From contig OW028585.1 of NCBI GenBank assembly GCA_932294295.1, positions 29,620,720 to 29,684,719 of the forward strand: 64,000 nt of DNA. The letters run 5' to 3'. The notes beneath the pieces are model-generated. The model was given only the letters and a program-made list of their open reading frames with translations, was not told where the DNA came from and did not search any database. The translations under genes were made by a program, and so were the position numbers. The DNA is from Alitta virens. Its lineage: Eukaryota > Annelida > Polychaeta > Phyllodocida > Nereididae. Every line of letters begins with the position of its first letter. Position 1 is the first letter of the stretch. Below are positions 1 through 64,000 of the stretch, piece after piece.

Positions 1-591
1 ACTAGTTTTACAGAAGTCTTATAAATGTGTGTACCATACTATATGCGGTATATTTATACATGCAAAGTTGTCATCATTCTTATAGATCATCAATCATTCG
101 CTTTTAATGTGAATAGTCTCGTATTTAATGTATAGACCCCGTTTGCTTATTTTCATCTGAAAAATATATGTTGACTTTTGGATTGAATCTGACACTAAGC
201 TAGAATTACTCAGTAAATATTATTAAAAATAAGACCTGCCAAGACAGATGCCAAGACTTAGTTTACTTTAATACTTAGGCGGATTGATGGTTAGACATGT
301 GACACGTTTATTTAAACAGAAAATGGTGATCAATGGTGCATAAATGTATTTTTCAAATGTGTTCCAAGTACTTTACATTTCATTTCAAAAAAGGTATACA
401 ACTGATATATGTGAGGTAAATCGATGATGAAAATGTGTTCGAAACTTGTCGTCAGCAAGTCAAGTTTTCTTTTGGCGACATCAGGTTTTTCTTCCTTTCT
501 TTTCTGTTTTTTAAATTTCTTAAATATACATAAATGGCAAACGATAAACATTTCTTAATTTAATCTTAAATGACCAATAGTTTGCCAATAT
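1..591. other. AT-rich intergenic DNA
   Basis: No gene or repeat family recognised; open frames here are short and without motifs. Confidence 0.5.
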
Positions 592-593
592 TA

Positions 594-907
594 CAGTGGA
601 ATCCCACAATTAAGACCACCTAATTAAGACCACTTCTATTTTAAGACCACCTTGGGTGATCCGCATATACACTGTGATTACAAGGTAAAATTTCTATAAT
701 TAATACCACCGCAGTAATAAGACCACTTCAGTGATTCCCAAGGGTGGTCTTATTTGTGAGGTTTCATTGTATCTATAAATACCCTCTATAGTGACTACCT
801 TGATTTTAAGCATTAAATGAATGTAACAGTTCCAGAATTAAGAGCACCTCGATATTAAGACCACTTCAGTGATTCCCAAGGGTGGTCTTAATTGTGGGGT
901 TCCGCTG
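594..907. mobile_element. TA-flanked inverted-repeat element, GACCACC family (composite)
   Basis: Terminal inverted repeats of 27 bp with two mismatches: CAGTGGAATCCCACAATTAA then GACCACC at 594; complement ending at 907; TA on both sides. An additional right-type end (GGTTTCATTG, TA at 770-771) lies inside, so it is probably two nested copies. Noncoding; fits Tc1/mariner or pogo-like MITEs. Confidence 0.82.
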
Positions 908-1481
908 TATTCTTGTTAAAGTTAAATCAAGCGTAATCTATTGTAGCAGAACTGAGAGCTTACGTACACATATCGCTTGACAAATTATTTGTTTCACTTA
1001 GAACTGAAGGTCCTCATTGTTGATACTATATCGTAGCCGTATTTCCCAGAAGAACCATAACGAGAAAAACTTGTCAGCTGAAGTAGTCAACATAATGTGT
1101 CTTAAATTACACAAATGATTTGTTGCTTTTATCTATGATTTCTAGTCTTTGTTATGGCTATCTAGTTTTTGAGGATGATTTAAATGCCTTAATCTTTTTT
1201 TGATCTTAACACTAATGTAGTATATCTTCCCGTGTTTTCTCTTTAACGGTTTTCAAAAATTGTCTTAGGAACGCTTTCTACAGAATTTTTTTTTTTGTTC
1301 TTCTTCTTGTTAAAAAATGGAAAATGACTGATGTCATCTTTTTTAATTATTTTTACTTGACAAGTATTTCAAAGCGTTGAGTGATTTTTGTTGGCGATTT
1401 CAATGTCTATAACACCATGTATACTGTACGCTGCTCTCAGACTGAGGTGCTTTCATGTTGTGTTCAAGTAAAAGCCACATA

Positions 1482-1663
1482 CAATGGGACCCCACAATTA
1501 AGACCACCCTTGGGAATCACTGAAGTGGTCTTAATACTGAGGCTCTCTTAATTCTGAAATTTATATTGTAACCATAGTGTTGGCAATTATTAGGTCCCTG
1601 CGAAGTGGTCTTAAAATCAAGGTGGTCGTAATATTGAATGGTCTTAATCATGGGGTTCGGCTG
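1482..1663. mobile_element. GACCACC-family inverted-repeat element, short copy
   Basis: 182 bp. Left end CAATGGGACCCCACAATTAA then GACCACC; right end GGTCTTAATCATGGGGTTCG then GCTG. TA precedes it; the right TA has mutated to GA. Confidence 0.7.
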
Positions 1664-1843
1664 GAGCTGAACTTTTCAAAGACTCAGCAAGTGGAACTTG
1701 CTAAGAAAACAAACAGGAATGTCTTAAAGAAATTGAGAATGTTTTCATTCCGATATCGCGTTTCAATAAAACAAGCTATCCGGGACAACCATCAGTTTGC
1801 TGAACACATTAATCTTGCATTTGGTGAAAGTTCTTCAGGCTAA
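1577..1843 (+). other. 88-codon open frame of unknown nature, partly inside a MITE
   Basis: The first 30 codons are MITE sequence. Codons 31-88, from LELNFSKTQQVELAKK, are basic and outside the element, with no motif recognised. It could be a fragment of an old coding exon or chance. Not called as a gene. Confidence 0.12.
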
Positions 1844-1849
1844 ACTTAA

Positions 1850-3640
1850 TGAAATTGATAATTTTGATTCATGGTTGAACCCCACTCTAAGGCCTCCCTG
1901 CGTCTATGGTCGTTGATTTTGTACCCTGTTGTATTGTATGTTCTTGTCAAAAAAAAAGAAAAAAACTCTGATGAAAACAAACGTCAAGCTGAAGAATATA
2001 ATGCTAACAATATGGTATATTATGTATTTTATAACATTCAGCATTTGAAAAAAAAATCCCATTTTCACAGGAATGCTTCGGTTTGCAATTTTGAGTAAAT
2101 AAATTGGTTTGGAGGAATTGACCCCTCAGCAAAATTTCTGGATCCTGCCCTGATTTTACTTATTTATTAATGAAAAATAGAATTATATCTCCATTATAAA
2201 CAGTTTGGCATACAATTTATTTTCTGAATAGTTGACATGCTTACAAGTTGCGAGATTACATTTATGTAATTTTTTTATGTTACCTGAATCAGGGAAACAT
2301 GTGAAAAGGTCTTTCAGATTTTAATTAGTTATCTTCGATTAATTTTAATCTCCTTATATTTGTCAAAGGCTGATATCTTGTCTGAATTAGAAAATAAAAA
2401 TGTCATAGTACCGGAAAGAACGAAAAGACATTCCTATCTGGAAGTAATTTTTACTGGAAGTAATTTTTATTATTTAGTTTTCTTTGGAAATTGCCCATTG
2501 AAAAAAATGTAATAAAGTTCTATCGCCACAGGAAGTAGGAATAATGGTTGTCATGACAGCATTCACATAAGCAATTTCGCGTCAAAAGGTAATTTTTGTA
2601 AATATCTATACATTTACATGACAAAAGGAATGTAATGTTGTCACATAACTGTAACCAGGCTGAATTAGAAATTTTGCAAAAGTGCAATATGTAGACCTGT
2701 AAGTCAGTTGAATTACAAAATCTGACTCTGACTGCAAAAATTTTGCTGCTAACTTCGCTAAGTCATAAATTCATGACTAACTGCTGCTAGTTGCAAATTA
2801 TGCTGCTTCTGAACCAGAAGCTGACTAAATGCTTTACAGTCCAACGAAAGACACACAGAGTTTTAAAAATGATGACCTATAGGAGTGAAAATGCACCTGA
2901 TCTGATTTCCTACAAACTTCTCTTCATGAATATGTGGAAATGTGAAATTATGACCAGGGTAGGGTAATCTGTCACTGTCTATTTGCAAACTACAGTCCTT
3001 TTCATCACATTCAGTGTAGTGGCTGATCAGAAAATACATTTATTTCAGCCTTTTTTGTGGCTAAGTTAAATTTTCAAATCTCACTTGACGTTTGCTGCTC
3101 ATAATAATAAATGTGGTGGCTTGACTTGAAAAAAATCGCACTAACTTTAGCGGCTAAATGCTGCTGCTTATGGGTCTAGCAATACGTTTTTGGCATAATA
3201 CAGGTACCATCTGATTACAATATTGAGAGCATGAGAACAGAGAGATAATCACGCCTACTTGAATATTATTACTGATAAAACTTGTATTAATAGTTCACAG
3301 TGAAGCTGAAGCTGTGGTCTCAAGTATGGTATTGAAATATTTGTCATATCTTAGTCTGCAACATGTACACAGCGAAACGAAAAAAAAATGCTAGAGGCGC
3401 GTATGGTATTCTAAGAATGTTTGAATTTATCAAGTATATGTGAAAATATTAAAAGGGGTCCTAATATTTTTAGTGCTCAAATGTTAAACAGTTATTTTAG
3501 GGTTGTGTATTTATACTGAGATAGTTTTAATGGAGAAATATTTTCAGTGTTCAACATGTTCAAAGAGCATAGAAAGGCTCCCCACTTCCATGTGTCAATA
3601 AAGGTATATATCATTCTATGGGACCATGATACACCTGTGG
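1850..3640. other. AT-rich intergenic DNA
   Basis: No gene recognised. A loosely repetitive patch near 2690-2830 repeats words such as CTGCTAACT and CTGACT. Confidence 0.45.
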
Positions 3641-3652
3641 TCTAGTGTGTTT

Positions 3653-3697
3653 ATATTGCACAGCTGATATTGCACAGCTAATATTGCACAGCTGATG
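3653..3697 (+). repeat. Short tandem repeat TATTGCACAGCTGA x 3
   Basis: Three near copies of a 15-bp unit containing the palindrome CAGCTG. Confidence 0.8.
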
Positions 3698-3754
3698 CAG
3701 AAAGGTTTCTATTAAAGATATTCCAGGTGGAGAAGAATCTGAAAATTAACTGCC

Positions 3755-4150
3755 TCAATTTCACAACCGTCTTAGTTCAAGACCACTTCGCTTGTTCCAA
3801 AAACTGATCAAATATAAAAACCCCAGAATTAATTTCACCACAAATGTGACAAAATTAAGATCATTTCAATTCAACACAATTTAGCCTGGTCCCAAAATTC
3901 CAATTAAATAATTTAACAGTTTCAGGATTAAGACCACCTCAATATCCAGACCACCTTAGTTCAAGAACACTTCGCTTGGTTGAAAAAATGATTATAAGTT
4001 TGGAAATCTTCAGAATTAATACCACCTCAGTTTAATACAACTTGCTGGGTGACTGGACTGTGTGTTTAGTCCAAAAGTATATAAAGTTTCTGAATCTATA
4101 ATTAAGACCACCTTATATGAAGACTACTTTGATATTGAAGACTAAATTTG
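3755..4150. mobile_element. Degenerate cluster of GACCACC-family elements
   Basis: Multiple decayed ends (AAGACCACTTCGCTTG twice, TTAAGACCACC at 3930 and 4104). No clean boundaries remain. Confidence 0.6.
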
Positions 4151-4264
4151 ATTTAACTTTGACTAGTCCCAAAACTGTGATGAAGAATTTTTGAAAAGTA
4201 CCACTTCATAGATAATTGTAGATTTCTCTAAAGCTTTTGACTCTTTTGAGAAAATATATATGCT

Positions 4265-4460
4265 GATGGCCTAACTTTTGGACTCCATGTGTTAAAAAAA
4301 AACTATTTTTTAAATGCAAAAATCTTTGAATTTGTAATGTTTTTCTTTATATATTTTTTTAATATGACCTAACTTTTGGACTTGATGTGTGAAAACATTT
4401 TTTTTAAATGCAAAAATCTGTGAATTTGTAATGTTTTTCTTTATATATATATTTTTAACA
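4265..4460 (+). repeat. Tandem duplication, about 97 bp x 2
   Basis: Both copies start at GACCTAACTTTTGGACT or a one-base variant and end in TTGTAATGTTTTTCTTTATA. No function seen. Confidence 0.85.
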
Positions 4461-4469
4461 CTTAAAGCT

Positions 4470-5000
4470 GAGCTGTCAGCAGTGAAGTATTCTGTTAACA
4501 TAGGAAATCCTGTAACGGAAATTTTCAAAAGCGGTGTAGTTTTGTGAAGTTGCGGCTCGGGCTTCATTGTCCCCTGGCACGCTTCTCTGTTGAACCGAAA
4601 AACTTCCTTATTTATGAGATGCCTCTGGTCAACGAGTCCTCTGAAGTCTGCTCAGCAGATTCTGGGCAAATTCAGGACATTTTTTTTAATAATAGAAAAG
4701 TAATATAATAAAAGAAAAAAACATAAAGCTTGTTTTGTTTGCACTGTACACCAGTGGCTGACAAAACTGAAACCTCACCTAAGGACAATGAAAATTTATA
4801 TGACTTTTACTTGTAAGATATTTATCATTTGTTTATTTTTTTATTTGTTTTTATCAGTAATTAAAGTTAAAAATTACTAATTTTTATTTTTGGGGCTATT
4901 TTACTTTCGTTTTAGTACTTTTTAAAAAAAATTTAAAACTTGATAAGTTATTTTACCCCGGTTGTTTGTAGTCTTAAGGACAAAGTCAAAACTTGTATTT
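4470..5000. other. Intergenic DNA, nothing recognised
   Basis: AT-rich with A and T runs; no gene. Confidence 0.5.
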
Positions 5001-5007
5001 ATATAAT

Positions 5008-5105
5008 GGTAACCGGGTAGTCTAGCGGTAAAGGCATTGGCCATCTCTGAAGGTCCCGAGTTCTGTTCCCAGCGAGTTCTGCTCTTTTTATGAGCTGGTT
5101 ACAAG
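5008..5105 (+). mobile_element. SINE family B head, partial
   Basis: tRNA-like head: AGTCTAGCGGTAAAGGC as box A and CCCGAGTTCTGTTCCCAG as a damaged box B, then a tail-like TTTTTATGAGCTGGTTAC. Truncated 3'. Confidence 0.6.
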
Positions 5106-5109
5106 TTAC

Positions 5110-6650
5110 AATATATAGCTCAAATTGTGGGAAGCTTTATATTTATAACAAAGTCTAATAGTCTAATGTATCTGTAATTGTATTGTGACTCTAAGAAAAA
5201 ACACTTCAGGCATATTCGGACACTTTTCCGAAGCGGAACAAGTTTGTATTCTGACGCAAATTCCCCGCACTCATGCAATATAGCAATGAAGTAATAACTC
5301 GAAGAAGCCATGTGAAGACCTGTGAATGTAATTTAGAAGTAAATGAGTTAACTCCGTGTTTGTGCACACAAAATACCAATATTTGAGTTCGGAACCGTGA
5401 CGAGCGAGTATGTCAATAAGTATGTCTAGTTTGTGGCAGTCCCTTAGGGGTAATGCATCAAAAAATACACTCTTAGGATTATAGGATACAATTGTCAGCG
5501 ATGTTTGACTCATAGTCGTTGCGTATAATGTATCTGTCTGTAAAAATTTGTTTTTAAAAAGTGGAGAAAATTTAAACGTAGACTGGGTATTTACGCGGTT
5601 GTCAGAATGTGGCATTCTACACATAACATGTGTCCTATATGTTTGGTATAAAGATATTGGCCCCATATTTTGAATCTAATCAGGTATTTTTTTGTCAAAT
5701 TTTGCTTTTACATATAAGTTCCAACTTGGCTGAGTGCATGTAAAGTTGTATTCAATACTGCATTGCAGTGTGAATTGACACACTTCTTAATAATGACATA
5801 ACCTAATATAATTATGTTGATAACACCAGAAATGTGTTCAAAATGGAAAAATAAAACAGTGGTATTAAACACACCTGTGTGTTTAACTTTTAGAGAACCT
5901 TCTGGATAATGCAAACTGCTAAAAAGTCTTTTAAGTACACTAGTGCTAATTATACATGAAATAGTTTACCTTCATTTTTTAAATATATTTATGAAATCAA
6001 TGTTTTTTTAAAGGAAGCTAAAGCAATATATTTTAATGTAATTTTATTTTATTTGTATATGTTTTATGATTTTATATCAATATTCTTATTTTAGTTCATT
6101 TATGTACTTATAATGATACATAATATTTCATCTCTATATATTTTTATTTTTTGTATTATATTTAATGGGCCACCTGAAAAACAGTTTTTACTGATGGTGC
6201 TACCCATTTTAAATATATTTAGAGAATATTTATTAAAATAATATTTATTGATAAATAAATAATCTGTGCATTACACTTGATGCTAAGTGTGTAACACTAG
6301 CATAAAATTTTGCAAACTGATTATGTACGTTAGCAGTGTGACGATGATTTTGAATAAATAACTGTATATAAATATCTCAAAAACTAGTAACATGACAGCA
6401 TGCAAACCTGTAACAATTTTTCGTAGTCTCTCTGTCTGGCTCTACGTGGGCTATTCAGGCCAAGTGCTGTTTATGGGTACTTGGGAAATGTTTTTCTTTG
6501 ATCATTTTAGATATCAATCTATGAGTTATTGGTTCATAAGGTTTCCTATTGAACATTTGAAGATGTGTCTAGTTATGTGTGCTATTTATGATATGAATAT
6601 TGAAAAATGATTTATTGTTTGTACCTCAATTATTAATATCTTGATCTGGA
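5110..6650. other. AT-rich intergenic DNA
   Basis: No gene recognised. A 131-codon minus-strand frame (5271-5666) has no motif and no homologous look. Confidence 0.45.
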
Positions 6651-6669
6651 TGATCTAGTTTAAAAAACA

Positions 6670-7215
6670 GGACATATCAAGTTTATATATATATATATCC
6701 ATATATATGGCATACATGTGATGGAAAATATTCTTATATTATGATTATTGTTAATTTCATTTATGATTAGTATTTTTCATAATTTGGGTGTGTATAATTT
6801 TCTGTAGGATGAATTTAATAGCTTATTATGACATTAAACTCAGATATGAAATCTAGGCATTTAAATAAGTTTAACAAAATTGTTAACATTCTAATGCGAG
6901 TGTCGATAATACCCGTCCTGTCGATAGTACCCTCCGTTACAGTATCAAGTTTATTTACATATATATCCATATATATGGCATACATGTGATGGAAAATATT
7001 CTTATTGTCTTTGTGGAGATTTCAATGCAATGATGAATAGTCACCAACAGACATTGATATTATGATTATTGTTAACTTGATTTATGATTTGTATTTTTCA
7101 TATTTTGGGTGTGTATAATTTTCTTTAGGTTTTAATCAGATAGAATTATAAATTTTTTGTCATTGCTTATTATATATTATATCAATAAACTCAGATATGA
7201 AATCTAGGCATTTCC
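6670..7215 (+). repeat. Segmental duplication, about 270 bp x 2
   Basis: Copies 6670-6865 and 6943-7213 share CCATATATATGGCATACATG, GATGGAAAATATTCTTAT, GGGTGTGTATAATTTTCT and AACTCAGATATGAAATCTAG. The second copy has an extra piece encoding LINE-like CGDFNAMMN. Confidence 0.8.
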
Positions 7216-8300
7216 TTCCAAATTTGATTGTACATTTTCTGATATAAAATCTGATATAAAATCTAAACTTTAGAAGGAAATGCATATGATTACAGTCCAC
7301 ATTTATTGTCCATTTTTGGTGTCCGTTTTTAACCCAGCGAAAGCGTTTGACAGAGTTGACCCAACATGATGCGAAGCTTTGTGAGGGTCCATGAAGAGCA
7401 TGTGGGTCTTGTGTGCTCTATCATTGGTTTAATGGCACCAGTATTTGTTCAGCATTTCTTTGCATAGAGTTGTTGAATTTGTATTGGGTCAGACGAGTGC
7501 GGTGGTCATGCCTCGGTCGAGTTGTTAGACATCCTTCGTGTTCAGATTCAGATTGTCACCGTCGCGGGGTGTCAGACATTTTGGTGCCACTGTATTGTAG
7601 TGCTGTGATATCATGTGGTGGCCATTAAAAAGTATCGACTGCAGCATTGTCATACATCAGATGGTATGTTGGATGTAGATATCGCCACACGAATGGGTAA
7701 GTTCTTGTATGTCATCCAGTAACACACATACACTCTGTACCAAGATTATCATATGATTATATTACCAGCTGATTACGGCCAAATGCAATGAAGTGCAACC
7801 AAATCCAATTCTTGAATATCGTCTTGTTAAATCACTGTTTACCTTACAAGCGAATATCTATGGCTGTAGGTCCATTAAATGGAATCATTCTAGTTCTCAA
7901 TACCACAGTTAGCTTACATGACCATCTACCAGAGGCAAAAGGAATGATGAGGTGATAAGGCTGCTTGGAGTCCACACCATGTCATGCTTTTCATTTAAAG
8001 CTAACGTGCATATAATGAAAGCCGGTTATTGTGAACACTTCAACAGTCCAAAATGGTTGGTTGACTGTTTCAGCATTGTTCAGTAGGTGTTGAAATTTGT
8101 GGCGGTCCTATTTAGTGACTTATTAATCAATGAGAAGTTTTTCACTTACTTTCTGTGCCAAAGAACAAATTAATTTCCAGTGATTAAGGAGCTAGGAGTG
8201 CCATGTAATCACCAGTGATAATGATAATGTATGCAGATAACACTATAGAAGCTGTTTTAGAGTGTAGAAAGTTAAATAACAACTGCATCAAGTGTTTTTG
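6990..8300 (+). pseudogene. Decayed LINE (non-LTR reverse transcriptase) fragments
   Basis: In broken frames: CGDFNAMMN near 7010 (endonuclease motif), NPAKAFDRVD near 7330 (RT motif), KCNEVQPNP-like near 7790, LGVHTMSCFSF near 7970, and MYADN near 8230 where active elements have FADD. Order and frames are disrupted, so this is old. Confidence 0.5.
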
Positions 8301-8645
8301 GAGAATCAAGAGGCAAATATTGTCCTCATTTAATTGGTAATAGCACCAAGCACTATGATTAGTTTACCTGGATTTTAGGTCGCAATGGGTCACGGTTTAC
8401 ACTATTTCCGAAAATTTTCTTTTATTTGACAAGTATTTAGAAAAGAATGATCGTCGACCGTCATCGCCAACAAGAAATAATTAATTTTATGGCCTCGCTG
8501 GCAATCAGACGTCTCAAATCTTCGAAATAAGCATATGCAATACGTCGGACAAGAGTTGCAATGCCAAAAACGGAACCAACCAAAGTTCATAGTACCAAGT
8601 AAAGTTTGTTAATTATAAAATATCCACTGTTCTTAAGGTTGTGAA

Positions 8646-9038
8646 GTAAAGTTATCTTGTCCCTGGAGATCCATTGTATTAGGACTTCTTTTTTTAGCTT
8701 CCTAAAGCAATGCAAGTTCCTGCGAAAAGAATTCTTGATAATAAGACCACGGTTTTTTGATCTTATGTTTCTCGGAACTTTCTCAGACCGTTTTTCATGA
8801 CGGTTGGTCGGAAAATAAAAATAAAAATTCCCAGAAAGTGTTTTTTTCTACGTCATAAATTAACACGGGCGATGTGATACTTTGAGATGCAATACACATG
8901 AGAAAGTTCCGAGAAACATAAGATCAAAAAACCGTGGTCTTATTATCAAGAATTCTTTTCGCAGGAACTTGCATTGCTTTAGGAAGCTAAAAAAAGAAGT
9001 CCTAATACGATGGATCTCCAGGGACAAGATAACTTTAC
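8646..9038. repeat. Near-perfect 140-bp inverted repeat with 113-bp spacer
   Basis: Arms 8646-8785 and 8899-9038 match at 139 of 140 positions. The single difference would be a G.U pair in a + strand transcript. A third, partial relic (GAGAAACGAAAGATCAAAAAA) lies at 9102-9122. Spacer has no coding sequence. Either a young foldback element or a hairpin-RNA source. Confidence 0.9.
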
Positions 9039-9339
9039 ATATTTGCCCAGACAATTGTTGATTTATTAATTGAGCGGCACTGCAAAAGTTTGGCCGGCGG
9101 TGTCGAGAAACGAAAGATCAAAAAACCCGTCGTCTAATTTAGCTTTAATTTTGTGATTTATGAAACATTTGGAGTTGTAAGATGAATTTTGTTGTTTCAA
9201 TCTGTTAATTTTGTTGCAATGCACAGTACTAAATTCTAAATAAGATTAAACAAAGTAAAATTGCCACTGTGAAACCATATTTTGGGGCTAAGTTGTATTT
9301 GGTATTTTAATGGTCGTCTGAAAAAGTACTGTAATGCAA

Positions 9340-9700
9340 GAATATTTTGCAGATATTAAGATAATAAATGCACATGTTTTACCTTAGTGTCTGTTAATTT
9401 TCCATAAATATAAACTTTAAATGATTCTGAAAATCCCATCTTATGAAAACCAGCATTTTCTGAGAAATAATCATAGGCAGACAATAATAAAATGATGGCA
9501 TGATGAGACGGGATATATTTAGCATTTATTACTCGTTAATTTTCTATAAATATAACTTATTATTCCAGAATACACGCACAGATTCGTATCAGTCTGGGAA
9601 AATATTTATTGCAGACTATATTTGGAATGTATGTTGAGATGGGCTATATTTAGACTTAATTATCTGTTTATTTGCTAAATATAGACTCCTAATGGGTATG
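9340..9700 (+). repeat. Loose tandem repeat around TTAATTTTCCATAAATATAAAC
   Basis: The word TTAATTTTC(C/T)ATAAATATAA recurs at about 9396 and 9536 and, weakly, 9665, each followed by similar sequence. Confidence 0.5.
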
Positions 9701-9959
9701 ATTCAGAACTTAAGAATGTTGATGTCATGGCATTTTCCCTTTGTTGTCGTCTTGGTAACGGATATACTATCCTCTTAATGGGAAATTTCACGCTTGAGAG
9801 AATTTTCAGTCCAGACATAAACATCCCTGAATCAACCTAAATTGAGGAAATTATAAATAAACATAAAAAAATAGGAAACACGAAGAAAGTAAGGTAATTT
9901 AGCTCTCACTCGAGCAATAAATTTTCTTATGAAAGGAATGCCTTAATGTGAAGTCGTCA

Positions 9960-10870
9960 ACAACAGTGATTCTTTATATTGTTTGTCGTGACTCGTGATG
10001 TTGAAAATTATCAACTCGGAAGTTATGTCTTTTGCTGATTGACTAAATTCCCATCTTCCCACACCCACTCACTCAAAGAGAAACTTAGTGCACTACAATA
10101 CCAAATCTACTTAAACATTGTTAAATCTTGGATTACTTTGACCAAGTAATGACAAACGAGGAACTAGGAATTAGTTGCTTATTACTCCACTTGAAAATGT
10201 ACTTTCTAGTAATATACTAATTACCAGGTACAATAGATTTCCCTATAAATTGTACAGAATAATCATGTAAAAGAATGTCATTAATGTTGTAAACTACATG
10301 AATCTAGGTTGCGTTTCTTTGTCGTGATGTGCAAAAAATTGTATCAAGATGGGCAGTCATCTGTCTTTCGCCAGTTAGATTAAATTCTCATCTTCGATAC
10401 ACCAAAAAGTGAAAACTTAGTGCACTGCAATACCAAATTTACTTAAACGTTGTTAAATCTATGAATGCTTTTACCAAGTTATTACAAAAAAGGAACTAGG
10501 AATGAATTGTTTATATACTTGAAAAAATATTTCTAGTTATATGCTAATTACCAGGTAATTATCAGTACAATAGATTTAAATAATTATTATGTTTAGTCGT
10601 GTAAAAGAATGTGATTAATATAATGTTGTAGACTACATGAATAAAGGTTGTGTTTCCTTGTCGTGATGTGCAAAAAATGGTATCAAGATGGGAAGTCATC
10701 TGTCGTTTGCCAGTAAAAAAAAATTTAAATATAATGTTCGATGTACAAAACCGTTCATTATTTTAACCAAGTAAGTACTTAACAAATTACTGGGAATTAC
10801 TTATTCATCACTAAATTTGAAAATATTTACATTATAAAATTATGTATTTGCAATTTACCAGACAATACAG
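9960..10870 (+). repeat. Tandem repeat, about 332 bp x 2.7
   Basis: CTTAGTGCACT.CAATACCAAA occurs at 10084 and 10416 (332 bp apart). TTGTCGTGATGTGCAAAAAA occurs at 10318 and 10654. Outer copies are partial. Confidence 0.85.
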
Positions 10871-10879
10871 TGGCAGTTA

Positions 10880-11490
10880 CACTACACTGCAATTAATTAA
10901 TTTTCGACAAATATCTTTGACTTAACACAAGCCATTTACTTGTAACACTAACTATATTCTTGTAATTATAAATAGGCGGAACAAGAAATACTTTAATTGT
11001 GTAATAGTAGTTTATTTCTCAGAATTATATGTATGAATATGATAATGAACTGCGGTCAAATAAAACAATTTTACTTTACTGTATCTACTAGCTGATCGGA
11101 AGGTATGTTCATGAAAGATCGAAAGTGTCAAAATAATTTTGGGTGTAACTTTTCTGTATGCAATTTGTAGCGAAATCAAGGAGTGTGAAAGTGACCTTTT
11201 TTGGTCAACAAAGTGAATTCTAAATTTAACCTCGTTGTGTGGGAACTATCCAAAGCTGAGGACAGTCTTTAGTTTTTGCACCACAACAAAAGTGTTGAGA
11301 ACTAGACTGGACGCTTTGAAGTCTCAAGGGTGTCTTTTTAGATGTTATCTTTGAGATAAAACTCAATGGAATCTAGCCAATTGTCTGTCTATAAGACTTA
11401 AACCAGATCCCTGTCTAGTCTAAGGACTTTTACATTATCCTGATTATCTATATATCCTGCAAACATGGGAGGTGCACACCCCATATGTAG
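10880..11490. other. Intergenic DNA, nothing recognised
   Basis: AT-rich; no gene or repeat found. Confidence 0.5.
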
Positions 11491-11492
11491 AG

Positions 11493-11667
11493 GGTGGGGA
11501 CCTAACTCAGTGGTAGTGAGCTGCCCTTCCAGCCACTGGGTTCCGGTGGAGCCTAGATGGATGGCTGTTACATCCTTCATCTCATTGCCATGGTCCCTGC
11601 CTGTCCTAATTGGCCCATCAGGTGCAGAAATACAGGACATAAAGCCCTAATTCACCCACCCATTACT
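11493..11667 (+). mobile_element. SINE family A, founder copy of the satellite
   Basis: tRNA-like head: GGGACCTAACTCAGTGGTAG (box A) and ACTGGGTTCCGGTGGAGCC (damaged box B). Then GGATGGCTGTTACATCCTTC, TCATTGCCATGGTCCCTGCC and the tail TAATTGGCCCATCAGGTGCA to CACCCACCCATTAC. Its tail is unit 1 of the adjoining tandem array. Confidence 0.85.
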
Positions 11668-12663
11668 CTGCCTGTCCTAATTGGCCCATCAGGTGCAGAA
11701 ATACAGGACATAAAGCCCTAATTCACCCACCCATTACTCTGCCTGTCCTAATTGGCCCATCAGGTGCAGAAATAAAGGATATAAAGCCCTAATTCACCCA
11801 CCCATTACTCTGCCTGTCCTAATTAGCCCATCAGGTGCAGAAATACAGGACATAAAGCCATAATCCACCCACCCATTACTCTGCCTGTCCTAATTAGCCC
11901 ATCAGGTGCAGAAATACAGGATATAAAGGCCTAATCCATACACCCACCACCCTGCCTGTCCTAATTAGCCCATCAGTTGCAGAAATACAGGACATAAAGC
12001 CCTAATTCACCCACCCATTACTCTGCCTGTCCTAATTAGCCCATCAGGTGCAGAAATACAGGACATAAAGCCATAATCCACCCACCCATTAATCTGCCTG
12101 TCCTAATTAGCCCATCAGGTGCAGAAATACAGGATATAAAGCCCTAATCCACCCACCCATTACTCTGCCTGTCCTAATTGGCCCATCAGGTGCAGAAATA
12201 CAGGACATAAAGGCCTAATCCATACACTCACCACCCTGCCTGTCCTAATTAGCCCATTAGGTGCAGAAATACAGGACATAAAGCCCTAATCCACCCACCC
12301 ACCACCCTGCCTGCCCTAATTAGCAAATCAGGAGCAGAAATACAGGACATAAAGCCCTAATTCACCCACCCATTACTCTGCCTGTCCTAATTAGCCCATC
12401 AGGTGCAGAAATACAGGACATAAAGCCCTAATTCACCCACCCATTACTCTGCCTGTCCTAATTAGCCCATCAGGTGCAGAAATACAGGACATAAAGCCGT
12501 AATCCACCCACCCATTACTCTGCCTGTCCTAATTAGCCCATCAGGTGCAGAAATACAGGACATAAAGCCCTAATCCATCCCACCCACCACCCTGCCTGTC
12601 CTAATTAGCCCATTAGGTGCAGAAATACAGGACATAAAGCCATAATCCATCCCACCCATACCC
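11597..12663 (+). repeat. 71-bp satellite derived from a SINE tail, 15 copies
   Basis: Units start CTGCCTGTCCTAATTAGCCC, continue ATCAGGTGCAGAAATACAGG and end ACCCACCCATTACT. Starts at 11597, 11668, 11739, 11810, 11881, 11952, 12023, 12094, 12165, 12236, 12307, 12378, 12449, 12520 and 12592: period 71 except one 72. Unit variants differ by a few bases. Confidence 0.97.
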
Positions 12664-13268
12664 CTAATGAAGCAGCATCACTAAAAATTTTAGCAATTTG
12701 ACAATATCATTTTATTTGTCAGTTTTGTGTGATTCTGTCTCATGTAATTAGCTTTAACAATTTTTAAGACAATGTTTAATACAGGTGACTACAAAAGTCT
12801 ACTAACTAACAAATTTGCATAATAAACTGTGAATGCACAAGTGTGAGAGCACGTTCTTTTGGAATCCTAAGACACAAAGCAGCATCAAATTTTGAGCATT
12901 TTGGCATTTTACCTTTTAGTGGTCACTTTTATATAATTTTGTAGCATTAACAAGCTTTAGACAATGTCCTTTTCAGTTGCTCTCAAACACAAATATATAA
13001 AAAACCTGAAAACCGTGTGATCACCATTCATACTGGCGTGTACTCGCTTCAATGAGACACTTTATATATATCATTTCTATTTTTAGTCTTCTATTGAATT
13101 GCAAAAATCTAGTTTTTTTTATATAGATATTAGAACATAAAAGTCGCAATACCTGCGAGAAATGGATTTTTTCCATTTGTGAATTTTTTAGTGATCGCAT
13201 CCAGTAACCAGTGCGTCACAAGAATTTCTGCTTTTTAATTTTCATAACGCGTTTGTGAAAGTACTTCT
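12664..13268. other. Intergenic DNA, nothing recognised
   Basis: No gene or repeat family recognised. Confidence 0.5.
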
Positions 13269-13271
13269 ATA

Positions 13272-13444
13272 CAGTGGAACACTGCTTTAAAGACCACCTT
13301 CACTAGAAAGACTACCTCAGGATTAAGATAATCTCACAGTTAGAGACTGTAGGGTTTGTATTTTATCTCACTATTATTAAAGTCGCCTTACCATTAAAGC
13401 CGCCTTACATTAAAGCCACGTGGTCTTCATGGCGAGGTTCTACC
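13272..13444. mobile_element. GACCACC-family element, diverged copy
   Basis: Left end TA-CAGTGGAACACTGCTTTA then AAGACCACC; right end GTGGTCTTCATGGCGAGGTT then CTA. Inside are degenerate AAAGCCGCCTTA repeats. Confidence 0.65.
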
Positions 13445-13456
13445 AAATATATATTG

Positions 13457-13672
13457 AGCAGGGGCTCAGCTCAGTGTTAGATAGATAGATAGATATGGGA
13501 AGTGCTGGACTGCCAACCACTGGGTCATGGGTTCAAATCCAGCCCATGTTGGAAGGTTGCTTCATCATTCGCCTCATTGCCTTGGTACCTGCCTGTCCTG
13601 ATCAGCCCTATCTGGTGCAAAAATATGGGACGTTAAGCCCGTTTCACACACCCACCCATCTACCATATACAT
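13457..13672 (+). mobile_element. SINE family A with GATA microsatellite insert
   Basis: GGGGCTCAGCTCAGTGTTAG (box A), a (GATA)n run, CCAACCACTGGGTCATGGGT, TTCAAATCC (box B), then the tail CTGCCTGTCCTGATCAGCCC to CACACCCACCCATC. Confidence 0.8.
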
Positions 13673-13724
13673 ATTTATATAAATGAATTACATGGATGAA
13701 TCGTACGGCACTTAGTATCTTTTT

Positions 13725-13930
13725 AGCATCTAAATGGTCTCGTGGTTAAGATCCAGACCAGCTCTGCTGAAGGTCCCGGGTTCGAACCCAGCCCGGGCAC
13801 CCTTCATGAGAAGCTGGATGTTGATCGCATGAGACATTACATTGAAGGTGTCTTGTACTCGGTGTCCATGCTGGGGAAAGTAAAAAGACCATACCTCCTG
13901 GGTTAAATTTGTAACTTTATGTGGACTCGA
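13725..13930 (+). mobile_element. SINE family B, near full-length
   Basis: Box A-like AAATGGTCTCGTGGTTAAGA and box B GGTCCCGGGTTCGAACCC, then CGGGCACCCTTCATGAG, CATGAGACATTA, CTCGGTGTCCATGCTG and GGGTTAAATTTGTAAC. Same order as the minus-strand copy at 18.2 kb. Confidence 0.82.
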
Positions 13931-13934
13931 GCCT

Positions 13935-14565
13935 TGTCATCTCATCATATGTGCTGATGAAGTTTCTGACTCGTGACAATGAGACAATATGATTTTTGTC
14001 AAAATTTATTTAATTACTCAAATGTATGAAGTGAATTTTTACAGCTGTTGTTGTTTCCATAAAAGTCTTGCTCAGCAGTAAATCTCATTGTTATGCATTG
14101 TTCAACATGTTCAAAGGCAGGAACATAGTGTCACTTGGGAGATTTATTTATAGCACTCGTTCTATTTGGAATGATTTGAACTGGAATCCTGCCAAGCAAC
14201 ATGTCAACAAAAGTCATACAACTCCACAGTCTGCATCCCTTTCAAATTTTTGTTCTTTTTTTTAGTTTTTGTATTATTATAGTTTTATTTCCTGTTATGG
14301 TTTGTATTTTATGGACGAAAACTTAGAATTTTATCCCTCAATTAAAAATAAGTTTGTTCAAACTCTTTTATTATACCTGTGCAATATAATAATACGGCGT
14401 GAGTCTCACACATTTGCCTGCTTTCTCTCTCTTGTGGACTTGAGTATTTTCTTCATATTTTAATTTAACTCACGCAATGAGGACCAAAATAAATCTTTAA
14501 CATTTTAATATAAACTGTTTGGAAAGAGCCAAAACTCGCGCATTCACCGCTTAAGAACTTGGCAT
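13935..14565. other. AT-rich intergenic DNA
   Basis: Two short + frames (14068-14463) show no motifs. Nothing recognised. Confidence 0.45.
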
Positions 14566-14569
14566 CTCT

Positions 14570-14748
14570 GGGTTTGCTTGCCTCATCATAGGCACCCAAG
14601 TACATACATATATAGTGACAGTCGTAGTGACTTCAAACTTGCTGATGAGACCAGGTTTTGGAAAGAGTTCGCTTGTTATAAATCGAACCCAGGACCTTCA
14701 GCATGTTGATGGGCGCTAACCAAGGTCCTAACCACTAAACCACGGCAT
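14570..14748 (-). mobile_element. SINE family B, diverged copy
   Basis: Read on minus: GCCGTGGTTTAGTGGTTAGG (box A), CTGAAGGTCCTGGGTTCGAT (box B region), then a degraded body. The pseudo-tRNA head is not a functional tRNA. Confidence 0.7.
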
Positions 14749-14982
14749 GTAAAACTTTTGCAAGATGTTATCGTCATGAAACAAAGGCATGATAAATGCA
14801 AAAATTAATTTATGTGTCATTAGTAGTTATTTATTATTAGTGGTATAATCTGTCTCATTTACTATGTACAAATTTCAAGTTATTCACATCTTCCATATCC
14901 CCTCATATTAACTTAGTTGCAGGAACCTCATTTTGAATGGGTGACGTACAAGGGTCATCACATTTTCCTGGTATCTCATCGT

Positions 14983-15040
14983 TACGTCTGCCTCTGGCAG
15001 CTGGTCATATAAGCTGAATAAGCTTCAGACCCAGTAGCAT
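14983..15040 (-). repeat. Dispersed 40-bp repeat, copy 1
   Basis: On minus: GGGTCTGAAGCTTAT then CATATGACCAGCTGCCAGAG. A + strand copy is at 30330-30375. Confidence 0.65.
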
Positions 15041-15100
15041 TCAGAATTTCAGACATTGAACTGAAAATATATGTCCTCTACAATGTAAAAAAGGAGAATA

Positions 15101-15405
15101 GTGGATTTTCACGGAAGGTTCTCTGTATTTCCACCAGGTGGCTGAAACAGAATACTGCAATTCTATTGGCTGAAAAAGTTCCCGCCCTTGACTGTGATTG
15201 GCTGAAGCAAAGTGCATCCTAGCAGCAGTATTTTTAGTGCATTTTAATGTATATTTGACACTTTATTACTTAGTTGATTTTTGTTATTTTTCTGAGAAAG
15301 TTATATTTATGGAATCAGTTAGTTATTACCTACTCAAAATGAGTGAAATGAGGAGAGAAAAGACTTATGTCTTGCTGAATTGAGTCCTGTTCAGTGAAAA
15401 GACTC
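15101..15405 (-). mobile_element. MITE, GAGTCTTTTCAC family, copy 1
   Basis: 305 bp, TA at both ends, imperfect inverted ends (GTGGATTTTCACGG left; complement of GAGTCTTTTCACTG right). Body words CTATTGGCTGAAAAAGTTCC and GCATTTTAATGTATATTTGA are shared with copies at 25.1 and 27.4 kb. Confidence 0.85.
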
Positions 15406-15419
15406 TATTGACGGAAAGG

Positions 15420-16500
15420 TGGTCGCTGCAATGCAGATCTGATGTATTTTCAGCTTATATAAATAATACTTCAAAAAACTTTTTTCAAATAGTTTCAAAG
15501 CTATTTATCAATTGAAAGATATACTAATATAAGTTAGAAAAAAAAATTGCCCTCTTTTTAATAAAACCATTTTTTTAATTCAATTTTTTAGTGGTATTAC
15601 ATTCAGCATCCTTAGGTCCTTTCAAATGCTTTTCAAAGTGTTCGATACGGTCTGCCAGAGGAACTTGAGAAGATGTATCTTGCCCTCAAGACATGAATTA
15701 TGCATTCGATGCTTATTTTCTGTAACGTATGGTTTGTGTTGATGTTTTTCGAACTGCGCATGAAGTTTTTGGATAGAGACTTGGACAACCGTTTGTGCGA
15801 GAATCGTTTAAAAAAAATGTAGAATTACATGCTTATATCGCAAGAATTTTCAACATGTTAAAACATTTTTTTGGGTAGTTAGCTGAGGAGTTATTCTACA
15901 TATCGAACATTTTATAGTATATTTTTTTACAGACAGAAAATTGTCACCGAATGCAAGGAATAAGTATCTGAAGACCGAGTGGATAAGCTTATTAAGAAAG
16001 AAAATTGTCGCCAAATGAGCGAAATATTTCAAAAGAAAATTGTCACCTAATTAATAGAATAGAAAAAAAATGCTGGTTTACTGGGTGACATTAATCAATC
16101 TTTCTTTCACGAGGTAATTCTATCATAATTCCATGCCGTGAGTCCATGGTTCTATTAATCTGCAATAAATTATAGGGACATCTCTGCCTTTTTGAGGTCA
16201 TAATTGTCATTTTCCACTGTAAGATAATTTTGAATCTTTGAATTTTGTTGATTCATTGAAGCATTTCGCAGATTTTCTTTTTTTTTAGTCTCAATGCTGT
16301 TCCAACTGGATTTTTCATGGACTGCGATGATTTTCTCAATTCCCAATCTTGGGAAATCACTTAAGGAAATACGTAATCAAAACGACAAAATCTAATGTTT
16401 CTTTTTCGCATCCCTTTATCTAAGGAATTCTTTTAACGGAGCAATGAATTTATTATTTATTGAAAACGGCATGTTTTGGGGTGCGATTTTGTAACTTCAT
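15420..16500. other. AT-rich intergenic DNA
   Basis: A short direct repeat AGAAAATTGTC(A/G)CC occurs three times between 15935 and 16045. No gene. Confidence 0.45.
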
Positions 16501-16512
16501 TTGCATTGTGGC

Positions 16513-16905
16513 TAGGGCTGTACATCTTTATCTTTAAAACGATACGATACGTATCACGATACAGTAAAACTGATACGATACATATCATGATACGTATCGT
16601 TCAATTTTGTCAATTAGTAATTTAGTACATATTTATAAAAGTTTATTGTAAACCTAAAATAATCAAAAGATACTATCAAATTTAATGAACAAATCTTCAT
16701 TGAATAACTGCAAACTATTGTGAGTCCCTGATATTTTTCTTCACAAACACTGGAACATCTGGTTGGCAGGTGACTTATTTGTTTGAAAATTCTGCTATGC
16801 ATACCGTTCAAGTGTATCGTTATTATTGCATAACGGTTATCAATACCCATATCGTTAACATTGTACCGGTACAAACGATATATCGAGAACCGGTGTACAG
16901 CCCTA
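16513..16905. mobile_element. hAT-type MITE with exact 8-bp target duplication
   Basis: 393 bp. Terminal repeats TAGGGCTGTACA (16513-16524) and TGTACAGCCCTA (16894-16905). Flanked on both sides by ATTGTGGC (16505-16512 and 16906-16913). Inside, subterminal GATACGATACGTATC repeats. 8-bp duplication and TAGGG ends are diagnostic of hAT. Confidence 0.95.
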
Positions 16906-17189
16906 ATTGTGGCTTTATGAGTGATTAGCCCTACAACCAAGTTCAGTGTCGTTGATATATTTTCTCAAAATTATAATTCCAACTCAGCATTTACGAAACT
17001 CCTTAGCTGTGAATTTGAATGTACATTCATTTCCTCAAAGCTAAAAATAGCATAAACAGAAGTGGATAAAAATGGATAAAAATGGCTAGTGTAAACAGTC
17101 TCACTGTGAAGAAGTGTTAACAAAAATTAAACATACAAACGCACACATTTTAGGCTTTTATGTTTACATTTCAATGCGCTGTGTTTGTC

Positions 17190-17345
17190 AGAAACTGAAC
17201 ACTAGCCCACTAGGCGCAGTGATTTTAATGTCTCAGGCGAATGAGATCCATGTCAGATGTAACTCATATTTAAAAGAGTTGCTTGTGCTGGGATTGGAAC
17301 CCAAGACCTTCAGAGGAGCTGGGCATTATCTCAACTCGTTAAACA
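17190..17345 (-). mobile_element. SINE family B, diverged copy
   Basis: On minus: GCTCCTCTGAAGGTCTTGGG then TTCCAATCCC (box B), then a body ending in ATGAGACATT-like and AATCACTGCGCC. Head is decayed. Confidence 0.65.
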
Positions 17346-17394
17346 TTCTGTGGCTACATTTGGCCATTTCTGAAAATCATTGATTTTACTCTAA

Positions 17395-18040
17395 TGTAAG
17401 TGCTGCATTTGCCTGTGTGAGAGCTGCATTTTCCAATGCGAGTGCTGCATTTTCCGGAGCATAAATGTATTTTCCAGTGCAAGTAAATTGCCAATTTTGC
17501 CCATGCAAGTACTGATTTTCTAGAGCAAGAACTGTATTTTCCTAGGCAAGTGCTGTATTTTCTAATGTAAGTACTTTAGTAGCCAATGTGAGTGCTGTAG
17601 TCACCAATGTAAGGGCTCTATTTCCTGTGCTGTATTCATTCATACTTCATTGACTTGACTGTTATGCAAGTGCTGCATTTCTAGTGCGAGTACTGTATTT
17701 ACTAGTGCGAGTACTGTATTTTCTAGTGCGAGTACTGTATTTTCCAATGTGAGTGCTGCATTTTCCAGAGCATTAATGTATTTTCCAGTGCAAGTAAACT
17801 GCCAATTTTGCACATGCAAGTACTGAATATTCTAAAGGATTTACTTTATTTTCCGATGCAAGTGCTGTGATTGTATTTTCCAATGTAGCTTTTTGTGTTG
17901 CCAATTTGAGCGCTGTCCTCGCCAATGGAAGGGCTCTATTTTATTTTCTGTGCTGTATTTGCCAATATGAGGACGGTATTTCCCACTGCAAGTACTGTTC
18001 GTGCTAATGCAAGTGCTGTATTGCAAGTCCATTGCAAGTC
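17395..18040 (+). repeat. Minisatellite around GAGTGCTGCATTTTCCAATG
   Basis: Degenerate tandem units of about 24-31 bp. A larger block (GAGCATAAATGTATTTTCCA ... CATGCAAGTACTGA) occurs at about 17455 and again 310 bp later, so a higher-order duplication exists. Confidence 0.85.
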
Positions 18041-18119
18041 CTGTCAGACTTTTGATAGCTAGATTGATAGATATGGAAAATGCAGCCCTTTAAGGACTAT
18101 TCTTGCCGCTAGCAAGGAT

Positions 18120-18345
18120 TGATTGATGAGGTGAGGGAGAGGAGAGTACACATTTACCCCATGAATGGGATCTTTTACTTGCCTCAGCATAGACACCGTG
18201 TACAAGGGAACAGCCAATTTAATGTCTCATCCGAACGACATCCAGCTGGGATGTTGCTCATGAAGGGTGCCCGGGACTGGGATTGAACCCGGGTCCTTCA
18301 GAGGAGCAGGCGAGCGTCTTACCACTAGACCACCCAGCTGATGAT
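18120..18345 (-). mobile_element. SINE family B, best full-length copy
   Basis: On minus: CAGCTGGGTGGTCTAGTGGT (box A), CGCTCGCCTGCTCCTCTGAA, GGACCCGGGTTCAATCCC (box B), CCCGGGCACCCTTCATGAG, GATGAGACATTAAATTGG, CACGGTGTCTATGCTGAGG and a GTAAA-rich tail. The intact box B makes this a good family reference. Confidence 0.88.
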
Positions 18346-18349
18346 CATG

Positions 18350-19260
18350 ATGATTTAAGCGCAAGATATTTATTTATTTTCCCCAATATTCCTAATAGCT
18401 CAAACTTTGAATTCCATCTCTTTCCTCGGTCCCGGGTAGTTCCTACGGGGATGCCTTGCCAGGCAAATATGGCCGACTTCACTTAGGGTAAGCTCATTCC
18501 AATTAAAACTGTTCAGCGTAGTGATATTTCTGTTTGGTCTTCATGTGGTGATGCCCCTAAGGCCGGGTTTAACTGTATTTGTGAACGAGGTATAGCATGT
18601 TTTTACTCTTGTGAGGGGGGGAAAAAAAAATCGAATTTTCTTCTATGGTCATCCGGAATGATTTATTTGAATGCACCATAAAATGTAGGAGGAAATTATA
18701 ATAATAAGAAAGAAGTAAAATAAAAGTAAACCAACTAGCTTTAGGACATAAAACTTGTTGATTACTTAAGGTGGCAAAAAACCATGAGTACGTGTACATA
18801 ATCACATAATGAAGTGCTGGATTTGCCCCGCAGGGGTAATATGACAGTATTCAATTACAGTGACATATCAGATATTTGACATGGCGAAGTATATTGAAAA
18901 TATCATAGACTATTATAAAACATAATCAGATTTTTCAACGTTTTCTCCTGGTAGATGTAATGATAAGATGATAAGTGATTTCTGTGAGTCTGCGTCATGT
19001 CCATTCATGTAATAATTGGGATCATTCAATGGGAAGGAAAAGTACCACAAGCGTCACTGACACCGTAGCAGATAAGCAAAGAATAACTATCAAGAAGCGC
19101 CACTCCCTATACTTCACACTGTAAACGCCTGCGCCTCATTTTCCCAGCATGCATTGCGCGCCGGAGTTCTCTAACGCCCCTAGTGGATAATAAAATTCAT
19201 TCAGAAACCTCTAGTCAAGTGCGTAGATTTGCCAATTTCACATGAACAACACAATAAAAT
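18350..19260. other. Intergenic DNA, nothing recognised
   Basis: No gene or repeat recognised. Confidence 0.45.
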
Positions 19261-19261
19261 G

Positions 19262-20047
19262 TAACTTCCACATTATTTCATTGTCATAATGGGCGAATGG
19301 AGGTAAATATTACCACGATTGACACAGTGTTACAAGCATTAGATCTGAACGCTACGTAGGCTTATCGTGTCAAATGACGTCATAATCGGTCCGTATGATG
19401 TCACTCAATAGTCGCCGATTGTTCTCCGTTTATGACGTTATCAGCTCGCTTAACAATGCGCCTCCTTTTCCCTGTAGGCATAGCGCATCCTACTTACGAG
19501 AGTGCGGGTTCTTATACTTATTATTCTTTGAAATAAGTATTGTTTGATGACATCATCTATTCTGTGACATCATGCATGTAACAATTATTAGTGATGTCAT
19601 CTTATGGTCTTTTCATATGCTACGGTCATAGTGCCCCCTGTGGGTTCTTACTTTTTCTCCCCATTGCCCCAGCATAGACACCAAGTAGCTGGCACAACCA
19701 CTGGATTAATCAGCTGATGTTGTTGTATGGCTATTGATCTCTGTACACTGTTTTGTGCTGTCACCTCAAAGCCAAGCGACCTAATTATGGACATTCTTTG
19801 CTAGTTTACCAAGTTAAACAAAGTGATTGGTTAAACTATGTAGCCAACAGGCGGTGTATTAACTTAAGAAATCTTCTCTTAGAAATTCACGAGAAATGGA
19901 TTCATATGATTTTAGTTCAGGCAATTTTTTCTTAATTACTTTTGTGCACTTTACTATGAGATAAATTGTCATAATAGGCGAATGGAAGTAAATATAACCA
20001 CGATTGACACAATGTTACAATCATAAGATCTTAATGCTACATAGGCC
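19262..20047 (+). repeat. Paired ~83-bp direct repeats with CRE-like sites between
   Basis: GGCGAATGGAGGTAAATATT ... GCTACGTAGGC (19265-19347) recurs at 19965-20046 with few changes. Between them are TGACGTCA (near 19375) and several TGA(C/T)(A/G)TCA variants. No gene. Confidence 0.75.
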
Positions 20048-20049
20048 CC

Positions 20050-20840
20050 CCTTTACAGATTTATAATTGCATAATTTCTGGTTTGCTTCAAGTTAATAAA
20101 ATGAATAACTTATTAAAATTATTGTTTGGATAAAAAAAAAAGCTGTAGGTCGTGGTAGTTGATGATGATGGTGCCCATGGCAGCAAGAAGGTCCCAGATA
20201 TATCTTGTACATATTATAGGATTATCATATCACCAAACAAAACTTTCCAACCTACTCCATTACTTTTTGGTCAAGTTCAGTAACTATTTCCCCCTACTTT
20301 TTGGAAAATATATTTTGAAAAACATAGTTCCTGTGTGTTTTTATCTCAGATAAATACCAAAGAGATAAATACCATACAAAAAGTGGAAATGAGTAATGAT
20401 ATCTAGTCGTATACAATAGCACAATCTAGGTATATTTTGTCACATGTCCATGTAGATATCACACTGTATAGAATTCTCAGGTGTTCAAGGTATTCAACAG
20501 TTCATCAGGCACTGCTGAATAGATCAATGCTTATGGGAATTTTATTATTATCTTGGAAAGATAAAAGACATCATGAGAGTCATGACGGACATTTTCCCAC
20601 GATCTTGAGTGTATTTTGTCAGATCTGACTGATTAATTGCACCGTGAGAGTGGAACACAATGCTACATACCCAATGTCATAGTCGCGTACGGTAGCCAAC
20701 AAATGTTAATGCATTACGATTAAACACTGCCAATATGTTCATGGATGGCATACAATATATTCTTTAAGTTAAAGGAACCGTTTTTATGACTGGCTGAGCT
20801 AAGCATGCCAATAAGTTCATCTGAAGGTATGGACTTTGCA
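20050..20840. other. Intergenic DNA, nothing recognised
   Basis: AT-rich; short frames only. Confidence 0.45.
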
Positions 20841-20850
20841 GATGCAGTGC

Positions 20851-22750
20851 CTGTAGACAGTTTTGGCAAGTGCACAGTGGCTACTGACAGTTTTGGCTAG
20901 TGCACAGTGGCTACTGACAGTTTTGGCTAGTGCACAGTGGCTACAGACAGATTTGGCTAGGGCATGGTGGCTACTGACAGTGTTTGGCTGGTGCACAGTG
21001 GCTACAGACAGATTTGGCTGGTGCACAGTGGCTACAGAGAGTTTTAGCTAGGGCACAGTGGCTACTGACAGTTTGGCTGGTGCACAGTGGCTACTGACAG
21101 TTTTGGCTAGTGCACAGTGGCTACTGACTCTTTTGGCTAGTGCACAGTGGCTACAGACAGATTTGGCTAGGGCACGGTGGCTACTGACAGTTTTTGGCTG
21201 GTGCACAGTGGCTACAGACAGATTTGGCTGGTGCACAGTGGCTACAGAGAGTTTTAGCTAGTGCACAGTGGCTACTGACAGTTTTGTCTAGTGCACAGTG
21301 GCTACTGACAGTTTGGCTAGGGCACAGTGGCTACTGACAGTTTGGCTAGTGCACAGTGGCTGCCGACAGTTTGGCTGGTGCACAGTGGCTACTGACAGTT
21401 TTGTCTAGTGCACAGTGGCTACCGACAGTTTGGCTAGTGCACAGTGGCTACTGACAGTTTGGCTGGTGCACAGTGGCTACTGACAGTTTGGCTAGTGCAC
21501 AGTGGCTACTGACAGTTTGGCTGGTGCACAATGGCTATAGACAGTTTAGGTTAGGGCACAGTGGCTACTGACAGTTTGGCTAGGGCACAGTGGCTACTGA
21601 CAGTTTGGCTGGTGCACAGTGGCTACTGACAGTTTGGCTGGTGCACAGTGGCTACTGACAGTTTGGCTAGTGCACAGTGGCTACTGACAGTTTGGCTAGT
21701 GCACAGTGGCTACTGACAGTTTGGCTGGTGCACAATGGCTATAGACAGTTTAGGTTAGGGCACAGTGGCTACTGACAGTTTGGCTAGGGCACAGTGGCTA
21801 CTGACAGTTTGGCTGGTGCACAGTGGCTACTGACAGTTTGGCTGGTGCACAGTGGCTACTGACAGTTTGGCTAGTGCACAGTGGCTACTGACAGTTTGGC
21901 TAGTGCACAGTGGCTACTGACAGTTTGGCTGGTGCACAGTGGCTACTGACAGTTTGGCTAGTGCACAGTGGCTACTGACAGTTTGGCTGGTGCACAATGG
22001 CTATAGACAGTTTAGGTTAGGGCACAGTGGCTACTGACAGTTTGGCTGGTGCACAGTTGCTACTGACAGTATGGCTAGTGCACAGTGGCTACCGACAGTT
22101 TGGCTGGTGCACAGTGGCTACTGACAGTTTTAGCTAGTGCACAGTGGCTACAGACAGATTTGGCTGGTGCACAGTGGCTACATAGAGTTTTAGCTAGGGC
22201 ACAGTGGCTACAGACAGATTTGGCTAGTGCACGGTGGCTACTGACAGTTTTTGGCTGGTGCACAGTGGCTACAGACAGATTTGGCTGGTGCACAGTGGCT
22301 ACAGAGAGTTTTAGCTAGGGCACAGTGGCTACAGACCGATTTGGCTAGTGCACGGTGGCTACTGACAGTTTTTGGCTAGTGCACGGTGGCTACAGACAGA
22401 TTTGGCTAGTGCATGGTGGCTACTGACAGTTTTTGGCTAGTGCACAGTGGCTACAGACCGATTTGGCTAGTGCACGGTGGCTACAGAGAGTTTTAGCTAG
22501 GGCACAGTGGCTACAGACAGATTTGGCTAGTGCACAGTGGCTACAGACAGTTTTTGGCTGGTGCACAGTGGCTACTGACAGTTTTAGCTAGTGCACAGTG
22601 GCTACTGTCAGTTTTGTCTAGTGCACACTGGCTACAGACAGATTTGGCTGGGGCACAGTGGCTACTGACACTTTTGGCTGGTGCACAGTGACCATAGACA
22701 GTTTAGGTTAGGGCACAGCAGCTGCAAATAGTTCTGGTTAGTGGACAGTT
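20851..22750 (+). repeat. Large minisatellite, 29-31 bp unit, about 60 copies
   Basis: Unit: GTGCACAGTGGCTACTGACA then GTTTTGGCTA. Unit-length variants (29, 30, 31) come from the T run. A marker variant (ACAATGGCTATAGACAG) recurs at 21531, 21735 and 21997, and ~210-bp blocks in 20845-21260 recur near 22085-22320: higher-order duplication. Open frames across it on both strands (AQWLLTVLAS-like) are by-products of the repeat. Confidence 0.97.
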
Positions 22751-23110
22751 TTGGCTATTGGCGCTGCGCATGCTGCAGATGCGGTGCTATGGGCACTGTG
22801 AATGAAGACGCAGTGCCCCCTTCACCAAATGATGGTTTCTTTGCTGAATGATGCCCTCTTCACCAAAGGCTGCATTTTTAATTGCATTGTCAATACTCAG
22901 TTAAAAATAGCCAGAACTGTCTATAGCCACTACACACAGCGCTAATAGAGTTGCAGCCACTCGCATGCACGGTTTCGATAGCCAAAACAATGCTGCCGCA
23001 GTATCTGCTGTGTCAATAACAAAAATGAATGCATCTATGGAGACTTCATCTGCGGTATGTTGTGTATGTAATACCTCTTGATATGGGTGGGCAAGACCGT
23101 TTAGTGTTTG
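22751..23110. repeat. Degenerate flank of the minisatellite, including inverted units
   Basis: 22751-22800 holds decayed units. 22905-23060 contains units on the opposite strand (on minus: GTGGCTATAGACAGTTCTGG), so the array is flanked by an inverted relic. Confidence 0.6.
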
Positions 23111-23519
23111 CAATGTTGCATGTCGCCAGTCAAAATTCTTAACAAATCAGGATTCTGAAATAGATGCTTCATAAATGCTCCACTGGTATAGAACACAAAC
23201 TGCAATATAATATGTACTGGGTGTTTAACATCATGGACATGCAACATAGTCAGTATCTAGCTATGGATCTCAGGATAGAATCATATTATCATGGCCTCTT
23301 CAGTGTTTATGTGTGAAGTGTCAATCAGCTTTCAATAATACTAGTGTAAAGAATACACAAATCGACAAAGGGTACTACAGGCCTTTGATAGGCCTTATCG
23401 AGTAAATCTTCAGCATATCTTACGAATTTGTTTTGCTCTTAGTAGCCTTTTATGACTACTTGATTTCAGTAAGTGTAAGAAATCCCCACCACGAGTTTTC
23501 TTTAGCAGTTTATGTACAT

Positions 23520-23690
23520 GTATAATGTATTTTCTTGAGGAGGCTGGTTGGTCAAGACTCTTGAAAGGCCCAGGCCTCCTCATGGTGAGGATGGTAACAC
23601 TGTGGGCAAAAACTTCGCAACCCAGTTGCCAACACAAAGCTCTGCGCAATGCACATTCCAGTTAATGCCTGTCTCGCTATCCACACAGAT
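23520..23690 (+). mobile_element. SINE family C, 3' part
   Basis: CTTGAAAGGCCCAGGCCTCC, GTGAGGATGGTAACACT and GCGCAATGCACATTCC match the body of the copy at 25.95-26.18 kb. Confidence 0.6.
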
Positions 23691-23699
23691 GTAAAAGAC

Positions 23700-24230
23700 C
23701 TTAAATATAACTCAAGCATTCACTCACTCACTAGTTGGTCAAGTGGTCAGTCTGATCCGCTTCTATGACCACGATGACAGTCACTCGGGGGGGGGGGGGT
23801 CTGTATTTAATTGTTTGATTGATTAATTAATTGATTGATATTTTATTTGACCTTATAAGTTATGTGTATACATGCATTTAGACATAAGGTACTCCAGTGT
23901 TCCCAGGGTTTCCTGAAGGCCTGTTTGGGTTGAGGGCATTAACGCTTCAAGTTTCTGAAATTTTTTTGGTGTTATTCACATTTCAGTCTGTCACAAGTCT
24001 ATAGCAAACATAAATTTAGTCACTGACCAGGGAAATGTCACTTGCATTGTTTTATCTCACCTGAATAATTGTTCTGAAGGTCAAAGCGTGATGACTTGAA
24101 CATTTTCAACATTGCGCGTGGGCGACAGTCTTATCACTCAGCGAATGGTCCTTGCTACATGAACCGATATTTTCTTCGTATTTTTTCATTGGGTGGCACA
24201 CTTGTACCTACAAATGCATCCAGGGTAGCT
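23700..24230. other. Intergenic DNA with a G-run
   Basis: Poly-G (13) at about 23788-23800 and ATTGATTAATT repeats after it; no gene. Confidence 0.45.
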
Positions 24231-24234
24231 CGAA

Positions 24235-24272
24235 CAGACTGCCTCGCAACACAGGGCCGGCGAGGCAGTCTG
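24235..24272. other. GC-rich perfect hairpin, 13-bp stem
   Basis: CAGACTGCCTCGC, a 12-nt loop, then GCGAGGCAGTCTG. It stands out from AT-rich surroundings. Function unknown. Confidence 0.6.
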
Positions 24273-24550
24273 AAACCATCCTATTGAAAAACCTCAGGGA
24301 TGACATGCATTGTGACGTCACCAGACGTGGCCTAATGTCAAGTACATTTCATATACAGTTTGATCAACTTTTTCAGGAAAAGCTGGTGCTGACAACATAT
24401 AATCTATATCTAACAGTATTGGTTTGTTAGCGCCCACGTAGCTAAGTGTTTTGCGATTAATTTGAGGGGTTTTAAATTGCCCGACTCGTTGTAGTTTGTT
24501 TACAATCATCCGGTGATGTGCGACCCCCGAGTTTTGTCAATACATGGGTT

Positions 24551-24585
24551 TGGGACTGGCTTACGCACAACGCAAGCCAGTCCCA
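24551..24585. other. GC-rich perfect hairpin, 12-bp stem
   Basis: TGGGACTGGCTT, an 11-nt loop, then AAGCCAGTCCCA. Same architecture as the hairpin 300 bp upstream but a different stem. Confidence 0.6.
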
Positions 24586-24741
24586 TGGGGCTAATCCAGG
24601 GTAGAGTTTTAGTGTTATGTCATCTTGTCAAAAATCCTGTCAACAATGATCTGTCAATATTGGTTTACAGTTGCAATGGCTCAACTTCTAGTCTAGCACT
24701 CCTTATATCTGGTCGACAAACTGCTTCACGACAATGGGGGG

Positions 24742-24895
24742 TGGGGGCCTAGCTCAGTGGTAGCGTGCTAAGCTTCCAACCACTGGGTCCCGGGTTCAAT
24801 TCCCGGACGAGCCTCTCATTGCCATGGTCCCTGCCTGTCCTAATTAGCCCATCAGGTGCAGAAATACAGGACATAAAGACCTCTTCCATCCATCA
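24742..24895 (+). mobile_element. SINE family A, full-length with intact A and B boxes
   Basis: GGGGGCCTAGCTCAGTGGTA (box A), CCACTGGGTCCCGGGTTCAA then TTCCC (box B), then TCATTGCCATGGTCCCTGCC and the standard tail (TAATTAGCCCATCAGGTGCA). It lacks the TTGGATGGCTG segment seen in the 28.7-kb copy. Confidence 0.9.
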
Positions 24896-25070
24896 ACTTC
24901 ACGGCATGAGAAGTCTTCAAATATAGTGATGTTTCAGTCTACCTTTTTATGATAGATAATTGATGATAATTTCAGGTTTGTTTGATGTATATTATAGGTT
25001 ATCACGTGGCAAGAGGCTGTATCTCCCTGGTATCATCACCCAAGACTCTGCATCATCCTGAGACCCTATA

Positions 25071-25381
25071 GAGTCTTTTCACTGAGCAGCCCTGAATTCA
25101 GCAATACATATGTCTTTCATCTCCCCTTATTACTAATTTTGCTTTTCAGACATAGTAGGTCATAATTAACTGATTCCATAAATAAAAAAATTTAGGGAAA
25201 TAACAAAAATCAACTTAATGATAAGATGTCAAATATACATTAAAATGCACTAAAAACACTGCTGCTAGGATGCACTTTGCTTCATCCAATCTGAGTCGAG
25301 GACTAGAACCATTTTAGCCAATAGAATTGCAGTATTCTGTTTTAACCACCTGGTGGAAATACAGAGAACCTTCCAAATCCA
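25071..25381 (+). mobile_element. MITE, GAGTCTTTTCAC family, copy 2
   Basis: Preceded by TA at 25069-25070. Left end GAGTCTTTTCACTGAGCAG. Right end GAACCTTCCAAATCC is eroded relative to copies 1 and 3. Confidence 0.8.
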
Positions 25382-25389
25382 TAACTGGT

Positions 25390-25940
25390 TGGATATCATA
25401 GTAAATGAAACAGTCTTGACATTTGTCCTCAAATATTATATATATGTCTTTGGGATCCAAGTTATTTTAAAGATGGTTCGAGTCACTGGACTTCTTTGTG
25501 TTGTAGGAACGCGAGACACAAATTTGATATTTAAACAAACCTCAAACATTGGGAAAAGTGAGTCAATCAAAACATATCCTCGATATTTTTTTTTACCACT
25601 TTCTATGCCCTCTCTACCCCAGGATTCAAAGGAATATGTCAAGAATTTTAATGTCAACATTTCAGAATTTCAAAATACGTAAATACAAATGTTTTGCGTA
25701 TAGGTCAAGATTTGAGACTTTCAAGGAATTTTGATGTTTTTTTATATTCTTTCAAGTTATTTGCATTTTGAATCAAAAATGTGTGCAAGAGAACTCGCAA
25801 CTCCAGCTACCTCATAATTAAGATCATAAGAGTAGGAACTGAGCTGTAGTTAAGCAGCAACATAACTTCACTGTTAACTAACAAACTAACTTAACGTAAG
25901 GTTCAAACACAATGTCGTCTGAATGTAGTGGGATGTTGTA
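25390..25940. other. Intergenic DNA, nothing recognised
   Basis: A 109-codon + frame (25353-25682) begins inside the MITE and has no motif; not a gene. Confidence 0.45.
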
Positions 25941-25944
25941 GATT

Positions 25945-26180
25945 TATAGTGAAGGTGTTTGCCTACAGATCACAAGGTCGTGGGTTCAAGCCCCCACCCT
26001 GGCATGGAGGAACTGAGCAGATCCTTTGTAACTCGTTGCTCCACTCCACCTAGCCCTTGAAGGTCCTGGGCCTCCACGCTGCGAGGGTGGAAACACTTGG
26101 GGTGAAGTCCTCTATCTCCAGTGACTAAAACAGGACAGTGCGCATTGCACAAGCTACTCCAGCTATCCAACGCAGACAAT
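25945..26180 (+). mobile_element. SINE family C, near full-length
   Basis: tRNA-like head GTGAAGGTGTTTGCCTACAG and box B GGTCGTGGGTTCAAGCCCC. Body has CTTGAAGGTCCTGGGCCTCC, GAGGGTGGAAACACT and GTGCGCATTGCACAAGC. Distinct from families A and B. Confidence 0.75.
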
Positions 26181-26559
26181 TATTGATTTTTTACATGCTT
26201 CTGGTTTCTACTACCAACTATAGATAATCAATCTTACCCTAGAGAGCCTCTACATAGCCCACTCAGGTGCTGATGAGGCGTTAAACAATAACACTACCTA
26301 CCTACTTCCACTCCACCCAGGTGTAAATGGGGAGCAGCTGGCTAAGGACAGTGATGGCGATTGTAGATTGTTTAGCCTTCTGCAGGTAACTCTGTGCATT
26401 GTGCAATGGATTGTACATGTATGCTCCCCAGGGAGAAAGACTCATGTTTGAACAGGTCTGCTGGTTAATACACTTGATTGAGTTGTTGGTCTACCTGTCT
26501 TCACTTTGCTACTTTGCTGTCGAGGGATATTTTGACTGACCCATCCCATTTCGATCATG

Positions 26560-26742
26560 AACCAGCTACTAAGAATTTACAACACTGAACTTAAATTGGG
26601 TGTACCCCAAGGGTATGTACTTAGGCCTATTTTGTTCTTGCTCATAGTCTATATACAAGTGGCACCATGGTCATTAGATTATCAGGTGTTGCAGACAAAC
26701 TGACCACTAGGGCAGTGACAGGTATGTTATATGTCATATATA
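26560..26742 (+). pseudogene. LINE reverse-transcriptase remnant, 5' part, split by Tc1
   Basis: Encodes LGVPQGYVLRPILFLLIVY, the RT motif GVPQGSVLGPxLF of non-LTR elements, then a decayed VADK in place of FADD just before the Tc1 insertion site. Confidence 0.7.
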
Positions 26743-26898
26743 CACTCCTGGGCTAAAAAAATGAGCCAAGCCAATCTGTTCATCCTTTAGTCCTTAAAGC
26801 CTTTAAATATCACTTTGTACCCAATTATTTGCCAATTAGATTGTTAGTAATGGATGGAAAACTTAATAGGTCATCCATCCTATCGATACAAATGCAAT

Positions 26899-28229
26899 AT
26901 GGCCAAGGTGAAACGCAAGTATCACTGCAATGCTGAGATTAAAAGCCGCATCATTGGTCTGCGCCAGGGTGGCATGACACATGGAAACATCCATAAGTTA
27001 CTGAGAAGTGAGAAAATACCAGTCTCACTGCCGACAATAAAGAGAATTGGTCTGCAATTCAAGACCACAGGGTCCATTCAACGGAAAGACCAAAGGTGAC
27101 CATCGAAAAAGATGACAGGCGTCTTAAATTTGCTGTGTTATAGGACAGGAAAACGTTCCTTCAAAGCCTGGCACAGGAGTTCGTCACTGCCAGTGGTAAC
27201 AAGGTTTCAAGACGGACCATTAGCAGAAGGCTATCACAATATGGTTTTTCTTCAAAAAGGTGTGCCAACAAGCCACTCCTATCCAAAAAGAACATAATAA
27301 GGGATAGGCTGCGTTTCCACTCGAAGTATGGTAATCTTGATGAAGAGTAATTTGATAAGGTCATCCGGAGTGATGAATCTCGGTTCGAATAGAGTCTTTT
27401 CACTGAACAGCTCTGAATTCAGCAAGACATAAGTCTTTCCTCTCTTCTTATTACTCATTTTGCTTTTCAGACACAGTAGGTAATAACTAAGTGATTCCAT
27501 AAATATAACTTTCTCAGTAAAATAACAAACATCAACTGAATGATAATGTGTCAAATATACATTAAAATGCACTAAAAATACTGCTGCTTGGATGCACTTT
27601 GCTTCAGCCAATGACAGTCAAGAGCGGGAACTTTTTCAGCCAATAGAATTGCAGTATTCTGTCTTAGCCACCTAGTGGAAATACAGAGAACCTTCCGTGA
27701 AAATCCACTATTGTTCTCTGAGTCTCCCGAACGTTGCATAAGACGGTCCATTGAAAGATTTCACCCTGACTGTATTTCCACTACAGTCAAGCATGGTGGA
27801 GGTGGTGGAATCATGGTCTGGGATGCCTTCTCAAGTGCTGGCGTTGGCGAGCTTATCAGATGTGATAAGTCTGTAAATGCAGCCGAATACTTGAAAATTT
27901 TGAAGAAAGGCCTTCTCCCTAGCATTAGGAAACTTTTCCCTGGTGAAAACAATGAAAGTTTAGTATTCCAGCATGATAATGCCCCAGCAAAAGTGACAAA
28001 ACAAAATTTAGAACGCAACTCTATTACTTCCATGTTTTGGCCGGGACAAAGTCCGGATTTAAATCCGATAGAAAACCTATGGGCCTACATGGAGGGCAAA
28101 CTAACTGGACAGAAGTTTGCAAACACAGAGGAGCTTTGGAAAGCAGTGAAATTTGAGTGGGAAAATGTAGACAGTCCCAGGTGTTTAAGGCTCTCTAGAA
28201 GGGTGGCAAAAATACTAACTCTTCTTTAA
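26899..28229 (+). pseudogene. Tc1-family transposase, interrupted
   Basis: A DDE transposase pseudogene. Start chosen at MAKVKRKYHC (26899). N-terminal helix-turn-helix IKSRIIGLRQGGM ... LPTIKRI. The frame stops at 27100 and continues in another frame from 27100 (VTIEKDDRRLKFAVL, stop, DRKTFLQSLAQEF ... SRRTISRRL), with further stop TAA near 27347, then IRSDESRFE with the first catalytic Asp. A MITE interrupts at 27390-27710. It resumes LFSESPERCIRRS and has HGGGGGIMVWD, QHDNAPAK (second Asp, 27975) and WPGQSPDLNPIENLW (Glu, 28071). Only 31 residues separate the last two acidic residues; Tc1 normally has 34, so a small deletion is likely. Not functional. Confidence 0.94.
27392..27708 (+). mobile_element. 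MITE, GAGTCTTTTCAC family, copy 3, inside Tc1
   Basis: 317 bp flanked by TA (27390-27391, 27709-27710). Left end GAGTCTTTTCACTG, right end CGTGAAAATCCAC. It splits the transposase frame right after SDESRFE. Confidence 0.92.
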
Positions 28230-28390
28230 AAAAAACCAAAAGAAAAGCCATCCCCGATTAGATTTAAGCTATTTTTGTGTGATACATAACAGTATAACGC
28301 AACATGGCTCTTTATTTCGTGTAGAAATCAAGCAACATTAAAATGACATGAAATTATGGCTTGGCTCAGTTTTTTTTGCCCAGGAGTGTA

Positions 28391-28640
28391 TATATATATA
28401 TATATCTTTCTTGTGGAATAATTCTTTCCTTTACAAGTTATGACGGCCGCCTAGGAATCAGGTCTTACTTTCTGATGACCTAAGAAATTGTTACTGTCTG
28501 ATGCAAGGAAGTGCAACTTAATCCAGTTCAAGCAATGTCTGGTGAAATCACCGTTTACCTTGCTTGAGTGATTTCTTAGTCAGTTTAAGCATTTTTAAGA
28601 GTAAGAGATCAAATCCATTGTGTGCAAACAGTCTTAACAG
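28391..28640 (+). pseudogene. LINE remnant, 3' part after Tc1
   Basis: Encodes a KCNLIQF-like stretch near 28505 (RT NAKKCK motif) and resembles sequence at 7760-7860. It starts with a (TA)n run at the insertion site. Confidence 0.5.
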
Positions 28641-28655
28641 GCAAATGATTGCCAG

Positions 28656-28845
28656 TGGGTGGGTGGGTGATTAGGGCTTTACGTCCTGTATTTCTGCACC
28701 AATTGGGCTAATTAGGACAGGCAGAGACCATGGCAATGAGACGAAGGATGAAACAGCCATCCAACTTAGGCTCGACCGGGAATCGAACCCGGGACCCAGC
28801 GGTTGGAAGCCCAGAGCGCTACCTCTGAGCTAGGCCTCCGCCCTA
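28656..28845 (-). mobile_element. SINE family A, longest full-length copy
   Basis: On minus: GGCGGAGGCCTAGCTCAGAG (box A), GCTGGGTCCCGGGTTCGATT then CCC (box B), GAGCCTAAGTTGGATGGCTG, TCATCCTTCGTCTCATTGCC and the standard tail ending CACCCACCCACCC. Best reference for the family. Confidence 0.9.
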
Positions 28846-28989
28846 ATGATTGCCAGTAATTGGCTTCAAACAAAGGACGATCTACACATGGATGCACATG
28901 GATGACCAGGAATTCAAAACAATTGTAACATTGCAGCAACTTGCCAGCAAGGGCACTTGCAAAGTTCACTAGACTACGCTTCCTTGCAT

Positions 28990-30035
28990 TAGGCTATAAG
29001 GGCATTTTGGGTATATCTTTATTTTTCTATTAGGGCTTGGTTCTACTAGAATTGATAATTATAGCCATATTACTATTAATTAGTATTAATTTGTGATGGC
29101 ATTGACCTAGGCTGCAACATTATGTATTACATGCTTCAACCTGGGATTCCTGATCCTTGGAAACCTGCATTATACATTGCATTGTTGGCGTATTACTAGA
29201 AATACAATGGAAATACTTCAGTTATAAAATTTTTGATATGTATACCTCTTTTTTTCTTTTGTTACCCCAAATTAACAAATATTACAAAACAAGTTAATAA
29301 ATAAAGCGAAATTTGTGAAAAAATTGTGTCATTCTTTCGGCATAATACTAAAATGTCATGTTCCAAATCCATAAATAGTAAATAAAAGCGGTTTATTTTT
29401 ATGGCGGTTAAACTTATATCTTGTTGTTACGAGGTTTGGCACAAGTGATCATGGGTATGGTTGTATTTAGTACTATTTACTCAGTAAGTACCTTTTAAAT
29501 AACCAATGCACATATAAAATATCCATAAACCTAACAAATACATCTTTGTCATTCATCGCGTGTCCAAGTATTTTTTGGGCAGTCTATTTATATCCAATGA
29601 CCTTCACCTTTTAGGAACCTTATGATTGCCAAAAATTGCCAATAATTATTCTTTTACAGACTTACATATGCCCAAAATAACCAAAAATAGCAACTGTGGT
29701 ATGCGCAAATTTGTGAAAAACAGGCTTTTTTGACCAAAATTTATCCGGCACACACGAATGGTTCGGAAGTATTCAGATATTGTTAGTGGAAAAAGTAATA
29801 AAAAATTTGATTGACATGTGTTCCATGTTGTCATGCAATATTCACTTGTTAAAATTTCTTACATTCTGACCTGGGTTGCCATAGAAGTTATCGACTTGCG
29901 ATAATTCCCATAAGAAAAAATTATCTTTATCTGGGTATCTCGGATTGGCATTGCTGTTCACTTTTGATTGGCTTGGGCAAATTATGCTGTTATAATGTCT
30001 ATAATATGTCTATAATAATGTCTATGTATTTGTAT
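28990..30035. other. AT-rich intergenic DNA
   Basis: No gene or repeat recognised. Confidence 0.5.
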
Positions 30036-30039
30036 AGCG

Positions 30040-30255
30040 CCCGTTTCAGAATTGAATTCTGCTCACTGGCGCTTGGCATTGAGTATGGAATCAGGGGTCA
30101 TTCTGAAATGGTATCTTGGTATCAGAGTTTGGTATCAGAGTTTTGGCAGCAGAGTTTGGTATTACAGTTGAGAGCTGGGGTGGGATTTGAACCCACGTCC
30201 TGAGTGCCAGTGGTTTAGCAGGCCAGTGCTCTAACCATTAGGCCACAGTGCTCTT
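30040..30255 (-). mobile_element. tRNA-like SINE, family D
   Basis: On minus: AGAGCACTGTGGCCTAATGG then TTAGAGC (box A), GACGTGGGTTCAAATCCCAC (box B), a tandem GGTATCAGAGTTT stretch (in + orientation) and a tail. The 5' half resembles a tRNA, but a long tail and internal repeats show a SINE. Confidence 0.7.
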
Positions 30256-30304
30256 TTTATATTGACTGTTGTAGTCATTTAAAGTAATTAGAACATCAGA
30301 TATG

Positions 30305-31010
30305 TGAATGTAAATGAGTTATGTCTTATTGCGGCTGGGTCTGAAGCTTATATGACCAGCTGCCAGAGGCACTGCGGATTGTTTTAGCCCCATGTAAATG
30401 AGTTATGAATCAATGCAAATTGTATTTGCATTATGTAAAAGAGTTATTCGCAAATTATGGATTACATCATAACCTATCTGCATTGATACACGAGTTGTGA
30501 ATCAATGCAGAGTTGTTATGGGTTATGATGCTATACGAATTGTTTTTAGCCTCATGTAAATGAGTTATAAATCAATGCAAATTAGCATTATGTAAAAGAG
30601 TTATGTATCAATGCAGATTATGGTGTAATGTATAATTTGCGAATGAGTTATGAATCAATGCAGAGTTGTTATGAGGTATTCCATACAAATTGTTTTTAGT
30701 CTCATGTTAATGAGTTTTGAATCAATGCAAATTGTTTTAGCATTATGTAAAAGAGTTATGTATCAATGCAGATGGGTTATGATGAAATGCAAATGAGTTA
30801 TGAATCAATATTCTTTTATTTAATGAGTTATGAATCAATGTGTATTTTTATTACGTAATGTAAAGGAGCTAATTGTTTTACCTTTAATGTAAATTAGTTA
30901 TGAATTAAAGCAGGCAGTTTTAACATAATGTAAACAAGTTATGAGACAATACAGATTGGATGAGTTATGAATCAATGTAAATTGTTTTAGCTCAATGCAA
31001 ATGTGTTACA
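30305..31010 (+). repeat. Irregular minisatellite around ATGAGTTATGAATCAATGCA
   Basis: About a dozen units of variable length: GTAAATGAGTTATGAATCAA, then TGCAAATTGTTTTAGC or GCAGA variants. It starts with a dispersed 40-bp repeat (30330-30375). Confidence 0.88.
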
Positions 31011-31659
31011 TATATGTATATTTTTTTAAAGAATTGCGCATGTTCTTTGTGATCGCTATCATGAAAAGTATTCATCCGAAGATATTTTTATGCATAACTT
31101 AAAGGTATTTTGGCTGCGAATGCTATTTTTCTAGATGTAAAATAAAGTCATAAAAACTGTATATATTTATTTATAAATATATGGACGTGACTTGTTAGTT
31201 TCGAATGTTTCACCTTTAGATTTTTATGTTTTATGGACTGGTATTTTGCCAGCATTCGCCATTTGTAGAGCATTAACTGTTAAATCATAATTTCAATGAA
31301 TATCTATGATGTATGTTGTATCAGCTCGTGCAAACTTATAAACATCTGAACTGCTGAAGTGAATGATAAAATAGTGAAATTCATACTTCATGACCTGAAA
31401 TATTTTGTGTGGATTTTTGTGTGGATTTTCAAGAAATTAAATAAAAATCAGACTAGTAATTAAAATTGTTTACACATTGTTTACACATGCATGCATAATT
31501 ACATCACTGCAATTTATTATGATTTATTAAACGAAACCTTAATGAATTTATTTTCATATATACTTGGTGAGACAAACTTTATGGTGCATGACATTATTCA
31601 TTTACATTTTTCAAAAACGTTATTGGCTGCCATGACTGTAGATTAGTAGTGGGCTACTC

Positions 31660-32345
31660 GTTAGTGACAGAGGGAGCCAACAAATAGATAGACCAACCAT
31701 TGTCTAATGGCGTCATGAAGTCACATTTACAGGGGCGGATCCACACATTTTTTCAAGGGGGGGGGGGGTAATCAGATATTTTATGTATAACTTAAAGGTA
31801 TTTTGGCTGCGAATGCTATTTTTCCAGATGTAAAATTTAGTCCTAAAAACTGTGTATATATATATACATGAATCATTATGTTAAAACTGCCTGCTTTAAT
31901 TCATAATATCAGTTTGACAAATTAAAATGTATTTCGAGGACAGCTGAATTGTTAAATATTTTAAATTGAAAACTTTAAACCCCCTAACCCCCCGGCCCCC
32001 CCCCCCCCCTAAATCCGCTACTGATTTAGATGATGTCATGAAACAATGGTTGGACCATCACCCTGTGTTTGTTACCTCATCATGATCCTAACAGAGGGAG
32101 CCACCAGCTTGATCCAAAACATTGTTTAATGATGATCAGGTCACTGAGTGCAGTTGATGACATCACATTTAGATGACATCATCAAACAATGATTGGATCA
32201 TCTGCCTGTGTTTCTTACAGGATCCCCCCCCCCCTTGGTCCATCCATTGTTTAATGACCTTGTCATACAATCAGGTCACAGACCATTGTTGATGACATCA
32301 CATTTAGATGATGTCATCAGCAATGATTGGACCATGGATCTGCCT
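31660..32345 (+). repeat. Degenerate tandem repeat, about 120-bp units
   Basis: Units carry GATGACATCACATTTAGATG, CATCA.ACAATG.TTGGA and CTGCCTGTGTT. One unit is interrupted by the element at 31730-32023. Confidence 0.75.
31730..32023. mobile_element. CAGGGGCGGATCC-type DNA element, 5-bp duplication
   Basis: 294 bp. Left end CAGGGGCGGATCCACAC then a G run; right end a C run then TAAATCCGCTACTG. ATTTA flanks both sides (31725-31729, 32024-32028). Neighbouring repeat units show the empty site CACATTTAGATG. Confidence 0.85.
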
Positions 32346-32425
32346 GTGCTAATTACCATAAGCCCACTGCAAAAGTCTGAATAGCTATTAAATGTTCTAA
32401 TGTTTATTACTTTGTATGCTTTCAG

Positions 32426-32526
32426 GTAATGCAGGGGTGGATCCTATCAAGGACATCCAGGCTCTGCTTGCGGTCACCCTCGCCCCCACCAAAGGTCAAG
32501 GTCGAAGCTCTTCTGGGACTGCTCTT
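32426..32526 (+). CDS. MAP3K2/3-like exon 1 in window (N-terminal leader)
   Basis: Acceptor TTTCAG before, donor GTAAGT after. It encodes 33 codons beginning [16 protein letters not shown] and ending at phase 0. It corresponds to the poorly conserved leader before PB1, so it rests on splice sites, phase and weak resemblance to the MEKK leader. The upstream partner exon (ending phase 1) was not found. Confidence 0.75.
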
Positions 32527-35500
32527 GTAAGTGACATAACCCGTAAAAAGCCTACTGCAATAAACTATATTCAAGCCTCAGCCATTTGCACTTAAAGACC
32601 TAATTGTAGTCCAGGGAGTTCCCACGAGATGATGCTTGTGTCGAGTCAATTGTACGCTCCCCTTGGATGACACAGTAAGCTATGCTAGCCGAGGAGCTAA
32701 AATTGTCATTTTTCTTTTTGATTGAAGTAGAATTTACAGGTTAAACAAGCTTACCTGTAAGTGAAGTTTGACCGGAATTCTCTTGATATTCCTTGTAGTC
32801 CAGGAGAGTTTACACACCCACCTCACCCTTCCCTAGTTCTACCTCAAATTCTGACAGCTCCGCTTGAAATATTGACTCGACCCAAGCGTCATCTCGTGTA
32901 AACTCCCCTGGACTAAAAGGAATAGCAACAGAATTCCGGTCAAACTTCACTTACAGGTAAGCTCGTTTAACCTGTAAATTTCAGTGCCGCATGACATCAC
33001 AAAACAATTCAGAGGATTACCTCAAACTGGTAAATTGCAAGTGGCTTAGGCATGAGTAACCTCATTGCTAAGCTGAATTTTTTAGTAATATGTTAAATAT
33101 GTAACGGCAATATATAGTCTATTTAAGATTTAAAACTGTCCTGGGTGGTCTTGAACTTTTTTCACAGATGTAACTTTTTTTTTAAGGGTTTTTCCTGTGG
33201 TGCACTGCACAAAAACATTGTTGTACATTGTAACTGTTTTGTTGCAACTTTGAACTTGCCATTTTATTCAGTACATTTTATGAGACTACTTGGCGCTTAG
33301 TAACCTTCTGAGTCAAATTTTATTACCTCGAGGGCTCTCTGCAACTCTTATGACTTTTCCTTCGGGAATTTGAAAGGGCCTTGGTGGTTTTAATGTTGAA
33401 TAAAACGAGCCATAACTGCCCCCTAAGAAATGTGAACGTGGCAATGTCATGTGGCCGTAGAATATTGTCGTCATGTCATTTCATTCTCTATATTAGTAAT
33501 ACCAAAGTATTACACTTTTTACAATTCATAATAATGGTAAATGCTGGATTATCTGTTGTGGCTTCCACAATTTTGTAATTTTCTTGCAAATATGTCGTAA
33601 GGAATTTTGTCCTAATCATTGCTACTTTCCTTACTTGCAGAATGAAATCCGTGTCAAATGCGAATATCACAACGAAAAAAGGTATGCATTTTCCAAAGAT
33701 GAAATATATATAGTAAATAAACAAAGTATTATTTACCGAAGTAAAATCACATTTTCTATGATGATTTGCAATTTAAACTCTTTCGTATGCGTCGATAAGA
33801 TACATTCGCTCAGTTCTTAATTTCTTCTTTTTTTTAAATACATTTCGTTGGTAATGCTCACGCTCCTTCAAAGTGTCAGCGTTCATTAAAAATATATTTG
33901 CAAATACAAGTTACCTTTCACAATAGCAGAATAGAAAGATAATTTATTGTAAATATATTTCATTATCATTATTCCTAAATGAAAAATAGAAGAAAATGAC
34001 ATTACACATGGAATCGTTACTAAAACCTTCAATTTGTATTGAATTTTCAGAGTGGTCAAACTGGAGCGGCCGTTATTGTTAAATGATCTCAAGAGTAAAA
34101 TAAAAGATTTATATGCACAGGAAATGCTTCTATTCTACCAAACACCGAGCAAGGAGGTTTGTATTAATGGCTACTCCATTTAAAAAAGAGATGGGGGGGG
34201 GGGGGGGGGGAGGACTAGAAAAATGTTTAATCTGTGAGATATAATCAACAGTCTGCATTTTTCTTGCTTTCTTTAACTTCTACGACTATATATATTTCTT
34301 ATTTTTCAACATAAACAGCAATTTGTTGATGTTGTGTAAATTGCTCGTATGTTGTAATGTAAATCTGTCATATTTTACTTAGAACATTCTGTCTATTTGT
34401 TTTCCAGGCGGCGGGTCGAATCGACGATCAAGCATCCTTAGACCAGGCTGTTGAATTAGTCGATCTTAATTTGCGATCACAATGTCTGCATATATACCTG
34501 GAACCAGAAAACAACAAACATAAAACGTCTAATAGTATGGTAAGACCCAAGATCTTAGTAAATTTCATTAAATTTCGAAGTTGTCTTTATTGCCATTAGT
34601 TTTCATTTATAATTTCTTTTTGCTACCATTTATTTTTTGTAACATTATGGTAACATAAATACAATATATGATATGTAAATTTATTTCCATTGTGATACTT
34701 ATATACCTTGTATAATAATTCAAGTGTATAATAAACAATGTATATATTTAAATAACAGAAAAAACACAAAATATAAAATACATTGTTATAAAAGAAACAC
34801 GGCCTGACACTCAGTGCAAGGAAATATTGTTTTTGAAGTAGATGGTCCATACATTTTCTATGGCAAAGACAAAGGCCGATGATTATGTCAATGATCTAAC
34901 TGGTTTTACTTTCGACACAACTTTGTAGGTAAAGAGTACTTTTCTTTTGGCATGGACTATGCAATGTAAAATTTCAGACCGAAAAAATCCTCTTGCGCTC
35001 CAGGGCTATTACTTTTCTTGTCTTGCAATATTGATTTTATGATAATATCACTTAATTTTTGCCTCGCTTGTTGTCTGTGCTTAGATAAGAGATAAAACGC
35101 AAGGTTGAATGCATATGTTCCAATCTGTGCTACCATCAGTTCTCAAATTCATTGAAAAAAAACAACTGATGATTGGCTCAATTTAATCTATATTAGATCA
35201 CTATAATGGTGTCAAAATTAAGATATAAAGATCTTTTTCTTTCTGTTGTTCGTAGGTATTACCAGATGGCATCATCGCAGCCAAACGGTCAGAGTCTCCC
35301 CCTCCTGGGTTTATATCGGAAACGGAGCGAGACAGTCTTTCTCGGAGTTCTTCAAAACTATCTTGCGAAGGGGAGGGACAGTTTATTCCTGAAGAAAACC
35401 AGGTAGCTATGTCTAAACCTGTCACAATTTTTTGTATTGAAGATATTAACGTACGCTAATTGTAGAGACTTGGCCGTACTTTATTGATAAAGGTTCAGCG

Positions 35501-38500
35501 TTGTTCAAATGTATGTCAAGAATACACTAAGCATTGAAATCGCCTGGTATAAGTAATGCATGATTTCTTTCTTGTAGGATTTACAAGGTGCAAAAGACCT
35601 TAATGGCACTCAGTCTGGCAGTAGATCATCTTTAGAAGGGTCATCAGTATTTGGGTAAGTTAAAACTTTTTGAGAATCTTTTTAATTGCAAGGTGGCTGC
35701 AACTTCCTATTAGCCAAATTTAACCTTTGAGGACTAAGGAACCCAAAATTTCGAACATGTAAGACCACATTATCAGCATTCTTAAAGATGAACCAGCCGA
35801 AAACAAACAGTTTTTGCCAATAATTAATGTTTACATTGTAAACATGAGAAGCTGGATTTATGACTTTTGAAGGATGTGTGGCCTCCTGCTTTATGAAAAA
35901 GTATCAATATTTACTAGATACACTTTTCCTTCTTTGATGAGAATTTTTTATGGCTCATTTTCTAGGAGGGGACTTCCGGCAAGAAGTTATTCCACTGACA
36001 GTAATTTTGATGTAAATGGAGGTAAGTTTTAAACATAAAAATATACTTTTGTTTATCTTGGACATATTTTCTACGGGCTGTTCTATTTTTAAAAAAAGGG
36101 TGGGGGGGGGACCAGAAAATTTTCAGACCTCCCCCTCCCACCCCTGATATCCGGTTTTTGACAGACCCCATCCCCGCTTTTTCTTATATTAAGATATTGG
36201 GAAAGTACTGGTCAACCACTCCCTCGCTTTTTTAAAAATTTTCTGCTCCTCCCCCCCCCCCCCCCCCTTCTCTTTTTTAAATGGAAAAGCCCTAATATAT
36301 ATATATATATATATGCACAAAGACTAATTAAATAAGTAGACTTTTTGTGTTTAACAGTACTGTTTTGGACTGTGGGGTAATGTGTGTTACTTTAGCAAAA
36401 TACTGGAAAAAACTAAGTTTATGTTCTTCATTATACACAGAATGTCAGTGTGATAAATTTTGTTAATTGTACTGCAATGAAATCTGTTATGTTTGTCATA
36501 TTTTATTGTCCATTGTTTCAGAGATTAAAATGGGGACGTACCCGCGTTCTAAGAACTTTTCAATAGATTCCTTAACGTCACATGGTGGAACGTATCCAAG
36601 GGCTCGGGGTTACTCAGACTTGAGTCAAGGTTCACCAACTGGTAAGTTTACCAAAAACAAATTTCCAGTTGTGGTTTCATTATAAGGTCAAGGCTATCCA
36701 ACAAGCCCAGCTCATCATGTGGATAAATTTGTCTATTCACTGATCTATGGGGCTTGTTGGTTAGATGTATAGGCTATTCTAAAAGCTCACGGCTAGTTGG
36801 ACAGAGAGTAATGTTACTATTCACCTAGCCAAGATTTTGTGTAGTTCATTTGAGTGATCACAGGGGGAAGCACAGTCAATCGTTATGGCCCCCTAGTGGA
36901 ATTTTGAGAATATATTTGCTATCTATCTAGTTTGGAACAGCAATTAGCCAATGCAGTACAATGCAATGCCATGTATTGTTAAAGTATTCACAGGTGGTCA
37001 AGAAACATTTGTATGTCATAGTTGTGGATGATTGTATGTCGTCTTCAATAGTAGCGCTTTGTCGAGAAATTATATGATTATATATATACTAGGGTTAGTA
37101 TATTGCTTTTATTATAGCTGTCATAGCAATTGGAATAATTAAGTAGATTGGACGCAAGTAATGGCAAATCGGTCTCAAAACTGACATCGATTATTCGGTA
37201 AGCTGTTCGATTCGATAATTTTTAAATCGAATTATTTTTTTCCATGGACTGACAACAAATGCAAGGAAGCGTGAAAACGTTCGATTGCTTCAATTTTCTC
37301 ATTTTTCAACACTAGCATTGATTATCGGCTCTTACTTTGTTTTGCCGACGACAATCGATTAAGAGCTGTGATTTGAGGATTTGGTACATCTACAAACAGT
37401 AGTATAGGTCACCATATTCCATTGAGGCTAGTAAAGACCAATAATAAGGAAACAGTATAATTATTACACCTTTTTCTCGCAGGACGGCAAACTTACCCCA
37501 GACAAAAGCGAGACAGCCCCCACCCATCTCTTCAGTTGTTCACAAAAACCAGTTCCAGCAACAGCGACCTCGGAGCAAACGACTATGAGTCTGCGGAAGG
37601 AAAGAAGCAACTTGACAGATTAGAGAGCCGGTTTTCCAGTTCTCAGACTAAATGTAAGTCTAGTGTAATTTACAACCATGTGTGTTTATATGGTTGGAAA
37701 TCGAGTAATATTTAGTGCAATATATGTAGTATTTATTTTGTGTAATTGATAAACAGATTTAAAAACATGAATTGTTAAAAATTTATAAAAATATTAGGCC
37801 GAAAGGATCGAATACAACTACTACCAATGAATGTGCTCTATTATTGGGTCCTTAGGTGTGAATGCCAACGGAATAAGCTGTTTTTATTGGCTGTTGAGCT
37901 GCTTATTCTGTGGTGCAGTTGTATTCGATACTTCGGCCAAGTATGAAAATTATAATGTCAGTAAGTAGAAATATAAGAAATCATCTCATGAATGTCTTTA
38001 ATTGTTACACCGAGCAGAGACATGGAATTGTCTTTACACAACAATAGTGCACAAACTTTTGATTATATGAATATATGATATTGAACAGATTGCCGAATCT
38101 TGCCTTACATTTAATATAAATTTAAATGTGAACCTAACAGGTCAACCTGACCTTCAAGTACAATACTTACACCCTCTCTTACCTGGCCACCAGGTGGCGG
38201 AGCTTAAAGCCCTTTTGGTGGTTCCAGTGGGACCATTATAAAATTGTGTGATATAAATATTCCTGATTCTATTACAATGTCATTACTTTTCATTTCAGCT
38301 CCGCAAGCTCCGTCGAACTGGAAGAAGGGCAAAAGTTTAGGGTCAGGGGCGTTTGGTCAAGTATACATATGCAATGACATCGACACTGGACGCATACTGG
38401 CCGTCAAAGAGGTCAAGCTGGACTTCGTAGGGACCGCAACTCAGGAGGCCTCTAAGGTAATGGCGGAAACACTGAAAGAAGATTACTTATTTATTATATC

Positions 38501-41499
38501 CTAGTATAGTATTACCAAGAAATTAAGTTATCTATCATTTATTAAATTAAGTTATCTGAATTGGCAATTTCAACCTCTGCTTCTTAAATTTTTTTAATGT
38601 TATCAATGAATAACTTAGTCATCACCGATAAAACCTAATTACTCATTTTCTATCATTTGTTCATATCTTTGGTATGGTTAGGTATGGGTTAATTGTAAAT
38701 TATGTCAAATTTAAATGTTAAATAGTGTTTGATATTACAGTTACTTTTGTCTATTCTGTATTCGCACTGTACTACGAGTTAGAAATTAAGACAGATTTAA
38801 TATGATTAGCAAACCGAAGCAGATCTAATGATCACATAATAAAGCTACTTTTTTGTTATGAATTTATAACAAGTATGATCCTGAATAATTATGAATTGCA
38901 GGTTCATGGTTCTAATCAAATAAACATCTTAATTTCAGGAAGTCAAGGCCTTGATGGTAGAAATACAGTTATTGAAATCCATTAATCATCCTCATATTGT
39001 ACAGTATATCGGAAGCAAGGAAGATAAGGAGAACTACGTGCTCTCTATTTTCCTGGAGTATATGCCTGGGGTATGTACAAAATTATAGGGATATCACTCT
39101 TCTAGTTCAGTTAATTATCTAGCATTGTGTACTGTACATGTGTGCATTTATGTAACACTTACTTCAATATAATAATTTGATGGATAGCTACTTAAAACTT
39201 GTCTGTTCTTTCCATGGTGCATTTCGAGTGATATTCACTGGTGGTGTTAGATCTAACTTTGCATGCAGAAATTAACAAAATATCCACCAGGTGGTGGGCT
39301 AGTCTATTTTGTAGACTGAAGTACCATTCACGGAATGCAGATATTTCATTATCAAATAAAAGTATTATACTTTCAATAGAACAATGTGTAAAATATTTAC
39401 AATAGAACAATGTATAAAATACTTACAATAAAACAATGTATAAATATATATATGTTGGGAAACAGAGAATTTTGTTTATATTAATCAGATGTAAAAAATG
39501 TGTTTTAATTTTGATGATTTTATATTTCAGGGATCTATTAAAGATCAATTAACAACTTATGGTGCATTAAATGAAAATGTTTGTCGCAAATACACAAGGC
39601 AACTTCTTATGGGTCTGTCTTACTTGCATGAAAATTGTATAGTCCACAGAGACATCAAAGGTAAGATGTTTTAGAATATTATATGCCTACTACAGTAAAT
39701 ATGTTACAAGTGAAAATGCAAATCCATTGTGAAACTGAAAGTATACAAGCTGATTTTGAATTTATTTCACAATAAAAGAAAAGAAAAATTTTAATTTTAC
39801 ACTTGGCGACATTAAAATTTGCCATGTCACTGATATTTGCAACTATTAGGGTTGTCATGGATATGCCGTATATTGATGAATCGAGAAAGTATCGATATCG
39901 AAAAATCCACAAAATCCATGTTTCGATTCTTTGTTTATCCCCTATAATTGTACATTTTTGTGCATTGATGAGCATTTGGCTTTAGTCCCCCATCCGAAAC
40001 TGCAAACTGATTGCCCAAGAGATTGTCTTAATAGTTATCATATTTAAAGGCAAATGATTTCATGATGACTTGGGAGTTATATTCCTGTGACTATAGGGAT
40101 TCCATTTCTAACTGGGAATGCTGATAATACAAAATTTGCGCAATTTTGCGCTATTGCAATATTGAAAGTTGAATACAGATATTGATGTCAAATGAAATTT
40201 TTTTTATCGATGATGACCCTAGCAACTATCGATACTTCAGAAGACACTTTCTTAGATGCCTGTCAGTCAGTGTTAGAGCATTGCGAGGGATGCGAGGTTT
40301 TGGAATTGATTTGAGGTAAAGGAACCTTTACAATAAAATTTTCTGATTGATAACTTTGTCGTATTCCAGGTGCCAATGTATTACGAGATGCTCAAGGCAA
40401 CATTAAATTAGGTGATTTCGGAGCATCAAAGCGACTTCAAGCCATTGCTACGGCAACAGGGATGAAGTCTGTGGTTGGAACGCCTTACTGGATGTCACCA
40501 GAGGTCATGAATGGTCAGAGATATGGGAGAAAAGCTGACATCTGGTGAGTAACTATGGAATGATCTGATAGCAGCTCGCATGAGACATTAACTTGATCAG
40601 AACTATATTGTTAAGAGGTTTGTGTTGAGGTGAGTGAAAGACTAAAAACCTTGCCGCTTAGTCCTACCGTGGCACAGTTATATGGCATGGCTTGTTGGAA
40701 AACTGCTCAAAATTGAGGGCTTAGTGCAGTATAGCGGACCCAAATCTATGCCCATATTTGGCGTCCATTAAAAATGATATTTTATCAAATATTGCACAAG
40801 TTTGAAGTTCTAGTACAACATTTGGTGAAGAATAGCGGCGGTTTGGGGGCGGAAGCCCCCTAGAAAAAGCAAAAATAAACTCTTTACCATGAATATGAAA
40901 ACCGCCGTCATAACTAAATTAGTTTGTGACGTCGTCAATAGATTTCAAGCACTTTTATGTCATAGGCCTGGCAAAGAGGCTCGTTAAATATGGTCATAAA
41001 TCTGGGTCTGCTATACTGCACTTTTTCCAAAATTGATCTCATTATTGCGCCAAAAGAGATCCTATTACATTGGAATTTTAGTTTATTCATATGATATGGT
41101 TAAATTATGATGGTAAAACTTGACTAATCAAAACAATATAATGTAAAAATGTTTTCCATTTCACTGTCATTTCAAGGACCTTAATTGGTTGTGTAAAAAT
41201 TGATGATGCAATTCATGGTAATATTTTATTATAAATAATGTTGTCAATTTCATTGTCATTTCAGGAGTCTCGGTTGCACCATTATAGAAATGCTAACGTC
41301 ATTTCCGCCCTGGCACGAGTTTGAAACAATGGCGGCGATTTACAGGATCGCTACGTGCGAATATAACGCTCAATATACCCTCCCTCCCTCATCCTCTGAT
41401 CTCGCTCACGATATTCTTAAATGTTGTTTACAAGAACCTGAGAAACGTCAAACGGCGCAGCTCTTATTACAACACAGGTTTTGTCTGGAGTTTAGGTAA
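32426..41499 (+). CDS. MAP3K2/3-like: MEKK2/MEKK3-type MAP kinase kinase kinase, 14 exons, 5' end missing
   Basis: Joining 14 exons (listed separately) gives 592 residues plus stop; vertebrate MEKK2/3 are about 620. By family knowledge this cytoplasmic Ser/Thr kinase phosphorylates MAP2Ks (MEK5, MKK4/7) in the ERK5, JNK and p38 cascades, with PB1 pairing it to MEK5. Seen in the translation (numbered from the first in-window codon): PB1 domain about 34-118, starting NEIRVKCEY; a Ser/Pro-rich linker with ESPPPGF and FIPE motifs and two GTYPR motifs as in MEKK2/3; kinase domain about 324-590 with Gly loop GSGAFGQV (331-338), Lys353, alpha-C Glu377, HRD 452-454, DFG 472-474 and GTPYWMSPE 493-501. 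All catalytic residues are present, so it should be active. All 13 introns are GT-AG with matching phases. The first exon here opens with two bases of a split codon, so the start codon lies in an unfound upstream exon. MAP3K2 versus MAP3K3 cannot be separated; it may predate their split. Confidence 0.96.
32731..32981. repeat. Foldback element in MAP3K2/3-like intron
   Basis: Arms of about 83 bp (32731-32813 and 32897-32981), AATTTACAGGTTAAACAAGC ... with a few mismatches, including CCTGTAAGTGAAGTTTGACC. It lies in the first intron of the window. A degenerate outer copy (TAGTCCAGGGAGTTCCCACG) is at 32608. Confidence 0.85.
33641..33681 (+). CDS. MAP3K2/3-like exon 2 (PB1 start)
   Basis: A 41-nt microexon between TTGCAG and GTATGC. 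It encodes [13 protein letters not shown] and the first two bases of Arg. It matches the first PB1 strand of MEKK2/3 (RVKFEH.GEKR). Too short for an ordinary ORF search. Confidence 0.93.
34051..34156 (+). CDS. MAP3K2/3-like exon 3 (PB1 middle)
   Basis: Acceptor TTTCAG, donor GTTTGT. One base completes the split Arg, then 35 codons (residues 48-82) covering the PB1 helix and the following strand. Ends at phase 0. Confidence 0.93.
34408..34539 (+). CDS. MAP3K2/3-like exon 4 (PB1 end)
   Basis: Acceptor TTCCAG, donor GTAAGA, 44 whole codons. Contains [16 protein letters not shown], matching the QDDLDKAVELLD segment at the end of the MEKK PB1 domain. Confidence 0.95.
35256..35402 (+). CDS. MAP3K2/3-like exon 5 (linker, SPPPGF motif)
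   Basis: Acceptor CGTAG, donor GTAGCT, 49 whole codons. Contains RSESPPPGF and EGQFIPE, counterparts of the RSSPPPGY and EGEFIPE motifs in vertebrate MEKK2/3. The Ser-rich stretch between them is a likely phosphorylation region (inference). Confidence 0.94.
35578..35654 (+). CDS. MAP3K2/3-like exon 6 (linker)
   Basis: Acceptor TTGTAG, donor GTAAGT; 25 codons plus two bases of a Gly. Ser/Gly-rich ([10 protein letters not shown]), like the SGSGSCPSLD segment of MEKK2. Assigned by phase and position. Confidence 0.88.
35966..36021 (+). CDS. MAP3K2/3-like exon 7 (linker microexon)
   Basis: A 56-nt exon between TTCTAG and GTAAGT. Encodes [18 protein letters not shown], which aligns with the MPRAQSYPDN segment of MEKK2/3. 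Ends with one base of a split Glu. Confidence 0.9.
36060..36320. repeat. Low-complexity poly-G, poly-C and (TA)n tract in intron
   Basis: G10 near 36102, C-rich near 36130, C16 near 36250 and (TA)n near 36298, with GTTTTTGACAGACCCCATCC between. It resembles an eroded G/C-ended element like that at 31730. Confidence 0.55.
36522..36641 (+). CDS. MAP3K2/3-like exon 8 (two GTYPR motifs)
   Basis: Acceptor TTTCAG, donor GTAAGT. 39 codons between split ones, with KMGTYPRS and GGTYPRA. Vertebrate MEKK2/3 have one GGTYPRR here; the second copy suggests a local duplication. Confidence 0.93.
37483..37653 (+). CDS. MAP3K2/3-like exon 9 (linker before kinase)
   Basis: Acceptor CTCGCAG, donor GTAAGT, 56 codons between split ones. 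Opens [11 protein letters not shown], aligning with GRKTFPRARR of MEKK2, then a Ser-rich stretch. Ends with one base of a split Ser. Confidence 0.93.
38299..38456 (+). CDS. MAP3K2/3-like exon 10 (kinase Gly loop and catalytic Lys)
   Basis: Acceptor ATTTCAG, donor GTAATG, 52 whole codons after the split Ser. Contains [20 protein letters not shown] and AVKEVKLDF: the ATP-binding Gly loop and catalytic Lys353. Confidence 0.97.
38939..39070 (+). CDS. MAP3K2/3-like exon 11 (kinase alpha-C to hinge)
   Basis: Acceptor ATTTCAG, donor GTATGT, 44 codons. Contains [18 protein letters not shown] with the salt-bridge Glu of helix C, and IFLEYMPG at the hinge. Confidence 0.97.
39531..39660 (+). CDS. MAP3K2/3-like exon 12 (HRD catalytic loop)
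   Basis: Acceptor ATTTCAG, donor GTAAGA. Begins [17 protein letters not shown] and ends IVHRDIK plus one base of a Gly. Holds the catalytic Asp454. Confidence 0.97.
39847..40221. mobile_element. hAT-type MITE in MAP3K2/3-like intron
   Basis: 375 bp. Ends TAGGGTTGTCAT and ATGATGACCCTA (imperfect inverted). Flanked by exact 8-bp duplication GCAACTAT (39839-39846, 40222-40229). Noncoding. Confidence 0.92.
40370..40544 (+). CDS. MAP3K2/3-like exon 13 (DFG and activation loop)
   Basis: Acceptor TTCCAG, donor GTGAGT. Contains [19 protein letters not shown] and [13 protein letters not shown]. The activation-loop stretch [15 protein letters not shown] holds the expected phosphorylatable Thr/Ser sites. 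Ends two bases into Trp515. Confidence 0.97.
40717..41027. mobile_element. Mutator-like MITE in MAP3K2/3-like intron
   Basis: About 311 bp with inverted repeats of some 40 bp (AGTGCAGTATAGCGGACCCA at 40723; the complement ends at 41022). Flanked by a 9-bp direct repeat CAAAATTGA (40708-40716, 41028-41036). 9-bp duplications are typical of Mutator-like elements. Confidence 0.8.
41265..41499 (+). CDS. MAP3K2/3-like exon 14 (C-terminal lobe and stop)
   Basis: Acceptor ATTTCAG; one base completes Trp, then [20 protein letters not shown] through MAAIYRIAT to the stop TAA at 41497-41499. The WSLGCT and PPW..FE.MAAI.+IAT motifs are diagnostic of MEKK2/3. The end (HRFCLEFR) corresponds to the short vertebrate tail. 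Confidence 0.97.
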
Positions 41500-42384
41500 C
41501 GCGAGGTGTGAACTCTGACCCCAAGAGAATGTAATCGTATATTTTGTCATGGTATATACTGTGTATAATGTAATTCTTAACGAGCTTGCATTGTGCTTTT
41601 TGTAAGATATTTGTAATATATTTCATACAATTGTATGTATCTGTATACACAATGTTTTTTGTGTGTAGTTGTTGCGAAAGACTATATCACTTTTTCTTTT
41701 TGTCCGTCATGAGAAATCTTAAAACTATCAAAGTAGTTATCATTTTTATCTAAAAGCTGAGGATACCATTTTGTGACAAAGTGTTAATTTGATGCCAAAT
41801 ACTTGGTAGACCAGACTTTTAATCCATTGCGGAACTTTCCCAAATATAAAACCATCTTTTGATTAGCTTTACCTTAAAAATTAATGTCTGTTTACTTTTA
41901 AATCACGAACCAAGATTATTGTTTGAACTAAATCTGATAGTTATAGAGCAATAGGAAACTACATACTTACAAATTTGATAACTACCCAAATTGGCTAATT
42001 GATAATTACAATGACTTTGACAAATTTATTCGCTCAATCATTACATTTGAAAAGGAGAGCAAAATATTCAGTATATGTTAAAAGTCACCATTTTTCGGTG
42101 AAAGTTCAGGTTTGCCCATTTCCAATGACTACATCTAGTGAAATCCAATAAGCATTATTGCATATTTATATCATGCTTTAACTGCTAAATGACCTATGGT
42201 ATAAATTATCATGGTAAAAACATTTATTGCTGAACATACCGGCATTTAAAGTACACATGTTATTAATTTATTCTTATCTAACAAACATTTTAAGAATAAT
42301 GCCCTCACTGAAAGATGTGAAATTATAGGAAAATGGTCTTCTCGCAAAATTTTTTGGTTCTGTTTAAAAAAGTTCATATCCACA
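41500..42384 (+). other. Probable 3' UTR of the MAP3K2/3-like gene
   Basis: AT-rich, no coding frame. Starts directly after the stop codon. No strong AATAAA was noted nearby; an AATAAA at 45398-45403 is one possible distant polyadenylation signal, so the true 3' end is open. Confidence 0.45.
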
Positions 42385-42386
42385 TA

Positions 42387-42706
42387 CAGCAGTTTTCGAG
42401 GGGGCTTCGCTGACTGGACCATCAGAAAACCATTTAGAGACAGTTGAAAAGTTCGATTAGAAGAGAAGTCCAACATATGTGATGTCGTTAACCAACATAT
42501 AGTGCAGTTACTGTGGTCATCTGGTCTTGGAGAATATGAAAATAGCATTCAATTTGGGCCATTTAGGGTTGTGGGATAAACACGTTCCAAATCGGGATAA
42601 AACTGAGGGTCCTAATGTCAATTTAATGACATAAACATTGTCTTATCGATCCGTCTCCAAATGTTGTTCTGAAGATTCAGTAACGATGCCCCCTCGAAAA
42701 CTGCTG
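42387..42706. mobile_element. TA-flanked MITE, CAGCAGTTTT family, copy 1
   Basis: 320 bp with a perfect 19-bp terminal inverted repeat (left CAGCAGTTTTCGAGGGGGC at 42387; its complement ends at 42706), flanked by TA on both sides. No coding capacity. TA duplication and size fit a Tc1/mariner-type MITE. Confidence 0.85.
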
Positions 42707-42906
42707 TAATTATGGACATATGTAAATCCTAGGAAACCCTATATCTTGTCCACTAATGATATGATTGGCATCGTTAACATTTTATTTTGAAATCTTGTGA
42801 CTGCTGTTCAAAAATATTAAGCTCAAATTTGTCAAAAACAGTTTCATTAGTCAAACAGTGTAACAACTGCTGAGTTTTATGCGGTTACTGTGGAATTTGG
42901 TTATTA

Positions 42907-43227
42907 CAGCAGTTTTAGAGCGAGCATGGACAGTTGCGTCTTCAGAACGACTTTTCAGACTGATTGAAACCTTTGATAAAAATGCTATAATCACCCCTAC
43001 ATCTGGGCAATAACTTTGTTTTCACCTCTTTTGACCAAAGTCCAGCCCTTTTCTGTACAGTTGTAATGCTATTTCTGTATCTTCTCCACTATTAGCCTGT
43101 ATAGCACAGACAAGTATTTTATGACAAGGACATTAAGAATGGGCCAGAAAGTTGGTCAATTACTTTACAATCTTTCTGATCTGTCTGTTTCACCCCTGAA
43201 CTGTCCATGCTCGCTCTAAAACTGCTG
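42907..43227. mobile_element. TA-flanked MITE, CAGCAGTTTT family, copy 2
   Basis: 321 bp with a perfect 29-bp terminal inverted repeat, also beginning CAGCAGTTTT (then AGAGCGAGCATGG), flanked by TA on both sides. Same length and outer 10 bp as the copy 200 bp upstream, but inner bases of the repeat differ, so they are related subfamilies. Confidence 0.87.
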
Positions 43228-43950
43228 TAAGTGTTAAATTGGGGTTTTATTATGATTTCAATAACGGTTTTTAATGGTAAGTTACGTAAAGACATGCATT
43301 ATTGAGATAATTCTCAAAGCTGCATTGATATGCAATGTATACTTTACTTAATAATCAAAACTGACCTTTCCATATTATTTTTCTACTCATTGTATATTAA
43401 ATATTAAATTTATCCAATCCTAACTTACTGTCCCACTTTTATTTACTATATTTATTCTTTAAAAAATATGCCTTGCAAAGCAAATTCTTAAATTTTTTCA
43501 CAATATTGAAATTGCTGATTCTCTTCACAATACAAAGTCTCATTAGTTTTCTAACATAATTCAGTGTGATAAATCGGTGAATATCAATTTAGTGATTAGT
43601 ATGTAACAGAAAACAAAAAGGAAATGAGATAATCATACGTTTGTTATTTTTGGACATGTACTACTCATTGTGTTAAAGTAATATAACAAGTAATTGTTCT
43701 CCTTTTACTTGTAGCTTTCGAAGTTGTTTGACACAACTGGTCACACACTCTTATGTAGTTTGTTACATATTTGTACGTAATTGTATGATATTGGTGAACT
43801 TAATATTCAATGTGTATCTTATGTTTCATTTTAACTGTGCTTCGAGCTTCAGAGTTGTATGTAATGTAATGTAATGTAAATGAATTTACATTTTGGGATG
43901 ATTTCTGAAATGTTAGCACACTGAATATTATTTGCGTAAGCTTGTAAGAG
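43228..43950. other. AT-rich noncoding stretch
   Basis: No coding frame or repeat family recognised apart from a short TGTAATGTAATG microrepeat near 43860. Confidence 0.5.
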
Positions 43951-43952
43951 TA

Positions 43953-44181
43953 CGGTCACACCAAAAAATATTCAGACACCCTCAGAATTTCATGCTAATT
44001 CGAACTGTAGTAGAAGTGATTTCGCATAAGGTGGCATTGGATTCTATGGTATCATTCTCATGTACATGTCAACAGCCGTCAGTGGCCGTAATTGCAATGC
44101 ATTTGCCAATGTAGTTTACAAGTTATGGAACATGATATACTTTTGGATAGTCGAAAGTGTCTGAATAATATTTGGTGTGAC
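43953..44181. mobile_element. TA-flanked MITE, GTCACACCAAA family, copy 1
   Basis: 229 bp; ends GGTCACACCAAAAAATATTC (left) and the near complement of it, ATATTTGGTGTGAC (right), flanked by TA. Inner repeat continues through TTCAGACAC on both sides. Noncoding. Confidence 0.8.
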
Positions 44182-44466
44182 TACATATTTAGTGCAACTG
44201 GCTCGTGAATAGGAATAGAAGATGAGAAATTGAAAGTTTGTGATTGTGTATCCCCAAGTATGATTGCTTAAGGCTTGTCAGTTGTGCATGGTATTCTGCT
44301 GAATTTAGCCTACCAGATAATAGGCCATATCAGTTTGATGTCGGCTCAGTGTTATCGGAACAGTGGTCCGACTTTGACCGGATTTGACATGCTATCTGTG
44401 TACTTCAAATGAAGTAAACCAAGTGCTGGTCAGTTCTTGTGTGACCTTGCACCGGGCAATACTAAT

Positions 44467-44541
44467 ACAATGCATGACGTCACCAGTCCCAATTGTAGAT
44501 GACGTCATCTAGTACTGTGTATTGGTGACGTCATGCATTGT
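44467..44541. promoter_or_regulatory. Symmetric cluster of three CRE palindromes (TGACGTCA)
   Basis: A 75-bp palindromic block. The outer arms, 18 bp each, are perfect inverted copies (44467-44484 and 44524-44541), each with TGACGTCA; a third sits in the central palindrome AGATGACGTCATCT (44497-44510). TGACGTCA is the CREB/ATF site. It may be a regulatory block or the core of a small foldback element. Confidence 0.55.
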
Positions 44542-44942
44542 ACATTTATTTCCGAGTACATGGTAACACGGGAACTTACAAGCCCTACTACTTGTGTTAT
44601 GATGATTTAGATGTAAACTTGCAGATTTTGTAACAAGTATCTCTAGGCTACACATTCGCCAGTTCACTAATCTAATTACCAATTTGGCTAATGATAGTTA
44701 CTCAAAATTCGCCATGCGGCAACGTCCTCCGGTGAATATTGCAACGTAAGTAGGATGGTTTTCCTTCTGTGTGATATGAATAGAGGTCTTACAATTTAAT
44801 GAGAAAAATTATGCTGAAATTCAGTGAAAGAGTTATTCATTTTGAAGTGTTCTGATAGTATTGTGTTTTTCAAAATAATAATCTGTATCATCTGCATGTA
44901 TATTGTACATGAAGTTTTCTATGTGTTTTGGGTTTCATGACT

Positions 44943-45039
44943 TTCATCCTTCATCTCATTGTCATGGTCCCTGCCTGTCCTAATTAGCCGAACTGGTGCA
45001 GAAATACAGTATGTAAAGTGCTAATCACCCACCCACCTA
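44943..45039 (+). mobile_element. SINE family A, 5'-truncated copy
   Basis: Only the tail is present: CATCCTTCATCTCATTG, then CTGCCTGTCCTAATTAGCC, GTGCAGAAATACAG and CACCCACCCACC. Same tail as the full copies near 11.5 and 24.7 kb. Confidence 0.8.
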
Positions 45040-45149
45040 TGTATTTTGGCTTGAGAGTTCGTAAAAAGTATTTAAGTTTCAGGGAGAACAGGTACTGTTA
45101 GTTGTTGCTTTGAAAGTATTGATTTGACTGGAAAATTATATGACGAGAT

Positions 45150-45300
45150 GTAGTGAAATTCCGATGTAAATCACATCTAAACGATGTAGACCTATTAATT
45201 ACAGGCACAGATTTAATGTCCTTGAAGTGATAAAATTCTGATGTAAATCACATCTAAATGATGTAGGCTCAACTAATTACGGGCACAGATTTATGTCATT
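45150..45300 (+). repeat. 75-bp tandem duplication
   Basis: Two adjacent copies of a unit with GATGTAAATCACATCTAAA, GATGTAG and GGCACAGATTTA. Function unknown. Confidence 0.65.
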
Positions 45301-45303
45301 AAA

Positions 45304-46188
45304 CATACAAGATTTTTGTATCATCCATACATGATAGTTATTTACATACATACAATTGTAATTGTCTCTGACTGGTGATAATGGCGTAACGTGTGATAAT
45401 AAACCTAGTGAATAATGAATGCAATGTGTTTCATGTGAAGACTGCATTTTTTATAGAGACCAGACTTATTATATTGAATTTTGATCAGTCTTTAATAGAA
45501 TTATTCAAATACAGTATCTAAGAAAAGTGAGTCCAGCTCTATTTTAATTTTGTGTAATTTATTTGATTCCTTTGGTTCGTACAATTAACTGGTTCAGAGC
45601 CACTGTTCACATGTAAATACACGATACACAACAGAGATTAAGTTCATGAAGGTCACAGAATAATAATTATTATAATGTTGCAATAGGAAAATTTAACATA
45701 GTTCCACAAAAAGGTCAAGTAATTTAAGACTGCCAGTATATTCTGTAAATAACGAAGTCTTTCAGTTCAACGTGATTGTGTTTATATCCAGCTCGAGTGA
45801 ACATGTTGCAAAGCGAATTATTGTTATAATTCATAATAGACGGTCTAAATTCATAATAAATACCAATGAAAACAAGCAAATAATCATAAAGAAAAGCAAA
45901 ATACCTCAGCATGTTGGTGTTACTGGTTAGCTGTATACTTACTACCTTGTAGTTTATGTATTTTCTATGTAATTTTTAGGGACTCCTGCAATGTAAATTA
46001 CCGCATTTTCTTGATTAGAAGTCGCGGCATCTATTAGTTGAGTGATAGTCTGTGTGCTAGCATCAAAATGAGACTGGCGTCTGTGTTTATTAAGATTTAA
46101 AATTTGATTAATATTTTCATTGTCACTCTGGCTTCTAAACGAAACTATCTTCTATTTTAGACCCCTGCTTATAAGCAAGAATATATGG
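45304..46188. other. Noncoding stretch
   Basis: AT-rich; no credible coding frame or recognised repeat. The AATAAA at 45398-45403 is the only signal noted. Confidence 0.5.
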
Positions 46189-46190
46189 TA

Positions 46191-46425
46191 CCGTCACGCC
46201 AAAAATTATTCAGACACCTCGAGAACATGATACAAATTCGACCTGTAATAATATAAGTGATTTAACTCAAGATGCAATATGATTCTATATGGTATCTTTC
46301 AAAAGCTTGTATCAGTGATTTTCCATGGGTATGATTTTAATGTCTTGAACATAGTGGTGTGCAAGTTATGGATAGTTAAATTTTGTTAAAAAGTGAAAAG
46401 AGTCTGAATTATATTTGGGTGATTG
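46191..46425. mobile_element. TA-flanked MITE, GTCACACCAAA family, copy 2
   Basis: 235 bp, TA-flanked. Left end CCGTCACGCCAAAAATTATT with TTCAGACACC; right end AGTCTGAATTATATTTGGG. Diverged relative of the element at 43953-44181. Confidence 0.7.
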
Positions 46426-46429
46426 TATG

Positions 46430-48280
46430 TCCTTCTTTCTAGTGCCATAATGAAAACCTGTGCTGTTGTTTGATTGAATGGTTGCCTCATAATTTCCTTA
46501 TGCGCTGGTTATATGTGTTATGCTAGTTATTTTGTACATCATCTTCCACCATTTACGAGAGAGTGTTTTTGATATTTAATTGTATACATCTGCAAGAATA
46601 TCTCCGCTTAATGATTATAATTATCAGTGTGCATTTATTTTTGAGAAACAATGTCAGTTGCATTGTCACCAGACATCAATTTGTCATTGTATTCCACTTA
46701 ATTACTTTTTTTTAAAACAAATCATGCCAAAACTGTGCCTTTATTTGGCGTAACTTCAACCAAATAAGATGTGAAGTTCTTTTGGCAATAATGGAATCAT
46801 TTTGTGTCTGTACTGTTTTGTAAAATTTCAACCATCTTGGCAATTGTAAATTAGAAAAAAACAAAAAAAAGGACAGCTGTCCGACTATTATTAACAATAA
46901 TTTATAACCGTAGTAGGTCCAAGAATACCTGATCACCGCCTCAAAATCATATTTCGGTTATTGATAAATCCAATTGTATTATTATTTTGTCACAACATAA
47001 AATCAACTGAAGATGATTGTGCCTTATTTCCTTGATATTGGTATCGTTAAACGGTAAATAATTTTAAACTGCTGCATTTTCATGATGAAATTTAAATTTG
47101 AATTTTTATTTCTCACAGTATGAAGTGCATTCAGTACAAACATTTACACATGTAGTTAATTGGATGAAAGTATACTGAAGGATATACCAAAAACAAATTA
47201 TAAGTTGTATTCAATTATTCAGTAAAATGATGCGGCTATGAATTGCGACTCAAAATATACGGTAGCAAACATACTATTTTCTGCAGGTGATTAGGTTGGT
47301 GTGGACCTTACTGTATATTTAAGCTTTAATTCTTTAAAACAAGGTTGAATATGTCTATTGCAAGTACCCTGGTGCCTTCAGTGATATAATATTGATGTAT
47401 AATGAAAATTGAAGGCAATTTTTTATACAACCTGGAGCTATATATAAATACCAGGGAGGAAACTCATTCCATTGTAAAATGTACACTGCTGAAATATGTC
47501 GTATGATGTGTAATGGTATTTTTCATGTTATTTCGATGAAAATACAGTGATTTATATCAAATCATGGCGTTGATTGTTTTTCTTCGGTATGCTGCTGACA
47601 ATTACAGCTCGGGGGGAACTTTGTGTGAAGTCACTATAATATATATATAGTTTTATTTGACAAACTGGATATCAGGAATTGATACATGTGTCATTAATAT
47701 TACAAAACATACAACATTACAAAACCAAGTCTAGTGTCTACAACTACTCTAGTGTATACAATGTATAATCTACTAGTTTTTCCAAAAAAACTTTACTTAA
47801 TAAACGCAAGTCAGTTCCAGATTTTCTTACATATATATACATGAATATAAGACGGAGTTAATACTGTAGGTCAATACTGCAAGTGGTCACAAAAACAAAC
47901 TAGAATAAAAAGTCAATTTCAAATGTAAGAGGGTGTCACTGGGTGGGATCTTCATATAATAAGGAAAGAAGTAGAGTCGTTGTAAATACTTGACATGAAA
48001 AGAAGAGAATATGGGGAAAATAGTATATAGTTGAAGACTAATTAATTAGTTAACTTAGTCCTTCTAATTTGAATTGTCTAGCACAGAGAACATTATACTT
48101 CATATTTAATAGAAATACAAGTATTCCTCAGTAAGTTATTGTCATAGAAGGCATTTTAAGCCAAAGTAATAATTATAAGTACTGTACTTTTGATGCAAGA
48201 CTCAATTAAATGCATATAATTATTATATTCTAAAATAAGTTACTTACTGTAACTGATACTCTTACTTTAAAGAAAATTTA
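46430..48280. other. AT-rich intergenic DNA
   Basis: No coding frame, SINE or inverted repeat recognised. May include the distal MAP3K2/3-like 3' UTR. Confidence 0.45.
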
Positions 48281-48284
48281 TAGA

Positions 48285-48508
48285 ATTAGTCTAGCTATTT
48301 TTGATTCAGAATTTATAATTACAAAGGATTTTAAATAAAAAAAATAGTCTAGCTATTTTTGATTCAGAATTTATAATTACAAAGGATTTTAAATAAAAAA
48401 TAGTCTAGCTATTTTTGATTCAGAATTTATAACTACCAAGGATTTTAAATAAAAAATAGTCCAGCTATTTTTTATTCAGAATTTATAATTACAAAGAACT
48501 TTAGATGT
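48285..48508 (+). repeat. Tandem repeat, about 58 bp x 4
   Basis: Four copies of a unit reading TAGTCTAGCTATTTTTGATT, CAGAATTTATAATTACAAAG, then GATTTTAAATAAAAAA. The third and fourth copies carry substitutions. Confidence 0.9.
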
Positions 48509-48509
48509 C

Positions 48510-50690
48510 ATGTCCTGTTTAATGTTAATGTTATTCGTTGGATTCTAAATACAACATTCAAGTAACTTTATACAACCCTCAGGCCTGTCATGTGTGCATA
48601 TTTGCTTAGCATAAGCATTAACAATTACTTTATCTTACATAAGCTAATCTTGATAACAATAGGCCTACATTCATTAGTGAGCTTAGCTTCATGGTTTTAC
48701 ATAAGCTCATAATTGGCAGTAATAACAATGCCAGTAGTGCAATCAAAGACAGGTCAATTGCAATTAACATATGGGCCTAATGTGTGGTGTCAGCTGGGTA
48801 TTCAACTGTCAACTCAAAAGCTATTGAAGTGTTCAACTGTTCAAAGCATAATTAACAATGCATGCCTCGCAGTGGCATTTTAACCATTGTGGCATTTTTA
48901 GCCATTTTGAGATATAACAAAAGCGGGGCTCAAAGAGTTATTTTTAATCAGGACAAATACAGTGTTCTCCCCGAAAATATATTTAAATAACCTGGGAAAT
49001 TAAAAATAAAGAAAAGTGTGAAAAAGCCAAAATAATTTTTGAGTGATTATACTGTCAGAATAATAATAAAAAACCTTTTAATTTGCAACTTCTTAAGCAT
49101 TTATAGATGTTAGACAATATATATATATATATATATATAGGACCTATTTGTTTCTGCTAATTTGATACCTTGAATGTTGAAAAAACAGACAATGTTATTC
49201 TGAGAAACTCCTTTAACTCCAATTGTATAATAGGTTATTTAAAAACCGAGACTATAGTCTCTAATTACATGTAAGTTTCATATTATATAAGTACAGGCAA
49301 GATATACAAGGTACGCTTATTCATAAAATTGTTACCTCAGGTTTCTCCCATAGAAATTCTGTTCAAAGAGCGGAAAATTTATGTATATCTAGTAGAGAGA
49401 GCAATGGCATTATAGAAAGTCTTACTTCATGATAATTACATTAAACCATGGTCGGATGAATATATTTTCAACTTACAAAGGCATTTTAATAACCTTATTT
49501 ATATTTTTATCTCTGGTGTTCTTACACGATTTAATTTGTATATTTGTTAATAGAAATCTATATCTTGTTCCCTAGTTTTTGGGGGTTGAATAAATAAATA
49601 AATTTAATATAAATTTAATTTATTGTATTTAAAAAAAAATTGTGATGCTATTTTGCATGACTTCACTTTAAAAAAATGAGTGTAAAGGTAGACCTGCTCT
49701 TGATATGTAAATGAAGTCATAAAATGATATATATAGGCCTATTTTATTTTACTGCATGTTTAAATGACATTGCTGCTTATAATGTAGCTTTATGTCGATC
49801 TAGCTTTGTTTACCATCTATATAGTCTATCAATAGTATTATATTAAGTCAAGGCCATTATGTCCCAAGCTTAATATAAAGGACCATATTATGGTCATGAC
49901 ATAATATATGACATAATTCATGAATGAATATTATTAACAATGACACGTGAGGAGGCCCTTCATGAAGAATCCATAGATTCTACGACGCATATAAATTATA
50001 CTATTTCCATATATAATATCCTGGATTCTCCGCTAGCCAGAGCAATATGGTAAACAAGGTGTATATTCTACATCATGGCCAAGATAACACCACGTGACAC
50101 CAATATATTATACTCTTTTGTATACAAACACACAGCTATAGCTGCATGACCTCATCCAACAACAGATGGCCCGTATGGAAAAATACTGAGACTTAAGACT
50201 CTACATAAACAATCACAATAACATATTGAAAAGCCGAGGCCCCCGATATTTAATAAATCAATACAACAGGAGAGGAAATCTAGTTTTAACAATATTTTAG
50301 GCTAGAATATATATTCCATTGACATTCCCATCATGAATTCATTCTCATTTAGACCTCGATCTAAAAGGCCTATCCTACAAACTTGTATAGGCCTACATGT
50401 AGGCCTACATAAATTAGTAATATTAATTTCTAATTCTAGAATATGGAATATAGGCCTAATAGAGTCTGAGTTCAGCTGAGCTATGTACATTAGATCTATG
50501 TGATCTATAGGGCTCGTGTAGATATACATTGTATGTAGGCCTAGCCAGTTCCATGGTTTGACTAGGCCATAGCTAGGCCTATATAGTTCTACCCTACTAC
50601 TATTAAAAACCACGATCTGGGGAAATTCCACGAAAAACGTTCCATAACGTTCTGGAACTTCCATAAACACCTGCCCTCCCCCCTTTAACA
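48510..50690. other. AT-rich intergenic DNA with TAGGCCT-rich patch
   Basis: No coding frame. A (TA)n microsatellite lies near 49118-49140. From 50340 to 50590 the palindromic word TAGGCCTA recurs many times, including an uneven direct repeat GTAGGCCTACAT. The rest is featureless. Confidence 0.5.
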
Positions 50691-51240
50691 TCATGATGAC
50701 ATATTGAGCGACCCCCCTCCCACTCAGCCTGGCAACAACCAGTTGGAACTAGTTTTGGCCGACGTGACGTATACAACGCTACGCCGACGTTTTACCCTAC
50801 TACTAATTTCTACATCCGCTATGATGATGAGGTTGAAAATTAAAAAACCAACTCATACTATATATTTTATTGCTAATTCAAAGTTTTATAAAGTTGATAA
50901 ATAAGATAGTATAACATATTGGACAATATTATGTGTAGTTTTTGTTAAATCAGGCGTGGGAACATGCGAACTATTTTCTGCGCCCACGCGCCATGATATG
51001 GCGCACTACTTGCGTCACCTTGGCAATATAAGCGCAGGAAATTTCCAGACTCTTCAGATTGGTCTGGGAGCTCGTAGGGGGAAGACAGGCAGGCTAGGAT
51101 TGGAGATATCACAATGGATGCATCGAAATATGTTCTATCTTTCTCTATTTCGCACACATATGTTATCGTATATGACAGACAGTATGAACTGGGATAACGC
51201 AGAGCTAGTTTTAACGTTCTGAGGACATAATTCTGAGCGA
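50690..51240 (+). promoter_or_regulatory. CpG-richer promoter-like region
   Basis: GC and CpG content rise sharply against the AT-rich flanks (for example GCCGACGTGACGTATAC near 50759 and GCGCCCACGCGCC near 50980). This precedes the putative multi-exon noncoding unit. The direction is inferred from the splice donors downstream. Confidence 0.45.
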
Positions 51241-51269
51241 GACGCTAGAATGTCGTATGACGCAGTTCA

Positions 51270-51281
51270 GCGCCATATTGG
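51270..51281 (+). promoter_or_regulatory. YY1-like site
   Basis: CGCCATATTGG fits the YY1 core CGCCATNTT, a motif often close to metazoan transcription starts. It lies in the proposed first exon or just upstream. Match by eye only. Confidence 0.35.
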
Positions 51282-51481
51282 ATTTTGTCTGGGCGTTATG
51301 AAAATGTCTCGTAAAGTAGGCACAGATGGGGTATACCAAGCCTATATCTGAAGCTAAGCGGTAGCTGTATTTGTCGTTACAGAAACAGTTCATGAACGAT
51401 CGTTGGACTTCGTCGCTCGCATCTTGATGGTAAATAGAATTTTTTTCTTTATGTGCTATTTTTAGAAACCTGATGGACACG

Positions 51482-51489
51482 TGACGTCA
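51482..51489. promoter_or_regulatory. Perfect CRE (TGACGTCA)
   Basis: A full palindromic CREB/ATF site just inside the proposed first intron of the noncoding unit. Confidence 0.4.
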
Positions 51490-51723
51490 GAGTTATGTCA
51501 TTCTGGAAACGTGGCTATCGAGTAGTTTTGTAATCAACATAATCAATAGTTATGAGTCAGTAAGGTTGTGCAACAGCAACCTGGTTGTGAAAGAGTGATG
51601 CAATAATTTGACTCATTTTATAGTTCGTGGACATTTCACAAGTAGGCTGCAATGTGTGGCGCTTATGAAGTCGCACGCTTCTTGTGAAGGGAAATATTTA
51701 TGATTCACTTTCTTCTTCCTCAG

Positions 51724-51784
51724 GCTGTTCCAAATGGAACGAAACCCATCTGCGAACGAGATTGGTTGAATATGGTTCTAGCAA
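51724..51784 (+). ncRNA. Candidate exon 2 of the noncoding unit
   Basis: 61 nt between a good acceptor (TTCTTCTTCCTCAG) and donor (GTAAGG). One frame is open (AVPNGTKPICERDWLNMVLA) but the preceding exon-like block offers no matching start, so coding is not claimed. Confidence 0.4.
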
Positions 51785-52788
51785 GTAAGGTTGTTGTGGT
51801 ATTTGGTAAATATGCTTTTATCAAACCAGGCAAGTGTATATCACTCTATTGGCTTAATATGCCGTCTTTGTGGTGTGGCCTGTTTAGGTGTAATGAACAA
51901 CGGAGTGTGTAACAGGTGGAATACTGATATGATAACAATATATATTGCTGAGTGTAACTGATTGACATATGGCGAGTATTAAAAATCAAAGATATTCTTA
52001 ACTTAAACTTATTGCATTAGTGTTCACTGTTGGGTACTGGGATGAATTTGAGGGATAGGGGGTTGTGTTACCAATTTCCTGTTGTACATTTTATAGGTGC
52101 AAGTTGCTGCTTCCAAACCTTGCATAATCCTGAAAAAATGGTGACCTATGCTGAAAAGTAATGTTATGCTGAGATGTGCAGTACTTAACCATACTTCTTT
52201 GATACAGTATTTTCATCATGGTCCACCAGAGCAGGGAGTTTAACACGCATACATTTCCATTTTCCCTTGTCATTTTGGTATTTTGTCAATATTTAGTTAG
52301 CTCTGTGTGTGACCTTGATTTTACGGAATGTTACTCATTCCTTACACAGGTGTACTGTCATGTTGTGGAGACCAGACCTTGAGAAATTTTAAGTCAACTA
52401 ATCAAGTCGTCCCTCTGAAGATTGACTCTGTACACGCGGTTTCAAGCAAAGTATGAGTGAGCGATGAGTACTAAAAGTCTATCCTTCATTTGACATTTCG
52501 GGTTTTTTCGGGGGGCTTCTCTCAAGTTTACTTTCAGAAAGCAGGGTGTATAGCCAGTTGCCCCAGGATATGTGGAACTCCTGAGACTGTCATGCTGAGC
52601 AAAAGCAGGGCTGAAGTTAGACCAAATGAGTACATTCACTTTATTAGATACAAATGTTAATGAGAGCTCTAAATTTGGTGAAAGCACCTTAGTTTCTACA
52701 TGATTGAAATTTTAGCATTCTACTACATAATTTAGGTATTTAGCTCAACCTTATTCCCACAACTTTCGCAAGCAGCTTTCAATGTCTG

Positions 52789-52806
52789 CCAACCAGTACA
52801 GGTTGG
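52789..52806 (+). other. Acceptor-proximal hairpin H1
   Basis: CCAACC-AGTACA-GGTTGG, a perfect 6-bp stem. A candidate 3' splice site (AAACCAG) follows 42 nt later at 52848. Confidence 0.6.
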
Positions 52807-53058
52807 TAATTTGTGGTAATCCATTGCATTGTATCTACCTCAAACCAGGAATGTCAAGTCTGCGAGTTTATGACTGCTGATTGAAGCCCTGAAGATGACT
52901 TCCGTCTTGCTATGGTCTGGACAGTCAGTATCTCCCTAGAATTAGCATCTGGAACGCCTCTGAAATTCACCTCCCAAAGTTTTGGTGGTATATGCATGAA
53001 ACAAATTTTTTTTTTTCTTTCTAAATTTGGTTATGATGAGACTTTAGTTATGGAATGC

Positions 53059-53076
53059 CCAGCCTGTACAGGTTGG
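53059..53076 (+). other. Acceptor-proximal hairpin H2
   Basis: CCAGCC-TGTACA-GGTTGG, with one G.U pair where H1 has A-U. Acceptor CCCTCTCAG ends at 53145. Confidence 0.6.
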
Positions 53077-53357
53077 TGAACACTAATTCTGTGTAACATT
53101 GTAAAAGGCATGTGTGCCTTGTTTGGATGTATCTATCCCTCTCAGCAGGTCTCTCCTTATTAGAAAGGAAGCAATATTTCAAGATGCCCGCACCTGCAGA
53201 ATGGTGATTGGTCTGGTCCTATCCATCGAGAAACTATGGTTTGCTTGATCCGCATTACTAGTGTTTCAGATGAAATATTTTAGTACAATAGCTTTTTGGT
53301 AGTGATATTTCTGAAGTTAAATACATTTAGAAAAATTGACCAAATTCTTAGCGTACC

Positions 53358-53377
53358 GTCAACCAGTACAGGTTGAC
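53358..53377 (+). other. Acceptor-proximal hairpin H3
   Basis: GTCAACC-AGTACA-GGTTGAC, a perfect 7-bp stem; the outer pairs differ from H1 on both sides. Acceptor TTATTTTAG ends at 53416. Confidence 0.62.
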
Positions 53378-54890
53378 TTCTTGTGTCCTGATGTCTTGAT
53401 TCCACATTTATTTTAGCACTGTTCTACTGAAGTATGGAACTGCCTGGCTATATTCCGTATCATAGTCTGCACCGACTCCCATCCTGTCGACCTAGTGGTT
53501 CTGGATGAAAGACTTGACTGGTAAACCAAACCATGCTAATTTTTACTTGGCATTCCTTTGTTACCTTGCCATGTTCTTGTTTTGTCCATTGGACATCTTT
53601 TGAAGCAGATATGAATGAATTGGGATGGTCCTAATCAGGTCTGGTGTGACTGAACGACCCTTGCTTATTGAGCGACAGCGGTTCAAGAGCCCAGTGGATA
53701 AGATAAATTGCTATATTTTTCATTAGACATTCTTATTTGGAGCAATATGCTTTTAAAAAAAATTGCTTGAGTGTAATTGGTGCCATTCTACAACATGAAA
53801 AGCTCTGGATATCATTCTCAACGGAAATGCTTTGATCTAGAATGATTCTAATTTTCATAATTAATGATGAACAAGCCTAGAAATATGCTGTGGATAACCT
53901 TAAATTTAATACCTAAATGATCTGCAGTTAAAATGATCTGGGGAATGCATTTGAAGTTGTATAAACCTTGCAAGTTGGATAGCTACAGCATTTTATTTCA
54001 AAATCTGGGATAAGTTCCAGCAAAATGGATCTAACAAAGTTGCAAATGCGCAAAGTTTTATGCCTGCCTCCTGCAGGATTGGATGTGTTTTTACAAGTGT
54101 ATTAGCAGGCTGTTTAGCAAGCCTTGCCGGGATTTCCATAGAAACAGCATTAGAGCTGTAAGAAGTTTTCGTCGGGAAGATTCCAATATGCAGTTTTGAA
54201 GGGAAGTCCAAAGATGTCCTTGTGTGAAGGATGGTGACCTAATCCTGGGGGATCGTAGGAAGTACAGGAAGAAGTCTTATCAGTGTGGTATTTCTTGTGT
54301 ATATCTGATGTAGATGATGTAGATGGTGGTTATCTGATTGATATAATGGAGAAGTACTCTGTAAGGAAATTTAATGAGTTGTATGTAATAGTTATGTTTG
54401 TGAGCTGTAAGATGCAATCAATATGACCTTTAGTTGGTGAGAATTACATATCAATGGATATGCCAGTAAATGAATAATGGATGGGGGGATGGGGTGATAA
54501 TAATCTTGCCAAGTTGCCTTTCAGCCTTAGATCATGGAGAGTTCAGGTAGACTAGTTGTGTGCCACTATCCCTGTTATCGATCCTTATGAAAATGTCCGG
54601 AGGAGAGACCCCCACCTGGCTCTGTCGAAACCCAGCCGCATCTTGAAATTCGTGTTCTTATGCATCTGTCACGGCTGCCAGTTGGCAATGCGGTATCTGT
54701 AGCTTCATCTATAAAATGATTTATGATAAAATCTTGTGCCTTCCAAAGAAGAGACAAAACATGTATTTGGTGCTGAGATAATACAAGTATGAAATGGAAC
54801 TTGTAGTTAATATACGGAATCCAGCTTAGTTGTAAATGTACAGTAATTTTAGCCAGTTGTGCATCCTTTTGGTTCATGTAAACAATTTGG

Positions 54891-54912
54891 GCCTGACCAG
54901 TACAGGTGGGGC
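54891..54912 (+). other. Acceptor-proximal hairpin H4
   Basis: GCCTGACC-AGTACA-GGTGGGGC, 8 positions with one mismatch and one wobble. Acceptor CTCCCACTAG ends at 54950. Confidence 0.58.
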
Positions 54913-55989
54913 AAATTTTTCTTGATCGATCATCGTTTCTCTCCCACTAGAATAGTAAACACTCCCTCATAAACAGGCTTGAAGTGAAGGTTCCTCAGAA
55001 ACTGACCATTGGAAGATCAGAAATTTTCTTTGGATTGGTCAAGTAGGATGATGTGCATCGCCAAGTCGCACAAGGCTGCCCACAAGTCTTCCATCTCATT
55101 GAGCGGTATTCCTATTTACTGTGTTCTGCCTGCTGAGGCTGCATTTGTCTGGCCATGTATCTTCTACCTTGAACAGACCGAACTTAACTTCTGAAGTGAC
55201 CTATCGCCTGCCGTAGTCTCGTAGGACTGAACATTTCTTGGAAGACCTCAAGGGGGAAAAGGTGTCTTGTGACTCGTGAGCCTAGGTGTTCCATGAAGCC
55301 ATTGCTGTTACCTGAGGTCGGAATTGGCTGAGGTCATAGGATCCACAACAGATAGCTGCCCGATGCAGAACTGTCAATCATGGTATCTCCACATCATTTA
55401 ATTATTTGATTAGGCACTGAACTTTTCAAGTCTCTGGTAAATGTTGCCTTCAGAGGTTTTTGTAAAGGAATAATACAAAGTTGGTCTTTTTGCCTTGTGC
55501 TCTGTCAAAATAGTAATGCAAAAATTGTGTAAACAATCTGCTGTAAGATTAGTGTTATCTAAATAACATTTTGTAATAGCTTTGGGGAAATAACATTTTG
55601 TAATAGCTTTGGGGATATTGGCGGGGCATATTAACCATGTTAATTTCAGACAACAAACAACTTGTCGGGCTATTCGTTGCGATCTGCATCATGTGATGCC
55701 TGGTGAAAGCCTTCCCCGTCGAAGAACACTTGGCCATTTTCTTGAGTCCTTTGCTATCTGAAGCTGATCTTCTGGAAAAAGAAACTCTCACAGGTTTTAT
55801 TGCATAGTATTAGTTATGATGCTCTGGGCTGCAATTGTTTAAACTGAGCCTCTGATTAATTGTTATAGAACTACTGATTTATTTATAAATGGAGGCAATT
55901 AATTACATTACCATAATTGCATAGCTTGCAATGTAATCGACATGAAACTTTGCTTACTTTTGGTAACTTTGATTAGTGATTTTTTTTCT

Positions 55990-56005
55990 ACCAGCATAGG
56001 CTGGT
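55990..56005 (+). other. Acceptor-proximal hairpin H7
   Basis: ACCAGC-ATAG-GCTGGT, a perfect 6-bp stem with a different loop. Acceptor TCCTGTCAG ends at 56043. Confidence 0.55.
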
Positions 56006-56432
56006 TAATTGCCTGTTGAATTGGCAAGTTTTTGTCCTGTCAGGTTTCAAGGATTTCTTGGGTTCAATGGAAACTCGATACTTTAAATAGCAAGTTCAGA
56101 AGTACAATGTGTGGTAGCTGCCCAAGGCCATCTGGAAAAAGCAGCAGGAATTGCAACGCTGTTGTGGGAGTAGCGACCCAAGCATTCGGCGCTATGGAGC
56201 TATGCGAAAAGCCCTGAATCTTACCGGTATTTCTTCAATTGTGTTCTGTGCGGTATCTCCATTTAATTATTACCAAAATTTGAAGTTCTACAATATTGTT
56301 TTAAGACATCAGCAAATTATTGGCATTGAGCATATATTGCTTAAATTATGTATTGGGTTTTTGGTGTACAATATTTTTTAGATCTTGATAATATGACTGG
56401 CATTGAGCAGTTGTAGTACGGAAATAGTGTTT

Positions 56433-56451
56433 GCCCATCCTAGAGGTGGGC
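56433..56451 (+). other. Acceptor-proximal hairpin H8
   Basis: GCCCATCC-TAGA-GGTGGGC, a 7-bp stem with one bulged T. Acceptor TTATCGTAG ends at 56482. Confidence 0.55.
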
Positions 56452-56959
56452 TGTTGGTGTTGCCATGTACATTTTATCGTAGTCAGGATACCCTCGTGTA
56501 GTGATGGTTGAAACTTGGGATTCTGAAGATTAGGAAAAGACTAATTGGTCTGCTAGAAACATGGATATCCAAGAATCCATGTAGGAAGGACCTTCGTGAA
56601 AACTGATGCGACTTCTGAGGTTTCAAGCCCAAGCTGACATCGGAAGCAATAAGCGCGACCAAGACTGCTCTGATGTATGCTAGGTGACATTTCTTGGGAG
56701 GGAATGCGTTGGTGAACAACTGGTACACTGCATCCAGGATAGAACACCCGTGGTGACAACTCGCCCAGACTGGTATTTTCCCATTCCTTGAAATTACTTT
56801 ATATTGTGGTAGTGCACTTCAAATCCGAATGAAATCTATTATACAACCAGATGTACTGTAAGATATATATTATATATATATAGTTGACATAATAGGTCTT
56901 GGTGACTTCTTCATGTTAAAGTTCACTCATTTACAGTGTTTTGTATTAAACTTTATTTA

Positions 56960-56976
56960 GCCAGCCTTTGGTTGGC
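56960..56976 (+). other. Acceptor-proximal hairpin H9
   Basis: GCCAGCC-TTT-GGTTGGC, a 7-bp stem with one wobble. Acceptor TTCTCCCTAG ends at 57005. Confidence 0.55.
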
Positions 56977-57333
56977 CATGTTCCTTGACTTGTCTTTCTC
57001 CCTAGTTGCTTATAGGAGTGCGTATGGCCATGTGTATGCTCCCAATTACTTGTACTGTCCATGGCTGTCCCATCTAGCCGTTAAGATTGAATCTCCGTCA
57101 AGTTATGCGACCCTCCATTGTGCTGTTCATCATCCGAAAACTATGTAACATGTTCCTGTGGGATCGTGAGGTCAAATATGGGTATTTCTATTTTTGTGTC
57201 ATTTTGTGGTCTAATACCTTCTGAAATTGGTTGAAGTAACCTGTGTCAGCAGTATCTTACAATATCTAGTATGTGCTGTAATTGATTATAGTGCTGTATA
57301 CACTGAGTAAAAGATGTAGTTGCAGTAATTTGT

Positions 57334-57354
57334 GCCCAGCCTTTTAGAGGTGGG
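57334..57354 (+). other. Acceptor-proximal hairpin H10
   Basis: CCCAGCC, loop TTTTAGA, GGTGGG: stem with a bulged A. Acceptor TTATTGTAG ends at 57385. Likely a paralogue of H8, 900 bp away. Confidence 0.5.
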
Positions 57355-58724
57355 ATGTTGGTTTTCTGTGTGTAGTTTATTGTAGCAGTGCAAGGTGGGA
57401 CTTAGTTTCTGATGAGCTGAGATGAACGCTGGTCTTAGAACCTGGGTACGAAGGAACGTAGTGAGGAAAGCGGTTCCCCTTAGCCTGCATATGAAGAAAC
57501 TTGAGGAAAGGCGCAACCGTTCTGCCAAGCTTTATGTACCGCCTACCTAGGCTGCCAAATGCGTAGTGGTGACAACACTCACAAGCGATGCTTCTTCCAA
57601 TGTTCCATTGATGCGTAGCTGGTGAAAGAAACGAATGCGAAAGAAAAACCACAAGTTCGCCTGATGGGCCAAGATGGTATAACCTATCCCTTGAAATAGT
57701 GACTCCAATATTGATTACATCAAAGACAAATCTGCTAGAAAAACTATAATTGGATGTAAAGATAGTGGAATTTTGGATGTGTTTTTGCAATGTTTTCTGA
57801 CCCCAGTTCCCTTTAGGAATGGCCTAGTCTGCTTTCCATGAGTGTCATACATCAACCTGTACATCTGTTCTGCCCTCCATAGCCTTTACGCAGTCGAAGA
57901 ACGATGACCCTCGCTCAGTCTATACGATTTACACCAAGGTCTCGTCATTTGCCTGAAGGTGCTTCAGTCTCGACTTATCAAGCTGCGGAGTTCTACTGTA
58001 CGCCGATGGCCGTCGAATTGTAGCTGTGTTATATTCAAGTTGTCAGGTTGGCTCCATCATATTGTCGTTCTTGGAGAAATTAGTTATGGTGTAAACCTTT
58101 TTGAAGTATGTGATGACTTTCACTGAAACGGAAGTAATGCACAATTTGTTATAAAATTCTTGTATACTTCGCTATGATAACATTTAAATACTTGAAAATG
58201 CTGCGGTTAATGCTAAGTGACGTGCAAATGTAAACTGACTCGAGTGTTTAGACATTGTGGACTACTGTTTAGCCATTTTCCCCACCAGCTGGGGCATGTC
58301 ATGCTTTACCTTGACCAGTTTGTACCCCCTTAGGAATAAGGAAATTTGGCTGTTACTCTCTGCTGTTTGCCTATTGGGAACGCTACCCTGATCCTGCGTG
58401 GATATGTGTCGATGCGTGTTGAAAGCCTCAGAAATCCTGCAATCTTGGCCAAATATGCGACAACACGGAATAAGCAACCATTGGTCGAAATGGATCCTTG
58501 TAGGTTCCATATTCCTGATTTGGTAAAATTGTTGATTAGTTATAAACTAAAGCAGTTTTCTGTTTTAATCGTCCATGACATAACACTAAGATGTGAATTT
58601 AAATGTAATACTTGCTTAAAAAGTTGAATTAAAATTAATTATAACTGCTTAAAACGTGTAGAAAAGTCGAGCATTGCTGTAAGGGATACTTAACACTTTA
58701 AATGGTAGCTGAAACTTTGTAGAA

Positions 58725-58747
58725 ACCCCACTAGTACAGGTAGGGGT
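58725..58747 (+). other. Acceptor-proximal hairpin H5
   Basis: ACCCCACT-AGTACA-GGTAGGGGT, a stem with one bulged A. Acceptor TTTTGCCCAG ends at 58779. Confidence 0.57.
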
Positions 58748-59154
58748 ATCATTGCTTGATATGTACAGTTTTTGCCCAGTTACGGAGCTGAATCTATAGG
58801 CCCAGTTAAGACTTCCTGGATTGCAAGTTAGTGCTGCGTTTCACAAGGTCGTACGGCGTTCGAAACTGCTTGGGAAGGATGTGGAGTTGCAATCATGGTG
58901 TTGAAAGCTGACCAGTACTCACGGGAATGGCAGGAATCGAAACTGTCAAGGTTGGAGTTTCGTGAAACTTTATTAGAGGATAGCATATAACCAAAATAGG
59001 TAACAATATAAAAATGTACTGCAGTATATGGTGTACATATAATAAATGACAGAAATGTGATAATTCAGTTAAATTAGTTTTACTTGGGGTATTTTAATAA
59101 AAAAGTGTATGATACTATAATTATTAAATAGATTTTGTATTAATTAGTTGAACA

Positions 59155-59174
59155 CCCCACCAGTACAGGTGGAG
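59155..59174 (+). other. Acceptor-proximal hairpin H6
   Basis: CCCCACC-AGTACA-GGTGGAGG, 5 bp next to the loop then a mismatch. Acceptor TTGCCTAG ends at 59207. Confidence 0.57.
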
Positions 59175-59207
59175 GAAATTGTTTTAACATGTTTGGTACT
59201 TGCCTAG

Positions 59208-59398
59208 TCAGGGGTTTAGAGAAGGTCCAGAGTGCAACAGGTGTCAAACCTGAAAGACCTAGCGAAAGACAGCTGTGAATGGTTAAACAGACCGGGACTT
59301 CCTTGGGTGATGCCATCAGGAAATAGTGCGTCCAGCAATCTACCATTGAGAGGACTTCCTTGCGCCGTTTAGAGGTTACCATAATATGGTACAATTTT
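59208..59398 (+). ncRNA. Candidate noncoding exon after H6
   Basis: 191 nt between acceptor TTGCCTAG and donor GTACAA. All three + frames contain stops. GC-richer than the flanking intron-like DNA. Confidence 0.4.
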
Positions 59399-60756
59399 GA
59401 AGTGTTGTAGTTTGGTACCAAATTATATTTCTGTGAATTTGTTGGGGGGGTGGGGAAAAGGTAATCTTGCCCAAATTTATTTCAGTAACCATGTTCCATA
59501 CGGTAGTAAATCGCAGGACTGACCTTCAGAAAACCTTAGAATTATAGCAGTGAAGCAAACCAGGATTCGAATAGGTCTTTTCCCCTTTGGCTATCCTGTG
59601 CCAGGTCACATATGCGAAAACCAGTTCGGTGGGAACGTGTTAGGATGACTGATCACTAGACTGAAGACATCTTCATTGAGGATGATTCTCCCCGAGAGCC
59701 TGTAGGGCGCTCCAGATCATCACAAGTTAGGACGTAAGCCAATGCGAAGACTATTTGTTTATTTGGGGGGTGGGTAACTTTACCTTGAAGCTTTGTTCAC
59801 TTTCAGAATTTAGGTTTTGCTCCTGACAAGTGTCTCCTTCGGCTAGGTCACTAGGACCACCACTGGTATGAAGTGAAATGCCTTACTGTTCTGTGCTCCG
59901 ATCTTCTTGCATTTACAAGCACCCTGACAAGCTCCTTTCCTTCGCTCTCTACTTCAATGCGTCCCTGATGCGAGCTGCAATGCAGTCGGCCTGTTAGTGT
60001 ATTGTGTGAAAATTCGACCAAGACTTGTCAAGCCATTTAGGTAATGCATTGGTGTTATTGATTATTTGTCAATTCAGCTAGTTATTGGTATTTTTGTGTA
60101 CATAACACCAGGGGGGTTGGGTTAAGTTTAACCTGTCATGGCAGTTATTTTCAGTACAACCAAGGTGTTAGCTAACAGACGCTACAGTCAAGCAAAGTGA
60201 ATTGCTCCATGTATGAACCTGGAAATTGATCTCCAACGAGGCATTGTGAGAAAGTAGAAACTGAGACCCATGGGTTATGGAGTAGCTCTTGTGTTGAGCA
60301 GTTAAGTTGCATGTAGTGGTTTGCTGTAATTGTGAAAACTTGTGATGTGCATTTAGGGGGGTGGGTTCAGTGAAGTTATGCCAAATTGGATTACAGAATG
60401 TGACCGGGTAGCTTACTGAATGTGAGGAATCTATACCCCTGTTAGAAGGAACTGTTATCTGGCTGACAGCTATCACAAAAGTGAACAAAAACGTGTATGC
60501 TAATGGTATGTTAAGCTTGTGTTGATGTTTTGATTATCACTTGGAATTTTTTGTACTTCTGGGACTTAGGGGGGTTTCATTAACACCTTACTTAGATGCA
60601 TTTCAGAATGTCCCTAGGATTTCTCTCCTTGCCAACCTTCGTGGATATTGTAACAGCTTGGTATTCATTGCTTTGACCTTATATTTGTATTTCTCACCTT
60701 GACTTCATTTTTCAATACGGGGGGTGGGAGTCCTAACCTTTTCCAGTTCTTTGCAG

Positions 60757-60851
60757 GAGTAGGTGCATTTGTTATCAGCTTGTCTTTTGATGAACGCACA
60801 TGATGTTGCTGCTTCCCCTCAAAAACTAAGTTCCCTGCGCTATGGTGTTCG
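60757..60851 (+). ncRNA. Candidate exon type X, copy 1
   Basis: 95 nt. Preceded by GGGGGGTGGGAGTCCTAACC and CCAGTTCTTTGCAG, followed by donor GTAAAC. It contains AGTAGGTGCA and GTGTTCG. Its reading frames contain stops. Confidence 0.5.
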
Positions 60852-61132
60852 GTAAACTTACTCTTTGGTATTTATTAATTGACTGAACGTGTGGTATTAG
60901 TAATTGACATAACTTCTAAGACTAAGGAGTGTATTCACAGATGTGTTAGTGTGTGTAAATTTATGCAGATGTAATCAACAATGAGATACAATATACAAAA
61001 GCATTGGCTGAACTAGCGTTTAAAGAACTAATATCAGATCACTTAAATGAAAAACTGTTGATTGAACTTACTTAACCCTGCCGTTATGGCCCTCTGTGTT
61101 GTTGCCTTGGTTCTGTATCAATTGCAAGTTAG

Positions 61133-61273
61133 AATCGTCATAAGGTGAAAATGGTCCTGACCCCTGGTGTGGCTTACACGCGGTTTCCAAATCGTCTGAA
61201 TTCCTGATGTTGCATGGTGACTTGATCCAAGTGTGGATTCACAGAGAGTGGTTGACTGGACAGTATGCCATGG
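61133..61273 (+). ncRNA. Candidate exon type Y, copy 1
   Basis: 141 nt. Acceptor GCAAGTTAG, donor GTATAAC. Contains GAAAATGGTCC, TCTGAATTCCTGATG and GGATTCACAGA. Homologous to the block at 63167-63306. Confidence 0.45.
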
Positions 61274-61786
61274 GTATAACATCTTTTGTACTGACATGAT
61301 CATGATCTTTTGTACTGACATGATCATGAAAGTTTTTTGGAAAGTGTATTATGAATCTAAATAAGCCTCAGTTGTGATAATTAACACTAGTAGACTCCTT
61401 GTTTGTATATAAAGAGTGATAATGATAAGACTGAAACCCATATGGAGATGTAAAAGAGATTATGCTATCGATGCAAGGGCAAAAGGGGGGGATAATTTTT
61501 GAGTTCTTGCAGGTTTCTCGTTGTGAAAAAGATTCAGAAAAGATTCAGAACATGTTGAAGGTTTCTATGTGAGCTATGACGTTTGAATTTGTGCATATTT
61601 TATGACCTTAGAATTTGAGCATATTTCACTGCATATTTCACTGCTTAATTCGCATGATCAACATTAGCAATATGATTGTTCAACTTTGCAATTCCTGTAA
61701 ACCTATAGTAGTAGCTTTTAGTTACATATTGTTTTTCTATGACAAGGGGGGTGGGTTCTATAACCTTTTCACCCAGTTCTTTGCAG

Positions 61787-61881
61787 GAATAGGTGCCCTT
61801 GCCATCGGCCTATCTTTTGTGGGATGCTTATGAATGCTCCTTCCTCCCAAATGTCTAGGTTCCTCTGTGCTTGGGTGTATG
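61787..61881 (+). ncRNA. Candidate exon type X, copy 2
   Basis: 95 nt. Preceded by GGGGGGTGGGTTCTATAACC and CCCAGTTCTTTGCAG, followed by donor GTAAAT. Homologous along its length to the copies at 60757 and 62750. Confidence 0.52.
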
Positions 61882-62116
61882 GTAAATTTTAATCTTGTGT
61901 TATTAACATTTGTAAAAAGAGCATGTAAACTTAAGGCATCAACGTATATATAAACTTTAAACTTATATAAACACTTGCTTAGTGTATACAATTTTATGTT
62001 GAAAGATGTTAAGACATGGTGTAAATAGAATTTTAAGACTTAAATATGACTGTTAAGTGAAACATCTTGTTCTGAAAGATATTTCTTTATGGAAACATAT
62101 ATATAGATCATGGTTA

Positions 62117-62135
62117 GCCCTACCGTATGGTGGGC
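62117..62135 (+). other. Acceptor-proximal hairpin H12
   Basis: GCCCTACC-GTAT-GGTGGGC with one bulged C. Acceptor CGAGTTAG ends at 62174. Homologous to H13 and to a weaker version at 61080-61090. Confidence 0.55.
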
Positions 62136-62510
62136 CATTTTGTGTTATTATCTTGGTTTTGTATCTCGAGTTAGGTTGAAAATGGATAGCCTATGCGAAA
62201 GTCGGGTTTCCCCAGGTCTGAAATACAGCCATTCAGGGATTCTAATAATGTTGATGAAGGTTCAACAAAACTGACGTGACAACAGTGTATTTGCAACAGT
62301 TTATTTTGAGTATACATGTCCTTTTTATATTCTGTCTTGTGAAGTGAAGTGACTGATTTGCAAGTCATAATCTGAACATACCTCAGTGGTAAAGAATACA
62401 TTTAAGCTATCAGTAGTGGTATATAAGCCATGATATATTGGTTATATAAGTTGGTTATGCGTAAATTTGATGTGAAGGGCCAAGGGGGGATAATTCTTAA
62501 GTTCTTGCAG

Positions 62511-62542
62511 GTCCCTTTGTTGTGTGCCATCTATGAAATTTG
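62511..62542 (+). ncRNA. Candidate exon type Z, copy 2
   Basis: 32 nt between AAGTTCTTGCAG (preceded by GGGGGGATAATTC) and GTAAGA. The homologous blocks start at 61513 and 63544 with the same G6 run and TTGCAG acceptor; their donors are uncertain. Confidence 0.4.
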
Positions 62543-62749
62543 GTAAGAGTTGTTCGCGGACACAAACATGTGAGCTATGTTCTTTGTGCATTTGTCAAAT
62601 GTTGCATTAATTAATTGCATGATCGATAATAGTAGGCTAATTGGTATTTTTACTATTCTGAACCTCCGATACACTACTATTGCCTGCTTTGTTATTTTAT
62701 ATGAATAGGGGGGGTGGGTATCTTAACCATTTTCCCCAGTTCTTTGCAG

Positions 62750-62855
62750 AAACAGGTGCACTTTTCTTGAGCTTGCCCAAGTTACCTGTGTGGGATGCTA
62801 ATGAAATGACGCTCATTCCTCCCAAAATGTTGGTTCTTCTGTGCTTTGATGTGCG
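62750..62855 (+). ncRNA. Candidate exon type X, copy 3
   Basis: 106 nt. Preceded by a G-run with GGGTATCTTAACC and CCCCAGTTCTTTGCAG, followed by donor GTAAAC. Same flanking signals as copies 1 and 2; length differs by indels that would break a frame. Confidence 0.52.
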
Positions 62856-63107
62856 GTAAACTCTAATCTTGTTTTTAGCATTTGTGTTCTGAGCTTGCCA
62901 ACTGTGTAATTTTACTCTTGGTAACTTTCGGTGCATTAGTCGATTTGTACATGCATGCATACATGCAAAAACACGTAGAAAACTTGTCTTATCACAGTTT
63001 AAGTGTTACACTAGTGTAGAGGAAGACATGCTACATAAGACGAATACATAATTCAACATATGAGTGGTGTTATATTATGAAAACCAGTAGATTAGAACTT
63101 ATATTCA

Positions 63108-63127
63108 GCCCTGCCATTATGGTAGGC
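63108..63127 (+). other. Acceptor-proximal hairpin H13
   Basis: GCCCTGCC-ATTAT-GGTAGGC, same bulged C as H12. The two inner pairs that differ from H12 stay paired (A-U to G.U; U.G to U-A). Acceptor TGAGTTAG ends at 63166. Confidence 0.57.
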
Positions 63128-63166
63128 CCTTGTGTGTTATTGCCTTGGTTCTGTATCTTGAGTTAG

Positions 63167-63306
63167 GAACAACGCTTGAATTTGAAAATGGTCCCGAACA
63201 AGAACGTGGTTGTGCTGAAAGAGGTTTCTACCCAACTGAATTACTGATGATACGCGGAAATTGCTGACACTTGTTTGAGGTTGGGTTCACAGACACTATT
63301 TCATGG
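63167..63306 (+). ncRNA. Candidate exon type Y, copy 3
   Basis: 140 nt. Acceptor TGAGTTAG, donor GTATAAC. Contains GAAAATGGTCCC, ACTGAATTACTGATG and GGTTCACAGA. Copy 2, starting at 62175, is recognisable but its donor was not placed. Confidence 0.45.
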
Positions 63307-64000
63307 GTATAACTTTAGATACTGATGATACTTTCTAGATTCTTTCTGATAGATGTTCGTGATAATGTGAATATCTGATCATAATGCAATGGTAATGTGT
63401 ATAGTATCGATGACTTAAAACCATAGAATCAACTGATAACAATGGAAAGAAACGTCTATAAAACTAAGTATCTGAAACATGTTAAAAGCTGTTAAGATAA
63501 CTTTATAAGGGACAAGGGGGGGATAAATCTTGCGTCCTTGCAGGTTTCTCAATGTGTGCCATCTATTGAACTTGATGCGAAGTGTTGAAGGACACGGTGT
63601 GAGCTATTTTTCTTTGATTTTGTGTATTTGTCACTCCATATAAATTAATTGCATGATCACATTTAGCGGTATGATTATTCTTACGTTGTGATTTGTGTAA
63701 ACTTGGGTTTGAGGGGGGTGAAAGTCTTTGCAGGCTCTTAGGTGCGTGTAGAAGCTGTGTGCTGATAATCTTGTGCATTTTTGAAGTGCTTTGGTGACCC
63801 TGAAATACCCGAGAAGTACCTTGCTTTAAATGGTCTCAAGTATGTACATTTTCACAAAACTCTTTACTAGTTGTAGTTTGATTACTGTGATTAGGGGGGA
63901 GGGCCAATCTTGCACTCCTATCTAGTGTTTTACAGGTGTATGCTATAAACCAGTTTATAGGTTAATGAGTGAATTTGTGAAGTTCTGACACTTACTGTAA

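Follow-up and report, generated by a model that had tools for sequence, protein, structure and literature searches.

Several kinds of described genes share traits with a locus on the + strand of chromosome 13 of the king ragworm, Alitta virens, which we analysed in a window of 64,000 nucleotides (the whole stretch of DNA, with positions counted from its first letter). Competing docking and selector structures of the Dscam type place an intronic pairing element ahead of each of many exons, snoRNA host genes, e.g., UHG and GAS5, consist of many short noncoding exons, and the repeat-rich long noncoding RNAs include Xist as well as MIAT/Gomafu with its branchpoint-like repeats. The ragworm locus resembles the Dscam type in having an intronic pairing element before many exons but differs in looking noncoding, in having its pairing confined to the individual hairpins and in showing no convincing docking site; homologous exon variants, a trait of Dscam-type clusters, were found only in three tandem units in the searched 50-64 kb. 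With hosts of the UHG/GAS5 type it shares short noncoding exons, but three tests detected no snoRNA in its introns. With Xist and MIAT/Gomafu it shares, by description, a long tandem-repeat exon, in this case from an annelid and with an acceptor-like repeat.

A further relative is a class of human G-rich/C-rich intronic enhancers. They are described as G-rich blocks, or as C-rich blocks with a G-rich one behind, at -30 to -80; each kind could substitute for the other, fully in the case of the G-rich motifs and partly in that of the C-rich ones, and the class is associated with weak pyrimidine tracts (PMC2481429). The ragworm locus likewise has a G-rich block at -30 to -80, 5' of the pyrimidine tract (in 4 of 26 cases the G-run starts slightly closer, at -27/-28). 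On the other hand, its element is either a G6-7 run or a hairpin in which G and C blocks are paired, it is far more uniform, and most predicted introns of this single noncoding gene have it locked at about -42; no comparable cluster was found elsewhere. In addition, pyrimidine tracts are not measurably weaker where the element is present (pyrimidine fraction 0.69 and 0.68 vs. 0.71 in 11 decoded introns without it; p 0.25), so that a compensating role is unsupported inside the locus.

The usual splicing enhancers are loose, mixed signals, whereas in 37 of its 48 predicted introns the ragworm gene has one kind of element (hairpin or G-run) at a matching distance from the acceptor, in two interchangeable-looking forms that are kept in internal duplicates as their flanks decay. 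The gene would thereby offer naturally occurring variants with which to study the help that U2 snRNP receives from a G-tract or hairpin lying 5' of the branchpoint. The locus appears to represent a repeat-rich noncoding gene of a nereid annelid, as yet undescribed; a literature search found no paper on it.

Gene model and coding potential

The locus is best read as a predicted noncoding gene of ~22 kb on the + strand, extending from about 51.3 to 73.0 kb in coordinates continued beyond the window. Its probable start region and the part inside the window are as follows:

50601..51600, + strand, CpG-rich stretch, probable promoter/start region (CpG observed/expected; first decoded donor 51316)
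51316..64000, + strand, gene body inside the window, predicted many-exon noncoding (splice decode)

CpG observed/expected amounts to 0.8-1.25 in all five 200-nt windows of 50601..51600 vs. 0.0-0.65 in 11 of 12 other windows of 49.6-53.0 kb, the directly following one having 0.85. The splice decode predicted some 45-50 short exons and introns of 64-661 nt that reach 66607, past the window end. A probable long, repeat-rich last exon outside the window would extend to about 73040, with AATAAA at 73017 (continued coordinates); it contains stop-free repeat frames and 46 acceptor-like CTACAGG repeats, in which CTACAG|GG resembles a splice acceptor. No element is present in 11 of the 48 decoded introns, about three of which (63352, 63786, 64600) look mis-decoded by reading. 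PMC10352625 names an RNA-seq run, ERR10123675.

The claim that no coding frame explains the locus agrees with our results: among 18 predicted exons of at least 100 nt, 14 are closed by stops in every + frame, four have one open + frame, and an open - frame occurs in eight. Joining the decoded exons gives 5160 nt, in which no + frame exceeds 119 codons, and no + ORF of at least 110 aa is present at 50-64 kb. Six minus-strand ORFs of 111-148 aa lie at 50.3-60.5 kb; none has a Pfam match above cut-off.

Many short introns separating noncoding exons, together with a length of 213-287 nt in 9 of 11 hairpin-class introns, would suit a snoRNA host gene with one snoRNA per intron and a hairpin aiding its release. 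We consider this extremely improbable: matches of the locus to Rfam, taken up to E 5, included no snoRNA family, none of the intron bodies long enough to fold (37/48) fell below a z of -2 (lowest -1.98), and C/D-like pairs numbered 3 on the + strand vs. 1.1 in shuffles and 1 on the - strand. These three tests, which cover snoRNAs other than divergent H/ACA RNAs, thus revealed none in the introns.

Hairpins and G-runs ahead of predicted acceptors

Eleven clear hairpins span 52787 to 59175 (52.8-59.2 kb) on the + strand. With one additional weak candidate near 54005, the original count of at least twelve was slightly generous, whereas a loop AGTACA or TGTACA is indeed common to six. The hairpins, with the position of the G-rich arm relative to the predicted acceptor, are:

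52787..52808, + strand, hairpin 1, loop AGTACA, arm -48 of acceptor 52848
53059..53076, + strand, hairpin 2, loop (T)GTAC(A), arm -78 of acceptor 53148, sole out-of-register hairpin
53358..53377, + strand, hairpin 3, loop AGTACA, arm -46 of acceptor 53416
54891..54912, + strand, hairpin 4, loop AGTACA, one internal mismatch, arm -46 of acceptor 54950
55990..56005, + strand, hairpin 5, ACCAGC/GCTGGT, loop ATAG, arm -45 of acceptor 56043
56433..56451, + strand, hairpin 6, loop CTAGA, arm -42 of acceptor 56486
56960..56976, + strand, hairpin 7, loop TTT, arm -46 of acceptor 57015
57335..57354, + strand, hairpin 8, bulged, weak (z -1.04), arm -37 of acceptor 57385
58280..58294, + strand, hairpin 9, weak (z +0.18), arm -44 of acceptor 58333
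58725..58747, + strand, hairpin 10, loop AGTACA, bulged A, arm -41 of acceptor 58779
59155..59175, + strand, hairpin 11, loop AGTACA, arm -44 of acceptor 59211

Folding-energy z is below -2 in seven of the 11, the remaining four having -1.62, -1.08, -1.04 and +0.18. At best, generic hairpins are slightly commoner at 52.0-59.3 kb than in simulated sequence: at a score of 15 we counted 26 any-sequence hairpins (simulated mean 19.1, max 22; 15 simulations), at 16 there were 14 (mean 11.3, max 19) and at 17 eight (6.6). What is distinctive about the hairpins is their common motif and their placement. The core AC[CT][AT]GTACAGGT occurs five times, always on the + strand of the locus, and nowhere else on either strand of 124 kb. 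Eight of the acceptors decoded at 52.6-59.3 kb lack the shared loop; five of these have a hairpin scoring at least 14 at -75 to -30, vs. 12.9% of random windows (p 0.0014), and at a score of 15 the count is three (p 0.03).

Covariation in the six loop-sharing hairpins was compared with 500 shuffles and is modestly supportive. Paired cells make up 90.5% of the alignment and the covariation score is 0.400, each reached by 7 of the shuffles; four double-change cells were equalled by 24 and seven further pair types by 179. Sliding the 3' arms by 1-3 columns lowers pairing to 19-52%. Of the two-sided stem changes noted earlier, the number of pairs with a double change (3/7) is unremarkable alone (76/500). 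A model built from the six did not recover the other five hairpins at E up to 10 in 264 kb, so that these five are similar in position and arm composition, not in sequence.

As noted before, the hairpins end after 59.2 kb; G-runs continue. In total, 28 G6-7 runs lie on the + strand at 52.5-66.6 kb (last 66568), extending 2.6 kb beyond the window; no C6 runs were found between 50.72 and 80.4 kb. Runs inside the window include:

52510..52515, + strand, G6 run, -28 of acceptor 52537
54483..54488, + strand, G6 run within the hairpin zone, -42 of acceptor 54524
59444..59450, + strand, G7 run, -42 of acceptor 59485
59765..59774, + strand, GGGGGGTGGG, -42 of acceptor 59806
60111..60116, + strand, G6 run, -44 of acceptor 60154
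60356..60365, + strand, GGGGGGTGGG, -41 of acceptor 60396
60569..60574, + strand, G6 run, intron not in decode, TTTCAG ends 38 nt downstream
60719..60728, + strand, GGGGGGTGGG, -38 of acceptor 60756, 10/10 columns invariant in three tandem copies
61485..61495, + strand, G7ATAA, -28 of acceptor 61512, 10/11 columns invariant in three tandem copies
61746..61755, + strand, GGGGGGTGGG, -41 of acceptor 61786
62484..62493, + strand, G6ATAA, -27 of acceptor 62510
62708..62718, + strand, G7TGGG, -42 of acceptor 62749
63516..63526, + strand, G7ATAA, -28 of acceptor 63543
63713..63718, + strand, G6 run, no acceptor assigned by decode
63894..63903, + strand, G6AGGG, -42 of acceptor 63935

Of the 26 G-type introns, 22 have the start of the G-run at -33 to -46 and four at -27/-28, and the G-rich hairpin arm lies at -37 to -48 in 10 of 11 hairpin introns; the run mostly occupies the place of the GGTGGG arm, as had been suggested. 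Because the decode behind these tallies rewarded acceptors near an element, they are not independent. A blind splice decoder lacking this bonus found acceptors at the set distance behind 23 of 28 G-runs (27-46 nt downstream; mean 1.9 and max 8 for random positions, 5000 trials) and behind the G-rich arm of 7 of 11 hairpins (36-48 nt downstream; random mean 0.4, max 4). Using no decoder at all, we counted acceptor-like sites with a G6 starting at -46 to -27. At scores above 8, these made up 16 of 32 sites on the + strand of the locus, 0 of 413 in the background and 0 of 16 on the - strand of the locus; above 6, the numbers were 25/66, 1/1406 and 0/48, respectively. The element is thus tied to predicted acceptors on one strand only. 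This link, together with branchpoint-like motifs 3' of the element in 23 of 37 introns (14/26 G and 9/11 hairpin introns at our own cut-off of 6, counts without a chance control), partly bears out the earlier reading as a cis element.

The same motifs might instead act as pseudo-donors, AG|GTNGG in hairpins and GG|GTGGG in some G-runs, which draw U1 snRNP near the 3' end of the intron or serve as recursive or decoy sites. Donor-matrix scores of 6.6 at 52802 and 7.6 at 59770 and 60361 agree with this, as does AGGT in 8 of 11 hairpins (by reading). However, by reading, no more than 7 of 28 G-runs continue as GTGGG; the others have A or C next (G6ATAA, G7AAG, G6AATT), so that the common part is G6 and not a donor, and we regard pseudo-donors as quite unlikely.

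Tandem copies and occurrence in the genome

Part of the locus is internally duplicated:

60690..63690, + strand, three diverged tandem copies of a two-exon unit, about 1 kb each, with conserved splice signals and G-runs

Despite the divergence of the copies, hardly any change is seen in the G-runs, in TAACC and in the first acceptor. Identical columns comprise 10/10 for G6TGGG, 5/5 for TAACC, 10/11 for the second G-run, 17/18 and 12/17 for the first and second pyrimidine tract/AG, 6/9 and 7/9 for the donors, 52/90 for exon A and 23/55 for exon B, vs. 216/633 in the remaining columns (Fisher p 1e-8 for the two G-runs).

These recent copies at 60.7-63.7 kb could also indicate that units spread by tandem duplication and that intron ends are alike by ancestry, their G-runs and hairpins being functionless; a TTTGCAG-type ending is often common to intron ends, and a few G-run intron ends outside the tandem block are likewise similar (repeat family D2). 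Such a by-product of descent seems rather unlikely, given that the G-runs stay near-invariant against the diverged remainder, that repeats of at least 24 nt at 50-64 kb outside the copies are mainly short intron-end similarities, that hairpin arms have altered on both sides and that strand and register are maintained over about 14 kb.

Joint conservation of the G-runs with TAACC and acceptor in the copies, along with the fixed acceptor distance on one strand, also speaks against a DNA-level feature, in which G-runs and palindromes would be protein-binding, G-quadruplex or R-loop sites placed before AGs incidentally. We consider this very unlikely, even though G6 runs are confined to one strand in the locus and the GTAC core is palindromic.

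Dscam-like selection, with G-rich selectors before exons competing for a C-rich docking site and only some exons being used, is slightly more doubtful still. C-rich tracts at 50674 and 50712 pair 9/10 and 8/10 (Watson-Crick) with GGGGGGTGGG, and hairpin C-arms could conceivably also pair with downstream G-runs. Yet windows with at least 8 Watson-Crick pairs are fewer on the + (6) than on the - strand (36), 50674-50983 in the CpG-rich, promoter-like and possibly untranscribed stretch accounts for four of those on the + strand, exon homology is found mainly in the tandem block, and the arms in hairpin introns pair locally.

Specificity for the locus was judged from genome-wide pattern counts plus 240 kb of background, and for the hairpin from exact patterns plus the model search of 264 kb. 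Genome similarity searches, which ignored simple repeats and words of very high frequency, gave no match for 51240-59200 other than the segment itself; for 59200-64000 the one additional match was a repeat-like stretch of 38 bp. At 59442-59479 a G-run region agrees at 92% over 38 bp with a repeat on C3, so that some G-runs may derive from repeats. The pattern CCAGTACAGGTNG had 28 matches genome-wide vs. 49 for the reversed control, four of them in the locus and all four on the + strand. For GGGGGGTGGGN{8,32}YTTNCAG there were 86 vs. 43 in the control, five of them inside a 5.5-kb part of the locus and at most two separate sites per 10 kb outside it. G6 followed by a TAACC-like motif and CAG yielded 504 forward and 199 reverse matches vs. 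87 and 264 in the control, counts inflated by overlapping starts in long G-runs; elsewhere this combination occurs singly among the matches listed (C1, start of C2). Neither a second copy of the locus nor a comparable motif cluster was found by these pattern and similarity searches, and the hairpin core is not enriched elsewhere by exact pattern.

Proposed role of the element

Presence, strand, register and local conservation of the element, its lack of a comparable genomic cluster and the closed + frames of most long exons are results of computation, and from them we infer transcription and splicing of the locus, enhancer action, a binding factor and a purpose. We consider it probable, though by no means assured, that the locus is a long noncoding RNA gene whose predicted introns carry an acceptor-side G-rich intronic splicing enhancer, either bare or held in a hairpin. 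Most predicted introns would contain one G-rich element that lies 5' of a branchpoint-like motif and starts ~42 nt upstream of the exon. In the 3' half of the gene it would be a bare G6-7 run, with a second G3-4 block close behind in 19 of 28 cases (by reading), and in the 5' half a small hairpin in which a C-rich CCNNCC arm pairs with a hexamer resembling GGTNGG. Most likely acting as an intronic splicing enhancer, the element may dock either U1 snRNP or an hnRNP F/H-like protein as its G-tract-binding factor, which would aid U2 snRNP/U2AF in taking branchpoint and acceptor, and this aid is probably special to this gene.

A bolder version, which we judge unlikely, would give the gene its own splice code, with interchangeable hairpins and G-runs read by a dedicated factor, dozens of introns co-spliced or held back independently of the rest of the transcriptome, and a finished architectural RNA that gathers splicing factors.

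G-runs, hairpins and predicted splice acceptors

The plus strand of the predicted gene carries 28 runs of six or seven G from 52.5 to 66.6 kb, seven of them continuing into GTGGG, as well as 11 clear hairpins from 52787 to 59175; a run of six C is found nowhere between 50.72 and 80.4 kb. The analysis included another 60 kb downstream of the window, to which positions past 64000 refer in running numbers. In agreement with the original prediction, which had reported the loop AGTACA or TGTACA from six hairpins, this loop is common to six of the 11.

Both forms are tied to predicted acceptors. A first splice decoder was blind to the elements and based on donor and acceptor matrices of general animal type, not trained on Alitta virens. 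For 23 of the 28 G-runs it predicted an acceptor 27-46 nt farther downstream, where random positions gave a mean of 1.9 and a maximum of 8. Seven of the 11 hairpins had a predicted acceptor 36-48 nt downstream of their G-rich arm (random mean 0.4, maximum 4). In a decoder-free test, a G6 run at -46 to -27 accompanied 16 of the 32 acceptor-like sites with scores above 8 on the plus strand of the locus, compared with none of 413 in a background of about 240 kb (both strands) and none of the 16 such sites on the opposite strand of the locus. At scores above 6 the corresponding figures were 25/66, 1/1406 and 0/48. A second decode gave preference to acceptors near an element and its tallies are therefore biased; unbiased distances are those of the blind decode and the decoder-free test, while the class-wise tallies stem from the second decode. 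Of the 48 introns that the latter yielded, 26 contain a G-run and 11 a hairpin; the other 11 have neither, and about three of these look mis-decoded on reading.

According to the second, biased decode, 22 of the 26 G-run introns have the start of the run between -33 and -46 and the remaining four have it at -27/-28, and the G-rich hairpin arm starts at -37 to -48 in ten of 11 introns and at -78 in one. G composition peaks at -42 to -31 in the G-run introns, and hairpin introns are characterized by C at -54 to -49 followed by G at -48 to -31, highest at -42 to -37. From these start positions and composition profiles of both intron classes it follows that the G-run occupies the place of the G-rich arm, just as had been guessed from the sequence at the outset. 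In raw counts, uncorrected for chance, 14 of 26 G-run introns and nine of 11 hairpin introns (23 of 37 together) have a branchpoint-like motif (e.g., TAACC, CTTGAY) with a score of at least 6 at a distance of 11-40 nt upstream of the acceptor.

In human introns, G-rich and C-rich enhancers located at -30 to -80 act together, and the G-rich motifs can fully, the C-rich ones partly, replace the other (PMC2481429). Of the precedents found, this class is closest to the one predicted for Alitta virens, which would, by analogy, work most like it. The Alitta element, however, has a strict register, a length, a hairpin form and a restriction to a single noncoding gene that the consulted passages of PMC2481429 do not describe for the human class. 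The human enhancers are associated with weak pyrimidine tracts, an association not seen at the Alitta locus; a comparison of tracts inside the locus lends no support to the idea that the element compensates for weak ones. Candidate readers of the element would be hnRNP F/H and U1.

Conservation of the G-run and predicted fold of the hairpin

A two-exon unit is present in three widely diverged tandem copies at 60.7-63.7 kb. In the alignment of these copies, G6TGGG is invariant in 10/10 columns, TAACC in 5/5 and the first pyrimidine tract plus AG in 17/18, followed by the second G-run with 10/11 and its tract plus AG with 12/17. The donors reach 6/9 and 7/9, exon A 52/90 and exon B 23/55. In the rest of the alignment, 216 of 633 columns are identical (both G-runs vs. 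remaining columns, Fisher p 1e-8). By this internal comparison of copies, the G-runs and the splice signals decay at about the same slow rate. A block outside the decoded exons, 61085-61134, is partly conserved (19/25 and 14/25) and may be an exon overlooked by the decoder.

When the six hairpins with the common loop are aligned, 90.5% of cells are paired, a value matched by seven of 500 shuffles, and sliding one arm by 1-3 columns lowers pairing to 19-52%. Of the 500 shuffles, 7 equalled the covariation score, 24 the count of double-changed cells, 76 the double changes in three of seven pairs and 179 the count of further pair types. Covariation is thus supportive of the predicted fold and, stemming from six paralogous sequences, falls short of proof. 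Folding z is below -2 in seven of the 11 hairpins. A covariance model built from the six was run on 264 kb. Apart from these six, on both of their strands, it gave a single match with E 0.23 and several with E above 1; none of the five other hairpins was recovered at E values up to 10.

The hairpin core AC[CT][AT]GTACAGGT occurs five times in the locus, always on the plus strand, and is absent elsewhere on both strands of 124 kb. A general excess of hairpins of any sequence is slight at score 15 (26 vs. a simulated mean of 19.1, maximum 22) and lies inside the simulated range at scores 16-18 (14 vs. 11.3 at score 16). It is the shared motif and its position rather than the number of hairpins that is unusual. 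Among eight decoded acceptors of the hairpin zone without the shared loop, five have a well-placed hairpin of score at least 14 (p 0.0014, given a chance rate of 12.9% of random windows at the matching place), and three have one at score 15 (p 0.03).

Layout and probable noncoding character of the predicted gene

The start region (50.6-51.6 kb) is CpG-rich. Two C-rich tracts, CCCTCCCCCC and CCCCCCTCCC, lie at 50674-50721 in the CpG-rich stretch preceding the gene and are complementary to GGGGGGTGGG at 9/10 and 8/10 positions, respectively. Decoded exons are 34-486 nt and decoded introns 64-661 nt long. Downstream of these introns, the stretch from about 66.6 to 73.04 kb is probably one long last exon, with AATAAA at 73017 near its end:

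L005:2600-9050 (L005, downstream sequence; 66.6-73.05 kb in continued coordinates), plus strand, probable last exon, repeat-rich

CTACAGG occurs here 46 times on the plus and never on the minus strand (0.2 expected), and TCCAG 42 times on the plus and nine times on the minus strand. The repeats (YCTACAG/GG, with the break after CAG) resemble weak splice acceptors.

All plus-strand frames are stopped in 14 of 18 decoded exons of at least 100 nt, and no plus-strand ORF of at least 110 amino acids exists at 50-64 kb. Stop-free frames of 250-308 codons overlap in the last exon; as they originate from 15/25-nt repeats and all three frames are open, they constitute weak evidence for coding. Protein coding on the minus strand was considered in view of six ORFs of 111-148 amino acids at 50.3-60.5 kb and because eight of the 18 long predicted exons are open in one minus frame. 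None of the six ORFs has a Pfam match above cut-off, and a rough estimate led us to take the open frames as chance. Five minus-strand ORFs of this length (54.5-60.6 kb) overlap predicted exons.

A role as snoRNA host gene is unsupported, as Rfam, the folding of 37 of the 48 introns and C/D-box scans all failed to reveal a snoRNA. Within the window, every Rfam match in the locus stayed below the gathering score of its family, and the weak matches there and in L005 do not include snoRNAs. These sub-threshold matches, all on the minus strand, were SAM-II (E 4.4) in the locus and mir-1324 (0.95), RAGATH-7 (0.34), FTX_2 (2.8) and mir-296 (2.4) on L005, and are taken as chance. Of 21 decoded exons that were folded, none fell below a z of -2.

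Occurrence elsewhere and neighbouring features

The genome searched comprises 671 Mb, with the window on chromosome 13 (29,620,720-29,684,719, plus strand). In a similarity search that passes over simple repeats and very common words, 51240-59200 matched only itself, and 59200-64000 matched itself and one 38-bp repeat-like stretch; this match, on C3, was rejected as a sister locus because the stretch is repeat-like with long G and C tracts. Genome-wide, the hairpin core CCAGTACAGGTNG was found 28 times (four in the locus) vs. 49 times for the reversed pattern, and GGGGGGTGGGN{8,32}YTTNCAG 86 times vs. 43 for the control, five of them in a 5.5-kb part of the locus; elsewhere the latter never exceeded two separate sites per 10 kb. 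A G6-TAACC-CAG pattern was too loose to be informative. Searches of the open-access PMC literature brought up no publication about the locus, nor one describing an array of position-locked G6 runs or hairpins. As far as searched, the element array appears limited to this locus.

Further features of the window are the following:

11597-12659, minisatellite with a 71-nt unit in about 15 copies
20856-22718, tandem array with a 30-nt unit in about 63 copies and a higher-order period of 204 nt
27615-28229, plus strand, Tc1/mariner-like transposase fragment (Pfam DDE_3, E 1.4e-8)
30172-30252, minus strand, tRNA-like match with an inserted stretch (Rfam 35.1 bits, above gathering score)

The tRNA-like match, for which ARAGORN made no call, is probably a SINE head or a tRNA pseudogene. 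By eye, the minisatellite unit is similar to the body portion of a SINE-like repeat of tRNA origin that is also present at L006:3250-3390 and near 80271, 82823 and 97007 (continued coordinates), and the minisatellite appears to have arisen by tandem amplification of a SINE piece.
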